Origin: Stentor roeselii
Taxonomy: Eukaryota > Ciliophora > Heterotrichea > Heterotrichida > Stentoridae
Assembly: GCA_006503475.1 (NCBI GenBank)
Contig: RSEH01000054.1
Coordinates: 119,412 to 183,411, forward strand
DNA: 64,000 nucleotides
Reading direction: 5' to 3'
The notes under the pieces were generated by a model. The model saw only the letters and a program-made list of their open reading frames with translations. It did not search any database and was not told the DNA's origin. Below, piece by piece: positions 1 through 64,000 of this stretch. How positions within the stretch are numbered: position 1 is the first letter of the stretch; each line of letters opens with the position of its first letter. The position numbers and the translations under genes were made by a program.

Positions 1-955
1 GCAAGCTGTGCTTGATCATCTCTTCTCCTTCCTGCCAAGTGATGTCATTCGGGGTGTCTTTAACTCTGTCAATCATTTCTTCTATTGTGAAAAATCTTTT
101 TTCATCTAGTTTGTACTTCCATTTATGGTCTGGGTGTCGATTAAACATGTTTTCTAGATGAACTAATGATTCATTTAAATCAACTCCTGCGCAATTTTTT
201 ATCTCCTCAAGGTTCAGCTCGTGAATCGTCCTGTAAAACACTTCCCAGACGTCGATGTCGCCGAATTTCTTCTTTTTTACGATTTCATTGATTTTTTCCC
301 AGATCCATGGCTCGAAGTACTCGGCTTTTGATAGTAAATTTATAAACTTCAGTAAATAACTCTCGATGTGAATAAATCGGAATTTGTTGAATCTTTTTCT
401 TAGTATTGGCATCAGATGCTCATGCATGTAGTTCATTGCGTCGAACTTGTCACCTGGGCTTAGACAGCAGGCTTCTATTAGTTGGAATAACTCGAATGGC
501 GCAATTGTTGGAAGTGCTTTTGAGTTGTACTCTTTAATCACTGATTCTAAAACATTTAATCTGCCCTTTCCTAACTTAATCAATCCATACAGGCATCCAA
601 ACAACATTCGATTTGTCATTTCTGAAAACTTTACAACAATATGAAAATCGATTTCCTTCCAAAGATTTTCATCCTGAAGATTATCCAAGGCAGCTTGATA
701 TGCCATATAAGAAGTAGTTCCAGAGGAAACATCTAAAGTAGGATTGAGTTGAAGATGATTAAAAATAGTTTCAACAGGGTTCTGCTCCCCATGCACACAG
801 TCAATAAAACCTTGGAAATTTCTCCTATCAATAGGATCAGTGATATAACTAATCTCATTGATTTTCGCCCTTTTTGACAAAAAATGCTTTTTGTAAATCC
901 TTTCATAGCCAGGATGTCCAGGGTACCAGTACCTTCGAAATATCTTGGCAAACAT
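1..955 (-). CDS. Helical-repeat-like protein of unknown function, C-terminus off window
   Basis: An open frame of 318 codons starts at the ATG at 953-955 and runs off the left edge with no stop. The protein begins MFAKIFRRYWYPG, a basic, aromatic start that could be a mitochondrial presequence. The rest is alpha-helical in character, with many Leu/Ile/Phe/Lys/Glu and no cysteine clusters or catalytic motifs that I recognise. It lies only 5 nt downstream of the stop of the RAP-domain gene on the same strand. It has a similar helical, organelle-like character, so a second FASTK/RAP-type RNA-binding protein with its RAP domain beyond the window is possible. That is inference: the visible part alone does not identify the family. 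Frame certain, function unknown. Confidence 0.75.
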   Translation of the reverse strand, partial: MFAKIFRRYWYPGHPGYERIYKKHFLSKRAKINEISYITDPIDRRNFQGFIDCVHGEQNPVETIFNHLQLNPTLDVSSGTTSYMAYQAALDNLQDENLWKEIDFHIVVKFSEMTNRMLFGCLYGLIKLGKGRLNVLESVIKEYNSKALPTIAPFELFQLIEACCLSPGDKFDAMNYMHEHLMPILRKRFNKFRFIHIESYLLKFINLLSKAEYFEPWIWEKINEIVKKKKFGDIDVWEVFYRTIHELNLEEIKNCAGVDLNESLVHLENMFNRHPDHKWKYKLDEKRFFTIEEMIDRVKDTPNDITWQEGEEMIKHSL

Positions 956-960
956 TTTTA

Positions 961-2079
961 TTACTTAAGTAAAGACTGGATAAAAACCTTCCGATCTTCA
1001 CTTGATTCAGGCCAGTCGAAGTACGCGATAGATTTAACTGAAAATCCTAAAAACTTGAGAAATTCTCTTTTTTTTATAGTCCTTCCTAGTTCTTTTCTCA
1101 TTGGGTGGAGGTAGTGAAAAGGACCTTGAATCTCAATCACTTTATTTTCTGGAAGAAGAAGGTCGACTAATGTGCTGAAATCGGTTGGAAGAAGACATTG
1201 CTCGGATTTAAAAGAAATGTTCATTGACTTGAGGACATCTTCCACACTTGAATGTAATTTTGTCATTTCTCGAAGGGATGAAGGGGAAATTTCTTTTTTT
1301 TCATATAAAGTGAGAGTTTTATTGGCAACTGAAATATTTTTAAAGAACTTTAAGTAGTTTTTCACAGTAATAGCTTCTTTTTTGATGTTGTCATCGACTT
1401 TCGAAAAATTAAAACTTTCAAAGTCGTTGATAAGGTTTTTTGGAATCAAGTAATTGTCGATCATTGTCAAGGAATGCATGATTGAAATAAAGTTTTCATA
1501 TGAAAAGTGAAAAAATCTGCAAGTTTCTAGCTTTTCCTGAAGAAGACTCCAAAGACTTTCATCGAGTTCTTGAGTATTCGAAAACCATTTCAAAAGTTGT
1601 GCCATCAGCTCTTGATTCAATCTTCCACAGGGAAGATTAGACGAGAGTATTGCAAAAGTAATGAAATCGAGAATTGACTTACTGTGAAATCTTGCTTGTT
1701 CCATACTTTTTAAAAGGAAGATCATCTGAGTTATCGTCATTTCAAATGGATGAAGACTGTCCATAAGTGACTCGATAGGTTTTATCACTTGAATCACGGA
1801 AGCGTAGTCGATAATTGAAAAGTACCTCAAAATTTTAGATAAATTTTCTAAGTCTTTGATTCCTCCCTGATTTGATTTTGAAAGCAAATAAGAGACTATC
1901 TCAGGGTCTGTAAATTTCCATTTCGAGTAAGCTTGGGTCAGTTGAGAGGCGATTTCTTCGTATTTTATTCTTCGTGTTTTCAGGGTCTCTATGGTTTTAA
2001 TAAAGTCTGCTTTTGAGTTCAGTACCAGAGAAGATTCTAAAGAACGTTTCAAGCTGGATAACAAAAAAGTGCCAGCCAT
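961..2079 (-). CDS. RAP-domain protein, probable organellar RNA-binding protein
   Basis: This is a 372-residue protein. The last ~70 residues carry the RAP-domain pattern: a hydrophobic strand leading into VIEIQGPFHYL, then a basic segment (GRTIKKREFLKFLGF) and a final strand with YFDWPE. It resembles the restriction-endonuclease-like fold that ends FAST-kinase-type and many alveolate mitochondrial RNA-processing proteins. The preceding ~300 residues are helical, as expected for FASTK-like or octatricopeptide repeats. Such proteins act in mitochondrial mRNA/rRNA processing or stability; the exact role here is unknown. The stop TAA at 961-963 is followed after 5 nt by the next gene's ATG. The start follows an AT-rich 94-nt gap from the neighbouring minus-strand gene. 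No intron is needed. Confidence 0.75.
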   Translation of the reverse strand: MAGTFLLSSLKRSLESSLVLNSKADFIKTIETLKTRRIKYEEIASQLTQAYSKWKFTDPEIVSYLLSKSNQGGIKDLENLSKILRYFSIIDYASVIQVIKPIESLMDSLHPFEMTITQMIFLLKSMEQARFHSKSILDFITFAILSSNLPCGRLNQELMAQLLKWFSNTQELDESLWSLLQEKLETCRFFHFSYENFISIMHSLTMIDNYLIPKNLINDFESFNFSKVDDNIKKEAITVKNYLKFFKNISVANKTLTLYEKKEISPSSLREMTKLHSSVEDVLKSMNISFKSEQCLLPTDFSTLVDLLLPENKVIEIQGPFHYLHPMRKELGRTIKKREFLKFLGFSVKSIAYFDWPESSEDRKVFIQSLLK

Positions 2080-2173
2080 TTAGTTAACTCTAATTTTATA
2101 TCTAAAACTCTTCATAAATCCAGGATCCTAGTTAAATTTAAAATTATCTAAAATCATGAAAATTAACTCCACC

Positions 2174-3187
2174 TCAAAAAATCAAGCAATTATTACAAGC
2201 AGCTTCACCTTTAATAACCTTTTTCTTAACTTTTTTCCCTTCTAAACCTTCAGAAACTTTTCCATCATGACCAATTTTCCCTTGAGTTTCATTTTTCATT
2301 TCATTTCTAAATTCCCGTGAATCTTTTCTTTCTTCTTTTCGACTTCCAAGTCGAGTATCAAGATTACTTTTCCCAGTAGACCAGGTAGACCCAGTTGAAA
2401 AATCGACAATAAACTCATCTTTAGTGACACTAAAATTCGCATTACAAATAGTGCAAAGTTCTAAGCACTTCTCACACAATGCATGTCCTCGACTACAAGT
2501 GCCGATAACGACAAACACAAAGCAAGCCATGCATCGATTTCTTGGAGTTGAGTAAGTCAAGCAAAGCCTGCAACCTTCTTCGAAGCAAGAACTACAAACA
2601 TCATGTTGATCTTCAGGACATCTGGAAAGTGTTTCAAAAGCATGACAATAATCACAATATTTTATAGAATTTGAATATAAAGACTCAGGCCGCTCTATCA
2701 TAAGACAAAGCGGGCAGCTTCCTTTAAAACAATCGTCACAAAGACTGTGACCGCAATTTTTTTTATCGATTTCAGTAAAAGCCTGGCAATAACAACATGA
2801 TTCAATTTGAGAAGTTTCAATATTACAGATCGGGCAGTTGTTTTGAACTGAAAAACAATCATTGCAGATTTTATGACAGGAAGAAATTAAATTTTCTGAT
2901 GGTTTCGTGCAGTAGTCGCAAAGTTTTAATTGGATTTGAAAGGAAATGGTTTGTGAGGAACTAAAAGTGGAATGTGTTAAGTTGTTTGAAACTTGTTTTC
3001 CTTTGAAGGTCTCGCTTTTTTCACTGAGTACTGAAAAAATCACGGGAACGGTACTTTTGCAATGGATGCAGTAGACGAATTCTTTTAGGTCTAAGTGGTC
3101 TGGACAAACACCGTGGATTTTTATAAAGTTTACTTTGAACTGTTGTTCTGATGAGCAAGTGATGCAGAGAGTCCTGCAGTTTGACAT
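2174..3187 (-). CDS. Cysteine-rich protein with four tandem RING-like zinc modules and a CaaX-like end
   Basis: This is a 337-residue protein. After an N-terminal region with CxxC pairs (residues ~5-45) there are four tandem modules of about 35-45 residues. Each follows CxxC...C/H...CxxCF...CxxC, for example CDYC, CNDCF, CPIC and then CCYC, CGHSLCDDCF, CPLC. This is a RING-like cross-brace spacing repeated four times and should bind several zinc ions; E3 ligase activity is possible but not shown. The C-terminal ~90 residues are charged and end in CNNCLIF, which resembles a prenylation CaaX box (CLIF). The stop is TGA (2174-2176), with an in-frame TAA ten codons further on, so the CaaX reading depends on TGA terminating. 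It is divergent from the gene at 3337, with 149 nt shared upstream DNA. Confidence 0.7.
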   Translation of the reverse strand: MSNCRTLCITCSSEQQFKVNFIKIHGVCPDHLDLKEFVYCIHCKSTVPVIFSVLSEKSETFKGKQVSNNLTHSTFSSSQTISFQIQLKLCDYCTKPSENLISSCHKICNDCFSVQNNCPICNIETSQIESCCYCQAFTEIDKKNCGHSLCDDCFKGSCPLCLMIERPESLYSNSIKYCDYCHAFETLSRCPEDQHDVCSSCFEEGCRLCLTYSTPRNRCMACFVFVVIGTCSRGHALCEKCLELCTICNANFSVTKDEFIVDFSTGSTWSTGKSNLDTRLGSRKEERKDSREFRNEMKNETQGKIGHDGKVSEGLEGKKVKKKVIKGEAACNNCLIF

Positions 3188-3336
3188 TTATAATATTCTT
3201 CAACTTTATAAGAGAAAGTATTTCCCTTCAATGAAATTTCAAAATTCTAAGATTTTTCTAATATTTATTTAAAACTGTTGAAAAATTTTCTTCCTTTTTC
3301 GAATTTAGATCTAATCCACCTTCGAACCAATAAAAA

Positions 3337-5049
3337 ATGAATAAATACAGCGATTTTTCTATAAGACAAAACCTGTTAAACACCTCGAAACTTGCTAAAA
3401 GCTTGAGTCCGGAGATATGTGAGTCTCAAAATCGGTTACCGCAACTAAAGCTCGTGCCTCGAACACATGCATCAGCATCTCCAGAGCCTTCAAATTCAGT
3501 TTATTTTTTGACACCTGATTACTTTCCAGGTCATTCTCCGATCTACCAAAGTCACTTTTCATCTTCCAAAGCCTTAGACCCTGAAAGTTATAAACCCTGT
3601 CAAAAGACCTTAAAACTTCCTAACCTTGACTCAAAAAACTACAAAAAAAGCGACTTTAGTTTAATTTTAGATCAAATCGAAAGTGTTGTAAGTCCAAAGG
3701 TGAAGTTTCAGACATTTCTTCTAAGAGAAGACGACCCGATCACAGAAGCGATTTCTCCAAAGCACCCGGTTTACTTTAAAATTTACACGAAAAGTAAAAA
3801 AACTCCTCTTTCAGTTACAGTGAAAGAATACGGAGCGAAAGTCGTGATTTATTTGTCTTTTTCTGACTCACAGCCAAAGTCGTCTTCTTATGATCGTGTT
3901 TACTTTAAAAGTTACTTCGAGGTCAGTGACCAGGCCTTTGAGTTTAAAAGTGAAGTGGTTTATCTCGGAGTCTATGCTGAAAAAGACTCAAGGTTTAAAA
4001 TTCAGGCAAACTTCGGAAAGATCAAGTCATTGAAACAACTTCGCACTGCACGGAATGAAGAGGCTTTAAGTGATAATTATGAAGAATTTTACTCACATCG
4101 GTCACTTAAAGAAAAAAATAGCTTGAAAGATTTTGTTAAGGCAAATAAAGATGTTAATTACCAACTCGGTGTTTCTAAACTTAGAGACTTTCAGTTAGAA
4201 CATGAAAAATGGCAAAAAAAAAGAGCGGAAATCGTGAAACGTAAAAAGTCCTTCGAAAAAGCAAAGAAAGTTAAAGCTATTCAAAGTTTAAATCGACAGG
4301 CACGAAGACTTGAACTAGAAGAAAAGTTAAAAAATGACTTGGAAGTCAAGACTTCATTAAAAAAATCCCAAAAACATCTGATTATCCTGATATTCCTTAT
4401 CAAGTCCTTAAACGTGATGAATCAAATGATTACCATCAAACGTCGGAACACTTTCAGAAGAATTTCTACAAACATAAAAGCAACCCTTCTACAAAAATAC
4501 ATAAAAAAAAACCTTCTAAAGCCAAACAACCAGCTTTCAAAACATCTTGCCTCTTCATCATTGCTCCTCTTCAGAAACTCTTGCAAACCTCTTCTTCTTC
4601 AAAGTTCCAGTCAAATATTAATAAAGTTCATCACTCAAAAGGCCAAAGCCAACTTATTAGTCCATCAAGTCGGGAACTTCGGTTTCAAAATCTTGAAAAT
4701 TCAAAGAAACTATCGTCGACATTTAATACTAAAACGAATTAAACTCAAAAGACTGAATGATTTATGGAAAAAATGCATTGAAAAGTTAGTCGCTGGCAGT
4801 TCTGACTCGAAATCAAAGAAAAATCGTTCGATGAAGTACAAGGCGATTCCGACAACTGCGAAAAATCGTGTTTTGGGTGATTATTATCAGAGTTGTTGGC
4901 TGGTTTTCAAGATGCAGCTTCGTGATTTCCTGCAGAACAAGAAGAAAGTAGTTCAAGGGAAAGACCTGCTGATGCCAAGTTTTAACTACATGCCAAGTGA
5001 AGTGAAAATGAAGGAAATGATTCAGCATATGTTGAAAAAGAAGAGTTAA
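3337..5049 (+). CDS. Coiled-coil/IQ-motif protein with a doubtful middle frame
   Basis: A single frame of 570 codons. Residues ~1-240 are Ser/Pro-rich then beta-like; ~250-345 is a charged helical region rich in Lys/Glu/Arg (coiled coil). Near residue 460 an IQ-like sequence (KIQRNYRRHLILKRIK) suggests calmodulin or light-chain binding, as in cytoskeletal or basal-body proteins. Residues ~345-450 have almost no Asp/Glu and are oddly Leu/Ile/Ser-rich. A second frame open from about 4365 to 4741 gives a more normal composition there. A 16-nt GT-AG segment at 4626-4641 would bring that second frame back into the main one, but no intron of 15-16 nt explains the first shift near the A-run at 4359-4365. 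So the N- and C-terminal parts are secure and the middle is not. The next gene starts 5 nt after the stop. Confidence 0.6.
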   Translation: MNKYSDFSIRQNLLNTSKLAKSLSPEICESQNRLPQLKLVPRTHASASPEPSNSVYFLTPDYFPGHSPIYQSHFSSSKALDPESYKPCQKTLKLPNLDSKNYKKSDFSLILDQIESVVSPKVKFQTFLLREDDPITEAISPKHPVYFKIYTKSKKTPLSVTVKEYGAKVVIYLSFSDSQPKSSSYDRVYFKSYFEVSDQAFEFKSEVVYLGVYAEKDSRFKIQANFGKIKSLKQLRTARNEEALSDNYEEFYSHRSLKEKNSLKDFVKANKDVNYQLGVSKLRDFQLEHEKWQKKRAEIVKRKKSFEKAKKVKAIQSLNRQARRLELEEKLKNDLEVKTSLKKSQKHLIILIFLIKSLNVMNQMITIKRRNTFRRISTNIKATLLQKYIKKNLLKPNNQLSKHLASSSLLLFRNSCKPLLLQSSSQILIKFITQKAKANLLVHQVGNFGFKILKIQRNYRRHLILKRIKLKRLNDLWKKCIEKLVAGSSDSKSKKNRSMKYKAIPTTAKNRVLGDYYQSCWLVFKMQLRDFLQNKKKVVQGKDLLMPSFNYMPSEVKMKEMIQHMLKKKS

Positions 5050-5054
5050 TAATA

Positions 5055-6488
5055 ATGTCTGTTTATAATTGTAATTGCGGCGCTGAAGCTGGTTTCTTTT
5101 GTGCTGAGGATCAGGTGCATCTTTGCCTTTCTCATAAAATTCAGCACCCTGGACACAGCCTGTACTTTAACCAGTCTTTCATCAAGGCAAAAGACAAAAA
5201 TAGCCTCATCAATGAACTGAAAACACTTCAAAAGACCTGCCAAGCAAGTGCTGATCAATTACAAAACCTTGTAGAAAAAGTTTACAATGAAATCAACCAG
5301 GTCTTTCAAAAAGAACACGAAAAAATCATGAACTCACTTTCATCATTACAGAACATTCTTGATATACTCCAAAGTCAAGAACAATTTCCAGTAGCTTTAA
5401 ACATTTTTTCGAAAATAATGAATAACCCTAAACTTCTGATTGAAAGTTTGAAGCACAGAGCGAATTTGTTTATAAATGAAAAGATTTTAAAGAAAATACA
5501 AAATGTTGTGAAATTTTATTCAAATGTAGAAGATCTTATTTATGAGTCTCTTGAATTTGACCCTCCTTCGGATCAGTTAAAGGAAGAAATGGAAGCAAAG
5601 TACAAAGTTGTAAAAAATGCGAATTCTTTTCGACTTCCTAGTGAAGATGGACTACTTGGTGAATGGATTAATTCTTTGTCAGTGATGAGAAATGTTGATA
5701 ACTTCAGAGCGCTTACTATTGGTGGAGAGGAAATCGATGATGAATCAATTGACGGGTATTCTTTGTTACCTGCTGTTTTTTTTATTAGAGAACTCGCTTT
5801 AGTTAAATTTGAAACTCATCAACTTGAACTTATTTCAAAACGTGTTTTATCAAAATGTAAACATTTAAACAAAGTGATGTTCCTTGAATGCGACATTCAA
5901 GAACTTACAATAAAAGCAATCAAGGAAGCCTTGAACCAAACTCATGATTTAAAAGAAATGATTTTCAACAAATGTGAAAATGGAGACATTTTATGTTCAA
6001 TCCCTGAATCCCTTAACTTGAAGTACTTAACAACCCTCGCTTTTTCAGCAGCGATGATATCAGACGAAGGACTAGAAAAAATATCTCTGCTATTCCCAAG
6101 AATGCCTTCTTTAAAATACCTTTTTCTAGACTCCAACAGTTTTGGATTACAAGGATCAGTATACCTTATAATTTACTTACCTTTTCTCCAAGAATTAATA
6201 GAAATCAACTTAAGCAACAATAAAATCGGCGGGTGTCTTGGAGGAATCTGGAAAAGTTTATCAAAAATCAAAGGCATCAAAACAATGAACTTCAGCTCAA
6301 CCGGCGCAGAAGAAAGTCAACTCGAGCTGATCCAAGCAAGTCTTTCAAGTTTCCAGTACTTGGAAAGTGTTTACCTTGACATGAGCATTCAAGAAAATTT
6401 TTTAAGAATGATGAGAAGTACCTTGCCGAGTTACACTCATATTTATAGAGAAAATCCTGATAACCATGTCAGTTTTGAGTTTAAGTAA
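5055..6488 (+). CDS. B-box zinc finger / coiled coil / leucine-rich-repeat protein
   Basis: This is a 477-residue protein. Residues 1-40 hold a compact B-box-type zinc finger (CNCG, FFC, HLCLSH, HPGH), followed by a helical coiled coil (~45-120) like the B-box-coiled-coil part of TRIM proteins. From ~200 to the end there are leucine-rich repeats, for example LKYLFLDSNSFGL and INLSNNKIGG, of the ribonuclease-inhibitor-like kind. No RING is present. The architecture suggests a scaffold or regulatory protein; no function is established. The gene starts only 5 nt after the stop of the upstream gene on the same strand (TAA-TAATA-ATG), so any promoter must lie inside that gene. Its TAA stop abuts the stop of the convergent uroporphyrinogen-III synthase gene with no spacer. 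Confidence 0.75.
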   Translation: MSVYNCNCGAEAGFFCAEDQVHLCLSHKIQHPGHSLYFNQSFIKAKDKNSLINELKTLQKTCQASADQLQNLVEKVYNEINQVFQKEHEKIMNSLSSLQNILDILQSQEQFPVALNIFSKIMNNPKLLIESLKHRANLFINEKILKKIQNVVKFYSNVEDLIYESLEFDPPSDQLKEEMEAKYKVVKNANSFRLPSEDGLLGEWINSLSVMRNVDNFRALTIGGEEIDDESIDGYSLLPAVFFIRELALVKFETHQLELISKRVLSKCKHLNKVMFLECDIQELTIKAIKEALNQTHDLKEMIFNKCENGDILCSIPESLNLKYLTTLAFSAAMISDEGLEKISLLFPRMPSLKYLFLDSNSFGLQGSVYLIIYLPFLQELIEINLSNNKIGGCLGGIWKSLSKIKGIKTMNFSSTGAEESQLELIQASLSSFQYLESVYLDMSIQENFLRMMRSTLPSYTHIYRENPDNHVSFEFK

Positions 6489-7199
6489 TTAGGTTAATGA
6501 TAGAAGAAGAGACTTTAAACCTGTTAAGTTGAATTCAGAAGGTATTCCGTCACTTTTACCGAAAAGGGATAAAACTGAATCTTGTGTTGTGCTACCGATT
6601 GAAATAAGAGAAATCGCTTCCCATGGCCAGGGCAGATGTTTTTTTACTGTTTTCGCTCCACTTGGACTGAAAAAAACGCAGATGTCGGGTATTGGGATTG
6701 AGGAAAGTTGGGTGTTAATTTCAGATAATGATACTTCTCGAGTGCCGTAACAAGTCACTTCCCTTGCATCGATTCCTGCTAATTCAAATGTTGATAAAGG
6801 GAAGGTGGCTTGATTGTCTCCTGACAGGTATGCAAGAGTTTTTACTGAATTTGATGAAATTATTTGTTGGGCTAAACTTTCAGCTCCTTGAGATCCTGTC
6901 AGCCATGGCCTTAGGTTTAAGCAGGACTCGAGAAGTGATGCGGTTGATTCTCCTACTGCGCAGATTAACTTGTTTTCTAAAGATATTGATGCACGTTTTA
7001 CTGCCTCTACTGATCTTGGACTTGGGAATACTACGCATTCGCTGGATGATAGGAAAGGAGAATTTAGGTTTTGCTGGAATTCTTCGAAGGAAAATGAGAG
7101 AACTGGAATTGAGTGGAAGATGTATTTTTCGCTGAGAGATGATTCGAAATCTGGGGGTAAGTCACCTGATCGGAAGAAAATTATTGATTTTTTTATCAT
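6489..7199 (-). CDS. Uroporphyrinogen-III synthase
   Basis: This is a 236-residue protein with the length and pattern of the HemD/HEM4 family: an N-terminal IIFFRSG strand, VVFPSPRSVEAV (the 'FTS.nav' motif), CAVGESTA (the 'vG..Ta..l' motif), LAYLSGDNQ, YGTREV, and VFFSPSGAKTV followed by ISIGSTT (the second 'fFSPSga' and 'aiG.tT' motifs). It should cyclise hydroxymethylbilane to uroporphyrinogen III in haem synthesis, in cytosol or mitochondrion; no clear targeting peptide is visible. The stop codon directly touches that of the convergent gene at 6488. The 5' flank (7201-7260) has no C and 16 G on the plus strand, so the sense strand there is C-rich and G-free. Confidence 0.85.
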   Translation of the reverse strand: MIKKSIIFFRSGDLPPDFESSLSEKYIFHSIPVLSFSFEEFQQNLNSPFLSSSECVVFPSPRSVEAVKRASISLENKLICAVGESTASLLESCLNLRPWLTGSQGAESLAQQIISSNSVKTLAYLSGDNQATFPLSTFELAGIDAREVTCYGTREVSLSEINTQLSSIPIPDICVFFSPSGAKTVKKHLPWPWEAISLISIGSTTQDSVLSLFGKSDGIPSEFNLTGLKSLLLSLT

Positions 7200-7813
7200 T
7201 TTTATAGGAGATTGAAAATTTTTTTGGGTTTGGTTTAGTTTGTGAAGGATGTTAATAGTATTTATGGAAAATAGTTTATATGATATAATAAATTTTTTGA
7301 AGAATTTGGTATTTTTGGTATAAATACTATAAAATAATTATTTTATCTATTAACTCATCATTTAATTAAGATGATGGAATTGCTTTATCAATTTTTAATA
7401 TTATCTGAACAATATTAAAGTTTGTTTTATAAAGACTAATTTTATTGTGATACTAATTCAGATATTATACTACTATTAAAATATGTATTGATTGAATTCT
7501 AATTTATAAATTATGAATAAATCAAAGAATTGGATTAAGTGGTCCTATTTATACTTCTAGTAAAATTTGCAAAAATAGCATCTTAACATCAAGCAAATTG
7601 TGAAGAATTATCGCCTTTAACTCCATCAAGGTTTAAAAATACTTGTTTCCAGTGGAAGGTAAAAGATCTTTTGTTATTTAGATAAATTTTTTTTAAAGGA
7701 ATTTTTTTACAAAATTAATTTTATCCGTTCAAACCAGTTATCGATTAGATAAATTTTACCATAATCAAGGACATAATCGATGAAAATATTAAAGATTTTA
7801 CCTGATAATTTTT
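7200..7813. other. AT-rich intergenic region
   Basis: About 600 nt upstream of the haem-synthesis gene. I see no coding frame, RNA gene or clear repeat. The first 60 nt contain no C on the plus strand, matching the skew of 5' flanks elsewhere in the window. Confidence 0.5.
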
Positions 7814-8711
7814 ATGAATGAGCCTCAAAATTCTGCACTTCTGGACATCAAATTTCAAATCCTCGAATTTTTATTGACTTGAATTATTCTTAGTCTTGCT
7901 AAAAAAGACTATTGTCATTTACTCTACTCGTATATTGAAAGTTTATTTCAGAGAGATTATTCAAACTATTACTTTGAGAAGCCTGGAATTTGCAAATCAT
8001 CTGATTGAACCTTTGGCCATCAACATCAATTAAAAAAAAAGTTAAATTTACATGAATATCTGACAATAAGCTGTGAAACACCAACTATAACCTCTACTAT
8101 GAGTCAATTTTACTGCCAAACTCCAATGAGGACTAGCTGATCTTCAACAGCAGTTGAACCTTGATTTATAATGCACAACGATTACAGACTACTTGAAGAG
8201 TGGGCTTTAAGTAGTGAAACTATAAACCTTAAAACATTTTGAGAGAATAACACCGAAAACGACTTAGAGAAGTACAAAGTTGATTTTATTTGCACTGAGA
8301 AAAATGCGGAATTTTTTCTTTTTAAAAACCGGGAATTAGATGGAGAACTTTTGGAAAAAATACGATGATGTCAAGTTTATGTGCATGATGTGTTTTTTGT
8401 ACTTACTTATTCATTCGAGTGTTTAAGATCTGATAACTTAAAGGAAGGACTTTGATTATTATTAAACGCTTCTGCAAGGTAAGAGAGATGACTAAGATTT
8501 CAAGGGTGTCTATGAACTATTTATTTCTCATCACAGAATTTTAATGAAAACTCTAAACCACGCCAATTATCGACCTGGTTTCACTGATGCTAAGGAAGTG
8601 AAGTCACGACTTATCTCAATAAACTCAGTTTTTAGGCACTTGTCGAAGATGTGGGTATCTTCAAGAGTCTTATTATATATAGGAATGATTTTAAACTATA
8701 AAATTCAATAA
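7814..8711 (+). pseudogene. Coding relic or recoded gene: frame interrupted only by seven TGA codons, then frameshifted
   Basis: From the ATG at 7814 one frame runs 222 codons to TAA at 8480 with no TAA or TAG inside but with seven TGA codons, at 7880, 8006, 8138, 8162, 8240, 8366 and 8453. The translation is protein-like (for example LLEEWALSSETINLKTF, KYKVDFICTEKNAEFFLF) and Trp would suit each TGA position. A second protein-like stretch (GVYELFISHHRILMKTLNH, VFRHLSKMWVSSRVLLYIG) runs from 8496 to 8711 in a frame shifted by +1. None of the seven TGA codons can be removed with a 15-16-nt GT-AG intron. The family is not recognised. It is either a decaying gene or a sequence from a TGA=Trp lineage; all intact genes in this window use TGG only. 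Confidence 0.5.
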
Positions 8712-8866
8712 ATTATTGAATTAACGATATTGATCATGAGCAAGCTGACAGACTTTATACTATATTAAAAAATCCTAAAAAGCACCTAAAAAAATTTTAT
8801 TTAACTCACTATAACAAACCGATATTTTCAAGAAATCCTTAAAATTATAAAAATCTCAAAACATTA

Positions 8867-10699
8867 ATGGAAGTATCTAAAATTGACGACGAATCTCAGT
8901 TGATGATTTCAGCAACAGTAAAATTTCCTAGTTTTTCAAGTGTTCTCTGTGAACTAGTCAATAATTCTCTAAACGCACAGGCAGATTACATCGAAGTTCA
9001 AATTTTATCATCAGAAAACAAACTAATCGTAAAAGACAACGGATTAGGTTTCGACACTTTTTCACTAACCAAAGATTTCCTGTCAAAAAGTTCAAAATCC
9101 TTATTCCTTCTTCAAAAAATCTCAAAAATGAGTGTTTTTACCTTCAGAGACCGATGCCATTCATTAAAAAATGGAAAGATCAGTGAATCCCGCGCTTTAA
9201 ACAAGCAAGGAACAGTAATTTTCATCGAAAATCTTTATTTTAACGTTCCAGTACGATCAATGCAAATAAAAAAAACACTAGTTTTTGACTGTTTCTCTGG
9301 AATTGAAGAACTTTTGATCTCTCAGCCTGAAGTTTGCATTAAAATATTTTTTGATGATGAAGAAATCGCGAGTTTTGACCAGGTTTCAGACATTCGAGAA
9401 AGACTTTTACAGATTTCTGGATGTCAAGAGTTGAAATTTGTGAGGTTTTATGGAAAATCTGCTGATATTGAAGGGTTTATCACTGGAATTGAAAGTTGTA
9501 TCTTGCATAAAAGGTATCAATTTGTGATTAATGATGAGGTTTTAATGGAACAACCTGATATTTCCAATAGAATCAATAATATTTACTTGGAAGTTGAGAA
9601 AATCTTGAAAGAAACGAAAAATAAGAAATTTCCAGTTTTTTATCTGAAGTTTTCGAATAAAAATAGAGAAAATTGTGAGTACTGGCTTTTTGAATGCTTG
9701 AATGATTTGACTTTAATGCTGAAAGAGCAGATTTTTAATGATTCTGTGTTTCAGAGAGTTTTTTACAAGTTTTTATCATCACCGAATAAAAAAAGAGGAA
9801 AACCTGAGTGGGTTGAAAGCAAGTCTTACACTTTTACCTCTGCTATTGACGACCAAGAACTACTAAAAACCTTAGAATTACCCATCAACCATGAATCAAC
9901 CCTTACAACAACTCTAAAAAAAGACTTCAAAAAGGCATCAAATTTAAATTTTTCATATAAAAACTTCGACGACTCTTCAATAAAATCTACAATCAAAGCG
10001 ATTTTCCCTTCAAATCTTCAAGATTTTTCTTTTAAAACCAATTCAAATCCTTCTCAAATCTTTAACCTGAAGCAAAAAACTCTTTTAAAAGAAGATATTG
10101 AAATAAATGAACTGTTAATTCAAGACGTTATCGGACAAATTGATAATAAATTCATAGCCACGAATATTAAAACTGATTCTTCTACAATTTTTACTGTTTT
10201 TGATCAACATGCCAGTCACGAACGAGTCAGACTAGAAGAGTTGCTCAGGACTTTGAAAGAAGGTCTTTCTAAGGAAAAATGCAAGGTTTTTGTTAAACTT
10301 ACAGCTGAGGATGTCGCGAGATATGAGAAAAGGAAAGAAGTTTGTGAAGGTTTTGGATTCTTACTCAAAAAAGAAGGTCAAAATTATTTTTTGGTTAGTC
10401 TTCCAGTGATTTTTGGAACTGTTTTGAATTTGGAGGATTTTTTAACGACTGTTCATTCTGATGGAGATATTCCTAAACCGGTTCTAGATGTTTTGAAGTT
10501 TAAAGCTTGCAGATCTGCTGTCAAATTTGGAGATCATTTGGAATATGAACAGGCTGTTTGCCTTGTTAATGATTTAGGAAAATGTAAAGTTTTTAATCAG
10601 TGCGCTCACGGACGACCAACCTTTTATCCCCTGATTAAGGTCCCCGAAAAAGTATTCAGAGGAAAATTAGATTACTCTAGGTTAAAATTAAAATCATGA
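8867..10699 (+). CDS. MLH3: MutL homologue, MLH3/PMS-like mismatch repair endonuclease
   Basis: This is a 610-residue protein with an N-terminal GHKL ATPase: ELVNNSLNA (~residue 29) and DNGLGFD (~58) are ATP-binding motifs I and II. The region that normally holds the GFRGEAL lid motif reads FTFRDRCHSL and is degenerate. A transducer-like middle and a low-complexity linker (~310-420) follow. The C-terminal endonuclease domain carries DQHASHERVRLEELL (~446), which fits the metal-binding DQHA(x)2E(x)4E motif, then ACRSAVKFGD (~548) and QCAHGRP (~579), both diagnostic of MLH3/PMS. It should act with MLH1 in mismatch repair or meiotic recombination. MLH3 fits best because of the divergent N-terminus; PMS1 cannot be excluded. 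The stop is TGA, with a TAA four codons later. Confidence 0.8.
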   Translation: MEVSKIDDESQLMISATVKFPSFSSVLCELVNNSLNAQADYIEVQILSSENKLIVKDNGLGFDTFSLTKDFLSKSSKSLFLLQKISKMSVFTFRDRCHSLKNGKISESRALNKQGTVIFIENLYFNVPVRSMQIKKTLVFDCFSGIEELLISQPEVCIKIFFDDEEIASFDQVSDIRERLLQISGCQELKFVRFYGKSADIEGFITGIESCILHKRYQFVINDEVLMEQPDISNRINNIYLEVEKILKETKNKKFPVFYLKFSNKNRENCEYWLFECLNDLTLMLKEQIFNDSVFQRVFYKFLSSPNKKRGKPEWVESKSYTFTSAIDDQELLKTLELPINHESTLTTTLKKDFKKASNLNFSYKNFDDSSIKSTIKAIFPSNLQDFSFKTNSNPSQIFNLKQKTLLKEDIEINELLIQDVIGQIDNKFIATNIKTDSSTIFTVFDQHASHERVRLEELLRTLKEGLSKEKCKVFVKLTAEDVARYEKRKEVCEGFGFLLKKEGQNYFLVSLPVIFGTVLNLEDFLTTVHSDGDIPKPVLDVLKFKACRSAVKFGDHLEYEQAVCLVNDLGKCKVFNQCAHGRPTFYPLIKVPEKVFRGKLDYSRLKLKS

Positions 10700-10879
10700 C
10701 TTTGTGACTAAAATTGAATAATCACAGATTCTATCTATAATAAAAAGATTACCCTTAAGAACCAAATCTATCTCATATCAGATATAAATCTTATCCATTA
10801 GCGAACAACTTTAACCCTTAAAGTCGAGATTAACTTATTTAAAAAACCCATCTTCTAATTTTCAAAAAAATACCAATAT

Positions 10880-12300
10880 TTTAACATATTCAGGTACTGC
10901 GAAGCTAAAACCATGTACTCAAAAATTCCTTTAAGTTCAGTCCTGACTTGCCCAGTTGTTAAATCAACCAACTAAACCTCCTTACCAACCAAAATCGCTA
11001 AAATCCTTTCACACCCCTGCAAAAACTCAATTTTCAAAACACTTTTTTTTCAATCAACAACGAACTGTTCACTTATAATTCCTTTCTCAAAACAAAAGTC
11101 AAAAATTTTAACCTCCTCTTCAGAAGCAGCAATGATTTTAAATAATTCTTGAGAAATTAAAATGCTTTCAATAGAATTCACAAATGGCTTGAAAAGGAAG
11201 CCACTCGTTTTTCCTTAATGAATATAAAAAAAAACCGTTCGATTTCCAAAAACTGCGAAATACTAGTCAAGAAAAATGCTTGAAACCTGAGCGACTTTGT
11301 TTTTATTAGTTTCGGCCTGTCCTTCAGCTAGAAAATTCAATTCTTCAAATATAAATACCTGATTGTTATAATTAGAAAACGGCAAAAATCTTCCAGACTG
11401 TAAAAACTTGATCAAAGTCCAAGCAGCAGAACTTTCATTTCCCTCTGGAAACTTAAGAGAAATCGGGTCACAATCAACAAGCTATCCTTTTTTCACAATA
11501 AAAGCTTTTCCATTACCCAACAGCAACAAGATCCTGACTTTGATTAAAATCAACAATTCAATATTTTCCTTAACCCTAAAGTGCTAACCATTTTATTGTA
11601 AACAAAAACAGACCGATTTTTGCAAATCGTCAAATTTTCATTAATTTCATTCCACAATACTTTTCCCTGCATTTCTTGATTATCATCGCAATAATTCGAC
11701 GAATCAGTCCCGTGACTTCTCATTCATTTTCGTACTGCTCAGGTAAAAACTTCAAAGTAGCGACATTGAAAATTCTTCTTCTTGATACTTAAAGTTCACT
11801 TTAAAGTACCTCGAAACATCATCTAACAGTGGGTCCAGCATCAGTTGAGTGAAAAGTCTTCGTCTGAAGGTCTTCCACTGATTTCTTGTCTTCTAAAGAG
11901 ATGCTTTCTTGGTCTTGCTCGATTCTGAATCGTAAATTCTCAGAAAATCTTCTGATGTGTAGAAAAAATTTAGAATTTCGTTGAAGTGTTTGTTTATCAG
12001 GGCATTAAGATGGGTGTAGTTGTTGGTAACTGCCTGGAGTTTGATGTTGTTTATTTCTAAGGCTTGGTTAGTTTAATAGGAAGCTTTTGTGAATTGCTTC
12101 GGTTATTTCTATGATTTCTGATATTTTTAGGAGTGATGAGGAGGATGTTAAGGGAGATAGGGTTAATGATATTGGAAAGGTTTTGGAGAAGAGATGGCGA
12201 CTTTTGAAGGTTTTTAATAGAATTATATGAATTTATTTATAAATCGCACTAACCTCTGATAAAGCCCGACGCGCATTTGAAGCACTTTAGAATGTCTCAT
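10880..12300 (-). pseudogene. Decayed B-box-like/coiled-coil/beta-propeller gene
   Basis: Reading the minus strand gives a long protein-like trace: a helical part (LLKISEIIEITEAIHKSF, then ALEINNIKLQAVTNNY after a frameshift near 12075), a middle part (VLWNEINENLTICKNRSVF), and a C-terminal part with propeller-like segments (SNYNNQVFIFEELNF, SEEEVKIFDFCFEKG). It is broken by several frameshifts and by in-frame TAG, TAA and TGA codons. One TAG disappears if GTGAAAAAAGGATAG, a 15-nt GT-AG element near 11490, is treated as an intron, which also improves the protein sequence. The remaining stops cannot be removed that way. The domain order resembles B-box/WD-type proteins elsewhere in the window. 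It is probably a dead copy of such a gene. Confidence 0.6.
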
Positions 12301-13240
12301 AGTGTAGAACTCGATGAAGGAAATTAAGTTATGACCATTTCTTCTTAGTTAAGTATAAAGCTTATTCAGAAAGAATTTTCTTTGAAGTTGTAGAAACCTT
12401 AGAATCGAGAAACTTGATTTTGTTTGGTTTGTTCTAAGTTTTTAATTCAAGGATTTCAGGTTTGATTTGAGATGATTTTCTTGTATCTTGATTTCTTTCT
12501 TGAAAAATTTAGGTAGTCCTTGAGAAGTCTTTTTAATCAACTTGCTCCTGAAGTAGATTCTGGACTTTAGTCTTAGTCAATTTTTTTTGGTTTTGAGACT
12601 ATTTTATTCTAGACTTCTTGAAGTCTTAAGTTTTCCTCAAAAACTTTCAACTCCCACAGTAATAAATCTCAGAGTTAAGAGATTAATCAAGTGTTAGAAG
12701 AAAAAGTTTAAAAGGTCTCTTTGTCTATTTCTGATATCTCATCAGGTTGAGTTTTCAGTGTTGAAATTTTGTAAGTTCTATCTTCACATTTCCAGTCATT
12801 CTCAACATAAACCTAGTGCTTTACTTTTCTAATAACCTGGAGATTTATAAAGCTGCAGATTGCAAGTAGGCTATTTCGAGAGGCAATCTGATTTCCCCTC
12901 ACCATTCACAGTGACCTCCTTCAACCCTTCTTCTTGACTGAATTTTACGGTTTTTATCTCAACACCAATCTCCAGTTTAAAGAAATATAAAAAACTTCCC
13001 TCTTCCTCTTGCGCCCTGCTCCGACTTTCCTTTTTTCCCAATTCCCATCTTCTTAATTCAACTAAACTTCTCCTTATTTTCAAACTAATTTCACTGGTCT
13101 AAAAGTCAGTAAATCAGGACTTAAATGTCAACCATAAGTCTCTTCATCCAAATTATCCTAAACCTCTTCATCCAAATCAACCCCTAAAAAATCATCTTCA
13201 AAAAAATTCTTAAACTTTAAACTTTAAACTTAAAACTTGC
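12301..13240. other. Region without a convincing gene
   Basis: No intact gene is visible. A minus-strand frame without an ATG is open at 12871-13083 and gives a charged sequence ending GEGKSDCLSK; it could be a fragment of the neighbouring relic or chance. From about 13090 to 13240 the plus strand is rich in C and poor in G, the pattern seen in the 3' flank of minus-strand genes here. Confidence 0.4.
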
Positions 13241-13936
13241 TTAACCCCTGACTTCAACTTTCCCATTATACTTCATACAAGACACCTGATTATTCAATTT
13301 TCTCAAACCTTTCCTTCCTTCTTTCAAGGCAACTTCGCAGTCACCTACAATTTTATCAATTTTCTTTAAATTCTCTTCACGACTATCAAAAGTTCTGAAT
13401 TTCGACAAGTTTTCCAAGTCCTTCGGCAACATTGGAGGTAAAGTCTGAAAGCTTCTGCTATTTCTAACAGAATTCGTGTCTAAACTGCTTAGTCCAGTGA
13501 ATGAAAAGGCAGGGCAGACCCTTTTTTTCACATAACTCGCTTCAACTTTTTCATTTGAAAAATCACTACCTTCTGGAGGTGCATGAAAAGAAATGATTTG
13601 CTTTTGAGTACTTTTTGATAAAAAGTCCGAAATGTTAATTCTCTGCTTTTTTTCATGTTTAATCTTGAGTAAGTCACGAAAAGTTAGAGGAACATCAGGA
13701 ACGATGCCAAAATCAAGAAGGTCTGAAAGTTTATTGTCAAAACTTCCTCGAGGCTTTGAAGCTGCTGATTTTGCTGAAAAATTTGAAAGTTTCAATGATC
13801 TGTCTTCGGAATGACTTGTTCCCAGAGGGACTAGTGTCAAGTGGCAGGCTTTTTTGTAAGGCTTTCTCACGAATGGGTCGTTTGGTGACTTTGAATTAAT
13901 GGCTCCTGGTTCTTGAAGTGTGTCTAGTTCGTGCAT
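13241..13936 (-). CDS. Hypothetical protein, mostly disordered
   Basis: A 231-residue intact frame with ATG at 13934-13936 and TAA stop. The protein is Ser/Lys/Pro-rich and looks largely disordered in its first half. It has a basic helical stretch near the middle (LKIKHEKKQRINISDFLSK) and a C-terminal helical segment (KKIDKIVGDCEVALKEGRKG). No known domain is recognised. Both flanks show the strand asymmetry seen around other genes of this window (C-rich sense strand 5', G-rich 3'), which supports a real transcribed gene on the minus strand. Function unknown. Confidence 0.55.
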   Translation of the reverse strand: MHELDTLQEPGAINSKSPNDPFVRKPYKKACHLTLVPLGTSHSEDRSLKLSNFSAKSAASKPRGSFDNKLSDLLDFGIVPDVPLTFRDLLKIKHEKKQRINISDFLSKSTQKQIISFHAPPEGSDFSNEKVEASYVKKRVCPAFSFTGLSSLDTNSVRNSRSFQTLPPMLPKDLENLSKFRTFDSREENLKKIDKIVGDCEVALKEGRKGLRKLNNQVSCMKYNGKVEVRG

Positions 13937-14865
13937 TTATTATTGTAAGCGATTTTGGATAGACTTCTTTAATGGCGGATATTTCGCTGGAGGGAACTTG
14001 GAAAATTTAAAAATTGGAGAAGGTTAGAATCAATGAAGGTGGAATTTGGAGGATTTTTTATTTTGGACTTTCATGGGAATCGATTTTTGGTTTTTTTTTT
14101 TTGATGAGGGTTTAGGAAATTTTTTACTTAATTAGGACTGATTGGAAGAAAGTTTCAGTTTTTTTTATGTCAAGGAAGTTTAATTTGGATTTTTGGGAAT
14201 TTATTTGGATGAATATTTATTGTTTAAATTTATATGTTAATGAATTTGTAACAATTATCTGAAATTGGAATCAATTTCTGTCAAATTTTTGAATTGGATT
14301 AAAAATTTTAATCAAAATTTAGAAAATTGTCAAAATTTTTAAGGTTTTAGAAGTGTTTTATTTATTGATTTAGGTATTTTTAGTGTTAGAGGAGATTCTT
14401 AGTTTTCAATTGTCCTGGTGATGAGACTTTGGTCTAATTTTCGCATAAATAATTTGAATTTAAGGTTTTTGATATTGTTTCAACAAGCCTTTGTCTTTTC
14501 AACAAGAATCAAAGGCTAAATGAGTAAAGAATTATCTTCATCTAACTTAAGTATTCAAATAAATTATCTTATTAGATCATTTGTGATTGTTTTATTTGAA
14601 TTTGACTTGATCAGGCTTAAATCATATAATTTTTGAAAGAAGATTTTTGGATATTTTAACTAGATCAGAATTGATTTTGATTAAAGGATGAGACATTCCA
14701 AATCATTTAAATGATATGTTCTAATGTCTGGACCTGATGGTTGATGACTGCTTTGCTTATTGTATCTTCTCAATTTAATTTTAGATGGTTTTGTTTTTAG
14801 TTTTTCTGAGTCGGAAGACTGAAAACTACCTAAGCTTTAATAATTCTTATATATCTATAGAAGTG

Positions 14866-14927
14866 ACTTATTTTAAGTAGTAAATGCTGTATTCTGGATA
14901 ACTCAGTAGTTTTAAAATATTTTTAGT
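14866..14927 (+). repeat. Diverged direct repeat, copy 1 (copy 2 at 15008-15064)
   Basis: Both copies share an order of short matches: ACTTA..., TAGT.AAT, then TGGATAACTCA and AGTTTTAAAATATTTTTAGT. The second copy, at 15008-15064, carries small deletions. They lie about 140 nt apart and have no coding potential. Their origin is unknown. Confidence 0.6.
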
Positions 14928-15100
14928 CGTCCACACTGTTTAAGATTTGATAAGTAAAGGTCCTTAAAGCTACCTCAAAGAAACCCTTCTAATCAATTTG
15001 AAAAACGACTTAAGGTAGTTAATATTGGATTATGGATAACTCAAAGTTTTAAAATATTTTTAGTTAGTTAATAAACTGATTTTCTCCGAAAAAACTAAAT

Positions 15101-15163
15101 TTTTATATTTCTTTGATAAATTCATCAAAACTTTTATATCTCTTTGATAAAATCATCAAAAAC
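15101..15163 (+). repeat. Two-copy tandem repeat, about 31 nt
   Basis: Two adjacent copies, 15101-15131 and 15132-15163, each run TTTTATAT(T/C)TCTTTGATAA...TCATCAAAA(A)C. They differ by two or three positions. A small non-coding duplication. Confidence 0.65.
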
Positions 15164-15436
15164 TCTTACTTTCAAACCTTAAACCCAAATTGAATCCTAA
15201 TTTTCTACCTAGTTCCTTAGTTAATATCTGATCAAAAAATAATCTAGTCAAAATTAAACAAAAAATTAAACTATTCAACTCCAAAAAGCTCAGAAATCAA
15301 ATCATCCTCTAAACCCTCATCCCCATCAAATCTCTAAACCAAACCCTCAAAATTCCTTAAAAAACCCTAAAACTATCTCAAATTCTTAAAATCCTTCCAA
15401 TACAAAACCAACCCAAATTAAAATCATTCAAAAATT

Positions 15437-15856
15437 TTACATTAAATCGTAGTCCCCTCGATTAGGAAGAGGAGACTCAAGACTAACCCGTTGTTGATAC
15501 GTCTTCGAGTTCTCCTCATCTTCATACGTGTAACTTCTGAGCATATTCGCTTCAAAGTCTGACAAATTCACCGAAACTGCTGAAAACTTAGAGCTTTTTC
15601 TTTGTTTTTCTCGAGCTTTTGATAAAAATCCTTGTTTTCTCTCAATACAAGTGTTTCTTCTTTTAATTGACCTGATTTCTGGCGAGTCTGGTTGAAGATC
15701 AGGAGTTGTTGGTTTAGCTTCTGAAATACTTTTTCTAAGATAAAGTAGAGGAGGTTCTATTCGAAGGACTGAGTTTCGAGGAGAAGTCATTTCTGAGGCA
15801 AGGAAAGTTTTGTCAGAAGGACAACAGAGTTTACTGTAACTCACACATTCACCCAT
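15437..15856 (-). CDS. Hypothetical small disordered protein
   Basis: The frame is open from 15904, but the first ATG is at 15854-15856, giving 139 residues and a TAA stop. The upstream in-frame codons before the ATG begin after a stop, so the ATG is the natural start. The protein is Ser/Arg/Lys/Pro-rich with a basic patch (SIKRRNTCIERKQGFLSKAR) and an acidic, Tyr-containing tail (RSYTYEDEEN). No domain is recognised. It is divergent from the zinc-finger gene at 16138, and its 3' flank is strongly skewed, consistent with transcription. Function unknown. Confidence 0.5.
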   Translation of the reverse strand: MGECVSYSKLCCPSDKTFLASEMTSPRNSVLRIEPPLLYLRKSISEAKPTTPDLQPDSPEIRSIKRRNTCIERKQGFLSKAREKQRKSSKFSAVSVNLSDFEANMLRSYTYEDEENSKTYQQRVSLESPLPNRGDYDLM

Positions 15857-16137
15857 TTCTAATGTTAATGTTTGAAGATCGCCTTGCACTGGAAGATTAT
15901 TCAAGGTTTAACTTTTGTTTGAAGTGGATTAAGTAAATCTTAAAAAAATAGGAATTATGTAGGATTTAAATCAAGTCAAAAATACACCTTTTTCAGCATC
16001 TTTTTCAAAGAAAACTGTGAAATTTTAGCTTTTTTAGTTAAATATTTCAGTAAACTTTGAAAATTTTTTGTTTTTCTGAATTTTCTAAAAGATTTGAACT
16101 GTTTGGACTCATTCTGCAATTTTTTTACAGGCTATAA

Positions 16138-16593
16138 ATGGACGAAGGAAATATGTTCGCTTGCTCTTATAAGGGATGTGACAAGATCTATAGCACTAAA
16201 TACAGTCTTCAAAGACATTGTCTTATCAGGCATCGGAAATCGAAACGGTTCTCTTGCAAGATCTGCAAAAAGATCCTCAGTTCGAATCAAAATCTAAAGG
16301 AGCACTTTTATACCCACAGCCAAGAAAAGCCTCTTCAGTGCCCGTTTCCTGGATGTCAAAAAGTCTTTAGGCAGAGTTCCCAGCTTTCAACTCATAAAAA
16401 GCTTCACGGCTGTGAGATTGCAAACATTTTTCAAGATTCACCAGAAACAAGAATAAAGGTACTTTATAAGCAGCTCACTCAAATGATTGATGTCTTCAGT
16501 GAAACTGATGAGACTGCCTTGAATTCTTTCAGCATTCCCAAGATCTTCGACCCACAGGAGCTGATCTACAGTCTTAGGGTGTTGATTAAGTAA
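16138..16593 (+). CDS. C2H2 zinc-finger protein, three fingers
   Basis: A 151-residue protein. Three C2H2 fingers occupy residues ~7-92: FACSYKGCDKIY...LQRHCLIRH, FSCKICKKIL...LKEHFYTH and LQCPFPGCQKVF...LSTHKKLH. The first and third have the C-x4-C spacing of TFIIIA-like fingers and the second is C-x2-C. A short QEKP linker precedes finger 3, which is typical of DNA-binding arrays. The C-terminal 60 residues are helical with no recognised motif. It is likely a nuclear nucleic-acid-binding protein; its target is unknown. The length is small but the start is followed at once by the first finger, so the gene is probably complete. Confidence 0.75.
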   Translation: MDEGNMFACSYKGCDKIYSTKYSLQRHCLIRHRKSKRFSCKICKKILSSNQNLKEHFYTHSQEKPLQCPFPGCQKVFRQSSQLSTHKKLHGCEIANIFQDSPETRIKVLYKQLTQMIDVFSETDETALNSFSIPKIFDPQELIYSLRVLIK

Positions 16594-16734
16594 TAAAAAA
16601 TTCTATCTATGAATCTTAATAATCTGTTTATGCCATTATTCATCGAACTAGTCGAAGGGAATTAGAAGAATTGATTAATTTCAAATGTAGTTGAAAAATC
16701 AGTGTAAATCAATATCAAAACACAATTTACCCCA

Positions 16735-17114
16735 ACTTTAGGCTAAGTTTCTTTGATCTAATTCCAGGGTCGTAACTAGTCTTCAAGACAACTTTTTAAT
16801 CAATTCAAAATGAATTCTTATTAATTCTTCGCCAATGTCAAAATATTTCAGAAAATTTTCACCCACTGCGAGTAATTTACTAGCAATTAACGAATTTGCT
16901 TCAAAAGTTAAACAATTTAACCTGCCAAGTGAGAAGGGCCTATTGAATTTAATCACAATTGAAACTTTTATCCCTTTTTTATATCAGAATGAGTTTATGC
17001 CTTGTTGATTTTAAGTTCATTTTCAATTTTTTCAATTGAAAGTTTCATAGCAATAGAATTTGATTTTCTTACTAAAATTTCTTTAGTCAAGTATATTTTC
17101 GTCGAATTAACCAT
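16735..17114 (-). pseudogene. Possible decayed coding relic
   Basis: The minus strand reads MVNSTKIYLTKEILVRKS and continues helical to a TAA, then resumes in another frame with a protein-like stretch of about 57 residues (for example FEANSLIASKLLAVGENF, IGEELIRIHFELIKKLS) ending at TGA. The composition is protein-like, with balanced Glu/Lys/Leu, but one frameshift and several stops interrupt it. No family is recognised. Chance open frames in AT-rich DNA are the alternative. Confidence 0.35.
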
Positions 17115-18086
17115 GATGTTAATGTGAGTAACTTGGAATATTGACTAATAAGGTCTTATATTGTACAATTTTATACATTCAAAGAGTTAAGACAAGATTT
17201 TCATCTAAAAAACGTTTATATACGACTGAGTATTTAAAAAGTGTTAGAATTTTAAGAAATATTTTAATTAGTTTAAACCTAAAGCCCATAAATAGTGAGA
17301 ACGTTATCAGGACCTAACTTCCAAATATTAAAAAAGACTTCTAAAGAGATCATTGAATAACTTCAGATATTATTCGCAAGGTTGACTATAATTTTTTAAT
17401 ACGTATTTAAGCATCTCTTATAAGGAATAGATCAGTTTATTTATTATCAAATCCTTCTACTAAAGTAAAAATCTTATATAACCATAACAAACTTAGAAAA
17501 TTTTTGTGATCTTTGTTGTTTATAGGCTTTAGGGTAGTGTATATTTCTAAGAGTTAACCTCTGCATAGCTTATTTAAGAAAAATAGGAAATATCCTGGCT
17601 TTCCTTATTCAAACATTCTTATCAGCAGTTTTCCAAACCTTGGCTTTAGAGTTCGATTGAGGGAAACTATTAATTAGGATTCGTTAAAGCATCTAATAGT
17701 GAATATCAACTCTTTGAAAGCGTTAAGCTGCTGAATTAGCCGAAATTCAAAGTGAAGCTTCAATGTGTTATGGAAAAAAGTCTAAAGATGTAAATTAGGA
17801 CTTAATTATGTATTTTTTTTTAGAGTTTTAGATTTTTTAGTAAGAATAAGGTTTATTATTCTTAGTTATAATACTGGAATGCAAGAAAGTGATGATTTTC
17901 TATCAAAATTTGAAATAGATTTTTCGGGTTTTAGAATAGTTTAATTTGGCAAATGATTCAAAATTTCTGGAGATTCTAGAAATGTTTAGATTGAAAGAAA
18001 GTTTAAGGTTTTAATCTTCATCGTCTTTATAAATGACTCAAACCATTTTCAGACTCAAGCCTAGCAGCATCATTCTCCAATAAAAA
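17115..18086. other. AT-rich intergenic region
   Basis: About 970 nt upstream of SPT16 with no gene that I can support. The last ~80 nt before the SPT16 start are relatively C-rich on the plus strand, as in other 5' flanks here. Confidence 0.45.
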
Positions 18087-20555
18087 ATGGAGAGCGCTGA
18101 AAAGGCAGGGAAGCTGATAGAGAGACTATTTTCAGTAGCAATAGAAAAGGTAGAAACAATAATAGACGAAGAACTATTGCAAACTCATGAATCAATATCA
18201 AAGGAAATCGAGTCGTCATTTCCATCGATTCTGCGAAAGCTCGGCTATTCGCAGTCATCCTGTTCACTAACAAGCGCTCAGGTGCAAAGTGGAGGCCGTT
18301 TTGACCCTTCGTATTAAACATGTAGAGCCCCTAATGACAGATCAAACCTTTCAAGCGACTTGGTCCATATCACTTTAAAGGTCTCTGTCGATTCACAAGA
18401 AGTCTGCTGTGGACGCACTCTTATCATCAACCCTTCTGACATGGTCAAAAAAGCTTATCTTTTCTTGTTTGAACTCAGTCTTATTCCACCTACTTTGTCC
18501 AAAGCAACTCCTTTGAATGCGATTTTTGCGAAAATCAAAACTGCTGCTTTTAATAAGGACCCTGAACTCGCCAAGGGCCTCCAGTTGACTTTCGGTTATG
18601 GGTCTAAAGGGAAGACTGTTGAGGAAAACTCGAAGGAGAGTCTCCAGCCAGGAGATATTTTCACTTTTACCTTAAGTTTCAAGGGATCCGGAGAAACTTC
18701 AAATAAAAATATCGCTTTCGTTCTTTTTGACTCGTTTTTCGTCCAAGAAGTCGGACTTGTAAAGTGCTTGACTGAAGTAGTGAAGGAGTTTCAGGACATC
18801 AGCTATTCTTTGGAAGACGAAGAAAAACCAACAGCAAAAATCGATATCAAAGAACTGGAAAATAAGGGAATATTGAGAAGCTCCAGGTTGAGACATCAGA
18901 TCAACTCAGAACAGATCGAAAAGGATAAAAAAAGAAAAGAAAGGCAAATTGAATTAAGAGGCGAAAAAGTTGAAGAGTTGAAACAGAGGTTCTCTGGATA
19001 TGATGGCAACAGTAGAAGGGGAACTACTATGCAGAGGTCATTAGCGGAAGTCACTGCTTATTCTTCTAGGGATAATTTCCCGGAAGCTGCTAGGAAAAAT
19101 CAGATTTTTGTTGATACTCGACATGAAAGTGTCTTGCTTCCTATTCACGGTCAATTAGTTCCATTCCACGTATCCACCATAAAAAACGTAAGCAAAAACG
19201 AAGAAGGCCGTCACTTCTTCCTCCGAATAAACTTCCTGCACCCAGGAGGAGGAATCGTGAAAGACTCAAAATACATTTTACCCGAGCTAACACAAGCAAA
19301 CAACTTCTACATAAAAGAGTTGACCTTCCGTAGCAGCAACCCTCGAAACCTAAACAATTCCTTCAAAACGCTAAAAGAACTAATAAAAAAGGTAAAAGCA
19401 AACGAAATGGAAGAAAAAGAAAAAGGGACATTAATAGACCAGGAGAAGTTAATTCTAATAAAAGGAAAACGTCCAAGTCTTCCAGACGTCACAATAAGAC
19501 CCAACATTTCAGGCAAAAAAACCCAAGGTTCCCTTGAAGGTCATCAAAACGGTATCAGGTTCACTTCAAACAAGGCCGACAAGGTCGACGTGATTTACGC
19601 GAATATAAAACACGCGATTTTCCAGCCTGTTGAAAACGAGTTAATTGTTTTGATTCACTTTCGCCTTCACAATTCAATCATGATCGGAAATAAAAAAACT
19701 CTTGATGTTCAGTTTTACACTGAAGCAGGTATTCAAAGTGATGACCTTGATTTAAGAAGAAGGGCAGGAATGGACTTAGACGAGATTCAGGCTGAACAAC
19801 GAGAACGAAAATTTAAGGAAAAGTTGAATAAAGAGTTTAAAAATTTCATTGAAGCTGTTCAAGTGATTTCTAATGAAACTGTCGATTTTGATATACCTTA
19901 TCGAGAGTTAGGGTTTTTTGGAGTTCCTTTCAAATCAAGTGTTTTTATCATGCCTTCTGTGAATTGTCTTGTCAGTTTAATTGAACAGCCTTTTTTCATC
20001 ATCACTTTGAATGACATTGAAGTTGCCCATTTCGAAAGAGTTCAATTCAACTTGAAGAACTTCGACTTGGTCCTTATTTTTAAAGATTATTCCATTAACC
20101 CTCTTAGAATCTGCACAATTCCTGCAGAGTATCTCGACCCAATAAAAGACTGGCTTAATGACATCGACATTGTTTATTCCGAGTCTCTTAATCCTCTGAA
20201 CTGGGGAAATGTCATGAAGGAAATCACTAAAGACTTAAATAATTTCATTGAAGAAGGCGCTTGGAACTTTTTACAGGAAAGTGATGAGGAAGAAAGTCAT
20301 CAAGAAGTAGAAGATAGCATGGAAGTCGACTCTGAATTCAGCTCAGCTGATGCTGAAGATAGTGGAGGAAGTGAAAGTGAGTACAGTGATGAATCTGATG
20401 AAGCTGAAGAAAGCGGAAGTGAAGGAGACTTTGATAGTGATGAGGACTCAGGGTTGGAATGGGAAGAACTGGAAGCACAAGCTAAAAAGTCTGATGCCAA
20501 AAAACGTGAAAAACAAGGAAAGGAAATAAAACCGGTTAAAAAAATTAGGAAATAG
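18087..20555 (+). CDS. SPT16: FACT complex subunit SPT16, short form lacking the N-terminal lobe
   Basis: Two exons, 18087-18310 and 18326-20555, are joined across a 15-nt intron to give 817 residues. The order matches SPT16: the end of the N-terminal module and its pita-bread aminopeptidase-like domain (QSGGRFDPS... LQPGDIFTFTLSF), the dimerisation/middle region (HESVLLPIHGQLVPFHVSTI, FFLRINFLHPGGG), the Rtt106-like tandem PH module (ELGFFGVPFKSSVFIMPSV... NFDLVLIFKDY), and an acidic Ser/Asp/Glu tail ending in basic residues. SPT16 is the histone H2A-H2B chaperone of FACT. At 817 residues it is about 200 shorter than yeast or human SPT16, and the missing part is the N-terminal lobe. An in-frame TAA two codons before the ATG supports this start. 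Confidence 0.88.
18311..18325 (+). other. 15-nt spliceosomal intron in SPT16
   Basis: GTATTAAACATGTAG interrupts the frame with a TAA. Removing it joins FDPS to APNDRSNL and restores one frame through the whole SPT16 protein. It has GT-AG ends and A at position 10, the layout of heterotrich 15-nt introns. Confidence 0.92.
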
Positions 20556-21024
20556 TTGCATAATGAGAGTTATTTTTAAGGATTTCTAGGTTGAGGTTTT
20601 AGGGTGAAGGTTTAGGTATTTTTTTGGGAAGGATTTGGTGGGTTGTAGATAGGGAATAATTTTTAGTTTGGGTTTAATGAAAGAATTACAAAAGATTCAA
20701 TATTTTAACTTATAAAGATAGATGATGATTTATTTAATTTTCCTTTATTTTAAGTGATAATAAAGTCAACTTAGGTATCTAATTCAATTATTCATTGTTT
20801 TTAATACAAAAATCTCGAATAACTTCAAGATTCTCATTGACCAAAATGAAAAAAACAAACAAGCTATATTTATCCACTCAAAGCTTCAAAATTTAAATTC
20901 TAAAAAAATCACGAAATAGTAAAATTCTCAAAAGTTCCAACAACTTTTTCTAAAGTAATTATAACTACTGCTATTCAAAGAGAATACAATTTTCGGATAA
21001 TGAATATTTAAAATAATTCAATGA
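20556..21024. other. Convergent intergenic region with a strand-skew switch
   Basis: Between the 3' ends of SPT16 and the CUE-domain gene. The interval 20569-20659 has 31 G and 1 C on the plus strand; nearer 21024 the bias reverses towards C. No gene is seen. The switch probably marks where the two transcripts end. Confidence 0.55.
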
Positions 21025-22083
21025 TTATTTAGGACCTTTAAACATGTAAGGGTAAATCATTATCGGGATTCCTGGCATCATCTCAACCTGCACTCCAAAA
21101 TCGCGAGTTTCAACTTTTGGAAGAGGATTCAACTGGGCGGAATGGCTTGAAGACTTTTCTGCTTTCAGGTTGCTTTCAGATGACTTTGCAACTTTAGCAG
21201 GATCTTCTTTTGCACTTGCGACCACCTTCTCTGCTCGGCGTTCAGGGCAGGGAATAGGGTGCTCTTGGATTGTCTCTGGAGGAAAATGGCTGTTTTCATT
21301 TATTTCTTGAGGAGGAGATACTGAAATTTCTGACCAGAGTTTAGGAAGCCTTGCACGAGGTCCGTTCAAAGCTTCTTCTACTTGACGAGGGAGGCCTGAA
21401 AGATGCTCATTCTTTTCTTTCGTTTCTTCTTTTTTTTCTCTTGTTTCTTCTCTTTTTTCTTTCATTTCTTCTCTTTTATCTCTTATTTCTTCTCTTTTTT
21501 CTTTCATTTCTTCTCTTTTTTCTCGATTTTCTCCACCTTTTTCATCCTTTTCTCTACTTTTTTCATCCTTTTCTCTACTTTTCCCATCAATTTCTCTACT
21601 TTTCCCATCAATTTCTCTACTTTTTTCACCCTTTCCCAGATCCTGTGCTTTAACTTTGTATTTTTTTTCATTCTTTTTTCCATCTTTCCAGAATTCACTT
21701 CTTTTTCCCTCTTCATTCCTCCTGCTCATCTGTTGAGAATTTCTAAAGTTTTCCTTGAATCCTTTATTAACATTCCTCTGATCATTTTTGGTCCAATTAT
21801 TTTTATCTCTAGCTTTGATAGTATTCCAAGTTTTCGAGAAAGACTTACAAGAGTTTCCTTCTTCTAAGAGCTTTTGAACGGCATTTTCAAGGTCTTTGGG
21901 ATTTTGATGCTGCAAGGCCAGCAACATGAGAGTTTCTTCAGGCTCCTCAGGGAAAATCGACTTTAAGTTCTTGATGGTCACGACTAGGTCAGTGGAAGGT
22001 TCGAGTTTAAGACTTTCTGAAGCTTTTTTCTCAGAAGCCAGGTCAGCAGGTTTCTTACCCAGGAACCTTTCCAAAGTAGTCAT
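21025..22083 (-). CDS. CUE-domain protein with Lys/Arg/Glu heptad-like repeats
   Basis: This is a 352-residue protein. Residues ~38-75 fit a CUE/UBA-like ubiquitin-binding fold: LKSIFPEEPEETLMLLAL...NPKDLENAVQKLLEEG, with the conserved FP after the first helix and a di-leucine in the last helix. Residues ~150-225 are a highly charged repeat built from KSRE(I/K)D units and then KREE(M/I)(K/R)(E/D) seven-residue units, likely a single stable alpha-helix. The rest is disordered and ends in a hydrophobic IPIMIYPYMF stretch. A ubiquitin-linked adaptor, loosely like yeast Def1 in layout, is possible; function is unproven. It is divergent from the cyclic-nucleotide-binding gene with only 60 nt between start codons. 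Confidence 0.65.
   Translation of the reverse strand: MTTLERFLGKKPADLASEKKASESLKLEPSTDLVVTIKNLKSIFPEEPEETLMLLALQHQNPKDLENAVQKLLEEGNSCKSFSKTWNTIKARDKNNWTKNDQRNVNKGFKENFRNSQQMSRRNEEGKRSEFWKDGKKNEKKYKVKAQDLGKGEKSREIDGKSREIDGKSREKDEKSREKDEKGGENREKREEMKEKREEIRDKREEMKEKREETREKKEETKEKNEHLSGLPRQVEEALNGPRARLPKLWSEISVSPPQEINENSHFPPETIQEHPIPCPERRAEKVVASAKEDPAKVAKSSESNLKAEKSSSHSAQLNPLPKVETRDFGVQVEMMPGIPIMIYPYMFKGPK
21415..21645 (-). repeat. Low-complexity tandem repeats coding a charged helix
   Basis: On the plus strand this is nearly pure pyrimidine (C/T with A at intervals), built of 18- and 21-nt units. It encodes the KSREID-type and KREEMKE-type repeats of the CUE protein. Long shadow frames on the opposite strand (Phe/Leu/Ser-rich) arise only from this composition. 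Confidence 0.75.
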
Positions 22084-22143
22084 TTTTATATCTACATGGC
22101 AAGAAAGCCCAAATAAATCCTCATTAATAACACATTAATTATA

Positions 22144-23214
22144 ATGCCGATAACGAAAAAACTCTTCAAAAGTCTCATTTCAATCCTGCAAAAACCAAAA
22201 AAATCCCCAGAAGACATTTCAAAAATCTGTGAATTTCTTTCAAAAATCAAAGATTTCAGCCCTTACATCATATCACTCTCAAGTATTTCACTTGAAGAAG
22301 TAGCTTCAACTTTAAAACTCGAGAAATTTCACGACCAAGAAAAAATATTTGATAAAGGCGACAAGTCTGACAAGTTATACATAATCGCGAAAGGATACGT
22401 CTGGCTTTACGACGTGGACCACAACCAGAACCTGGTTCATTTCACAAGTTTAAACCAGGGGAAAGTTTTAGGCGAACGAGGACTGATTCGGAACCTTCCT
22501 CGAAGTTTGACTGCAATAAGCAAAAAAAAGACTTATCTTGTTACTTTAGAAGTTGACAAATTTTTACTGATCATTGACAACCAGCTTCAATCAAACGTGG
22601 AGGAAAAAATCAATTTCATTGAAAAGACCTTTCCGAAGACTGTAGGTTTTCGAGTTTATCAAAGAGAAAGAATGGCTTATTGCATGGATGTGAAACAGTA
22701 TAAAAGAGATGATGTTATCATTGCTGAGAATAGGGTCTGTGATTATTTGATGATTTTATTTTCTGGAGAGTGTCTACTGGAAAAACGTGTTTTTGATAGA
22801 AAAGTAAAAATTTCTTGTATTGAATCAGGCTGTTTCGTTGCTGAAGAATGTGTATTTCTCAACCAACCTTCTCACTTTTACTATAAAGTCGTGACAGACG
22901 CTGCAAAAGTCTACTTCATAAAAAAACAACACTTTTTTCTCCAATGTCCTCCAGATCTCTTAAAAAAACTCTCCCTTCTCTGCAGAGCTCGAGTTGCAAA
23001 AAGAGACAAAATGGCAGAATCAGCAAGTCTCGTCGCAGTAAACAACGAGACAAGTTTCAAACTAAGCACAAGTTTTTTTCCAGGCATTTCAAAGATAGAG
23101 TCTCGAGAAACTCACGTAAAATCATTATCACAAACAAAGTCAGTTTTAGTGAAACTCTGCCGAAAGTTCACCCACGTCAAGTCCAGTTCTTGTATAATAA
23201 AAAAGAACAGCTAA
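22144..23214 (+). CDS. Protein with two cyclic-nucleotide-binding-like domains
   Basis: This is a 356-residue protein. The first domain (~residues 60-150) has EKIFDKGDKSDKLYIIAKG and then VLGERGLIRNLPRSLTA, which matches the phosphate-binding cassette (G-E-x2-L...P-R-S/A-x-x-A), so cAMP/cGMP binding is plausible. A second, more divergent domain (~180-270: DDVIIAENRVCDYLMILFSG... EECVFLNQPSHF) lacks the cassette arginine and probably does not bind nucleotide. There is no kinase, channel or DNA-binding domain, so it is a stand-alone binding protein or PKA-regulatory-subunit-like. No inhibitor site is recognised at the N-terminus. It shares a 60-nt divergent promoter with the CUE gene and ends 11 nt before the stop of the convergent phosphatase gene. 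Confidence 0.75.
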   Translation: MPITKKLFKSLISILQKPKKSPEDISKICEFLSKIKDFSPYIISLSSISLEEVASTLKLEKFHDQEKIFDKGDKSDKLYIIAKGYVWLYDVDHNQNLVHFTSLNQGKVLGERGLIRNLPRSLTAISKKKTYLVTLEVDKFLLIIDNQLQSNVEEKINFIEKTFPKTVGFRVYQRERMAYCMDVKQYKRDDVIIAENRVCDYLMILFSGECLLEKRVFDRKVKISCIESGCFVAEECVFLNQPSHFYYKVVTDAAKVYFIKKQHFFLQCPPDLLKKLSLLCRARVAKRDKMAESASLVAVNNETSFKLSTSFFPGISKIESRETHVKSLSQTKSVLVKLCRKFTHVKSSSCIIKKNS

Positions 23215-23225
23215 AGTAATGTAAA

Positions 23226-23843
23226 CTATCTAAAATTAGTCTCTCTCAATTGAGCTGCAAATCCCAAGTTTGGTTCAATGATTTGTCTTCTCTCTTTAAC
23301 AAAGGAATAAGCTTCTTCATAGGACCAGTTGTTGGTTTTCATTAAGAAGCCGATGACTACTGATGCTGACCTGCTTTTGCCGGCGAAGCTGTTTGGGCAT
23401 TACCAGTGAACAAGGACTTTGCCGTTTAAAATACCTGAAGATATGAAGTCGAAGCAGTCTTGAAGATGATCTGTTATTCGGACCTCTGGTGAATCGAGAA
23501 TTTTCACGACTTTGTAAGTGAAGTCTTTTGGGAATATCGGGTTTATACTGTCGGCCACGCAGAGAATGTGGGTGATTCCCAGATCTTGAAGCTTTGTTTT
23601 GCACATCGCTGCACCGATACTGCCGATGAATAGACCTGGAAGTAACTCTGATGGAATGTTGTCGGTTTTGCAGTATTTTAAGGCTAAAAACATTCGGATT
23701 TTTTTCATCATCTGGCTCATGAACTCGTCTTTGTCGACTTGCCCTTCAACATCAAGATTTCCTAGAAACCCTTGATGCCCACCTTCAAAATTTTCCCCTT
23801 CTCCAAATCCGCCGTTTTTATTTTCCTTAGGTCTGGAATTCAT
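23226..23843 (-). CDS. Dual-specificity protein phosphatase with a 15-nt intron in the active site
   Basis: Spliced, this is a 200-residue protein. The unspliced frame stops right after VLVH. Removing GTAATGCCCAAACAG (23389-23403) gives VLVHCFAGKSRSASV, the HCx5R(S/T) signature loop with the catalytic cysteine at about residue 147. The family continues to a normal end with the conserved PNLGFAAQL motif and a TAG stop. The substrate-recognition loop and general-acid region (KILDSPEVRITDHLQ) are present, with the acid Asp in LDSPE. The preceding ~60 residues are Gly/Glu/Asn-rich and disordered. It should dephosphorylate phospho-Ser/Thr/Tyr; its substrate is unknown. The ATG at 23841-23843 is only 26 nt from the divergent UBL5 start. 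Confidence 0.88.
23389..23403 (-). other. 15-nt intron splitting the catalytic cysteine codon
   Basis: The sense-strand sequence GTAATGCCCAAACAG has A at position 10 and GT-AG ends. It lies after TG of the TGC codon for the phosphatase nucleophile. If it is retained, TGG and then TAA follow and the enzyme ends before its active site. Confidence 0.93.
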
Positions 23844-23869
23844 GTTGAAAAAAACTATATTTCTAATAA
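23844..23869. promoter_or_regulatory. 26-nt bidirectional intergenic region
   Basis: These 26 nt separate the ATG codons of the phosphatase (minus) and UBL5 (plus). They are almost pure A/T with one central ACTATATTT. Both promoters and both 5' leaders must fit here or extend into the coding regions. If UBL5 starts at its fourth or fifth codon the space grows to 35-38 nt. Confidence 0.6.
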
Positions 23870-24100
23870 ATGGAAAGGATGATGGAAGTGATCTGCAACG
23901 ACCGTCTAGGTCACAAAGTGAGAGTGAAATGCCTTCCAAGCGACACAATTGGTGACTTCAAATTGTTAGTCTCAGCACACATCGGGACAAGACCAGAGAA
24001 GATAAGGCTTCAAAAGGCGAATATCATCTTTAAGGACAACATCACATTAGCCGACTACGAGATTCACGACGGCATGAGTCTCGAGATGTACTACAACTAA
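23870..24100 (+). CDS. UBL5: Ubiquitin-like protein 5 (UBL5/Hub1)
   Basis: This is a 76-residue protein that aligns end to end with UBL5/Hub1: [20 protein letters not shown], a TIGDFKLLV helix, an [21 protein letters not shown] segment and a C-terminal double tyrosine (YYN) instead of the di-glycine of ubiquitin. Hub1 binds the spliceosome (Snu66/Prp38) non-covalently and affects 5' splice-site use. The first ATG (23870) adds MER before MMEVICNDR; family starts match 23879 or 23882 better. It is divergent from the phosphatase with 26 nt between starts, and 34 nt upstream of calcineurin A on the same strand. Confidence 0.93.
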
Positions 24101-24134
24101 TTATTTTTCAATCCAATCATTATTACATAATTAG

Positions 24135-25526
24135 ATGGAGTCTTTAAAGGACCCGATGAACGACCGACAAGTTAAAACTCTTCCAAGACCCCCCCACCAG
24201 CCCATGTCTTTTGAACAACTGCTTCAAGGACCTAAGAGTCTTCCTAACTGGACCTTGCTTAAAAGACATTTAGAACTAGAAGGAAGACTGAACAAGCAAC
24301 TTTCAATGCACCTCATCACTCAGACTACTCTTTTGTTAAGGAAAGAACCGAATATTCTTACTTTAACTGACCCGATCACGATAGTTGGAGATATTCATGG
24401 ACAGTTTTATGATTTTTTAAAAATACTTGAAATTGGAGGAAATCCTGAAAATACCAGGTACTTGTTTCTTGGAGATTATGTTGATAGAGGAATTTTTTCT
24501 GTTGAGGTCTTAATGCTGTTGTATGCCATTAAAATTAACTTTCCTGGAAATGTTTTTATGCTCAGAGGAAATCATGAGTCTAGACAGATGACTAGTTTTT
24601 TTAACTTCAGGAATGAAGTGATTTATAAGTATGACTTAGATGTTTATGAAGCGATTATGGAAAGCTTTGATGCTTTGCCTCTGGCTTGTGTTGTTAATAA
24701 GAAGTTTTTAGCGGTGCATGGAGGTATTTCTCCTGATTTGAATTCACTTTTGGATATTGAAAGAATTGAACGTGTTAGTGAACCTCCAAGGGCTGGACTT
24801 TTTTGTGACTTGCTTTGGTCTGACCCGGTTGATACACCCACGGGAAGTTTGGTTGAAAAGTTTAAATATAATACTGCGAGAAGCTGTAGTTATTACTTTG
24901 GACAACAAGCTGCTGGAAAATTATTGAAAAGTTTGGGACTTAGCTCGGTTATTAGAGCTCATGAAGCTCAGCTGGAGGGTTACAAGATGCACAGATGGAA
25001 CGGACAAAATAAATTTCCTGTAGTAATCACATTATTTTCAGCTCCAAACTACTGTGACTGCTACAACAATAAAGGAGCCCTCCTAAAGTTAGTCGACAAT
25101 ACTCTAAACATCCAGCAGTACAGTGCAACAGTTCATCCATATCACCTTCCAAACTTCTTAGATATTTTTTCATGGAGTATTCCTTTTGTGATTGAAAAAA
25201 CCTTAGAAATAATGAAACTGATTCTAAAACCGTCAAGGTCACCCAAGAAACCTGGAGAATTAGTTGAAAAACTTCAAGATGACATCAAAGAAAATCGCAA
25301 AGCCGCGCTAAAAAATAAGATTAAAACTGTTTCGAGAATGATTAAAATGTTTAAAACGCTAAGAAAAGAACAAGAAACTATTGTTAGTCTTAAAGATCTT
25401 AGTTCTGATAATAAACTACCGAAAGGACTACTTGTTGAGGGGAGAGAAGCGCTTCTTACAGCACTTGAACAGTTTCAACGTATTAGAGAAGGTGACTTGG
25501 CGAATGAAAGTAGGCCTTGTGATTGA
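24135..25526 (+). CDS. CNA: Calcineurin catalytic subunit A (PP2B)
   Basis: This is a 463-residue protein with all PPP metal and catalytic motifs: GDIHGQ, GDYVDRG, RGNHE, HGG and SAPNYCD. After the catalytic core comes the calcineurin-B-binding helix (HPYHLPNFLDIFSWSIPFV). A calmodulin-binding helix follows (KNKIKTVSRMIKMFKTLRKE), and near the end an autoinhibitory segment, LEQFQRIREGDLANESRP, which matches the animal ITSFEEAKGLDRINERMP pattern. It is Ca2+/calmodulin-activated Ser/Thr phosphatase. The linker between the calmodulin site and the autoinhibitory segment is much shorter than in animals, so the protein is ~60 residues short and ends soon after that segment. The stop is TGA, with TAA eight codons on. 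Confidence 0.95.
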   Translation: MESLKDPMNDRQVKTLPRPPHQPMSFEQLLQGPKSLPNWTLLKRHLELEGRLNKQLSMHLITQTTLLLRKEPNILTLTDPITIVGDIHGQFYDFLKILEIGGNPENTRYLFLGDYVDRGIFSVEVLMLLYAIKINFPGNVFMLRGNHESRQMTSFFNFRNEVIYKYDLDVYEAIMESFDALPLACVVNKKFLAVHGGISPDLNSLLDIERIERVSEPPRAGLFCDLLWSDPVDTPTGSLVEKFKYNTARSCSYYFGQQAAGKLLKSLGLSSVIRAHEAQLEGYKMHRWNGQNKFPVVITLFSAPNYCDCYNNKGALLKLVDNTLNIQQYSATVHPYHLPNFLDIFSWSIPFVIEKTLEIMKLILKPSRSPKKPGELVEKLQDDIKENRKAALKNKIKTVSRMIKMFKTLRKEQETIVSLKDLSSDNKLPKGLLVEGREALLTALEQFQRIREGDLANESRPCD

Positions 25527-25613
25527 ACACATAATGATAGAATTAGCTAAGAAAATCCTCAAACAAGTAATCCAGAAAAAAAATTAACTCCAACCTACCC
25601 CTCCATTGATAAA

Positions 25614-28600
25614 ATGTTAGACGAGGTTAAAAATCCTCTATTACTTTCAAAACCAAAATCCAAATCCTCAAAACATCAAACATCATCCGATCCCTTCTCC
25701 TTACCCCGAGCTCTCGAGCTGACACTATCCGAATACTCAAATCCAAGTAACTTAAGATTATCAAGTCACTTAAGCAGTATCAACTCGGTGAGTATTTCTC
25801 CAAACAGCCTTCAAGCAGCGAGTGGTTCTCTCGACAGCAGCGTGATTTTATGGGACTTGATATCACTTTGCGAAAAAGCCATTTTAAAAGGTCACAAAGA
25901 CGAGGTCTGGACAGTGAAGTTCCACCCATCATTAGACTTTTTATTAAGTGGTTCAAAAGACAGCACAATAATAGTCTGGGACTTGTTAAGTCACTTTCCA
26001 ATATCAACCCTTTCAGGACACTCTCAAGGAGTACAAACTCTTTGTTTCTGCCTTTCAAGTCCTTTCATGGTCTCTGGTTCTGATGACGGTTCACTGAAAA
26101 TTTGGAACCTTGAGTTAAAATCTTTAGAATTTTCACTTTCAGGTCACTTTGCAGGTGTTAAAACAGTCACTGCAACTAAAAACGGAAGTCTTTTAATCAG
26201 TGGCTCTGCTGAAGAGATAAAAATTTGGGACTTCACTGATAGAACTGAGGTCTTTTCAATTGAATCCTCTTATGGCGAGATCTGCTCAGTGGTCCTTGCA
26301 AGGCAAGACGAAGAAATCGTGGCAGGGACTGACCAAGGCTATTTAATCGTTTGGAACTTGCAGACCCGCAGTGAGGACTTTTTATTTAAATGTCATTCTG
26401 AAGCGATTTACTCTCTAAGTGTCTCAAGTGACAGTAAAATTCTAGTCACTGGCTCTGCTGACCTCGCAGTGAAATTCATTGACTTGGAAAAAAGAATAGA
26501 AAAGTTCAGGATTCATGACCAGGACTCTATCAACTCAGTTGATATCGCCTCGAACGGGAAATTTGTAGTCCTTGGCATGGCAAACAATGACTTAAGCATT
26601 AGGAACATTGAAAATGTTTCAGAAGTCGCGATTTTAACAGCGAGTTCAGAAAGAATCACGAGTATTGCAGTGACTTTCGACTTGGAGTACTTGATTTCAG
26701 CCTCTGCAGATTCAAGGATAAAGATCTGGAATTTGAATACCCTGCAAGAAGACTTCACCTTCACTGGTCATTCTGAAGCAGTGTCGAAGGTTCTTGTTTC
26801 AGAAGACGGTAAATGGATCTACAGTGCTTCTTTTGATGGACTTGTGAAGGTCTGGAACTTTGAAGAGAGAAATGAGGAAAAAACATTAGAAGATGATATT
26901 GACTCAATTTTTGACCTGGCACTTTCACCTTCTAATGACCTGCTTGCAAGTCTTGGACAAGGCGAAGTGTCGCTTTGGTCACTTGGGAGTTGGTTGAAGT
27001 ACTTGCGGATTAAGGACAAGTTCGATTCTCAGTCAAAAGTCCAGTTTTCACTTGACAGTCGAACTCTTTTCATTAGTTCAGTCACTCTGATCCAGGCCAG
27101 AAGCCCTTCAAATGGAAGTCTTTTGTTCACCCTTGAAGGACACTCTTCAGTCATCTCTTGTTTAACCGTCACTCGTGAAAACCTTCTAATCTCAGCAGAC
27201 TACGAAGCAAACGTCAAAGTCTTCAACCTCAAGACAAGGCTTGAAGAAACAACGTTGAAAGGACATGAAAGTCAAGTCCTTTCTTTAGAAGTTTCAAAAG
27301 ACTCTAAGTTTTTATTCACCAGTTCTGAAGACGGCTTCATCCGTGTTTGGAACTTTTTACAAAGAAAAGAAATGTTTTCACTTCTAGCCGCTAATGTGTT
27401 TGACTTGAAGTTCTTGGAAAATCAAGAACAACTCATCGCTGGGACTGACACAGGACTTATTATTTTTTTTGATTTAAAAGATAAGTCAGAAGACTTGACA
27501 TTGATTCATGGAATTTCTACTGTTCTTGCACTTGACTTGTCTTTTGATGGGAAGTTTTGTGTTTCGGCTTCTGATGACGGGAAAGTTAAACTTTGGGAAC
27601 TTGAACAAATGACTGAAGAATTCTGCTTTGAGCATTCTTCAGCTGTTTGTAAAGTTTTTTTCTCTTCGGACTCGAAATTTCTGGTTTCTTCAGCTTGTGA
27701 TGGGCAGGTGAAGGTCTTTGATGTGGAGAACAGGTTAGAAGTCCTTTCGATTAACTCTGGAGATTCAGGAGGACATGCGATTTTTTCACCTGATAATCAA
27801 AAAATCGCTTTTTCTTATCAAAAGTCGAAAATCCGAGTGATTCACTTCAGAGATCATAATGAAATCGTGACTTTTAACATAAAAACAGAGGTTTTTTCAT
27901 TTGATTTCACGAAAGATGGAAAATTTCTGCTGAGTTCTGCGAAAAACTTCGATGTGCTCTTCTGGGACCTTCAGAAGAAAGAAGTTGATTCGAGACTTCC
28001 TGGGCATCGAGGAGCTTTATACGCGATAACTGTCTCTCCAGATGGAAGAACTTTCTGTAGTTCAGGTCAAGACAAGTTAATTAAACTTTGGAGCCTTGAA
28101 GCAAAAAGAGAAATTTTCACATTTAAAGAAAGCTCTGGAGTTGTTTATAGTCTGAGGTATTCCCCTGATAGTTCTTATGTCGCAAGTGCAAATAATGAAG
28201 GATTCGTCCAGATCTGGAATCTTTTCGAAAAAAGATGTGAAAATTTCATCAAAAGCTGTAGAAATGAAGCTTGTTCTGCAGTTTTTACTAATGATGCAAG
28301 TTGTTTATTCACTGCTGGATGTGATTCTTTAGTGAAAATCTGGAAATTAAGAGAAAAATCTGAAAAATTTCAAGATTTTCAGTTACAGTCTGAAAATGAC
28401 TACTACCAAATCGGCTTTACTCGATATGGCACTTTCAAAGTCGCCTCATCAAAGAAGGAGTTTCGAAATCTTCAAGTAAAAATCGAGAACTTCCATGAAA
28501 AGTCCTTAAAAATTTCATTTAAAAATGAAATTCAAGAGTTTCGATCAAATAAATCTCTTGTTTTTCAGCCGGTTTTTCAAGAACTGAGGAAAATCGCAGG

Positions 28601-30365
28601 GGAAGAGGAACTGGGGAAGGTTTTAACGACTTGTGATTTAAATAAAATCATTTTCGGGCCAATTTCAATTCGAGATTCTTTCCTGACCCCAAAGCGAATT
28701 TTTCTTAATTTAATGAGTTGCATGAGCAGGAGAGACTTTTTGAATATTGATGAAGAAAACCTGTTTTATTCTTTCAGCGCTTTTCTTTACACCCTGGTTC
28801 ACGTCTGGGCCTTTCTGGGAGATTCGACGCTGATCAAGAGACATGTTTTAGGAAACTCAAGTCTTTCCTTAAAAACTGATGTTTTCGGGCGGTCTCCAGT
28901 ATTTTATTCAATTCAAGCCCAACAACAAGACTGTACAGACCTGCTGCTGAACTTTCTCGTTTCCATGAATCCTGAATCAAGTCATTTATTGCCTTCGATT
29001 TACTCAATAAGAAAAGACTTTCAAGAAATCATTGAAAACTCCTCAGAATTCTTACCTATTTTTTTAAATAAAGTCTTTTTGACTTCAGTGAAAATCTCTA
29101 CGAGAAGACTTTTTGACCTTCCTGATTACATTTTTTCTGATTTCGCTATTCCTGATTTTAAAGAGTTTCCAAAAGGCTCTTCGGATGAAAAAGTTTCAGT
29201 TGTTTTGAAGTTTCTTCCTTTTGAGGTCCCAAGTGAAATATTTTCCAGAAGTAACTTGGAATTTTTAGAATCTTTTAACAAGACAACTAGTAAAAAGGTC
29301 TTTGAAACGAAACTTGTCAGGTTTTTGATTGATTTTAATTGGAACAAAGTTTATCATCTTGCTTTTTTTTATTCGTTGCTGATTGTTTTGAATGTGATTT
29401 CTTTTTTAATGGCAGTTTTTTATGCGAGGTCTAGTTTTGTTTATTTGATTTTTTATTTGATAATGACTCTTGTTTTGTTTGCTGTTGAGATTTTTCAGTT
29501 GTTTTCTTTTGGAGCTTTTCAGTATTTCAAGGATTTTTTGAATTTTTTAGATTTTTTGATGTTTTCGTTGAGCTGTTACTGGATAATTGCCTTGATTTTT
29601 AATTTTGATACGGAGTATGAGTTGTACGCCCTTGCTTTTACTGTGATGGCCAAAGGCTTGACAGTCTTTCGGTTGTTTGATGGGACCAGGTATTACATTA
29701 ATCTGATCTTTTCTTCATTGTACAGCATTCGCTATTTTTTAGTGATGTTCATTTACTCAACTTTTTTCTTTTCGGTTCTTTTAATCGTTGCAAACAACAA
29801 AAGGCCATCATTTTGGAGCCTTTGGGATGACGCTTGGAGACTTAATTTCGAAGTAAATCTTCAGGAAAATGAATACAGTAGTAAATTCTGGTTGAATTAC
29901 TTGTCGATCTTCCTGGTCTCACTTGTTAATATCATTCTTATGCTCAACTTATTGATTGCTATACTTGGAGACTCTTTCGACCGCTTTCAAGTCGATAAAA
30001 ACTTCATCGATTATAAAGAAAAACTAAATCTTTGCATTGAAATTCAAAAAACCTTTGCATTAAAAAGGACTTTTGGTAGATTTAAGTACTTTCAAGTAGT
30101 TACTGAAAGTTATGAAAATGAGGAAGAGCAATGGGAAAGTAGAATTTCGTTCTTGGAAAAGAAAAATCAGGTAAGGGGTGAAAGATTGAAAAAAGAAGTT
30201 GTTGAATGTATGGAAAGTGCTCATCATGCTTTTCAGGGAAAAATTGATGGGGTTAGGACTCGTGTTGAAGGTGTTGAGAAGAATATTTTAACGATGAGTG
30301 ATCGGATTGGAGGACTCGAGGATGGAATGAAGAAGGTTTTAGAGATACTTGAGAGGAAAAAATAA
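25614..30365 (+). CDS. WD40-repeat / ion-channel fusion protein
   Basis: This is a 1,583-residue protein in one exon. Residues ~50-910 are WD40 repeats, about twenty (for example GSLDSSVILWDL, GSKDSTIIVWDLL, GSDDGSLKIWNL, ASDDGKVKLWEL), enough for two or three beta-propellers. Residues ~1040-1180 include an ankyrin-like stretch (TDVFGRSPVFYSIQAQQQDC). From ~1240 to 1465 there are about six membrane segments, ending with a pore-helix-like SFWSLWDDAW and a last segment with MLNLLIAILGDSFDRF. That is the S6-and-exit signature of TRPV/polycystin-type cation channels. The ~100-residue C-terminus is a coiled coil that could drive tetramerisation. It is likely a cation channel with a cytoplasmic WD40 sensor or scaffold. 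Selectivity and gating are unknown. Confidence 0.85.
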   Translation: MLDEVKNPLLLSKPKSKSSKHQTSSDPFSLPRALELTLSEYSNPSNLRLSSHLSSINSVSISPNSLQAASGSLDSSVILWDLISLCEKAILKGHKDEVWTVKFHPSLDFLLSGSKDSTIIVWDLLSHFPISTLSGHSQGVQTLCFCLSSPFMVSGSDDGSLKIWNLELKSLEFSLSGHFAGVKTVTATKNGSLLISGSAEEIKIWDFTDRTEVFSIESSYGEICSVVLARQDEEIVAGTDQGYLIVWNLQTRSEDFLFKCHSEAIYSLSVSSDSKILVTGSADLAVKFIDLEKRIEKFRIHDQDSINSVDIASNGKFVVLGMANNDLSIRNIENVSEVAILTASSERITSIAVTFDLEYLISASADSRIKIWNLNTLQEDFTFTGHSEAVSKVLVSEDGKWIYSASFDGLVKVWNFEERNEEKTLEDDIDSIFDLALSPSNDLLASLGQGEVSLWSLGSWLKYLRIKDKFDSQSKVQFSLDSRTLFISSVTLIQARSPSNGSLLFTLEGHSSVISCLTVTRENLLISADYEANVKVFNLKTRLEETTLKGHESQVLSLEVSKDSKFLFTSSEDGFIRVWNFLQRKEMFSLLAANVFDLKFLENQEQLIAGTDTGLIIFFDLKDKSEDLTLIHGISTVLALDLSFDGKFCVSASDDGKVKLWELEQMTEEFCFEHSSAVCKVFFSSDSKFLVSSACDGQVKVFDVENRLEVLSINSGDSGGHAIFSPDNQKIAFSYQKSKIRVIHFRDHNEIVTFNIKTEVFSFDFTKDGKFLLSSAKNFDVLFWDLQKKEVDSRLPGHRGALYAITVSPDGRTFCSSGQDKLIKLWSLEAKREIFTFKESSGVVYSLRYSPDSSYVASANNEGFVQIWNLFEKRCENFIKSCRNEACSAVFTNDASCLFTAGCDSLVKIWKLREKSEKFQDFQLQSENDYYQIGFTRYGTFKVASSKKEFRNLQVKIENFHEKSLKISFKNEIQEFRSNKSLVFQPVFQELRKIAGEEELGKVLTTCDLNKIIFGPISIRDSFLTPKRIFLNLMSCMSRRDFLNIDEENLFYSFSAFLYTLVHVWAFLGDSTLIKRHVLGNSSLSLKTDVFGRSPVFYSIQAQQQDCTDLLLNFLVSMNPESSHLLPSIYSIRKDFQEIIENSSEFLPIFLNKVFLTSVKISTRRLFDLPDYIFSDFAIPDFKEFPKGSSDEKVSVVLKFLPFEVPSEIFSRSNLEFLESFNKTTSKKVFETKLVRFLIDFNWNKVYHLAFFYSLLIVLNVISFLMAVFYARSSFVYLIFYLIMTLVLFAVEIFQLFSFGAFQYFKDFLNFLDFLMFSLSCYWIIALIFNFDTEYELYALAFTVMAKGLTVFRLFDGTRYYINLIFSSLYSIRYFLVMFIYSTFFFSVLLIVANNKRPSFWSLWDDAWRLNFEVNLQENEYSSKFWLNYLSIFLVSLVNIILMLNLLIAILGDSFDRFQVDKNFIDYKEKLNLCIEIQKTFALKRTFGRFKYFQVVTESYENEEEQWESRISFLEKKNQVRGERLKKEVVECMESAHHAFQGKIDGVRTRVEGVEKNILTMSDRIGGLEDGMKKVLEILERKK

Positions 30366-30711
30366 GAAAATTTAGTTAAGACGTAAAGGTTCGTGATTGG
30401 ATTAGTTTTAGTGGAATCTGGGTTATTTAGGAATTAAAAGATGAGGTTGAATATTTCATGAAAATCATAAGTTTGAGATATGAATATTTGATAAAAATTT
30501 TACATTTTAAGTTATAGATAGTTCTTTCTTTCAATTAGAAAATTAATTCTTATTGAAATATCAGGAATGAGAACATTCTTTAAATTTTAAATGATTCCTT
30601 AAACTAAACCAATAGATCAATAATCTTCATCATTCAATCCTAATTATTTATAATTAACCTTATCTCCTATTAATTCAAATATTTTAAAATCTCCCAACCT
30701 TCCAAATAACA
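30366..30711. other. Convergent intergenic region with skew switch
   Basis: The plus strand is G-rich and C-poor just after the channel gene and becomes C-rich and G-poor near 30711, the 3' flank of the minus-strand gene. The change occurs at about 30480-30600. No gene is seen. Confidence 0.55.
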
Positions 30712-31218
30712 TTAAAACATCAAACAATCACAAACCGTGCGATTTTTAACATTTTCAATAATACATTCTTTATTACATTCTCTTTTCCTTTCCTTATTCC
30801 TTTCATTATCCTTGATCTCCTCATATCTTTTTTCCACTTTCCACTGCAAATTCGAGATTTCCTGTAAAATCCTAATAATAAGTTGTTGTTGTTTCCTAAT
30901 ACTATCCAAATACTGAATGTCAATACAAATTTCCGGTTGATCTTTTTCCTTCGTCACAATAAAATCTTTCATACTCGTTAAAAACTCGAGTTCATCCTTC
31001 GTTAAAAGCTTGTCAAGACACTTCAAGCCGTTGATTTTTTCAATAAGTTTTGTGTTGAGTTCAGTTGTAGTGTCTTTAATTTCTTGCAGTTCTTTGATAT
31101 TAGGAATCGCTGAAAGTTCCTCAATTGCAGAAAAGTCCTCATTTTTGTGAATTGACTGAAACTCCCAGTTGGAACTGTCTTCTGAATGAGCAGAGAAAGG
31201 ATTCGACTTTTCAATCAT
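30712..31218 (-). CDS. Small coiled-coil protein with CaaX-like C-terminus
   Basis: A 168-residue intact frame, ATG at 31216-31218 and TAA stop. It is highly charged and helical (for example IKELQEIKDTTTELNTKLIEK, QLIIRILQEISNLQWKVEKR), likely coiled coil throughout. It ends CDCLMF, so the last four residues CLMF fit a CaaX prenylation box, with another cysteine two residues before that could be palmitoylated. This suggests a membrane-anchored coiled-coil protein. No family is recognised. The C-terminus resembles the CNNCLIF end of the RING-like protein at 2174. Confidence 0.6.
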   Translation of the reverse strand: MIEKSNPFSAHSEDSSNWEFQSIHKNEDFSAIEELSAIPNIKELQEIKDTTTELNTKLIEKINGLKCLDKLLTKDELEFLTSMKDFIVTKEKDQPEICIDIQYLDSIRKQQQLIIRILQEISNLQWKVEKRYEEIKDNERNKERKRECNKECIIENVKNRTVCDCLMF

Positions 31219-31325
31219 TTTTATATTTATTAGAACTGAATATTTTTAAGACTCGTAAAATTTAGAAAAATCTTCAAAACTGTAAAGAAAACGAAAAAAA
31301 CTTGAAAAACTCTAACTACCTTAAA

Positions 31326-34300
31326 TTAATCATCGAAATTCGAGCTACAAATCGAATCAATCTTGTTTCTGACCTGCTCAGAAGCGTCAACTATTACAGC
31401 TTTAGAAGGTTTTTCTTTAGGTTTCACATAATTGAACAATTCAGCGGTTTCCTGGCTTACTTGATGCTTTCCACTCATGATTTGCACTGATCGAAAGACT
31501 TTTAAGTCTGAGAAGCTGGAGTCAAAGACGCTGTTTTCATCGTCGCTTTCGTTTTTTAAGCTGCTGATTACTGACTCGCAGTTTATTTCTCTTATTTCTT
31601 CCGTGAATTGAATTGTTCCTTTCACTCGGTTTAGCCATGGCGCTTCTGGCTTGCATTTTATTGACTTGACTAGAAATTCGTTCAGCAGAGAGGCTTCTGT
31701 GTGGAAGTCAAGACTGGGTAAAGCGATTGATGGGTAAGAAAATGATGGTCTTATGTGAAAAGGATGGCATCCTTGAATTTTCACTTCTTTTTTAGGATAT
31801 TTTTGGGATAATGTCGAGTTACTTGAAAATGGAAGGATTTCGACTAAAGGCTTTTCTTCGAGGTAAGCGGTGGAAGTGACGGAGTCGTATTTGAAGGCTT
31901 CTAACATAATAGACCTTGCCTGCTCGTTCTCCTGAAGTACCAAATTAAGAATTCCAATCAACAGCAGTATCTTTCCTCTATCACTTCCCTCCAATATATA
32001 CACCAATTCCTGCAAATGTATCAAAGCTGCTTCATACTGCTCACACATCACATAGCACAAAGCCAGGTTAAACAAAACTTCACTATTATCCTTATCCGTA
32101 TTCGTTTCCTCTGAGTCATACTTCGTGTCAAGTGCAGCTTTAAACTCAACTTTTGCCTTTTGAAACTCATTAACCATAAACAAAAAAACTCCTTTATACC
32201 AATGCAAATGTTTCATTTTAAAAACTTTCTCACTTACCTGAGAATGAAGAAGTTTTCCAATAGCTGAAACCTTTTTACTCAAGTTATTTTCATTAAAATC
32301 ACCTGAATTCGTAATAATTTTCAACAACTCAATATCCACCTCCACCTTACTTCCTAGTTTCAAAGCGCTTTCAAGGTCTGAAATGGTTTGTTCATGTTTT
32401 TCCATCATAAGATAACATTTCGCTCTTTGTAGGAATGCTTCTTGTGTAGGTGAAATTGAATTTGCATTTGTGTAAGCTTTACTCGCGTCTTCAACTGACC
32501 CAGCGAGAAGCAGAAGGTTTCCTGCGTTGATGTGGGAAACTGGGTCGTCGTTTTTGTTGGTTATCATTTTTTGGTAGTCCTGGAAAGCCTGTTGCGTGTC
32601 GTCCAGGAGGAAGGCGCAACGGCCTCGGAAGTAATAAGCGTCGGACATTGACTCGTTTAATTGGATTGCTATTGAAAAGTCTTGCATCGCTTCTTTTAAG
32701 AGCTTTAGCTGAGCGTAGCAGAGACCTCTTGCTATGAAGTGGATCGGAACGTTATCTTCGGCTTTGTCTATTGCGAGCTCGTAGTCTGGAACTGCTTCGA
32801 TTGGCTTTGAGAGGTAATAGAGAGTGATTCCGCGAAAGAAGTACAGGTCGCAATCGGAGTCTCTTAATGTTATTGCTTTGTCTAGAAGAGATTTGGACTT
32901 TTCTGCGAGTTTTTTATTTGAGGTCTTCCTCGACTGACTCAAATGAATCGCTGCCTGATACGCTAAAGGTTCAGGATTTTTACTAAAATCTTTAAAAGCA
33001 TCTTCAAGCATTTTAAGACTCTCCTCAGGACTTTTTTCAGAAATAAGCCAAGCATTAGAAATCTGCAAGTTATACTTACTCGCATTATCCAGTTCTTGAA
33101 TCTTACTCGCATTATTCAAGTTCCTAACAGCCTGGTCATGTTTTTCGAGACTCGCATATCCATATCCCCTAAAAGCATAGCAATTTCCAATATACTCCTG
33201 AATCGGTTGTTCTTTTTTTTTAATAATCCTCGAAAGTTGCGAGATGCCTTCTTTAAATTTTCTCTTCATCAATAAAAGAATAGCTTCGACATACCCTCTA
33301 AGAACTTTCTGTTCCTTGACTTCAACATTGATATCAGAGGCTCTTTTAAATGTATGCATTGCTCCATAGTAGTCCTTTTGTTTGATTTTGATGGCTCCCA
33401 AGTCATAAATAGCGGCGCCAGTGTATTTTCGGCTGTGCACGTCAAACTTAATGACCTGCTCCAGACACAAGGCCGCTTCAGTCAAGTTGTCTTGACTCAA
33501 CAAAATCATTGACTTGTAATAATAAGCCTCAGGGTCTTCACTGTTGTAAGACAAGGCAAGTTCCAGGTCGTTCAACGATTTGCTGAAGTCCTGAAGTTCG
33601 AAGAAGATCTTTCCTCTTTTGATCAAAGCTTGAAACGACGTAGTCGTGCACTGAACAGCTTGTGAATAAGCCTTGATGGCATTTTTCTTATCTTCAAACC
33701 CGAGATAAGCATCTCCTAAGCCAATATAAGCCGAGCCTTCAGCAGGGTTAAGCGAAATAGCCTTGTAAAAGTCCTGAACCGCTTTTTCCCATCTGGTCTG
33801 CTGCAGGTAAAACTGCCCTCGAGTGACGAAGCCTTCTGTGAACTTCGGGTACTTCAGCAGGCCTCTGCTGAGATGTCTGATGCCTGACTCGAAATCATGA
33901 AGATTCGCGAAGCACATGGCAAGAGCGACGTACAACTTTTTCTTATACAAGGGAAAGTCAGTGCTCAGGACCATCAAGTCAGGAATCGCGAGTTTGTGTT
34001 CATTGACGTTCATGTAACAACAGGCTCGGTTAAACAAAGAGTCCACGTTTTTCGGATCTTCTTTCAAAATCTTCGAGAAAAAAGATATCGCTGAAGGAAA
34101 CTCACCGATTTTCATTTCAGAGACTCCTCGCTCGAACCACCCTTGAATCACTTCTTTTCTTTGTCTTGTCTCTTTCGCTTCTTCGATGTCGCCCGGGTTG
34201 GGGTGACCGTTCATTAACTTGCTTGATGATCGCAGGTTTCGACTTCTGAGAGTTGTACTTCGATGACGCACCTTTGGAGTCACTTCTCCTGATAGGTTTT

Positions 34301-34517
34301 TGTATTTTTCAACTGAAAGGCTTCGGTTTTTAGGAGATGTGGAAGGCATTTCTTGGTAGCAGGTGAAGGATTTGTTTACTCTTGGAGAAAACTTGCGAGG
34401 AGCGTTTGAGGCTCGTGATCGACTCCCTGTGCCTTGGGAGGACTTGTATCGTACTCGGTTAATGCTGTGGAGGATTATTGGACTTGGGTTGCCTTGGAGT
34501 TGGGGACGGATTAGCAT
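31326..34517 (-). CDS. Large tetratricopeptide-repeat protein
   Basis: This is a 1,063-residue protein. Residues 1-120 are basic, Ser/Arg-rich and disordered. From ~135 to ~870 there are about 15-18 TPR units, for example FTEGFVTRGQFYLQQTRWEKA and AEGSAYIGLGDAYLGFEDKKN, with the usual W/L-G-Y-A-F-A-P spacing of 34 residues. The final ~190 residues are non-repeat, with acidic patches. Long TPR solenoids of this type are common in ciliates as scaffold or transport proteins; no specific partner can be named. The 5' flank 34561-34620 has 21 G and no C on the plus strand. Confidence 0.85.
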   Translation of the reverse strand: MLIRPQLQGNPSPIILHSINRVRYKSSQGTGSRSRASNAPRKFSPRVNKSFTCYQEMPSTSPKNRSLSVEKYKNLSGEVTPKVRHRSTTLRSRNLRSSSKLMNGHPNPGDIEEAKETRQRKEVIQGWFERGVSEMKIGEFPSAISFFSKILKEDPKNVDSLFNRACCYMNVNEHKLAIPDLMVLSTDFPLYKKKLYVALAMCFANLHDFESGIRHLSRGLLKYPKFTEGFVTRGQFYLQQTRWEKAVQDFYKAISLNPAEGSAYIGLGDAYLGFEDKKNAIKAYSQAVQCTTTSFQALIKRGKIFFELQDFSKSLNDLELALSYNSEDPEAYYYKSMILLSQDNLTEAALCLEQVIKFDVHSRKYTGAAIYDLGAIKIKQKDYYGAMHTFKRASDINVEVKEQKVLRGYVEAILLLMKRKFKEGISQLSRIIKKKEQPIQEYIGNCYAFRGYGYASLEKHDQAVRNLNNASKIQELDNASKYNLQISNAWLISEKSPEESLKMLEDAFKDFSKNPEPLAYQAAIHLSQSRKTSNKKLAEKSKSLLDKAITLRDSDCDLYFFRGITLYYLSKPIEAVPDYELAIDKAEDNVPIHFIARGLCYAQLKLLKEAMQDFSIAIQLNESMSDAYYFRGRCAFLLDDTQQAFQDYQKMITNKNDDPVSHINAGNLLLLAGSVEDASKAYTNANSISPTQEAFLQRAKCYLMMEKHEQTISDLESALKLGSKVEVDIELLKIITNSGDFNENNLSKKVSAIGKLLHSQVSEKVFKMKHLHWYKGVFLFMVNEFQKAKVEFKAALDTKYDSEETNTDKDNSEVLFNLALCYVMCEQYEAALIHLQELVYILEGSDRGKILLLIGILNLVLQENEQARSIMLEAFKYDSVTSTAYLEEKPLVEILPFSSNSTLSQKYPKKEVKIQGCHPFHIRPSFSYPSIALPSLDFHTEASLLNEFLVKSIKCKPEAPWLNRVKGTIQFTEEIREINCESVISSLKNESDDENSVFDSSFSDLKVFRSVQIMSGKHQVSQETAELFNYVKPKEKPSKAVIVDASEQVRNKIDSICSSNFDD

Positions 34518-35079
34518 TTTTAACTGATTTGGATAGGGTTTGATTTCGTATGGAAGATTTGGTTTTTTTTTGAGGATTGATTTGGAGGGATTTTAGAGGT
34601 TTTAGGATTGGGTTGATTAGAGGTTATGGATTTAGGGTTATTGATAGAATTTTTTCGAATGTTTTGTTTTTCATTCATGAGAAAATTTCAAACCTTATGA
34701 ATACTTTTCATGAAACTTGATAATTACAAGTTTATGTTGTGGTTGGTGTATGTTTATTTATTTGTTGATAAGTTTATGTTTGAAACACTGAATCATAGAG
34801 AATGAGAAAAAAATAAATTATAGTTGCAGTTTCTTTGCTCATTGTTTTCTTTTCTCTTCTTTATTAATTTATAACTCTACATTCGATAAATTTATTTAGT
34901 AGAAATCATTAAGGCTTACCGCAAGTATGAAACTTTATTAATAATAAAGATTAAATATGAATAAAATGGTATTGAATTAGATTTCACTTCAGTTAAAAGA
35001 TATGGCCAAGTTTGATCATTTAAACTAAATAATCTGAAACTCACATGATAAGTTGATTAATTTGCTCTTACTAACTAAG
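34518..35079. other. Intergenic region between two minus-strand genes
   Basis: It contains the C-free 5' flank of the TPR gene (34561-34620) and then plain AT-rich sequence. No gene or repeat is seen. Confidence 0.5.
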
Positions 35080-38000
35080 TTATTTACTGATGAACTGATC
35101 AAGATCAACTTGGTTATTTTTAAACCCTTTCAGTAAATCACAAAAAAATCGATGACCTCCTTTGACCCCGCAGAATGTGCAGAATATTGTTTTGCAAATA
35201 TTGCACTTCTTGTCTCTAGCTGTTAACTTTTTGCTTAGAATTGAATACTTTGTGTATCTTTTGTCATCAGGACAGTAAAATTTAGTATAAGAAAACATCA
35301 AAAGTTTTGCATTCTTTTGTGCGACAGGATCAAGTTGGTCTATGTTAGCGAAAAAATCGAAAAGAATAATTTTCTTACATTTTTGGCAAATCAAGTTTTT
35401 TATGCGAGTTTTCGCTTCTCTAAGAGATAGCTGGTATTTATCCTTCAGACATTCAATATGAATAACACAAGAGCATGGTAACTGAACAAAATTATCCTCT
35501 GCTAACTTCCAACATACAAAACATTTATTTCCAGAAATCAAATCACTCTGATTACTATCAGCCCCTCTCGAATCATCATTCAAACCTTTCAAATTCAACT
35601 CACCATTCCCAAGTTCATTAAAAGGTGTCACAGAATTTCTCTTTCCAGAATAATTTTGTTGTGCAAAACTCTTAAAATGCGATTCAGGAGCCTTTCCACG
35701 AAACAACCCAGATTCAGGCCTGGCCGGGAAGACTTTGACTTCATTATTTTTTTCTATTTTATTTATATTCGGGTAGTTCAACACTTCAGGTTTCACCACT
35801 TTTAAGTCTTTCGAGCTGATCTGATAATTATTGCCGTTTATCAGCCCTTGCGAAAGGTTTATGCTGGGAAGGCCTGCAACCATTGGATATATCGGGTTGT
35901 TGGGACTGGAACTTTCAATACCTGCTGCTGTTGATGGTCTTGATTGGATGGGATTTGAGAATATTGGCTGACCAGGAGGGGGAGGAAGGTTTGGGTATTG
36001 ATTTTCTAATGAACCTGATGAATTAAATGCCTTTTCTTGCATTGGTTGATTTGGAAGTCCTGGGATGAGATTTTCTAATCCTGATTTGAAAATACCTGGA
36101 GGTTTTGATGCAGGTTCTTTTATGGGTAGCTCTGGAGGGGGTTGATTTAAGGAGTTTCTTATGTTTGGATTTATTCCTGAAGATCCACCATCATTAAAAT
36201 AATTTCCAGTTTTTTTCTGTGGAAGATCCGGAACTTTGGAAAAGTTCTTCGAATAATTTTGAGATTCAGGTGAACAGCTTTCACGAGGAAAAATATGAGG
36301 ATTTAAATCATGAGGCAATTTAGGCATGATCAGAGCTTTAGAAGATCCAGATAAATCAGGTACACTAAAAGTTCCAGAAGAATGTTTTAAACCAGTAGTT
36401 TCACTATTAGGAAGTTTAGAAAAGCTCGATACATTCAGAATACCTGGAGAATTAGGTATTTTCGGAACATTCTCTGGTGGAACACTGGGAATTATATTCA
36501 AAGCATTCTGCGTGTTTGGAAAATCGGGAGGTTTGTGTATATTTCCCACGTTTTGCATATTTTGAAAGACTGGCGGAACATTTAGAGGCAGATTATTAGG
36601 AACTTGCATGTTAGGAGTACTTGGAACCTTGGGAATATTTGGAACATTTGGAACATTTGGAGGCAGATTATTAGGACCCTGCATGTTAGGAGTACCTGGA
36701 GCCTTGGGAACATTAGGAACGTTGAGAATATTTTGAACTAGTGGTGGAACATTCGGAGGTAAATTAGATTGATTATTCATGTCATGGATTCCGACAACCT
36801 TCGATAAATGAAGATTTTGCAGAGCAGGAGGAAAATTCGAGAGATCAGATTGTTTAGGAACATTTATTTGGTAAGGGTAATCGGCGACCTTGTGAAGATT
36901 CGAAACATCTGGAAATTGAGGAACTTTTGCTATTTTAGGAGAGAATACTTTCTGCAGTCCTATATTGTCAGGAAGTGCATTTTGGGGCATTGAAGCAGGT
37001 AAATATGAAGAGTTCAAATCAGGAGGTTTATCATTTGAAGGAAGTATTGAAAATTTAGAAGGCCCTGGCGGATATGCCGGCATTTGATTTAAATCATTAT
37101 TGGGGACTTGAGGATGATTATAGAAGTTATTCCCATCATTCTTTCCTTGTAAAATCGGAGGCGGAATAGTCTGTTGATAAGGGTTAAACGCTGGAGGTTC
37201 AGAAGCAATTCTAGAGTTCAAAGGACTGGGAATAATTGAAACAAATGAAGGATCTTTTCCAGGTAGATCTGGACCTTTCGACACATGAAAAGGAGGAACT
37301 TTTAAATTATTTCCCGCCACTGATGTTAAACCATTAAGATCTGGAACATCATAAGAAAAATTACTTCCTGAGCTATTCAAGTTCATTGAATTGCTCAAAT
37401 AGTTATTTCCCAGTATAAATAGCTTATTATACAATGAATTTATTTCAAAAAGCACGACATCAGCAGTAATATTAAAGTTTTCAATTTGCGTCATCATCCT
37501 TTTAATCAAATCTCTAAACTCATAAGAATACCCAATTCTTTCAAAGCCTCTATCAATAAAAACATGAAGAGTCGGTACATCCATCTTCAAAGTTTCAGGA
37601 CAAAGTCGGGCGAAGCTGATTTCCAAAAAAGTTCTTCCAAGCGCCCAGATATCATCGCGATAAGGATTGACTTGTTCGTTAAGTCCAGAGAAAAAGTTCC
37701 CTTTCTGCTCAGGCGACATGTAATAAGGAGTGCCAGTCATTGTATTGTACCCCAGAGCATTCGTGTGCACTTTTTTAGCTTCTCCGAAATCAGCAAGTTT
37801 GAAGACTGTCCGTTCTGCTTTCATGTAAATGTTGAGAGGTTTGATGTCTCGATGGCAGATCAGTAATTTGTGCATTGAACTCAGGGTAAAGGCTAGTTGA
37901 GACGCTGTGAATAAAACTAATTGCAAACCTATCGGCTGCCCTTTTACAATCTCAAGGTAAGAGTGAAGGTCACCGTTTTCGCAGTACTCGATACTCATGT

Positions 38001-38235
38001 AGTAATAGTTATTCTCGGGCCAGTGGTCGTAAACTTGAAGAATTGAATTGTCTGACTTTGAAAGCTCAAGATGAATTTCCACTTCTGTAGGCATTATGTT
38101 GGAATTGTAGACTTTTAATACAAAGTATTGAGGGTAGTTGGGTAATGATATTTTTCCTTGAACGAGGTAGACACTTCTGTTTGGTTTTACTAAAAACTCT
38201 TTTACCATCGACACATTTCTGAAGTAGTTATCCAT
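35080..38235 (-). CDS. Protein kinase fused to a C-terminal RING/IBR-like zinc region
   Basis: This is a 1,051-residue protein. The kinase domain (~10-270) has FVLKVY (Lys), TEVEIHLEL (Glu), HRDIKPLNIY (catalytic loop, ~127), LADFGEAKK (~150) and GTPYYMSPEQ (~172), so all catalytic residues are present. The glycine-rich loop is weak. A long Pro/Asn/Ser-rich disordered linker (~285-890) contains NVPN/PPNVP-type repeats. The last 150 residues hold a RING-type start (CFVCWKLAEDNFVQLPCSC), CQKCKK, and then a Cys-rich unit (CNICKTIFCTFCGVKGGHRFFC) with IBR-like spacing. A kinase joined to a possible ubiquitin ligase in one chain is uncommon. The kinase is probably NEK- or other-type; I cannot assign the group. 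Confidence 0.8.
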   Translation of the reverse strand: MDNYFRNVSMVKEFLVKPNRSVYLVQGKISLPNYPQYFVLKVYNSNIMPTEVEIHLELSKSDNSILQVYDHWPENNYYYMSIEYCENGDLHSYLEIVKGQPIGLQLVLFTASQLAFTLSSMHKLLICHRDIKPLNIYMKAERTVFKLADFGEAKKVHTNALGYNTMTGTPYYMSPEQKGNFFSGLNEQVNPYRDDIWALGRTFLEISFARLCPETLKMDVPTLHVFIDRGFERIGYSYEFRDLIKRMMTQIENFNITADVVLFEINSLYNKLFILGNNYLSNSMNLNSSGSNFSYDVPDLNGLTSVAGNNLKVPPFHVSKGPDLPGKDPSFVSIIPSPLNSRIASEPPAFNPYQQTIPPPILQGKNDGNNFYNHPQVPNNDLNQMPAYPPGPSKFSILPSNDKPPDLNSSYLPASMPQNALPDNIGLQKVFSPKIAKVPQFPDVSNLHKVADYPYQINVPKQSDLSNFPPALQNLHLSKVVGIHDMNNQSNLPPNVPPLVQNILNVPNVPKAPGTPNMQGPNNLPPNVPNVPNIPKVPSTPNMQVPNNLPLNVPPVFQNMQNVGNIHKPPDFPNTQNALNIIPSVPPENVPKIPNSPGILNVSSFSKLPNSETTGLKHSSGTFSVPDLSGSSKALIMPKLPHDLNPHIFPRESCSPESQNYSKNFSKVPDLPQKKTGNYFNDGGSSGINPNIRNSLNQPPPELPIKEPASKPPGIFKSGLENLIPGLPNQPMQEKAFNSSGSLENQYPNLPPPPGQPIFSNPIQSRPSTAAGIESSSPNNPIYPMVAGLPSINLSQGLINGNNYQISSKDLKVVKPEVLNYPNINKIEKNNEVKVFPARPESGLFRGKAPESHFKSFAQQNYSGKRNSVTPFNELGNGELNLKGLNDDSRGADSNQSDLISGNKCFVCWKLAEDNFVQLPCSCVIHIECLKDKYQLSLREAKTRIKNLICQKCKKIILFDFFANIDQLDPVAQKNAKLLMFSYTKFYCPDDKRYTKYSILSKKLTARDKKCNICKTIFCTFCGVKGGHRFFCDLLKGFKNNQVDLDQFISK
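36587..36736 (-). repeat. 75-nt tandem repeat inside the kinase linker
   Basis: Two in-frame copies, starting at 36587 and 36662, code for about 25 residues each of the NNLPPNVP / VPNVPNIPKVP type. Flanking sequence carries more decayed NVP/PPNV units, so the linker probably grew by duplication. Confidence 0.7.
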
Positions 38236-39326
38236 AAATTATTAAAGAGAGTAAAAAAATTTGTAGGATTTTTTTATAGATTTTAGAAATTTGGACTTGA
38301 GTTGGAGATGATCAGTGGAGTAGGAGGTTTTATATGATGTGTGGGGGATGGATTTGTTTTGGGAGATTTGATTGGGTTTTAGAAGGGATGTTTTGATTTT
38401 TATGTTAGGTAAAGACTGGATTTGAATATTCAGGGTTTAGCTTATTTCTTCGCATTCAATATTTGATTTTTGTCATTAGATTACGAATAAACTCTAAGAA
38501 ATTTCGGTTTTGGGATAGGTAGAAGATAGCCTCTTTAACCGTTTTTAAGGCTGAGTCTGGATTTTGTCTAACTTCAGCTCTACCCTTGGCTTCTGAGACT
38601 TTATCAATAAGATCTCCCTAAAGATTTTCATAAAAATATGACAAAAAATTCATAGTTTTTAAAATGATATCATTTTTAGGCTACTTAGACCTCTTTCATA
38701 TTTTGTCTTAGTTCAAGGCCGATCAGGTATAATAGACTATGAGAAGGATGTACACTAGGGACCTAACATTGCTACATAGTGTTTATATGCATGTAACATC
38801 TTCACAAAGATTCAAGTTTTTTTCACTTGACATAGGCTCTCAGTGAAATGGAGTTTGAACTGGGTTGGCAAAGTAAGAAAGGTGATTGAGAAAAACAAAG
38901 AATGAGCTGACTCTATATTTTCCTTGTTTCCATTACTTAAAGCATCATATGCTATACGTCAGCAATATTTTTTTAATTAATACAAGCCATTTGTGATACT
39001 TATTTTTAGCTCAGGCAAGGAAAGAGTTTTTCTGTTATAAGATAATTTCAATTTTCATTAATTAAGTTATATTAAACATGTTGCTTCCTTATAATTCTGC
39101 AGAATGGTATTTTGATAAATAGAAAATCCATATGAAATAAAAACAATTTTTTCTAAATTGGAATAGACTGATCTAATTAAATATAATTTTATTCAATGAT
39201 TTATTCATTAGCAATAAAAAAAGAAATAAAATCCTTCATAAGATATTTATATTCTTACTTTCAGATTAGAAATAATCAATAAATCTTACCTATTCAAACA
39301 AATATATAAACCATAAAATAACCTAA
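38236..39326. other. Intergenic region upstream of the kinase gene
   Basis: The interval 38341-38400 has 23 G and no C on the plus strand, the usual skew of a 5' flank of a minus-strand gene. A small coding-like relic at 38456-38653 is listed separately. The rest is AT-rich with nothing recognised. Confidence 0.5.
38456..38653 (-). pseudogene. Small coding-like relic with one TAG
   Basis: The frame MNFLSYFYENL, TAG (38618-38620), then GDLIDKVSEAKGRAEV and on to LEFIRNLMTKIKY and TGA. The part after the TAG is 53 residues of balanced, helical, protein-like sequence. No GT-AG intron of 15-16 nt removes the TAG. It could be a fragment of a dead gene; no family is recognised. Confidence 0.35.
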
Positions 39327-42300
39327 TTAATGAAAAGGCCTCTTTCCACAACGAAACAACTCAAAAACATGAGAAAACTTGCTAAGAACTCCAAAGTTCC
39401 TAATCTCAGCAATTCTAATCACAAGTTGTTCCGGATTTTCTTCAAACAAGCATTCCATATGTCCAAAAACCTTAATTCTATTTTCAGGTTCAACAAATCC
39501 ACAATGTTGAATAAATCCAGAATTAAAAAGTTTTTCTTCAATTTCATTCCTAGGACTAGGACAATATCCAATAAACTTAAGATATTCATCAACTTCTCCA
39601 TGGTGAAAAAACAAAGACCCAGCAAAAACCGCTAATTGTTGTAAAAGATTCTGAGGAATGATTTGTTCGAAAAGTGTAAAAACATGATTCTGATCAATTC
39701 GATTTCTAGGCATGAACATAACTAATCCAGTACTTGCTCCTTCAAATCCCTCAAGAAGTTCATTAGCTTCAAAAGCACTAATCACAACAATTTGAGGTCT
39801 GGAAAGAGCAGGGTTGAAACAAACCCATCGAGGGGGTCGAAGAAAATCATCTCCAAAAAATTCAGATTTTACAGTTCTTACAAAATCCCTCGTTAAGAAA
39901 ATGTCTTTACTCCAGGCCTTTTCCTGAGAAATCTTTAAAACTGAAGACCCAGAAAATCCTTTTCCTATCGGAATAAGACTTTGAGAAAAACAAGAAATTT
40001 CTCCGGTCATGATAAATTTTTCTAGTCCACTTGAAACACAAGGGCTAAGAGCAATTGCCGATTTCGGATTTTCTTTATGTCTTTCCTCTTCTTTTTCTAT
40101 TTCAAGTTCAAGTTCTTGCTCTTCATCGAATAAATGAGAAAAAACCTTTGAAGAGCCGATGAACTTTTCGACTTTTTCTATGATTTTCTGACAGGATTTT
40201 TTGAATGCTGAGGATTCACTGGTTTGCAAGTTGAGTGCACGGGTGAATCGATTGATTAATTCATGTAAGATTTCGTTTACTGGTCTTTGGACTCGATCAG
40301 ATGCATAAAGATCTGAAACATCATTAACATCTTTATTTTCATATAAAAGTGAGTACTCGTTAAGGTCATGTGTAATGAGAAACCTACGAAAAATCTGCAA
40401 TCTTCGATAATAACTGATACCTTGAACTGCCCAGTAAAGTAACTGCTCGATAATCATGTCTCTAGTGTTATTGATGACCCATTCAAGCACTTCCTTAGCA
40501 CCGACATCAGCCTTAAGCTGCTTGATCACGAAATCCACTTCATGACAAGCGAAAAAACAAACACGATGACCATGGCCAAGCATTCTCATTCTCATGCAAG
40601 CTTGCATGAGCTTGTCCTTAGTAAGTCCCTTTCCCAAAGTAACAGCTCCAACAGTCCCTTGAGGTATTTTCAAGTCAGTGCCTCTGGTATGAGAGTCATC
40701 CAAGTAAATAACACAGAACTGCAAATGATTTTTATAAGGCGACATGTCAAAAGGAACAACAACACCTTTCCGATCCAGGACTTTCAAATCATTACTTTCA
40801 TCAAAAAAGACCCCTGCTTCCAGGTCAGTCCTCATCGCAAGCCAGTCCTGCACGAGTTCTAAATTCGAAAGTTCAAGCATCAAGGCGCCAACATCAAGAA
40901 GGAGTCTTAAGTCTTTGTGAGTTTCTGACATTTTTTTTAAGATTTCCTTGCTGGTTATTCCAGATTTCATTGAATGGTACTCGTTGTTCTCAGGCAGGAG
41001 AAGACTTTCAATTAAACTCCCGTTGGTTCCGATTAGTTTAGGTATTCCTAGAAATCCTGTGTTAATCGGCAGTAAAAGTCGAGAATCGTTTGTTCCACTG
41101 AAGCCTGTTGTGATGGTTTCTTCAGGGCATAAGTCCCAAGCAGAGTTTTCAAGTTTTCCGCTGAATTCCTTGGCCTCTTTAGGATAAACATAAGAGTTAA
41201 GCCAGTAGTTTATAACTGGAGTGTGCATTCGAAGCAAGGGATATAAAATTTGGTACTTTTGAGAAGACTCTGATAAGTTAATTCCTTTGAAGCTTTTAAT
41301 TGATTCATGGATTTTAACACCCTGAGGAATGCTGCTGATCCAACAGTCGTATTCGGGATCTGGATCAGGCTCTTGTTGCAACTTTCGAAAGACTTCATCA
41401 AGTGCCTGGTCAGTCAAACCACTGTAAAAGTAACTGAGTTGAGTCAATAAAATCATTATGTCTGGATGTGCGAATTGCGCTCGGTCTGCTGGAACATCTT
41501 TGGCTCTAAAAGGAACAGCTTGCATCAGGTATTTTGAATTAACTCCGTAGTTCACTCTCCATCTTTTAGAAAGTACTGTCAACAAAATTTCATATGCGAG
41601 AAGTCCTCTGAGAATTGTGAGAATTTTTTGCTTTTCTGAGTTTTTTGGAAAGATTTTTAATACTTTTTCACGGAGATCTGCAGGGACCTCCTGGTCTAGG
41701 ATGTAATGAGAAACTGAATCGATTTCGAAGTCTTTTAATTCGAAGAATTTTAGTTGTTTTGCTTTGCCTTTTAAGATATTTATGCAGATTTCTTTGCAGA
41801 GGTCTTTGTATGGGTCTTCTTTTAGTAGTCTGAAGTGAGGATATCCCAGGGTGTTACTGGGAAAGGACAAGGAAACTGAGGAATCTCCGTATTTTTCGTG
41901 AAGTGGAATGAAATGAAATTTGCAGAGATCTAGAACTGATTGGCATACTTGCCATCTTAAACTACCGCAGTTTATTGAAGATTGCTGGCCTATTGTGTAG
42001 ATCAGCTGGTATTTTGGACTGAGAATTTCATCAGACTCGTCTAAAATATCTCTTCCCTTAACTTTTAACCATTTTTCAATATCATTCAATTTCTTAGCAA
42101 GTATCAAATCACCCTTTTTCCTTCCCATTTCCAATCCTTTAAGCATAAACGAAAGTCTATACTCAGGTAAAGAAATCAAAACTCCTCGATACCTAAGACA
42201 TTCCTCCAAAACCCTTTTCACAACATCAACATTATCCAATTCAAAATTCCTATCCCTTCGACAAGGAACGACATAAACTCGTTTATCAAGAATTCCTCCA

Positions 42301-45300
42301 AGTTTCTGAGTCAAAGAACTTCTATTCATATTAAAAAGTGACTTCAAAACAGTAACCCTGAGTAAAAACTTGCCATCAGCAAGAACCATAACAATCATCG
42401 GCAAGATCACTGAAGTTTTACCTTCTCCCATATTGAGTTGTGTGACTAAACTTTGATTCCCTTCAGGAAACATCATCGCTTTGGCGACTTCCACCTGCAC
42501 AGGTCTTATCATCAAGTCTAATTCAATTTGCAGCACAATCCAAGAAGGGAACTCTTGAGGAGACCAGTTCTTATAAGGAACATTTTCTAATTCCTTTGAC
42601 AATGCAAGACTTTGAGACTCGCCATGGTCCAGGTAGTTCAAACATCGTTCGATTCTTTGTTCGAGGGTCCATAAGACGCAGATGGCTCCACAGATGATTA
42701 CTTGTTCTTGACTGAGAATAAGAAAGCGACTTCTCTGGTTTATGACTTGCTTTTGGATCTCACTTGGAGTGAGCTCTGGCAGGATTAAAGAATTTTTTAA
42801 TGTCGAATATGTTTTGAACTTTAATATTATTGATTTTTCAAGAGCTTCTGTTAATTCTTTGATTTTTGAGTTGTAGGTCTTTAGAAGGGTCTTGAGTCTT
42901 TCTTCTAGGTTTTCAGAGGTTTTATGATTTTTTGAGAAATTTTTTAATATTTGATGCGCTTTCCAACTTTCTTTCAGGTCGTTCAACATGAAATTCTCGA
43001 GGTCTGTGTTGGATGAGGAGAGAAGTGGAAAGTTTGGAATATTTGAAGAATTGTTTTGAGAATCTATTTCCTCAGTCAAGAGTTCTTCGATATATGAGCC
43101 GGAATTGTAAATGGTTTTCGATGTTTTTAGTAATTCTGGATCGATTTGTGAGTCGTCTGATGATGAATCTAAAACTACTTCAAAACGGGTGAATAAACAT
43201 GATGTAAAGATTTCGAATGAAAATACTTGTATGTTGGAATTGCTGTTATTATCGAAAAGTCCAGAAAGTAACTCAACTCTCTTGAAAAACTTGAAAAGTT
43301 CTATATTTTTCAGCCACTTTTTAAAGAGAATGGTGATTTTTTCAAGAATTATCTCATTTCTAAATAGATTTATTGTTGATTCTTTCGGATTACTGCAAGG
43401 CCATTGATTTTCAAAGTAATTTACCATAAGGATAACACAATCATCTATTTCTTTCTGGTACATCTTCCCGACTTCAAGTTTATCAATTAATTTCCCATCT
43501 TTTAGCATTAAGTGGTATTCTTCTACTTCAATCGCATGATGCCTTACAATATTCTCAACCTCATTTTTATCAAAATCTTTTTTCGAAATCATTTCATAAA
43601 AGCTATGAGAAGGTGCTTCTGTTTCTCTAAAAAAAGATTGATTTTCTAGAACTACTTTTAGAACAAGAAGCAATTTCATATCAGTTTCTAGATAAGCCAG
43701 GAAAGAAAGTCCAAAAAGAACTTCAACTTTCTCATCTTCAGAGCAAGTTCTGCAAATTTCATAAAGATCGAGCCAACAATTCAAAAAATCACTTCTGATT
43801 GAAATCCAGTCTATGATGGTATTAGTCGTGATTTTTTTGGTTACACCTGTTAATTCACCTAATTCATTAAAAATACTCCAAAAGCTAGAAAGTTGTTCAG
43901 TACATTTGAATTGACTTGAAATTCTTTTCACATTATTCACTTTTTCCTTATCCCAGTTAAACTCCAAGCCAAAGGCTAAAAGTTTATCATTTTTACCTTT
44001 TTTCTCAATCATTAAAATTTCATTCTCTGTTTTAAGTTTCATCTCAACAGTCAACAGTCGATTATAACCCTTAACATAAAGATCTTTATGATTGTCATTT
44101 AATTTCAGCTCTTCCTGTAAGTCTTTCTTTTCATATAAAAAACCTAAACGATTGCTATCTTCAATGATTTTCTTGCAAAGGTACTGAAAAGCATCATGAG
44201 AAGCATAACTATTCAAGTACTTCGGCCAGGTCACTTTTTCTAAGAGTTTAAAATTAGCTGGATAAAAATTTCTATCAGGACTTAACCTGGAAATGCTCAG
44301 AAGTATCTGATACGCCTGTTTATCAAGAGGACTGCATGAAAAAACATGAGGACTTTGAAGAATCTGCAGTGCTCTGCCAGTTCCTGTAATTTTTAAAAAC
44401 GGGTCAGGGATAATACTTGAAGTTATCGCGTGAAGATTAGCTAAATACAACCAAGCAGTTAATGACTCTCCAGCTCTTAAAATTCTAACTCGGTTATCTA
44501 CTTCATAAATGAAAAAAGAAGGACTGAAAAGTGTTTCTGTTTTAATTTCGATAATCGGGTGAAATTTTCTTTCTAAAAGTAACAACTTTCCATGAGGAAC
44601 AATAAGTTTTTTCTTGCAAAGGTCGGAGTTTCTTTTGTCGATTAGAACAAGTCCTCTCTCCAAGCCGATCAAAGTGCCGAGTGACTGGTCTTCAGAGACT
44701 TGAAACCCTCTGAATTCCTTTGAAAAAATAGTTGTTTTCTTTTGGTCAAGTTCAAAACTAAGTCCAAATCTCGGCAAGTCGATAGTAATTTTCTGAAACT
44801 CTTTACATTCCAGATAAACATGCATGTTTTCAGCCTTGTCCATAAGTGAGCCTAGTTTACTGTAAAGCTCTTGAAAAGTAGAGCTTTTTAAATTTATCAA
44901 AAGTCTTCCAGATGATAATTCTTCGATAGTGTTGTTGGTAAGGCAAAGTTTGAAGAAGGATTTTAAGTAAAAAGTCTTATCATTGAAATTTTTAGCTCTG
45001 AAAATTACCTGGTTTTTAGTTTTGTCTAGCCAGTGGCTGAAGTTCTCAGATAACACGGATGGCACCAGTGGTTTTATCAAGTCGTGATGAATGAGCTCCA
45101 GTTTTTCTAATTTTTCGTCAGTGTCGCAGATTTCTGTGATATTAAGTGAGTTTTTATTTCGAGAGAAGGAAAAAGTATAGCTTATTCTTGCTTTTTCGCT
45201 TATTTTTATCCATTTGGTTGTATGAGAACTGGATCCAGAACTTGAAGGAAGAAGGTCAAAATCAGTTCTTCCGAAAAGCCTTTGAAATACATCATGAGAA

Positions 45301-48300
45301 GATATTTCATTTGGAAGTTTTGATACTGGCATGTTGTTGATGAGGAATGCTCCATCAAGGCCGATTTCTACTTCAAATTCTTGACTTGAAACTGAAGATA
45401 ACTTTACCTCGAAGCACCTTTTATGTCTCATATAAAAAACTTTTGAAATCTTGCATCTCATTGAATCTGGCCATTTTTTATCTAGAAATTCTTTGATTAG
45501 TTTAATGTCGCTTAGAACAAATTCAGGTAAGAAGCTTTCAACATCATTCATGGTTTGTTTGACCCAATTTAGCAAGTTATTCCTCAAAGGACTACTGGAG
45601 TCTTTATAAAGAACTTGGTGGTCATAGATCTTTGTAAGTGACATGAAAAAATCAGTAATTTCTCGAGGTTCTTGAAAAATCACTTTAAAATCAAATCGAT
45701 CCACAAAAAATGTCAACACAAAAATGCAACAAATTTCAAGTAGCTTTCCCTTCGCATGACTTTTTTCAATTTCGCTCAAAGTATCAGACCTTGCAATCAT
45801 GTCTTCTATTTGATCCTGCCAAGAAACATTGATTTTTCTGACTTTACTTAATAAATCCAAATACTTAATCTTTTGAACTTCATTGGTTGTCATGCTGACG
45901 ACTCTTAAAGAAATAGTAGTAATATTGAGAAGTATGATATGTTCATTCCAGTTATGAATGCAAGTGTCAAGCAAGTCAGAAACTGAAATATAAAGCTTGT
46001 CTAAATAATGATCTTTCGCAAGTAATTCATGAACTTTAGGAAAACTAGGAATTTCTGATGATTCTTGAATTGGTCCAAGTTCCCATAATGACTGACAGAT
46101 CAAGTAGTAAACTGAGTTGTTTTTAAATGGAAGAATTCTAGTTTCGACTGCATCTAGTAAGTTGTAAAGTTGAAGGTTTATTCCTGCTCGGAACATTGAG
46201 AACTTCAGGTATTCCTTTTTCGTCATGTCAGGTGGGCACATTCCTTGATTCGCTATTGCTTGGTTTTCGGTGTAGGTAGCAGTTGACAGCACCCATTGAA
46301 GATTTTTGTAATGCTCTTCAGTTTTGAATGTCAGAAGGTCTTTCAGATCAAATGAATTCGTGTCGAACTTTAATGTGAATTTCTTATTTGAGTAATGAAT
46401 ATTGTAACCATTTGACTTTATATAACTGTTTTCATTAAAGTTTTGCTTCAGAAGCAGTGAATTGAAGTGACTGTCTTTGAATGAAGTGTATGTACTTCCA
46501 AGAGTGACTTTCGTTTTGATAGCGTATAAATCGTCTCCTTTCTTTTCCGAGACCCATGATCCTCTTAAATTTTCTCCAATAATTTTTTCGTTTAATATTC
46601 GCTTGTGGAATAAGTAAACAGAGTCTCTGAGAATAGAAATGTTTTGTGGAATAACTAGTTCAAATATAACCAAGTCTTTTTCTATTGGTGAATCTGGAAG
46701 TAACTTTTCGTAGATTTTCACCCTTCTGCCATTTATAGAACGAATCCTGTTGCATTTTAAACAAGCTTTTGTGTTGTGACTGGTATCAAAATACTGGTCA
46801 TCATTACATATCATTTTTTCAGCTTCTTTCAATGCTAATTTATATAAATTTACTGCTTTTATTACTTCTCGTTTCTTTTCTTCAATATTCCAAGCATCAA
46901 TTTTTTCCAACTTTTGCTTTTTCTCAGCATGTTTTTGGAAGTTTTGACAAAATCTTATAGCAAACAAGTCGTTAAGATTTTTTTTATTTTCTAATAAATT
47001 AGGCAAGAGTGCTTTTTCTCTTTCGGTGAAATAATTAAAAAGCTCTTGTGCATAATGAATATCACTCTTTCGAGGAAGTAATAAATGTTGGAAGAGTTTG
47101 GTGCTGACTCCAAGTTTATGATCTAAAAGCAGTGGGAAGTCGCTAGTAGCGATTTTATCAATCACTGCGATTATTTTGTAGACTGTGAGAACCATCCGAG
47201 AATAGCCAAGAGGATCATCTTTATAAAATTTAGAAGCATACTTTATGTAAGGAGAAATCAGCTTGAAAATATATTGGCAAACATTTGAACTATAGTTTTT
47301 ACTCATATCAATTGAATATCGCACCCATGCTTCAAAGTCATTCAGAATGACATAATCGTATCCATCACCCTTGAAAATCATCTCAGGAATCTTTTTTTCA
47401 TCTAAATGCCTCTTGAAATCTCTTGAACATATGATTTTTCCAGAAGCCGATCGATCCATAGCAAGACTCAAATCAATCAATCTTCTGAAATCACTGAAAT
47501 CATGTTCAGTATGTTGAAAGTCAATAAAATTCGGATTAAGCTTACATCTGACCAATTGAGATTTCGACAGATTTTTCCTTAAATTATTTTCCATCATGTT
47601 TTTTTTCCTTAAAATAAAATTATTAAGTTCATCTTCAATTTTTCCGATTAATCCAGGGAAAACATTTTTAAAAGCACTTAACTTACAAGTCCTTTTCGCA
47701 AGTTTCTGAACAACTTCAAGTTTTTTTTCAATATCACCTTGCAAGAGTTTAGCAAGTATCAAATGCGAGTAAATCAAAACAGCTTTATAAAGTGCTTTTC
47801 CTTTGGCATCCCCGAACTCTTCAACAAGTAACACATTTAAGAAAACCTTTGCAGTCATCCAAATCCCACATCGCCTAAAGGGCTGACCTGAGAAATCACT
47901 GACAACATGATCCCTGTACTTTTTGATTATCTGAACAAATCTCTCAGGAGGCTCTGAACAGCAAAAGGCAAGAAACCATTCATAAACCAAGACTGGTGAA
48001 TACGAGTCTCTGAATTCTTCACATTCTGAATTTTTTATCACGGCGACAGCCTTGCTCAGGTCATTTGAGAAGTTGGCTAATTGGGATAAGTAACTGGCGA
48101 AGGCCTTTGAGTAGAGGATGGTCTTGTCAAGCACTTTTAAGCAAATTTTAGGGAAGACGTTGCAAAGATCACTTGGGTTCGACATGCATTCTTTGTTGAA
48201 ACAGCTCGGCTGAAAGGCTGTTATTAAGTCGCTGTCGTCTTTTTGGTGGTATATTGAAATTGCTGCGTTTTGACCACGAAGGTAAAGAAGGAATGGACGA

Positions 48301-48599
48301 TTTGGTTTTAGTGATTTTAAATGGTCGTGAAGGGAATCTTCGTTGATGAATTCACTACTTTGACATTCGTACCATGATTTGAAGACTTCGAAGACTTTTG
48401 ATAGGTCTATGGTGGTTTGACTGATATAGTTGTTTAGGATTTTCAGGCTTTCTATTATGAGGGAGATGTAATGGTGCTCGTCTTTTCCGGGATTGTCTAC
48501 TCGATTGGCCAGCCTTCGAGGAAAGAAGATTGTATTAAAGAATGGATCAAGTTTTGACTCGATGTCTCGAATATTTGAGAATAAATACTTAAATTCCAT
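39327..48599 (-). CDS. Giant DUF3638/DUF3645-type putative ATPase
   Basis: A single-exon 3,090-residue protein. The first ~2,000 residues are largely helical with no known domain apart from a CxxC pair (ACLKCNRIRS, ~615). At ~2053 is LNMGEGKTSVILP, a Walker A motif of the GEGKT kind seen in SecA and in the DUF3638 family. At ~2185 is DILDESDEIL, a DExD-like Walker B. At ~2633-2670 are DSHTRGTDLKIP and QACMRMRMLGHGHRV, which sit where helicase motifs V and VI fall. Large proteins of this family occur in fungi, plants and protists and remain largely uncharacterised. A translocase or ubiquitin-linked role is inference. The absence of any internal TGA over 3,090 codons fixes the genetic code. Confidence 0.8.
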   Translation of the reverse strand: MEFKYLFSNIRDIESKLDPFFNTIFFPRRLANRVDNPGKDEHHYISLIIESLKILNNYISQTTIDLSKVFEVFKSWYECQSSEFINEDSLHDHLKSLKPNRPFLLYLRGQNAAISIYHQKDDSDLITAFQPSCFNKECMSNPSDLCNVFPKICLKVLDKTILYSKAFASYLSQLANFSNDLSKAVAVIKNSECEEFRDSYSPVLVYEWFLAFCCSEPPERFVQIIKKYRDHVVSDFSGQPFRRCGIWMTAKVFLNVLLVEEFGDAKGKALYKAVLIYSHLILAKLLQGDIEKKLEVVQKLAKRTCKLSAFKNVFPGLIGKIEDELNNFILRKKNMMENNLRKNLSKSQLVRCKLNPNFIDFQHTEHDFSDFRRLIDLSLAMDRSASGKIICSRDFKRHLDEKKIPEMIFKGDGYDYVILNDFEAWVRYSIDMSKNYSSNVCQYIFKLISPYIKYASKFYKDDPLGYSRMVLTVYKIIAVIDKIATSDFPLLLDHKLGVSTKLFQHLLLPRKSDIHYAQELFNYFTEREKALLPNLLENKKNLNDLFAIRFCQNFQKHAEKKQKLEKIDAWNIEEKKREVIKAVNLYKLALKEAEKMICNDDQYFDTSHNTKACLKCNRIRSINGRRVKIYEKLLPDSPIEKDLVIFELVIPQNISILRDSVYLFHKRILNEKIIGENLRGSWVSEKKGDDLYAIKTKVTLGSTYTSFKDSHFNSLLLKQNFNENSYIKSNGYNIHYSNKKFTLKFDTNSFDLKDLLTFKTEEHYKNLQWVLSTATYTENQAIANQGMCPPDMTKKEYLKFSMFRAGINLQLYNLLDAVETRILPFKNNSVYYLICQSLWELGPIQESSEIPSFPKVHELLAKDHYLDKLYISVSDLLDTCIHNWNEHIILLNITTISLRVVSMTTNEVQKIKYLDLLSKVRKINVSWQDQIEDMIARSDTLSEIEKSHAKGKLLEICCIFVLTFFVDRFDFKVIFQEPREITDFFMSLTKIYDHQVLYKDSSSPLRNNLLNWVKQTMNDVESFLPEFVLSDIKLIKEFLDKKWPDSMRCKISKVFYMRHKRCFEVKLSSVSSQEFEVEIGLDGAFLINNMPVSKLPNEISSHDVFQRLFGRTDFDLLPSSSGSSSHTTKWIKISEKARISYTFSFSRNKNSLNITEICDTDEKLEKLELIHHDLIKPLVPSVLSENFSHWLDKTKNQVIFRAKNFNDKTFYLKSFFKLCLTNNTIEELSSGRLLINLKSSTFQELYSKLGSLMDKAENMHVYLECKEFQKITIDLPRFGLSFELDQKKTTIFSKEFRGFQVSEDQSLGTLIGLERGLVLIDKRNSDLCKKKLIVPHGKLLLLERKFHPIIEIKTETLFSPSFFIYEVDNRVRILRAGESLTAWLYLANLHAITSSIIPDPFLKITGTGRALQILQSPHVFSCSPLDKQAYQILLSISRLSPDRNFYPANFKLLEKVTWPKYLNSYASHDAFQYLCKKIIEDSNRLGFLYEKKDLQEELKLNDNHKDLYVKGYNRLLTVEMKLKTENEILMIEKKGKNDKLLAFGLEFNWDKEKVNNVKRISSQFKCTEQLSSFWSIFNELGELTGVTKKITTNTIIDWISIRSDFLNCWLDLYEICRTCSEDEKVEVLFGLSFLAYLETDMKLLLVLKVVLENQSFFRETEAPSHSFYEMISKKDFDKNEVENIVRHHAIEVEEYHLMLKDGKLIDKLEVGKMYQKEIDDCVILMVNYFENQWPCSNPKESTINLFRNEIILEKITILFKKWLKNIELFKFFKRVELLSGLFDNNSNSNIQVFSFEIFTSCLFTRFEVVLDSSSDDSQIDPELLKTSKTIYNSGSYIEELLTEEIDSQNNSSNIPNFPLLSSSNTDLENFMLNDLKESWKAHQILKNFSKNHKTSENLEERLKTLLKTYNSKIKELTEALEKSIILKFKTYSTLKNSLILPELTPSEIQKQVINQRSRFLILSQEQVIICGAICVLWTLEQRIERCLNYLDHGESQSLALSKELENVPYKNWSPQEFPSWIVLQIELDLMIRPVQVEVAKAMMFPEGNQSLVTQLNMGEGKTSVILPMIVMVLADGKFLLRVTVLKSLFNMNRSSLTQKLGGILDKRVYVVPCRRDRNFELDNVDVVKRVLEECLRYRGVLISLPEYRLSFMLKGLEMGRKKGDLILAKKLNDIEKWLKVKGRDILDESDEILSPKYQLIYTIGQQSSINCGSLRWQVCQSVLDLCKFHFIPLHEKYGDSSVSLSFPSNTLGYPHFRLLKEDPYKDLCKEICINILKGKAKQLKFFELKDFEIDSVSHYILDQEVPADLREKVLKIFPKNSEKQKILTILRGLLAYEILLTVLSKRWRVNYGVNSKYLMQAVPFRAKDVPADRAQFAHPDIMILLTQLSYFYSGLTDQALDEVFRKLQQEPDPDPEYDCWISSIPQGVKIHESIKSFKGINLSESSQKYQILYPLLRMHTPVINYWLNSYVYPKEAKEFSGKLENSAWDLCPEETITTGFSGTNDSRLLLPINTGFLGIPKLIGTNGSLIESLLLPENNEYHSMKSGITSKEILKKMSETHKDLRLLLDVGALMLELSNLELVQDWLAMRTDLEAGVFFDESNDLKVLDRKGVVVPFDMSPYKNHLQFCVIYLDDSHTRGTDLKIPQGTVGAVTLGKGLTKDKLMQACMRMRMLGHGHRVCFFACHEVDFVIKQLKADVGAKEVLEWVINNTRDMIIEQLLYWAVQGISYYRRLQIFRRFLITHDLNEYSLLYENKDVNDVSDLYASDRVQRPVNEILHELINRFTRALNLQTSESSAFKKSCQKIIEKVEKFIGSSKVFSHLFDEEQELELEIEKEEERHKENPKSAIALSPCVSSGLEKFIMTGEISCFSQSLIPIGKGFSGSSVLKISQEKAWSKDIFLTRDFVRTVKSEFFGDDFLRPPRWVCFNPALSRPQIVVISAFEANELLEGFEGASTGLVMFMPRNRIDQNHVFTLFEQIIPQNLLQQLAVFAGSLFFHHGEVDEYLKFIGYCPSPRNEIEEKLFNSGFIQHCGFVEPENRIKVFGHMECLFEENPEQLVIRIAEIRNFGVLSKFSHVFELFRCGKRPFH

Positions 48600-49682
48600 T
48601 TATAATCAATCAAAATTAAAAATGAACTTTGGGGGGGGGTGTAATTTAAAAAAAAAATAATTTAATGAAATCAACCTTCAAAACAAATCAAGGCATCCCT
48701 TGTGTTTATAAATATTTTCCTCAACTAAAACTTGATAGTTAGCTTTTTGAAACAGAGTTTACAAAATTTTTCAAAGACTCAAGTTTTCAATAATGTATGA
48801 AAAATTCTTGATAATTTATCATTTAGACACAAAAATTTATCTATTTTTTATAATGATCTTTTTTAATATATCAAAATGAAGAATTTATTATTATCAATAC
48901 AATGAATTTTATACAAAAGAGATTTAACTAAAATACTTTTTTAAAGTTAGAAGTTCGCGTTTTGTTTAAATTTTTGTGATAAATAGGATATAAAATTACT
49001 ATAGATTAGAAGATTATCGGTTCAAGCGCCATCAGTATTATTTTTATAATAATTTTGTCTTTGATTTGTTCAAAATAAAGCGTATATGAAAATTTTTTTA
49101 TAAGTGCATATATTTATGATTTAATATCCACAAAAATTTAGGTAATTTCTTACAGAAAGGAGCATTTAATCAATAGAATATCTATAAAATCAAATTGAAT
49201 AATTTTTTTTTCGATAATATAGTAAAATTTGATTCGATTTATTTAAATCAATCTAGAGACATTTATCCAAATAATTAAACTAAAAAATATGATAGCAACA
49301 AAGCGATGACACATCAATGTTTTCCGATATAGCATTTCTCATACAAATTAGTCAATAAAACGATTAGCAGTATATAAAAACTAAAAATTAACTTTTAAAA
49401 AATATTCAACATGGAACTGTTAGGATGAGATTTAAAACTTAAATTATCATATTTTCAGAATAAATCTCAAGTTAAATAATCAAATTATATGTTTATCAAT
49501 GTTTGAGACGGTTTGAATGTAAAAATAATTGGAAAAAAATTATTTTATCGTTCTTTAAGTTGAATTAATAAACAAAAAAAAAGTTCAATTTAAATAAAAC
49601 AGGATACCAGCCGTAGATAAATTATTTGTTTTAACTAAATACCTTAATAACTAATAATCTAATAATTTAATAAATGGAGCTC
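48600..49682. other. AT-rich intergenic region
   Basis: About 1.1 kb, extremely AT-rich. It starts with a run of 9 G followed shortly by a run of about 10 A (48632-48660) just upstream of the giant gene's start. No gene or repeat is recognised. A short match to a tRNA B box near 49018 is not supported by a cloverleaf. Confidence 0.5.
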
Positions 49683-52600
49683 TTATTCTCGATCAATTAA
49701 AACTACTTCATTTATTGATACTGCATTTTTAGTATCCATTCCACTCATTTCTTGATTTCTATCAATAAAATTTTCATTTCCTGAAATACTTGAAACTTCA
49801 TTGAAAAGTTCTATCATTTCATCACCAACCTTAAATTGAGTAGAAAACTCTTTTATATTTTTTTGAAACTCAATTGATAAATTTCGATCAATATGTTTTG
49901 CATTATCTTTTAAAATTTTCAAACCTTTTTTATAGTTTTCCTCAACATTTCGATTTTTGTTCTTTTTTAGATACATGATGGCAAGGTTATTATAAATAGT
50001 GACTAAACTCCGGTAATCATTTTTTGAGACTTCTATCAATATTTTAATGCTTTCTTGATAAAATTTTTTAGCATCAGTATATTTTTTTTGCTTGCTGTAA
50101 AGATTCCCAAGGTTATTAAGAATAATGGATTGAAAAGGATGAGTTCCATAGTATGTCTTTTCAAAAAAATTCAAACTTTTTTTGTAAAGATTTTCAGCTT
50201 CATTGAACTTTTCCATTTGTTCAAATAAACTTGCTAGATTACTTAAAGTTGTAGCATAATTTGGGTTATATTCAATCTCAATATTATCTGAAATACTTTC
50301 AGTATTGTTTTTTTCATCTTCAAATATGCATTCATTGCAATATTCTTCAGCTTTCTTTAGTTTTTTACTCATTTCTACCGGGTCATTCTCTAATTTTTTA
50401 CAACTTATCATGCAATTCAAAGCAAGGTTGTTATAAGTATTAAGAATTTCTTTATTATAACTGTTATTAAAAATTTTTTTCTGTTCTTTTAAACATTCCA
50501 AGAACTTTTCTTCAGCTTCATCAAATTTTTCCATATGAAAATAAATAAAGGCGAGGCATGATAAAGTACCAGGAAGATCTTTGTAATAATCTAAAGAATC
50601 AGCTTGTTGATCTTTAAGAATCAAATTGTATAATAATTCAGATTCTTTATATTTCATATTTTTTTCATAAAATTTGGCAAATTCTAAGTAAGTTGATAAA
50701 AGTTCTTTTTTCTGGTCTTGGGATTGAAGAGCTTCTTTTTTTAGGATTTCGATGCTTTTTTGGAAATATTCTTCAGCTTCTAAATTCTCTGGCTGCTCAC
50801 TTAAGAGAATCCCAAGATCTTTATAAGTTAAGGCTTTTTCCATAATGTAATTAAAATAAATATCTCTTTTATTATCCAAACTCTGTTTTAAATAATCGGT
50901 TGCTTTCTTGAAATTATTTTTTGATCTATAAAGATTTGAAATTTTTTTGTAAGTTTCAATTAAATTTTTTTCGTTGCTTGATGAATTATCTTCTAGAATT
51001 TCAAGAGATTTTTTATATAAATTTATTGCTTTTTGATAATTCTTCTGATTTTCAACTGTTTTGGCATAATTTGAATATGTTATAGCCATATCTAGAGAAT
51101 TTGAACTAGGATTTAGATCTATATTTTTAGTAAAATAATATTGAGCTCTTGGACTATTGATCATTAAGTAAAGGTTTCCGATTTTATTATTCCAAGAGAT
51201 ATCTAAATCGATATCTCCAACAATTTTCAAGTAATTTTCAATCTTATTTAATTCCCTATCAAATTTTTCCTTGTCATATATGATTTTTATATAGCTGGAT
51301 GCAAGATTAATGCTTAAATAAAGCTCGTTAATATCTTCGATTTCTCTATTAGCTGAAATATTTTCTGCATGCTGAATCAAATCTCTCATTTTTTCGAGTT
51401 TTCCAGTATCTTCATGGATTTTTTCACAAACATCGAATTCCTTAGAAAAATATTCTAGAAGTGTTTTTCTGTTCTTTTGAAAATCTCCTATATTTGCTAA
51501 CTTTTTATGCGTATTTTCATCAATGTTAAACATTTTTTTTATCATTTCGAGATTGATTATATGCAATTCAAGTAGTTTTGGGACGACTCTTTCCCAAGAA
51601 TCAGGAAACTTTTCTTCTGTAATTTCTTTCACCATGTATTCAGGAATATCTTTAGCTGAGCATAGAGAAAAAATCTCTAAACAATAAAATACTTCATTTG
51701 GAAGGTTATATTTTAGTTTTAATTGAAATTCTTTTATTTTATCCAGATCATCTCGAGCTTCAAAGTTAATTGATAAGATTTCATTAATATCTACTTTTGA
51801 TTTGATATTTTGCATAATAACTGTAATTCGACCGCCAATTCCATCAATTTTTTTAGCTAATTTCCTAGAGTGCATTTTAATAGAAGAGTCTACTTCAATA
51901 AGAAAGCTTTCAACTTTATCATTCGGTATTCCTTTGAGCTTTAAATTTTCAAATGAATCTTCACTTATTCTAATTCTTGAAAAAGATTTTGATGAAAATT
52001 CTTGTTTTGATGTTACAAGATACTTCACATAATCATTATTAGACTCAAAGAAGTATTTTTCTAGAATTTGAAAATTTTCAAGATTGTCAAAGTAAAGTAA
52101 AATTTGTACCTTTGAAGTTTTCAATTTTTCAATTATTTCATTTTCAACTATTTCAAGTTTATCATCTATTTTTATATTGAAGAAATGTGAAAGTTTTTGA
52201 AAATCTTGACGATATGATTTTGAATTTATTTGAAGTATAACTTTATATGTATGTTTGTATTTTTTGCAATATTGTAGAGCTAAACATGATTTGCCCATTC
52301 TATTCATTTGATGAATAACTAGAAGTTTTTTTCTTCGTAAGATGTTATGAATTTCTTTATGCTCTTGTGCCCTTATTATTGTTTTATAGTGAATTTTATC
52401 GAAATCTCTAAAACACTTCGACTCTGATTCTCTATTTGTCATAGGTCTTTTTATTTTTTCAATTTTATTAATGATTATTTCTTTAATCCTTTCATCATCT
52501 TTCTTAATTTGTCCAGTTGATAACTGTTCATTATATTTTTGAATAATCTCATTTGCTTTTGATTTTACTTCACCAGATTGATCTTCAATCAAGAAGAATA

Positions 52601-53801
52601 TGAACCTGACTGCCTTTTCTTTAACTCTCCAATTTTTATGATGGAGAAGATCCTGAATTTTGGGAATAATAAATTCTAAAATAAATCGGTCACTAAATCC
52701 TTTAGATGCAGTAAACTCCCTTGTGTAATCAAGCAGAAAATAAATTTTTTGCCATTTTAGTGTTTTCACAGAGTCAAATTCTCTTATGAGAAAAATTTCA
52801 ATTTCCCCTATAGTGAACCCGGTTCTTCTATCTAAAATTTCAAATATTGTTAATTTTAATACATAGTCTATATATCTTGTTTCAAGTTTTTCTTTAATTT
52901 TCTTTATTGCAGAAACTAACTCAGTGAATAATGAGCCAATTTTGTAATTTTTTACACTGCCAATAATTTTGAAACTAAAATTAATAGCGTTTCCAATTTT
53001 AGTCCATGTAGAATTCGTATTCTTTGCATCTAAGATTAATTTTTTCATAATTTTTAACTCAAGTAGTAAACTTAAATGAATCTGATTTTTTGTTTGTACC
53101 AAATCAATAGCAGTGTTAATTTTTTTTATAAGTTCATTTTGTTGCTCTGAAGTAAAAATTGCATCTCTCTCACTCCTAAAAATATGTATCATCAGCACAA
53201 CTCTCATAATTTTTAATAATTTTTGTTTATTATTATTGAATCTTGTTTCATCATCAACCATATATTCTCCTAGCCAAGAATCTTTTTCCTCATTATCATT
53301 AAAAAATTTTTCTTTATTATTTTTCAATTGTTTTTCATCATCAACCTTATATTCTCCTTGCCAAAGAGGACTTTTATCAATATTTTGAGACAAATTAGAA
53401 AAAATTTGTAAAAGATTGGTACAATCAAATATTTCTACATTGCTTAAATTATCAATAGACTCTGCATCTAATTCATTATCTTCCATTTTACTTTTTATAA
53501 GTACTGACAGATATTGAGCATTTTCTTGTATTCGACTGTCATTTCTTGGCACTGAAGATGATCCTAAAAGTCCTGGACATACTTTCAGCTCTAAGGTACT
53601 TTTATTTATGAATATTTTTCTAGATATTAGAGATGGCATTTTAGACATCCATGAAATTGAACTCATTTTTAAACCTTCTAAAAGACCTACCCACTGTTTT
53701 GAGCTGTTTTCTACGCGAACTATTGCTTTTATTGCTCCAGACTCTTTCGCTAAAGAAATTATGAATCCTCCTCTAAGAGAGATTTCAATTGATTTACCCA
53801 T
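49683..53801 (-). CDS. STAND/NLR-like NTPase with HEAT-like and TPR regions
   Basis: This is a 1,372-residue protein. The N-terminal ~130 residues are unassigned. Two copies of a W-x-GEY-x-VDDE motif lie at ~143 and ~173. Helices with a HEAT-like unit (HHKNWRVKEKAVRFIFFLI) occur at ~380. An NB-ARC/STAND module follows: a P-loop region at ~494 (QMNRMGKSCLALQYC), Walker B at ~567 (ILLYFDNLEN) and a sensor-like YLVTSKQ at ~594. The P-loop keeps GKS but its first glycine is replaced, so nucleotide binding may be weak. From ~905 to ~1320 are TPRs of kinesin-light-chain type (for example LYKKSLEILEDNSSSNEKNL). This is the layout of NLR-like signalling proteins. An innate-immune or self-recognition role is inference only. 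Codon use is more AT-rich than in neighbours. Confidence 0.78.
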   Translation of the reverse strand: MGKSIEISLRGGFIISLAKESGAIKAIVRVENSSKQWVGLLEGLKMSSISWMSKMPSLISRKIFINKSTLELKVCPGLLGSSSVPRNDSRIQENAQYLSVLIKSKMEDNELDAESIDNLSNVEIFDCTNLLQIFSNLSQNIDKSPLWQGEYKVDDEKQLKNNKEKFFNDNEEKDSWLGEYMVDDETRFNNNKQKLLKIMRVVLMIHIFRSERDAIFTSEQQNELIKKINTAIDLVQTKNQIHLSLLLELKIMKKLILDAKNTNSTWTKIGNAINFSFKIIGSVKNYKIGSLFTELVSAIKKIKEKLETRYIDYVLKLTIFEILDRRTGFTIGEIEIFLIREFDSVKTLKWQKIYFLLDYTREFTASKGFSDRFILEFIIPKIQDLLHHKNWRVKEKAVRFIFFLIEDQSGEVKSKANEIIQKYNEQLSTGQIKKDDERIKEIIINKIEKIKRPMTNRESESKCFRDFDKIHYKTIIRAQEHKEIHNILRRKKLLVIHQMNRMGKSCLALQYCKKYKHTYKVILQINSKSYRQDFQKLSHFFNIKIDDKLEIVENEIIEKLKTSKVQILLYFDNLENFQILEKYFFESNNDYVKYLVTSKQEFSSKSFSRIRISEDSFENLKLKGIPNDKVESFLIEVDSSIKMHSRKLAKKIDGIGGRITVIMQNIKSKVDINEILSINFEARDDLDKIKEFQLKLKYNLPNEVFYCLEIFSLCSAKDIPEYMVKEITEEKFPDSWERVVPKLLELHIINLEMIKKMFNIDENTHKKLANIGDFQKNRKTLLEYFSKEFDVCEKIHEDTGKLEKMRDLIQHAENISANREIEDINELYLSINLASSYIKIIYDKEKFDRELNKIENYLKIVGDIDLDISWNNKIGNLYLMINSPRAQYYFTKNIDLNPSSNSLDMAITYSNYAKTVENQKNYQKAINLYKKSLEILEDNSSSNEKNLIETYKKISNLYRSKNNFKKATDYLKQSLDNKRDIYFNYIMEKALTYKDLGILLSEQPENLEAEEYFQKSIEILKKEALQSQDQKKELLSTYLEFAKFYEKNMKYKESELLYNLILKDQQADSLDYYKDLPGTLSCLAFIYFHMEKFDEAEEKFLECLKEQKKIFNNSYNKEILNTYNNLALNCMISCKKLENDPVEMSKKLKKAEEYCNECIFEDEKNNTESISDNIEIEYNPNYATTLSNLASLFEQMEKFNEAENLYKKSLNFFEKTYYGTHPFQSIILNNLGNLYSKQKKYTDAKKFYQESIKILIEVSKNDYRSLVTIYNNLAIMYLKKNKNRNVEENYKKGLKILKDNAKHIDRNLSIEFQKNIKEFSTQFKVGDEMIELFNEVSSISGNENFIDRNQEMSGMDTKNAVSINEVVLIDRE

Positions 53802-54785
53802 ATTGAATTATATTGAAAATGTTAAAAAATGTAGAATCTTTATCTCAACTATAATGAATGTTAAATTATATCAATTTTTATAGTGATTACTTTTTAGTTT
53901 GTTATTTCTTATAGATCTTATGATCCTTGGAGTTCATTTGATTAATTGATGAAAGTTTCAGAATACCTCAATCAAAGAATGATTTGGTGATCTTATGATA
54001 AGTGATCTTAAGTATGATTAAGCAATTTAATGATAAGAGATCTTATGATAAATTCTCTCATCTAAGAAATATCTTCAAACTCATAATCAAAATATCTCCT
54101 AATTCATAAATATGTTAGCATAAATTATTCAAACTATCAACTTAGGTAAAATTTTAAAACAATTTTTAAATTTAAGAGTTTAAGATAGTCCTAAAACTGT
54201 TTCTCTAATCCACTGTTGAATATGTTTTCAAATTACATTCACAGAGCAGAAATATTTTATTTACATTTAAAGGTTCACTCATAATCATATACAGTTTAAA
54301 ATTTTCTAGGTTCTGCCAAGATATTCTAACGATGAGCGACATAAAGAGCAGATTTAATTAAGAATTGTTTTATATCTTAGGGTTTGAAAGGATTTGGCTA
54401 TATTTTTTCAAATGGCTCAATTCGATTTGGTGCAAACTACTTGCTTAGCACATTTTTGCTTTAGAAATTAGGTTTATTTAAAGCTCGATAGGTTTTGAAT
54501 AGCTTTTCTGGTCAGAAAATTTCAGAGACTCTTCAAGTTTGATGAAAAATTTATTTCTTGCCTGCCTGTGCCCATAAATGCATCAAGTCTCCAACTTAGT
54601 ACCTCTAGTACGTAAGATGATCTACATAAGGTAATTCAATGTGATCATAATTCTCTTTTTATGTAAAAATTTTGTTTACAAACGAAATTTATAGACTATA
54701 AGTCCCCTAAATTTAGAACATTTCTACCAGAACTAATTAAACCTGATAATCAACTAAAATTTAAATCTAAACAAGGTGAATTATA
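53802..54785. other. Intergenic region between divergent genes
   Basis: Upstream DNA of the STAND gene (minus) and the small WD-type gene (plus). It contains four GATCTTA-core repeats at 53914-54050. No coding frame is seen in the rest. Confidence 0.5.
53914..54050 (+). repeat. Four GATCTTA(TGATA) repeats upstream of the STAND gene
   Basis: GATCTTATGATC at 53914, GATCTTATGATA at 53989 and 54039, and GATCTTA followed by AGTATGAT at 54004. They lie 113-249 nt upstream of the STAND start codon and could be a repeated cis-element. The core GATC is palindromic. Confidence 0.55.
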
Positions 54786-55415
54786 ATGGGAAATATATTA
54801 TGTCCTTCTTCAGCTGTACAGAACCCGGATCTATTTCAAGGTTCATATAAAGACATATCTCCTACAACAGTAAATCGAGTCAAAAGTATTAATTAAGAAG
54901 AGTTCAACAAGCTTAAATATATAGAAAAAAAAGATTATGTTGAAAAAACCTGGAATTTTATACTTGAACTCAAGAGAAAAGACTATGTTTATATTATTCA
55001 AATCCTTCTTACCTATGATGAGAAATATTTATTTGTTTGTTAATGAAATTTAGGTCAAATTGATTTAGATCGTATTATAAATAAAAGACTGTAATCTCGA
55101 TTAAGCAAGTAATCTGGATCAAAGTTTGTAATTTTTATCAAGACGGTGAATTATATAAGAGGGTAATTTACAGTTAAGTGAGTAACATGCTACAAAGGAG
55201 GTAAAATTAATAAGGAAGTAAATTTATCGAAGGATGTACTTGAAACAAAGGTAATGTTTAAAAAGATTGTATCAGCTAAAATAGTGACAATATGGAATTT
55301 AGAGACAAGTAGACGTGAACATACAAGTTCTTGCTATTGTGGTTCTTTAAATAATGAGCCTTCTAACCCGGAGCATATGAAATGGTTAAGTGCTTACCCT
55401 GAGTGTGATTACTAG
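54786..55415 (+). CDS. Small WD-type gene interrupted by one 15-nt intron and a run of tiny GT-AG modules
   Basis: Exon 1 (54786-54885) starts MGNILCPSS, a possible N-myristoylation and palmitoylation signal. Intron 54886-54900 (GTATTAATTAAGAAG, A at position 10) removes an in-frame TAA. Exon 2 (54901-55038) encodes a helical part ending ILLTYDEKYLFV. Next comes 246 nt of fourteen consecutive GT-AG modules (55039-55284). The last exon (55285-55415) encodes LTIWNLETSRREHTSS... to TAG. DEKYLFV...LTIWNLE is the centre of a WD40 repeat, so the two sides belong together. With eleven 3-nt micro-exons the spliced protein has 133 residues; removing all 246 nt as one block also keeps the frame. Only one WD repeat is present, so the gene may be a truncated copy. 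Expression is unproven. Confidence 0.55.
55039..55284 (+). repeat. Array of 14 intron-sized GT-AG modules with 3-nt spacers
   Basis: Module starts: 55039, 55054, 55072, 55091, 55109, 55128, 55146, 55163, 55182, 55201, 55218, 55236, 55251, 55269. Lengths: 15,15,16,15,16,15,14,16,16,14,15,15,15,16 nt. Each begins GT (usually GTAA) and ends AG (usually AAG), and most have A at position 10. Eleven spacers are exactly 3 nt (ATC, ACT, CAA, TTT, ACG, AGG, TGA, GAG, GAA, GAT, ATT) and two joints have none. The interiors differ, though three neighbouring modules (55091, 55109, 55128) are alike. Unspliced, all three frames are closed. The splice ends match the real introns found elsewhere in the window. 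Confidence 0.7.
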
Positions 55416-56218
55416 AATCATAATTCATTTCAATAGTTAATAATTAGTTTAGTTTCATGATTTACATCTAACTGCAAATGAATTTTCACTTCAATGATCA
55501 AACTAGATAATTCAATTCACCTAAGGAAATATTTAAAAAGTTAGTTGTGACTTTTAAGCTCCTTCAAAACTAAGTATATACTCATATATTACTAAGACCT
55601 TCATTTCTATTCAAATTAGTTAAAGAATGATAGAATTGTGGAATAAAAAACTGAAATATAAAATTTTTCTTGTAGTTAAGGGCTACATATTGTTTTTACC
55701 TTTAGGATAATGTTTGATCAGGCATGAATTGTTTAACTTGTTTTTAATAAATTTTAAGTGTTTAGATTACTAATCCAATGCATTTACAATTTACTGATAT
55801 AATATCCCTTAATTCTTTAGTTTTTTTTTTGTAGTAGGGTCCTATTAAATTATCTTGACAGCAAAAGCTTTTTCAACATGTAATTTCTTTCTACCAAATC
55901 AGTAATATTTAATGTTTATTCATTTATCAACCTCTTATAATGAATTTAAAGAAGATTTTATGCATAGACTGCAATAAAAATTACACCAACTTCAGAAAAA
56001 CTTATATTTTAAAGATAATTAAAATTTTAAAAAAATACTTAACAGGCATGATAATTACAACTTATATCATTTAGTTCAATTATGAAAAAATTGACTGTGA
56101 TAAACCACAAACATATGTATTGGCTTACATTTTTAAGTTTTGAAGTTAACAATTAATTTCCAGAAATAACTCGATTTCACATTGTATTAAACTTTATAAA
56201 TATTCCAATATAATAAAT
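55416..56218. other. AT-rich intergenic region
   Basis: About 800 nt between the small WD-type gene and the next WD40 gene. No gene, repeat or RNA is recognised. Confidence 0.5.
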
Positions 56219-58207
56219 ATGTTCAGTGTGACGTCGGAAAGAAAAGTTTTCAAATGTGTTTGTCAAGAAAAATTGATTTATAGCTCAGAATTGAGAGAGC
56301 ATTTACTCAAACCCTTACATCATATAATCACTGTAATAAAGCCAAAGAAAACCCTAAACGAAATCACGGAACATCAAATTAAACAAAGAATAAACTTTAT
56401 AAAGTCATCAATCACTAAACTAGACCAATACAGTCAAAACCTTAACAAAAATATTCAAAACAATTCGCTTATACATTTCATAAAACTTTACAAGATTTAC
56501 TTAAATTCAGATTTAAACCCACTCTTTGATTGTACAAAACACTCACAACTTACAAAAATTATAAAAATTATCGATAATAGCCATACTATCTTAGAAGTAA
56601 CGAACTTCAAATACCTCAAGAACATTATTCATAAGAATTTCAATCTATTTTTAAAATCTCATATATCTCAAATAATGTCAATTTCAATAGAAGAAAATCT
56701 CAAAATGTTGATTGTCGGGGAGTTTGATGGAAGTGTTCGGATATTTAGTCTCGAAAGTTTGAATCAAATAGCATGTTTGCATTATCATGAATCTGTTGTG
56801 AATGTTATTCATAGTAAATCAGTTTTATGCTTATCAGGCTCATACGATTCAAAAATCTGCCTATTCAATCTGAAATCAAAAAAACTGAAAACATGCTTCA
56901 AAACTTGTAATGGTAAAATCATCTCTTTGATGATTTCAGCGGACTCTAAATTTTTTTTAAGTGGATCAGAAAAAGGATATATTGAAATTTGGAGCATAAT
57001 AAGTAATTGTCTGGCATTTAAAATGAATGCAAAATTTGGTGTTATGTTTGCTAGGTTCATTCAAAATGATAGTTTTATAATCTGTTGTACCATTGAAGGA
57101 AGTATTCAAAAGTTCAATCTTGAACAGAAGTATCATCCTATGATAAAAAAACAATATAAAGATGATTTGTATTGCAGCAGTCTTATTGAAGGAAATGATA
57201 TTTTACTAACTGGGCACAAAGATGGATTTATTCAAGTTTTAAAACAATTTCAACTCTTCAAAACTTTCAAAGCTCATTCACAAAAAATTAACACAATAGA
57301 CTACTGCTCAAAAACTGGAAAATTTGTTTCAGGATCAGATGATGAAACTGCAAAAGTGTGGAGTTTATCTTCGTTTTCACTTTTAGCAGTTCTTGATCAT
57401 TTCAAACAAATTATTTTATGTCTTAAACTACTAAACAATACAATAATTGCAAGTGGTAGAAGAAAAGATATTGAATATTTCGATCTTTCATCTCAAGAAG
57501 TCATAAAAACAACAAATCAGAGAAAATTTGATTCATTTGTTTTATCAATTTCAATAAAACTCAAGCTGATTGTTTATGGATTTGAAAGTATTTACTTACA
57601 CAGTCTTAGTTCGAACTCTGATATTTGTTGCAGGTCATTTGAGAGCAATGTTTGTTATTTAGTGTTTTCAAGCTCATTTATTACATGTGGAACTGCGAAA
57701 GGGTTTATTTATTGTGTTGATACGGTTTGTTTGGAAATAAAGAAAAAGTATTTTTTTGGAGTTTCCCCAGTTAGATTTGTTAGAACAACAAAAAATTGGG
57801 AAGTAATGGGTTATTCAAGTAATAATAAATCAATTGTAAGAGATTTAAGAAATTTAGAAATTTTATTGACTCACAATAGAAGAATTGAAGTTGGAAAGTT
57901 TAGAAGGAATCGTTTTGTTTTTCAAGATGAATTTGGGGATTTGTACATTTCAATTGAATTCAAGAATATGAGAAAAATCAGTAATTTGAGAAGTTTTCAA
58001 TTATTTTGGTGCAGATCAATTGATTATGTAATTTTAAAAGGCACGGATTCTGGCTTTAGTATATTTAATCTGAGAATTCTAGAAAATGAAATTAAATTAG
58101 AAAGGCTGAAAGGAATCAAATTCATGAATAAAAAAAGAGAGTTTAGTCTGACCAAACGAGATTTGATTTTATCATCGCTTAAATTTAGAACTGGCCGTCT
58201 TAACTAA
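56219..58207 (+). CDS. WD40-repeat protein with a partial zinc-finger-like N-terminus
   Basis: This is a 662-residue protein. The first 40 residues (FKCVCQEKLIYSSELREHLLKPLHH) look like a reduced B-box with two cysteines and a His pair. A helical segment follows (~45-150). From ~165 to ~600 there are about seven to nine degenerate WD40 repeats (VGEFDGSVRIFSL, SGSYDSKICLFNL, SGSEKGYIEIWSI, SGSDDETAKVWSL), enough for one propeller. The later repeats lose the WD residues. It resembles the B-box/coiled-coil/propeller relics in this window, so it belongs to a locally expanded family. A scaffold function is likely; the partner is unknown. Confidence 0.75.
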   Translation: MFSVTSERKVFKCVCQEKLIYSSELREHLLKPLHHIITVIKPKKTLNEITEHQIKQRINFIKSSITKLDQYSQNLNKNIQNNSLIHFIKLYKIYLNSDLNPLFDCTKHSQLTKIIKIIDNSHTILEVTNFKYLKNIIHKNFNLFLKSHISQIMSISIEENLKMLIVGEFDGSVRIFSLESLNQIACLHYHESVVNVIHSKSVLCLSGSYDSKICLFNLKSKKLKTCFKTCNGKIISLMISADSKFFLSGSEKGYIEIWSIISNCLAFKMNAKFGVMFARFIQNDSFIICCTIEGSIQKFNLEQKYHPMIKKQYKDDLYCSSLIEGNDILLTGHKDGFIQVLKQFQLFKTFKAHSQKINTIDYCSKTGKFVSGSDDETAKVWSLSSFSLLAVLDHFKQIILCLKLLNNTIIASGRRKDIEYFDLSSQEVIKTTNQRKFDSFVLSISIKLKLIVYGFESIYLHSLSSNSDICCRSFESNVCYLVFSSSFITCGTAKGFIYCVDTVCLEIKKKYFFGVSPVRFVRTTKNWEVMGYSSNNKSIVRDLRNLEILLTHNRRIEVGKFRRNRFVFQDEFGDLYISIEFKNMRKISNLRSFQLFWCRSIDYVILKGTDSGFSIFNLRILENEIKLERLKGIKFMNKKREFSLTKRDLILSSLKFRTGRLN

Positions 58208-59468
58208 CTCTTAATTAGTAGTAATAAAGTGTTTATTATAAATTTTATAAATAACTGTATTAATATTCAATTTTTAAAGAATTCTACTGCAATTTTCCTA
58301 AAATCAATGTCTATAAATCGAGAAATCTGGTTTACTCCAGTAATGAGAAAAAAGAAACTCAAAAGTCCTGAAGAGAATAATCTCACTAAAGCAGCTTGGT
58401 TGTAAATAAATATATAAACACTATTTAAGGTATTCAGAATATCAAACAAAATTATTAGAATGCTTTTAATTTTTAATAATCCTCTGCTCATATAAAATAA
58501 TAGAAAGTTTTGTTAGTAGATCCAAATTATCAAATTGAAATAATTCTATCATATTTATATTTTTAACTGAAAACTTATCACCATTACCAATATACATATA
58601 TTCAATCATTTATTATTACTGTACTAGATAAATTTGTCTAGGTGAGTACTAGGAATATTATATTGATCAAATTAGCAAAGAGTAATAATTTTGATAATTT
58701 AAACCGAAATACTGATTTTTTGTACCTCCGATAGTCCCGATGTTTTTTCTCTGATACATATTAGTATTAATACAAATTTAAGGTTTCAAGCAGGGAGAGG
58801 TGGTTTTTATCTATAGTTGATTTTAAAAACTTCCCTTCAACAGAGGTAACATAATGAACCATATTTCTATAAGGCTTCAAGTGAAAAATAATATATAATA
58901 CTTCCAAAAATATTGAGTTTGTGAAGGTCCTGGAACCTAATTTAGTTAAAAAATGTGAAATCGACAAAGTGCCCTTGTACTGAGTTATAAAAAAATATAA
59001 ACTTAAAGATTTTTAGATATGATATTTCATAACTGCAAACCAAGAATCTCTAATAATGTTAAATCTGAAAGTCTCGAGTGTTATGAGCGATTCTAATATC
59101 AGTTTTCTAGACAGACGCTAGATTGAAGTCAGATAGAAATATTTCTTCAGCCTTATAGCTACCAAGATTTGGCTTTAAACTTTAACACAACTTTTTCAAT
59201 TTGTTAATTCTAATCAAGTTTATATTTGGAATCAAATTAATTTTCTCCATAAATAAAGATTTCACAGGGCCTTTACCAATCTTTAGAGGTTTTCTTTTTG
59301 TATCCAAGGAAAGATTATATCTAAAAGATTTTATGCAAGATAATTTTCGAAAAACCAAAAATATATCTATCAATTTATCAAAAATATATTCTAAATCGGC
59401 AGCATTTGATTATTTAACGATAAATTAAACGACATATAAATAAAATTTACCTAATCTAAATTTTCTAA
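58208..59468. other. Gene-poor region with possible relics
   Basis: No intact large gene. On the minus strand 59182-59409 is open and protein-like (for example LIDIFLVFRKLSCIKSF, KIGKGPVKSLFMEKINL) without an upstream ATG; it may be a decayed fragment. A short membrane-like frame at 58267-58491 is listed separately. Confidence 0.35.
58267..58491 (-). CDS. Possible small two-segment membrane protein
   Basis: A 74-codon frame with ATG and TGA stop, containing two hydrophobic stretches (SILIILFDILNTLNSVYIFI and LLSFFFLITG). No homologue is recognised. In DNA this AT-rich, Phe/Ile/Leu-rich frames arise easily by chance, and the region around it looks like gene debris, so this may not be a gene. 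Confidence 0.2.
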   Translation of the reverse strand: MSRGLLKIKSILIILFDILNTLNSVYIFIYNQAALVRLFSSGLLSFFFLITGVNQISRFIDIDFRKIAVEFFKN

Positions 59469-62400
59469 TTATTCTAAATCACTTTGTTCAATATCTCTCA
59501 TTTCTTTATCTTTTTTCTTTTTTTCAATCCATTTTGCCACCTTTGAAATCACAAAAAGTTTCATGAGTATTAAAATAACTGAAATGATACAAAGCCTAAC
59601 AAGGATGGCAGTGATCGTATTAAAGATCCACATGTAACTAGTTCCTGTGGGCAAGTTAAGTGCAAAAAGTGAAATACTCCAACAAAAGTAAGCCATGACG
59701 ATACAATAGACAATTATAAGGACAAGGTTTACAATCTTATTCCTTTTTATAATGATCAAGTTTTCAGGTTTCGAAAGGTTAAAATTAAGAGGCTTGTCCT
59801 TGAATATCGCAGGAAGGACTTGAACTAAGACACTCATAATAGCTGAAGAATAAACCATCACCAAAAAATCCTGAAAAGTGTAATTTTTAATACTATCGAA
59901 AATCCCTGAACTTTTTTTGCTTTCACCTTTATAGAACAGTCCTATAAAAAACATTTTCCCAAGAAAAACTGTGAATATTAAGGTGCATCGAAGAGATCTG
60001 GTGTGCAAAGGGTCTCGTAAGTAAAACAAACTTAAGAATTCATGGCTTTCTAAGAAAGTAATTATTCTTGACTTTGTCTGTTCTGATTCTTGGTTTCCTT
60101 TAAGAGTATCCGAAGAAACTTCTTTATTAATTTCAATCTGAGATGGCGATTCTTCAGTGTATTTTGAATTTATTTTTGGTAGATGTTTTGAATTTAAGTC
60201 AAATTCATTCAAAGTGTTGAAATTGTCTTGTGGGTCTGATTTTTCGTGGTTTTTTACTGCAGAGAACTTCAAATCAATGAGCTCATGAAGTTCATTTAAG
60301 TCTTGCTTATCTTTTTTTACAGTCAAAATCATGAAAATGATATAAACTATGATTATTCCCAAAGAAAAGTAGAACCCAATGGCATTTGTAGCATTGATAT
60401 TTTTCAAAGATTCGACATTTACAGTCTGGTCAATATTTGAGTCAGGCACAAATTTCGAAAATTTTTCTCTAGAAGAGAAAAAAGTCAAGTGATTACATTG
60501 ACAAACAGCTGAATCCTCATTGGTCTTGACAAGTTTGCATCCTTTAGTACTCCACTTCTCTCTCTCATTATCCAAGTAAACACATGACAAGTTCTTCATC
60601 TGCTGCACTTTATCTACAGGAATCGTCAAAAATAAAAAAGAAGCCTTTAGGTTCACCTGCAACGGAGTGGCCTGAGTCTTCGAAAACAGACTAAGTCCAA
60701 GAATGGTTCCACTTGAGCTGTTGCCTGTATTCTCAACATTGACAAACCCAACAGAAACCCCGACATTTTCAGGCAAATTCTTTGAAAAGCCACTTGGAAG
60801 TGCGATGGACACAGATTCACTAGCTGAGCTTTTTAAAGTCATGCCGTTGATCGAGGTACTTTTAGAAGAAAAGACATCTACAGTGATTTGAGTAGAACTT
60901 AAAGTCTGCTGCTGCTCGTCGACAGTGCCGAGTAACGTGCCTTTGCTGACCTGGTCAATAACTGAGGTGATGGAAGTCATTAGTTTAGTTTGGTTTAATG
61001 CGCTTTCAGAAGTAACTTTGCCTGAGTTGGTCATAATCTTCAGAAAACCTGACCCTTGAGACGATGACAACGCGATTTCGGCTGAGTTGGACCTGGTGAG
61101 TAGAAAATTTGTTATTTCATTTATTGACGACGAGTTGTTCACACTGGAAAGTTTTGAGTTTGCTGTCAGAGAATCGAGCAGAGATATCATCTGGTCTGTT
61201 ACGTATGATGAAGGGTAGATCGATAGAGAGTAGATTGATAGGTAATATGTGCAGTTGTCAAATGCTGACTGAAGGGTTGCTTCGGAGGTTGAGTTCTGAT
61301 CGCTTGTGATTAACTCTCGGTTTAACACTCCGTTTATTAGGTTTCCTAGAAGAGAAGGATAGTCTTTTAAAAGACTTGTTGTCAGAGCTTTCGAAGTTTC
61401 TTCTAGGAAATCATTTGAGTTGAAGTCAGGGTTTATTGAAATTTTAAATTTTTCAGTTACCTCGATGAAATCGTCTAAACTGTCGAAAACCTGGCAAAGT
61501 GCTTCTAAAGACTCTCCTAGGTAAGAGAAAACAGTCTCAAACGAGTTTTTCTGTGACTTTTCACTGAGAAAACTCTTCTTTCCTTCAACGAGGTACCCGA
61601 AAGTAAAGGCCAGGGGGTAGTCTTCTTCTTCATCAAGCCAATCAACAGCCTGAAAGTTGAAAGTTGTTTGAATTTCAAGACCTTCACTGGGACTGACCGA
61701 AAAGTACCCGATTTTTGGCGGCTGATTCGCAGTAAACTCGTAAAAAAAATTATAAGTAAAGCTCTCATCTTTAACCAAAAATAACAGCTTATAAGCCCCT
61801 CCAGGAACTGTTAAAGACATGTCAATCACCACTGCTGAGTTACTTTCACCTGATTTTACAAGATTTTTATCGTTTTCTTTTAAAACCCATTCAGTTTCAA
61901 AGTAATCTCCTGATACAAGAGCTGTCAACGAAGCGTCTTTTGATATGACAAAGCGTTTCGGTTGGTTTCTTTGGAAAGTTTCAATGATCGAAACACTCGG
62001 AACTAATCGATCAACGAATTCACCTGAAAAGAAGGCCTGACTAGTTTTCACTACTTTTTCATTCAACCCTTTCAATGAAACAGTTGAAGAAACGTCCAGA
62101 ACAAATGCGTCGAAAAGTCTGGCTTTTACGATTTTTTTGCTGATGAAAAGAGAACTTTTATCAGAAGTGTAAGAAAAATTGCAAATGCCTAAACAACTCC
62201 ATAAAAATGTCAGCTCTCCGCTGTTAGGGTCATAACTTTCCGAGGCATCAACTAATAAATCTTTCAACGTAGAGATCATTCCTGAGACATTTTTTATAAT
62301 TATCACTGGATCTTCAGGCTCGATTGAAATTTGAAGAGTTTCATTCCCAAAGACCTGTGAAGTTTCCTCAAAGACAGTAACTTCAAATTTTATGATAGAT

Positions 62401-64000
62401 GGTGGAAACATGCCCTTAGGGATCAAAATCGAGTCTCCTGGCGTTTGTTGTTCCCAAAATCTATTCGTTTCATTTAAAAGGGATTCTCCTTCGGTCAGTT
62501 CCCAATTGAATGAGAAAATCGGGTTTTCGATGCAGGTGGAAATTTTCGTGATGAAGAACTGGCAAGTTTCACTCACTAGACATGAATATTTTATTGAAGA
62601 GTCAAAGATAGGGACAATTCCCACTGAGCCGATTAAATTGATGAGAAATCTTGCTGAATCATTCAAGCCGAACCTATTTTTCACTGAAAGAACGACGGTT
62701 AAGGTTCCTGTGGCTAGATCCGATGACTGAAAATTGAAGATACTCTTGTTTCCATAGTCATTCGAGTATTTTTCTATTTCAGGTATTCCAGAAAATTTCC
62801 ACTTGTACCTGAGCAGTTCCTTGAATGACCCAAACGACAAAGAGCCATCAAAAGTTAAGTTTTCACAAGAGTGAAAAACTGTCGAGGCCGCCTTGATGAC
62901 AGCTGTTGGCTTCGGAAGCGGGTAAGAGTAAAACAAATCAGATGTGAGGCTAACTTGAAGAAAACCGCACTCAGGGTCGATTCCTTTTAATTTTTCACTG
63001 ATGAAGCTGATGGATTCGTTAGTTATCGAGTATTTATCTCCAAGAGAGTAAAGGACTGACTTTTGATCTGACATTTTGCATTTCCAGCCTGAACCGAACT
63101 TCTCAAGGTCGCTTTTCGAGATGATTTCTCTGCAGTCGACTTTAAATATTGAAATATTGAAATTGATCCTGATTTCAGCGAAGTTTTTGGTGAAAAAAGC
63201 CTGGATGTCGCTGCTGCTCAACCAACGGGTGCACATCTGACATTCTTCGTTAGCGAGAAAATAGTTTTTATCGCACACACAGGAGTCTGCATCGGAGGAG
63301 TATATTGAATTTTTTTTACATTCACAAGGACGATTATTCAGAGTCAATGACACACAAGTGGTGCAGTCCTCTTCGATGTCATCGAAAGAGGAACACAGGA
63401 GGTCTGGGTGCGTTTTGCATGATTGGCTATGAGAGCAGCCGAAATGACAGGAAGGATTGCATTCGAAGCACTCCAAGTTCAATGAATACTCATTTGCCTT
63501 GCAGTTGATTGAGCTTGAGTCGAGATTTAAGGTATTGTGATCGATTGAATACGAGTAAAGGCTCAATCGGTGTATATATCCCGTCAAATAGGATAAAGAC
63601 GACTTTCCAACTGAGAAATCTGATGAAAGAGGCTGGTTATACACTCTGTTTTCGAAAGATGCCGAAATGCAAAGCTCTTTATTCAGGTACACGTATAGCT
63701 TCAGGTCAGGAGAACTGAAATTCAACGACCATGTCACAAAAAACCATTTTTCAGTTGATATATTGACAGATACTGACACGGTTTCAGAACCGTAAAAGTC
63801 TGATACTGAATACTCCAGCTTCAAAACTGTAGAGTTGTTAAGAATCTCACTCTTAAGCGAGAGGAATGACGAGGTATTGTCAGCGAGCTCCAGTATGGAC
63901 CCACAACAAGTGAGAAGGTTTAAGTAAATAGCAAAAGAGTGAGTGTTTGATAGATGAACAGATTGAGTGTTGAACAAACTTTCAATAGTTGCTTGAGAGT
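59469..64000 (-). CDS. REJ/GPS polycystin-1-like membrane protein, N-terminus off window
   Basis: The frame is open to the right edge with no start ATG in the window; about 1,510 residues are visible. The N-terminal part is LamG/concanavalin-like (KWFFVTWSLNFSSPDLKLYVY), then comes a Cys-rich furin/GFR-like region (CNPSCHFGCSHSQSC ... CVCDKNYFL). A long beta-rich section has PKD/REJ features (FTFLWSCLG-like strands, YDPNSGELTFLW). A GPS motif lies about 1,160 residues in (SAVCQCNHLTFFS), the autoproteolysis site of GAIN domains, although the usual HL-T/S cleavage triad is only HLT here. At least five membrane segments follow, with a charged cytoplasmic loop. It is polycystin-1/REJ-like and could be a surface receptor or channel partner. 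The C-terminus is short and basic/acidic (KWIEKKKKDKEMRD). Confidence 0.8.
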   Translation of the reverse strand, partial: SQATIESLFNTQSVHLSNTHSFAIYLNLLTCCGSILELADNTSSFLSLKSEILNNSTVLKLEYSVSDFYGSETVSVSVNISTEKWFFVTWSLNFSSPDLKLYVYLNKELCISASFENRVYNQPLSSDFSVGKSSLSYLTGYIHRLSLYSYSIDHNTLNLDSSSINCKANEYSLNLECFECNPSCHFGCSHSQSCKTHPDLLCSSFDDIEEDCTTCVSLTLNNRPCECKKNSIYSSDADSCVCDKNYFLANEECQMCTRWLSSSDIQAFFTKNFAEIRINFNISIFKVDCREIISKSDLEKFGSGWKCKMSDQKSVLYSLGDKYSITNESISFISEKLKGIDPECGFLQVSLTSDLFYSYPLPKPTAVIKAASTVFHSCENLTFDGSLSFGSFKELLRYKWKFSGIPEIEKYSNDYGNKSIFNFQSSDLATGTLTVVLSVKNRFGLNDSARFLINLIGSVGIVPIFDSSIKYSCLVSETCQFFITKISTCIENPIFSFNWELTEGESLLNETNRFWEQQTPGDSILIPKGMFPPSIIKFEVTVFEETSQVFGNETLQISIEPEDPVIIIKNVSGMISTLKDLLVDASESYDPNSGELTFLWSCLGICNFSYTSDKSSLFISKKIVKARLFDAFVLDVSSTVSLKGLNEKVVKTSQAFFSGEFVDRLVPSVSIIETFQRNQPKRFVISKDASLTALVSGDYFETEWVLKENDKNLVKSGESNSAVVIDMSLTVPGGAYKLLFLVKDESFTYNFFYEFTANQPPKIGYFSVSPSEGLEIQTTFNFQAVDWLDEEEDYPLAFTFGYLVEGKKSFLSEKSQKNSFETVFSYLGESLEALCQVFDSLDDFIEVTEKFKISINPDFNSNDFLEETSKALTTSLLKDYPSLLGNLINGVLNRELITSDQNSTSEATLQSAFDNCTYYLSIYSLSIYPSSYVTDQMISLLDSLTANSKLSSVNNSSSINEITNFLLTRSNSAEIALSSSQGSGFLKIMTNSGKVTSESALNQTKLMTSITSVIDQVSKGTLLGTVDEQQQTLSSTQITVDVFSSKSTSINGMTLKSSASESVSIALPSGFSKNLPENVGVSVGFVNVENTGNSSSGTILGLSLFSKTQATPLQVNLKASFLFLTIPVDKVQQMKNLSCVYLDNEREKWSTKGCKLVKTNEDSAVCQCNHLTFFSSREKFSKFVPDSNIDQTVNVESLKNINATNAIGFYFSLGIIIVYIIFMILTVKKDKQDLNELHELIDLKFSAVKNHEKSDPQDNFNTLNEFDLNSKHLPKINSKYTEESPSQIEINKEVSSDTLKGNQESEQTKSRIITFLESHEFLSLFYLRDPLHTRSLRCTLIFTVFLGKMFFIGLFYKGESKKSSGIFDSIKNYTFQDFLVMVYSSAIMSVLVQVLPAIFKDKPLNFNLSKPENLIIIKRNKIVNLVLIIVYCIVMAYFCWSISLFALNLPTGTSYMWIFNTITAILVRLCIISVILILMKLFVISKVAKWIEKKKKDKEMRDIEQSDLE

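Follow-up and report, generated by a model that had tools for sequence, protein, structure and literature searches.

The micro-exon genes of Schistosoma carry many tiny symmetric exons whose loss or gain is frame-neutral and which are tied to protein variation, as far as the cited passages describe them (PMC4350168, PMC8293314). Ultra-short exons can also be spliced when they stand alone, the sources quoted here giving a 1-nt exon in Arabidopsis APC11 and a 3-nt exon in Drosophila hth (PMC4674806, PMC7392893). Very short introns are known from Stentor coeruleus, in which, according to the sections cited, all annotated introns measure either 15 or 16 nt, the branch A lies at position 10 in 15-nt introns and position 11 in 16-nt introns, and some genes contain more than eight introns that the authors were unsure were all spliced (PMC9505925). 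Here we describe a locus within a 64,000-nt stretch of Stentor roeselii DNA (the window, C383:119412-183411, from a genome of 44.4 Mb in 522 contigs), where fourteen units of 14-16 nt very probably represent spliceosomal introns with exons of a single codon, or of zero length, between them, in a gene whose family numbers at least 99 loci. The family was absent from the first-pass annotation of this DNA, which dealt with the array in the window.

The array occupies 55039..55284 on the plus strand. These 246 nt split without remainder into fourteen GT-AG units, and of the thirteen joints between them eleven are 3 nt and two are 0 nt; a recount gave the same division as the first-pass annotation. 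The putative introns start at 55039, 55054, 55072, 55091, 55109, 55128 and 55146, then at 55163, 55182, 55201, 55218, 55236, 55251 and 55269. Our decoder, which required GT and AG ends and had no knowledge of reading frame, also returned fourteen units but preferred 16+1 nt over 14+3 nt at 55146, so this joint is ambiguous unless the frame is considered. With the 14+3 split the spliced frame leads on from DEKYLFV, via YHSIYEVRGRY, to LTIWNLE, exactly as had been proposed. The first of the eleven predicted single-codon exons, ATC, lies at 55069..55071, and the others, of 3 nt each, start at 55088, 55106, 55125, 55143, 55160, 55179, 55198, 55215, 55233 and 55266.

The spliced gene would comprise 133 codons, from the ATG at 54786 to the TAG at 55413-55415, all features being on the plus strand. 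Exon 1 (MGNILC...VNRVK, 54786..54885) has a frame that carries on across the next intron and, unlike the long family members, has no Cys/His-rich box. It is followed by a predicted 15-nt GT-AG unit, GTATTAATTAAGAAG, at 54886..54900, the removal of which would take out an in-frame TAA upstream of the array. Family comparison identifies exon 2 (54901..55038), ending in DEKYLFV in phase 1, as the conserved 5' anchor and the last exon (55285..55415), reading LTIWNLE...YPECDY before the stop TAG, as the conserved 3' anchor. The next gene downstream (56219-58207) codes for a 662-aa WD40 protein in a single uninterrupted frame. The G+C content around the array gene (48001-60000) falls to 26-27%, compared with 29-41% elsewhere in the window.

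The next-longest chain in the window has three units, at 37012 on the plus strand, and the minus strand contains no chain of three or more. Setting the joints to 1/4 nt or 2/5 nt reduced the chains in the target region to only 2 and 1 units. A genome search for runs of GT-AG units against controls had been suggested in the first-pass annotation. In the genome a three-module pattern occurs 170 times, against 22 for the reversed pattern, and Markov-1 simulations of local composition (60 x 20 kb, 1.2 Mb in total) never produced more than three units, against the fourteen observed. A chance origin of the array is therefore rejected. The conserved end of the array occurs 25 times in the genome and never in reverse.

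Across 44 stretches read by the same frame-blind decoder, 429 of 441 joints were multiples of three, and 430 of 434 after edits. The edits re-split the window unit from 16+1 to 14+3, cut a decoy first unit in L022 and cut decoy last units inside the VWNLE exon, which were 15 nt and so left the frame test unchanged; L042 and L054, the same arrays as L036 and L051, were left out. Where both anchors were present, the 5' exon was left in phase 1 in all 34 arrays and the 3' exon was re-entered in frame in 32 of 34, counting the doubtful L083, whose chain ends short of its 3' exon. Thirty of the 34 arrays are clean; L035 and L069 are out of frame and L077 is in frame only via a second shift in the 3' exon. 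L072 has a joint of 2 nt, and its 3' exon scored too low for counting. Judged by frame or stops, the broken or unclear arrays are L035, L069, L072, L077, L121 and L093, together with C30 (L124), which has three long joints.

Left unspliced, the 32 curated arrays have a length divisible by three in nine cases and an open frame in one, perhaps L021. The other 31 are closed, which leaves a coding hexapeptide minisatellite, named beforehand as an observation that would overturn the intron reading, unsupported. When spliced, the same arrays contain one stop in 310 codons (in L077), against 8/279 and 29/311 in the other two phases, and permuting the joints within arrays gave 16.7 +- 2.7 stops, with a minimum of 7 in 5000 permutations. 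The unedited set gave 2/436 in frame compared with 13/404 and 37/447 in the other phases.

A held-out set of 40 stretches, picked by protein similarity of the last exon and not by GT-AG units, was decoded unedited; it includes C30, which overlaps an array of the first set, and C408, a near copy of C29. Here 386 of 390 joints were multiples of three (0 nt, 100; 3 nt, 217; 6 nt, 62; 9 nt, 7), the exceptions being joints of 4, 5, 5 and 11 nt. In 17 of the 40 the chain ends 33-271 nt before the last exon; the remaining 23, for which the frame was scored, contain one stop in 250 codons in frame against 30/249 and 15/248 in the other phases. Permutation of these joints gave 8.3 +- 2.0 stops, with a minimum of 2 in 3000. 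With both anchors present, 11 of 12 arrays were in frame (L121 was out), and the unspliced length was divisible by three in 4 of 12.

Since the joints come in multiples of three and stops are scarce in the spliced frame, translation of the joints as exons of one codon each is the most likely reading. Among the readings offered in the first-pass annotation this one is strongly favoured, as the joints keep to threes while the introns vary from 14 to 16 nt, and stops are scarce only after splicing. Its alternative of one long intron, about 120-500 nt of tandem modules removed as a block with the joints untranslated, would fit the GT at the start and the AG at the end of the array and the adjacent modules that are sometimes exact duplicates, but the interior of an intron has no need of joints in threes or of stop avoidance in one frame. 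As it leaves this coding constraint unexplained, we regard it as very improbable. A dead or non-coding tandem repeat in decaying genes would account for the broken copies (C205, L069, L072, L077), yet anchors and frame are kept in most of the arrays tested and this explanation seems exceedingly unlikely. The use of UGA for Trp throughout was considered and rejected, as there is no in-frame TGA in eight window frames longer than 2 kb. L025 and L074 have TGA where their relatives have Trp (FLxDNF).

The units themselves look like heterotrich introns. Of 889 units, from which L124 was excluded, 450 have a length of 15 nt, 341 of 16 nt and 98 of 14 nt, and A is found at position 10 in 88%, 86% and 94% of these classes respectively, the decoder having given a small bonus to an A standing sixth from the end (position 10 of 15). 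In 16-nt units A is at position 10 in 86% and at position 11 in 33%. The length and the GT-AG ends, and probably the A at position 10 of 15-nt introns, are likenesses shared with the 15-16-nt introns of S. coeruleus and Blepharisma, as given in the cited sections (PMC9505925, PMC9942806). Within the window, the SPT16 gene (identified with Pfam) is interrupted at 18311-18325 by GTATTAAACATGTAG, of 15 nt with A at position 10. The first-pass annotation had called such introns proven; the SPT16 intron stands as described, and the word was too strong for a sequence-based assignment. It could be argued that the GT-AG units are IES-like DNA excised during nuclear development, since ciliates do cut DNA from their genes, but length, ends and A10 agree with the SPT16 intron and with published heterotrich introns, and we give this idea hardly any weight. 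Some relatives of the array genes may be among the multi-intron genes of S. coeruleus.

The family comprises at least 99 loci on 85 contigs when pattern and protein searches are combined. This count uses 105 of the 170 pattern matches, excludes hits inside frames longer than 600 aa and C461, and does not include C23 (L034), which has no family anchors. The closest relative at the DNA level, C205, is 73% identical with many gaps and looks decayed. Searching with the spliced protein found further relatives, and most of those read carry a conserved exon ending in DxKYxF, an array, and a conserved exon that starts with (I/V)WNLE and ends near YPEC. Another protein search returned 134 matches, which include WD40 repeats within long frames. 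Protein database searches returned no homologues elsewhere at E<=1e-3.

Decoded relatives have chains of 3 to 29 units. In a frequent skeleton ...KYxFxx T is followed by an intron, a zero joint, an intron, ATT and then variable codons, and the 3' part runs intron, zero joint, intron, NNT, last intron, and T.. leading into VWNLE. All 32 curated loops start with Tyr, have 5-17 residues and differ from one another, L077 having a loop with a stop; examples are YHSIYEVRGRY in the window, YWTYNNCNY, YFDGFGRTVR, YSFGGGELKW and YWQRDLGLGRYEY. The gene on C493 has 29 units and 25 array codons (YHDYDYDYDYGVAGDRNSDLGERYA) within 508 nt, and with the 29 predicted introns removed its frame is open from the start of the contig to the stop.

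Several loci depart from this pattern. With a relaxed decoder L124 (C30:111500-112930) gave 31 units, with 27 of 30 joints at 3 nt and three at 15, 22 and 21 nt, and its array ends at the family 3' exon; it is perhaps the longest array, partly decayed. L034 (C23:4988-8029) has 24 units of GTAAAAAAAATCAAAG-like modules with mixed joints and no recognisable family exons, and may be another gene or a decayed copy. L023 (C486:7925-8113) has the family last exon (VKIWNLETKKKEF...YPECSY) with no upstream array and is likely a truncated copy. L088, L101 and L109 (C244, C247, C462) have a second array style, with joints alternating 0, 3 or 6 and two introns per codon exon, and their arrays extend past the stretch examined. 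Of 71 family loci on contigs at least 40 kb long, 37 are found no more than 10 kb from an end, against 12.8 expected. This enrichment may reflect assembly breaks, as the ends of C99 and C506 fall inside family genes.

The long members begin with an N-terminal Cys/His-rich box, B-box-like, followed by a charged stretch. Pfam searches with six first exons gave an ANCHR-like B-box in two of the six, at E 0.23 and 1.5, below the cut-off, and the remaining weak matches look like chance. Alignment of the spliced product with WD40 repeats from its own genome puts the loop on the SGSxDxT turn (seven stretches, six of them in frames longer than 1000 aa). This turn is located on a binding face of WD40 propellers. 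The sequence LLFSSDGKY...VWNLETKRRE aligns with the repeats of WD40 proteins in the same genome, and the array gene differs from these in having only one repeat-like unit. When four spliced products were compared with Pfam, no WD40 model matched at E<=1, and a PDB profile search found four RACK1-type chains at no better than E 0.24-0.98.

The codons vary far more than the introns around them. In modules of 16+3 nt (n=181) the codon bases score 1.92, 1.83 and 1.97 bits, and intron positions 5-9 and 11-13 of the same-size modules 0.8-1.4 bits. Between adjacent modules, identity is 67.5% over the free intron positions and 32.8% over the codons, against 59.6% and 28.2% for random module pairs, and codon identity is 40.2% in the 34 adjacent pairs whose introns are identical at 8 or more of 9 positions. 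With L124, the same array as L036, left out, the 25 array pairs whose introns are most alike (95-100%) include two with fully identical codons (L035/L120 and L087/L095), and in the other 23 the codons agree at 33-78%. The module counts that follow leave out L124 and also L120, a copy of L035. Where adjacent modules have identical introns, the codons differ at 0, 1, 2 or 3 bases in 6, 0, 11 and 1 cases; for any such pairs within one array the counts are 8, 13, 25 and 1, and across arrays 38, 137, 221 and 121, so that codons are shared across arrays slightly above random (0 differences in 38/517, against 3.2% expected). The intron GTAACCTACATCGAAG is present in 21 copies, and these are paired with 17 different codons. 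Growth of the array by intron duplication had been raised in the first-pass annotation and is borne out in part, as the 82 arrays contain eight exact adjacent module duplications.

Neutral ageing at an equal pace in introns and codons does not yield conserved introns with variable codons. The simplest account is diversifying selection or the exchange of whole modules. Splicing constraint alone is a less likely cause of the intron conservation, because the introns of the window, C493 and C77 differ much yet share the frame rule.

We propose that removal of the introns would join single codons in phase 1 (last base, then first two). The resulting loop would have 5-17 array-coded residues across the curated arrays and as many as 25 in a single gene, and would lie in a WD40-like stretch between DGKYxF and VWNLE. 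Since every module pairs a tiny intron with whole codons, the frame would never shift whatever the intron length, and gain, loss or exchange of modules would alter the loop by whole residues. The conserved introns may supply the homology for module duplication and shuffling, and selection for variable recognition may keep the codons diverse. Introns would presumably be removed one after another, because adjacent introns seem to leave too little room for two spliceosomes to work side by side, and at zero joints single removal or removal as a 30-31-nt pair would give an identical product. It is also conceivable that splicing is variable, any 5' site being joined to any later 3' site, so that each gene gives many in-frame loop variants in a per-transcript lottery. 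Skips would preserve the frame given single-codon exons, and schistosome micro-exon genes behave in this way in the passages cited (PMC4350168, PMC8293314), but a skip needs an intron of at least 33 nt, against the 15 or 16 nt that are the only annotated lengths in the cited part of the S. coeruleus work (PMC9505925). We consider such a lottery unlikely. From the sequences we read the array as a probable frame-safe generator of variable recognition loops. The wider proposal, that the family forms a genome-wide set of recognition proteins with a loop encoded one codon per exon, whose introns would work in splicing and at the same time supply the recombination homology for module exchange, is a serious possibility that we put forward tentatively. 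If true, it would describe a codon-by-codon diversity generator in a single-celled eukaryote, antibody-loop-like in outcome.

Should the genes be spliced as predicted, the 29 introns and 25 codons within 508 nt on C493 would set a new extreme of exon-intron density, and the arrays would offer a direct test of how the spliceosome handles neighbours a few bases apart. The usual rule is inverted here, the introns being conserved and the exons hypervariable. Introns would gain a frame-proofing use in tandem loop diversification, a use we did not find in the open-licence papers searched. Gene finders that bar 14-nt introns and 3-nt exons would truncate array genes.

How far does this architecture depart from known systems? 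Compared with S. coeruleus and Blepharisma, where most intron-bearing genes have one intron in the descriptions cited, array genes have up to 29 in 508 nt; the A at position 10, not 11, of 16-nt units and the 98 units of 14 nt are likewise unlike the published heterotrich introns in those descriptions. The Arabidopsis APC11 and Drosophila hth exons are lone in the accounts cited, whereas here such exons would form tandem arrays. The Schistosoma micro-exon genes are the nearest known kind, and the array exons, predicted to be multiples of three flanked in phase 1, are symmetric as theirs are. Exons of up to 36 bp make up most of the coding region of those genes in the cited passages, whereas the arrays here encode one loop only, with mostly one-codon exons, introns of 14-16 nt, conserved introns and hypervariable codons, in a ciliate and not a schistosome. 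The first-pass annotation knew of no described case, and likewise we found no array of one-codon exons in the open-licence papers searched. Because none of them combined one-codon exons with intron conservation and exon hypervariability, we call the architecture categorically new; to a stricter reader it may be an extreme variant of the micro-exon gene.
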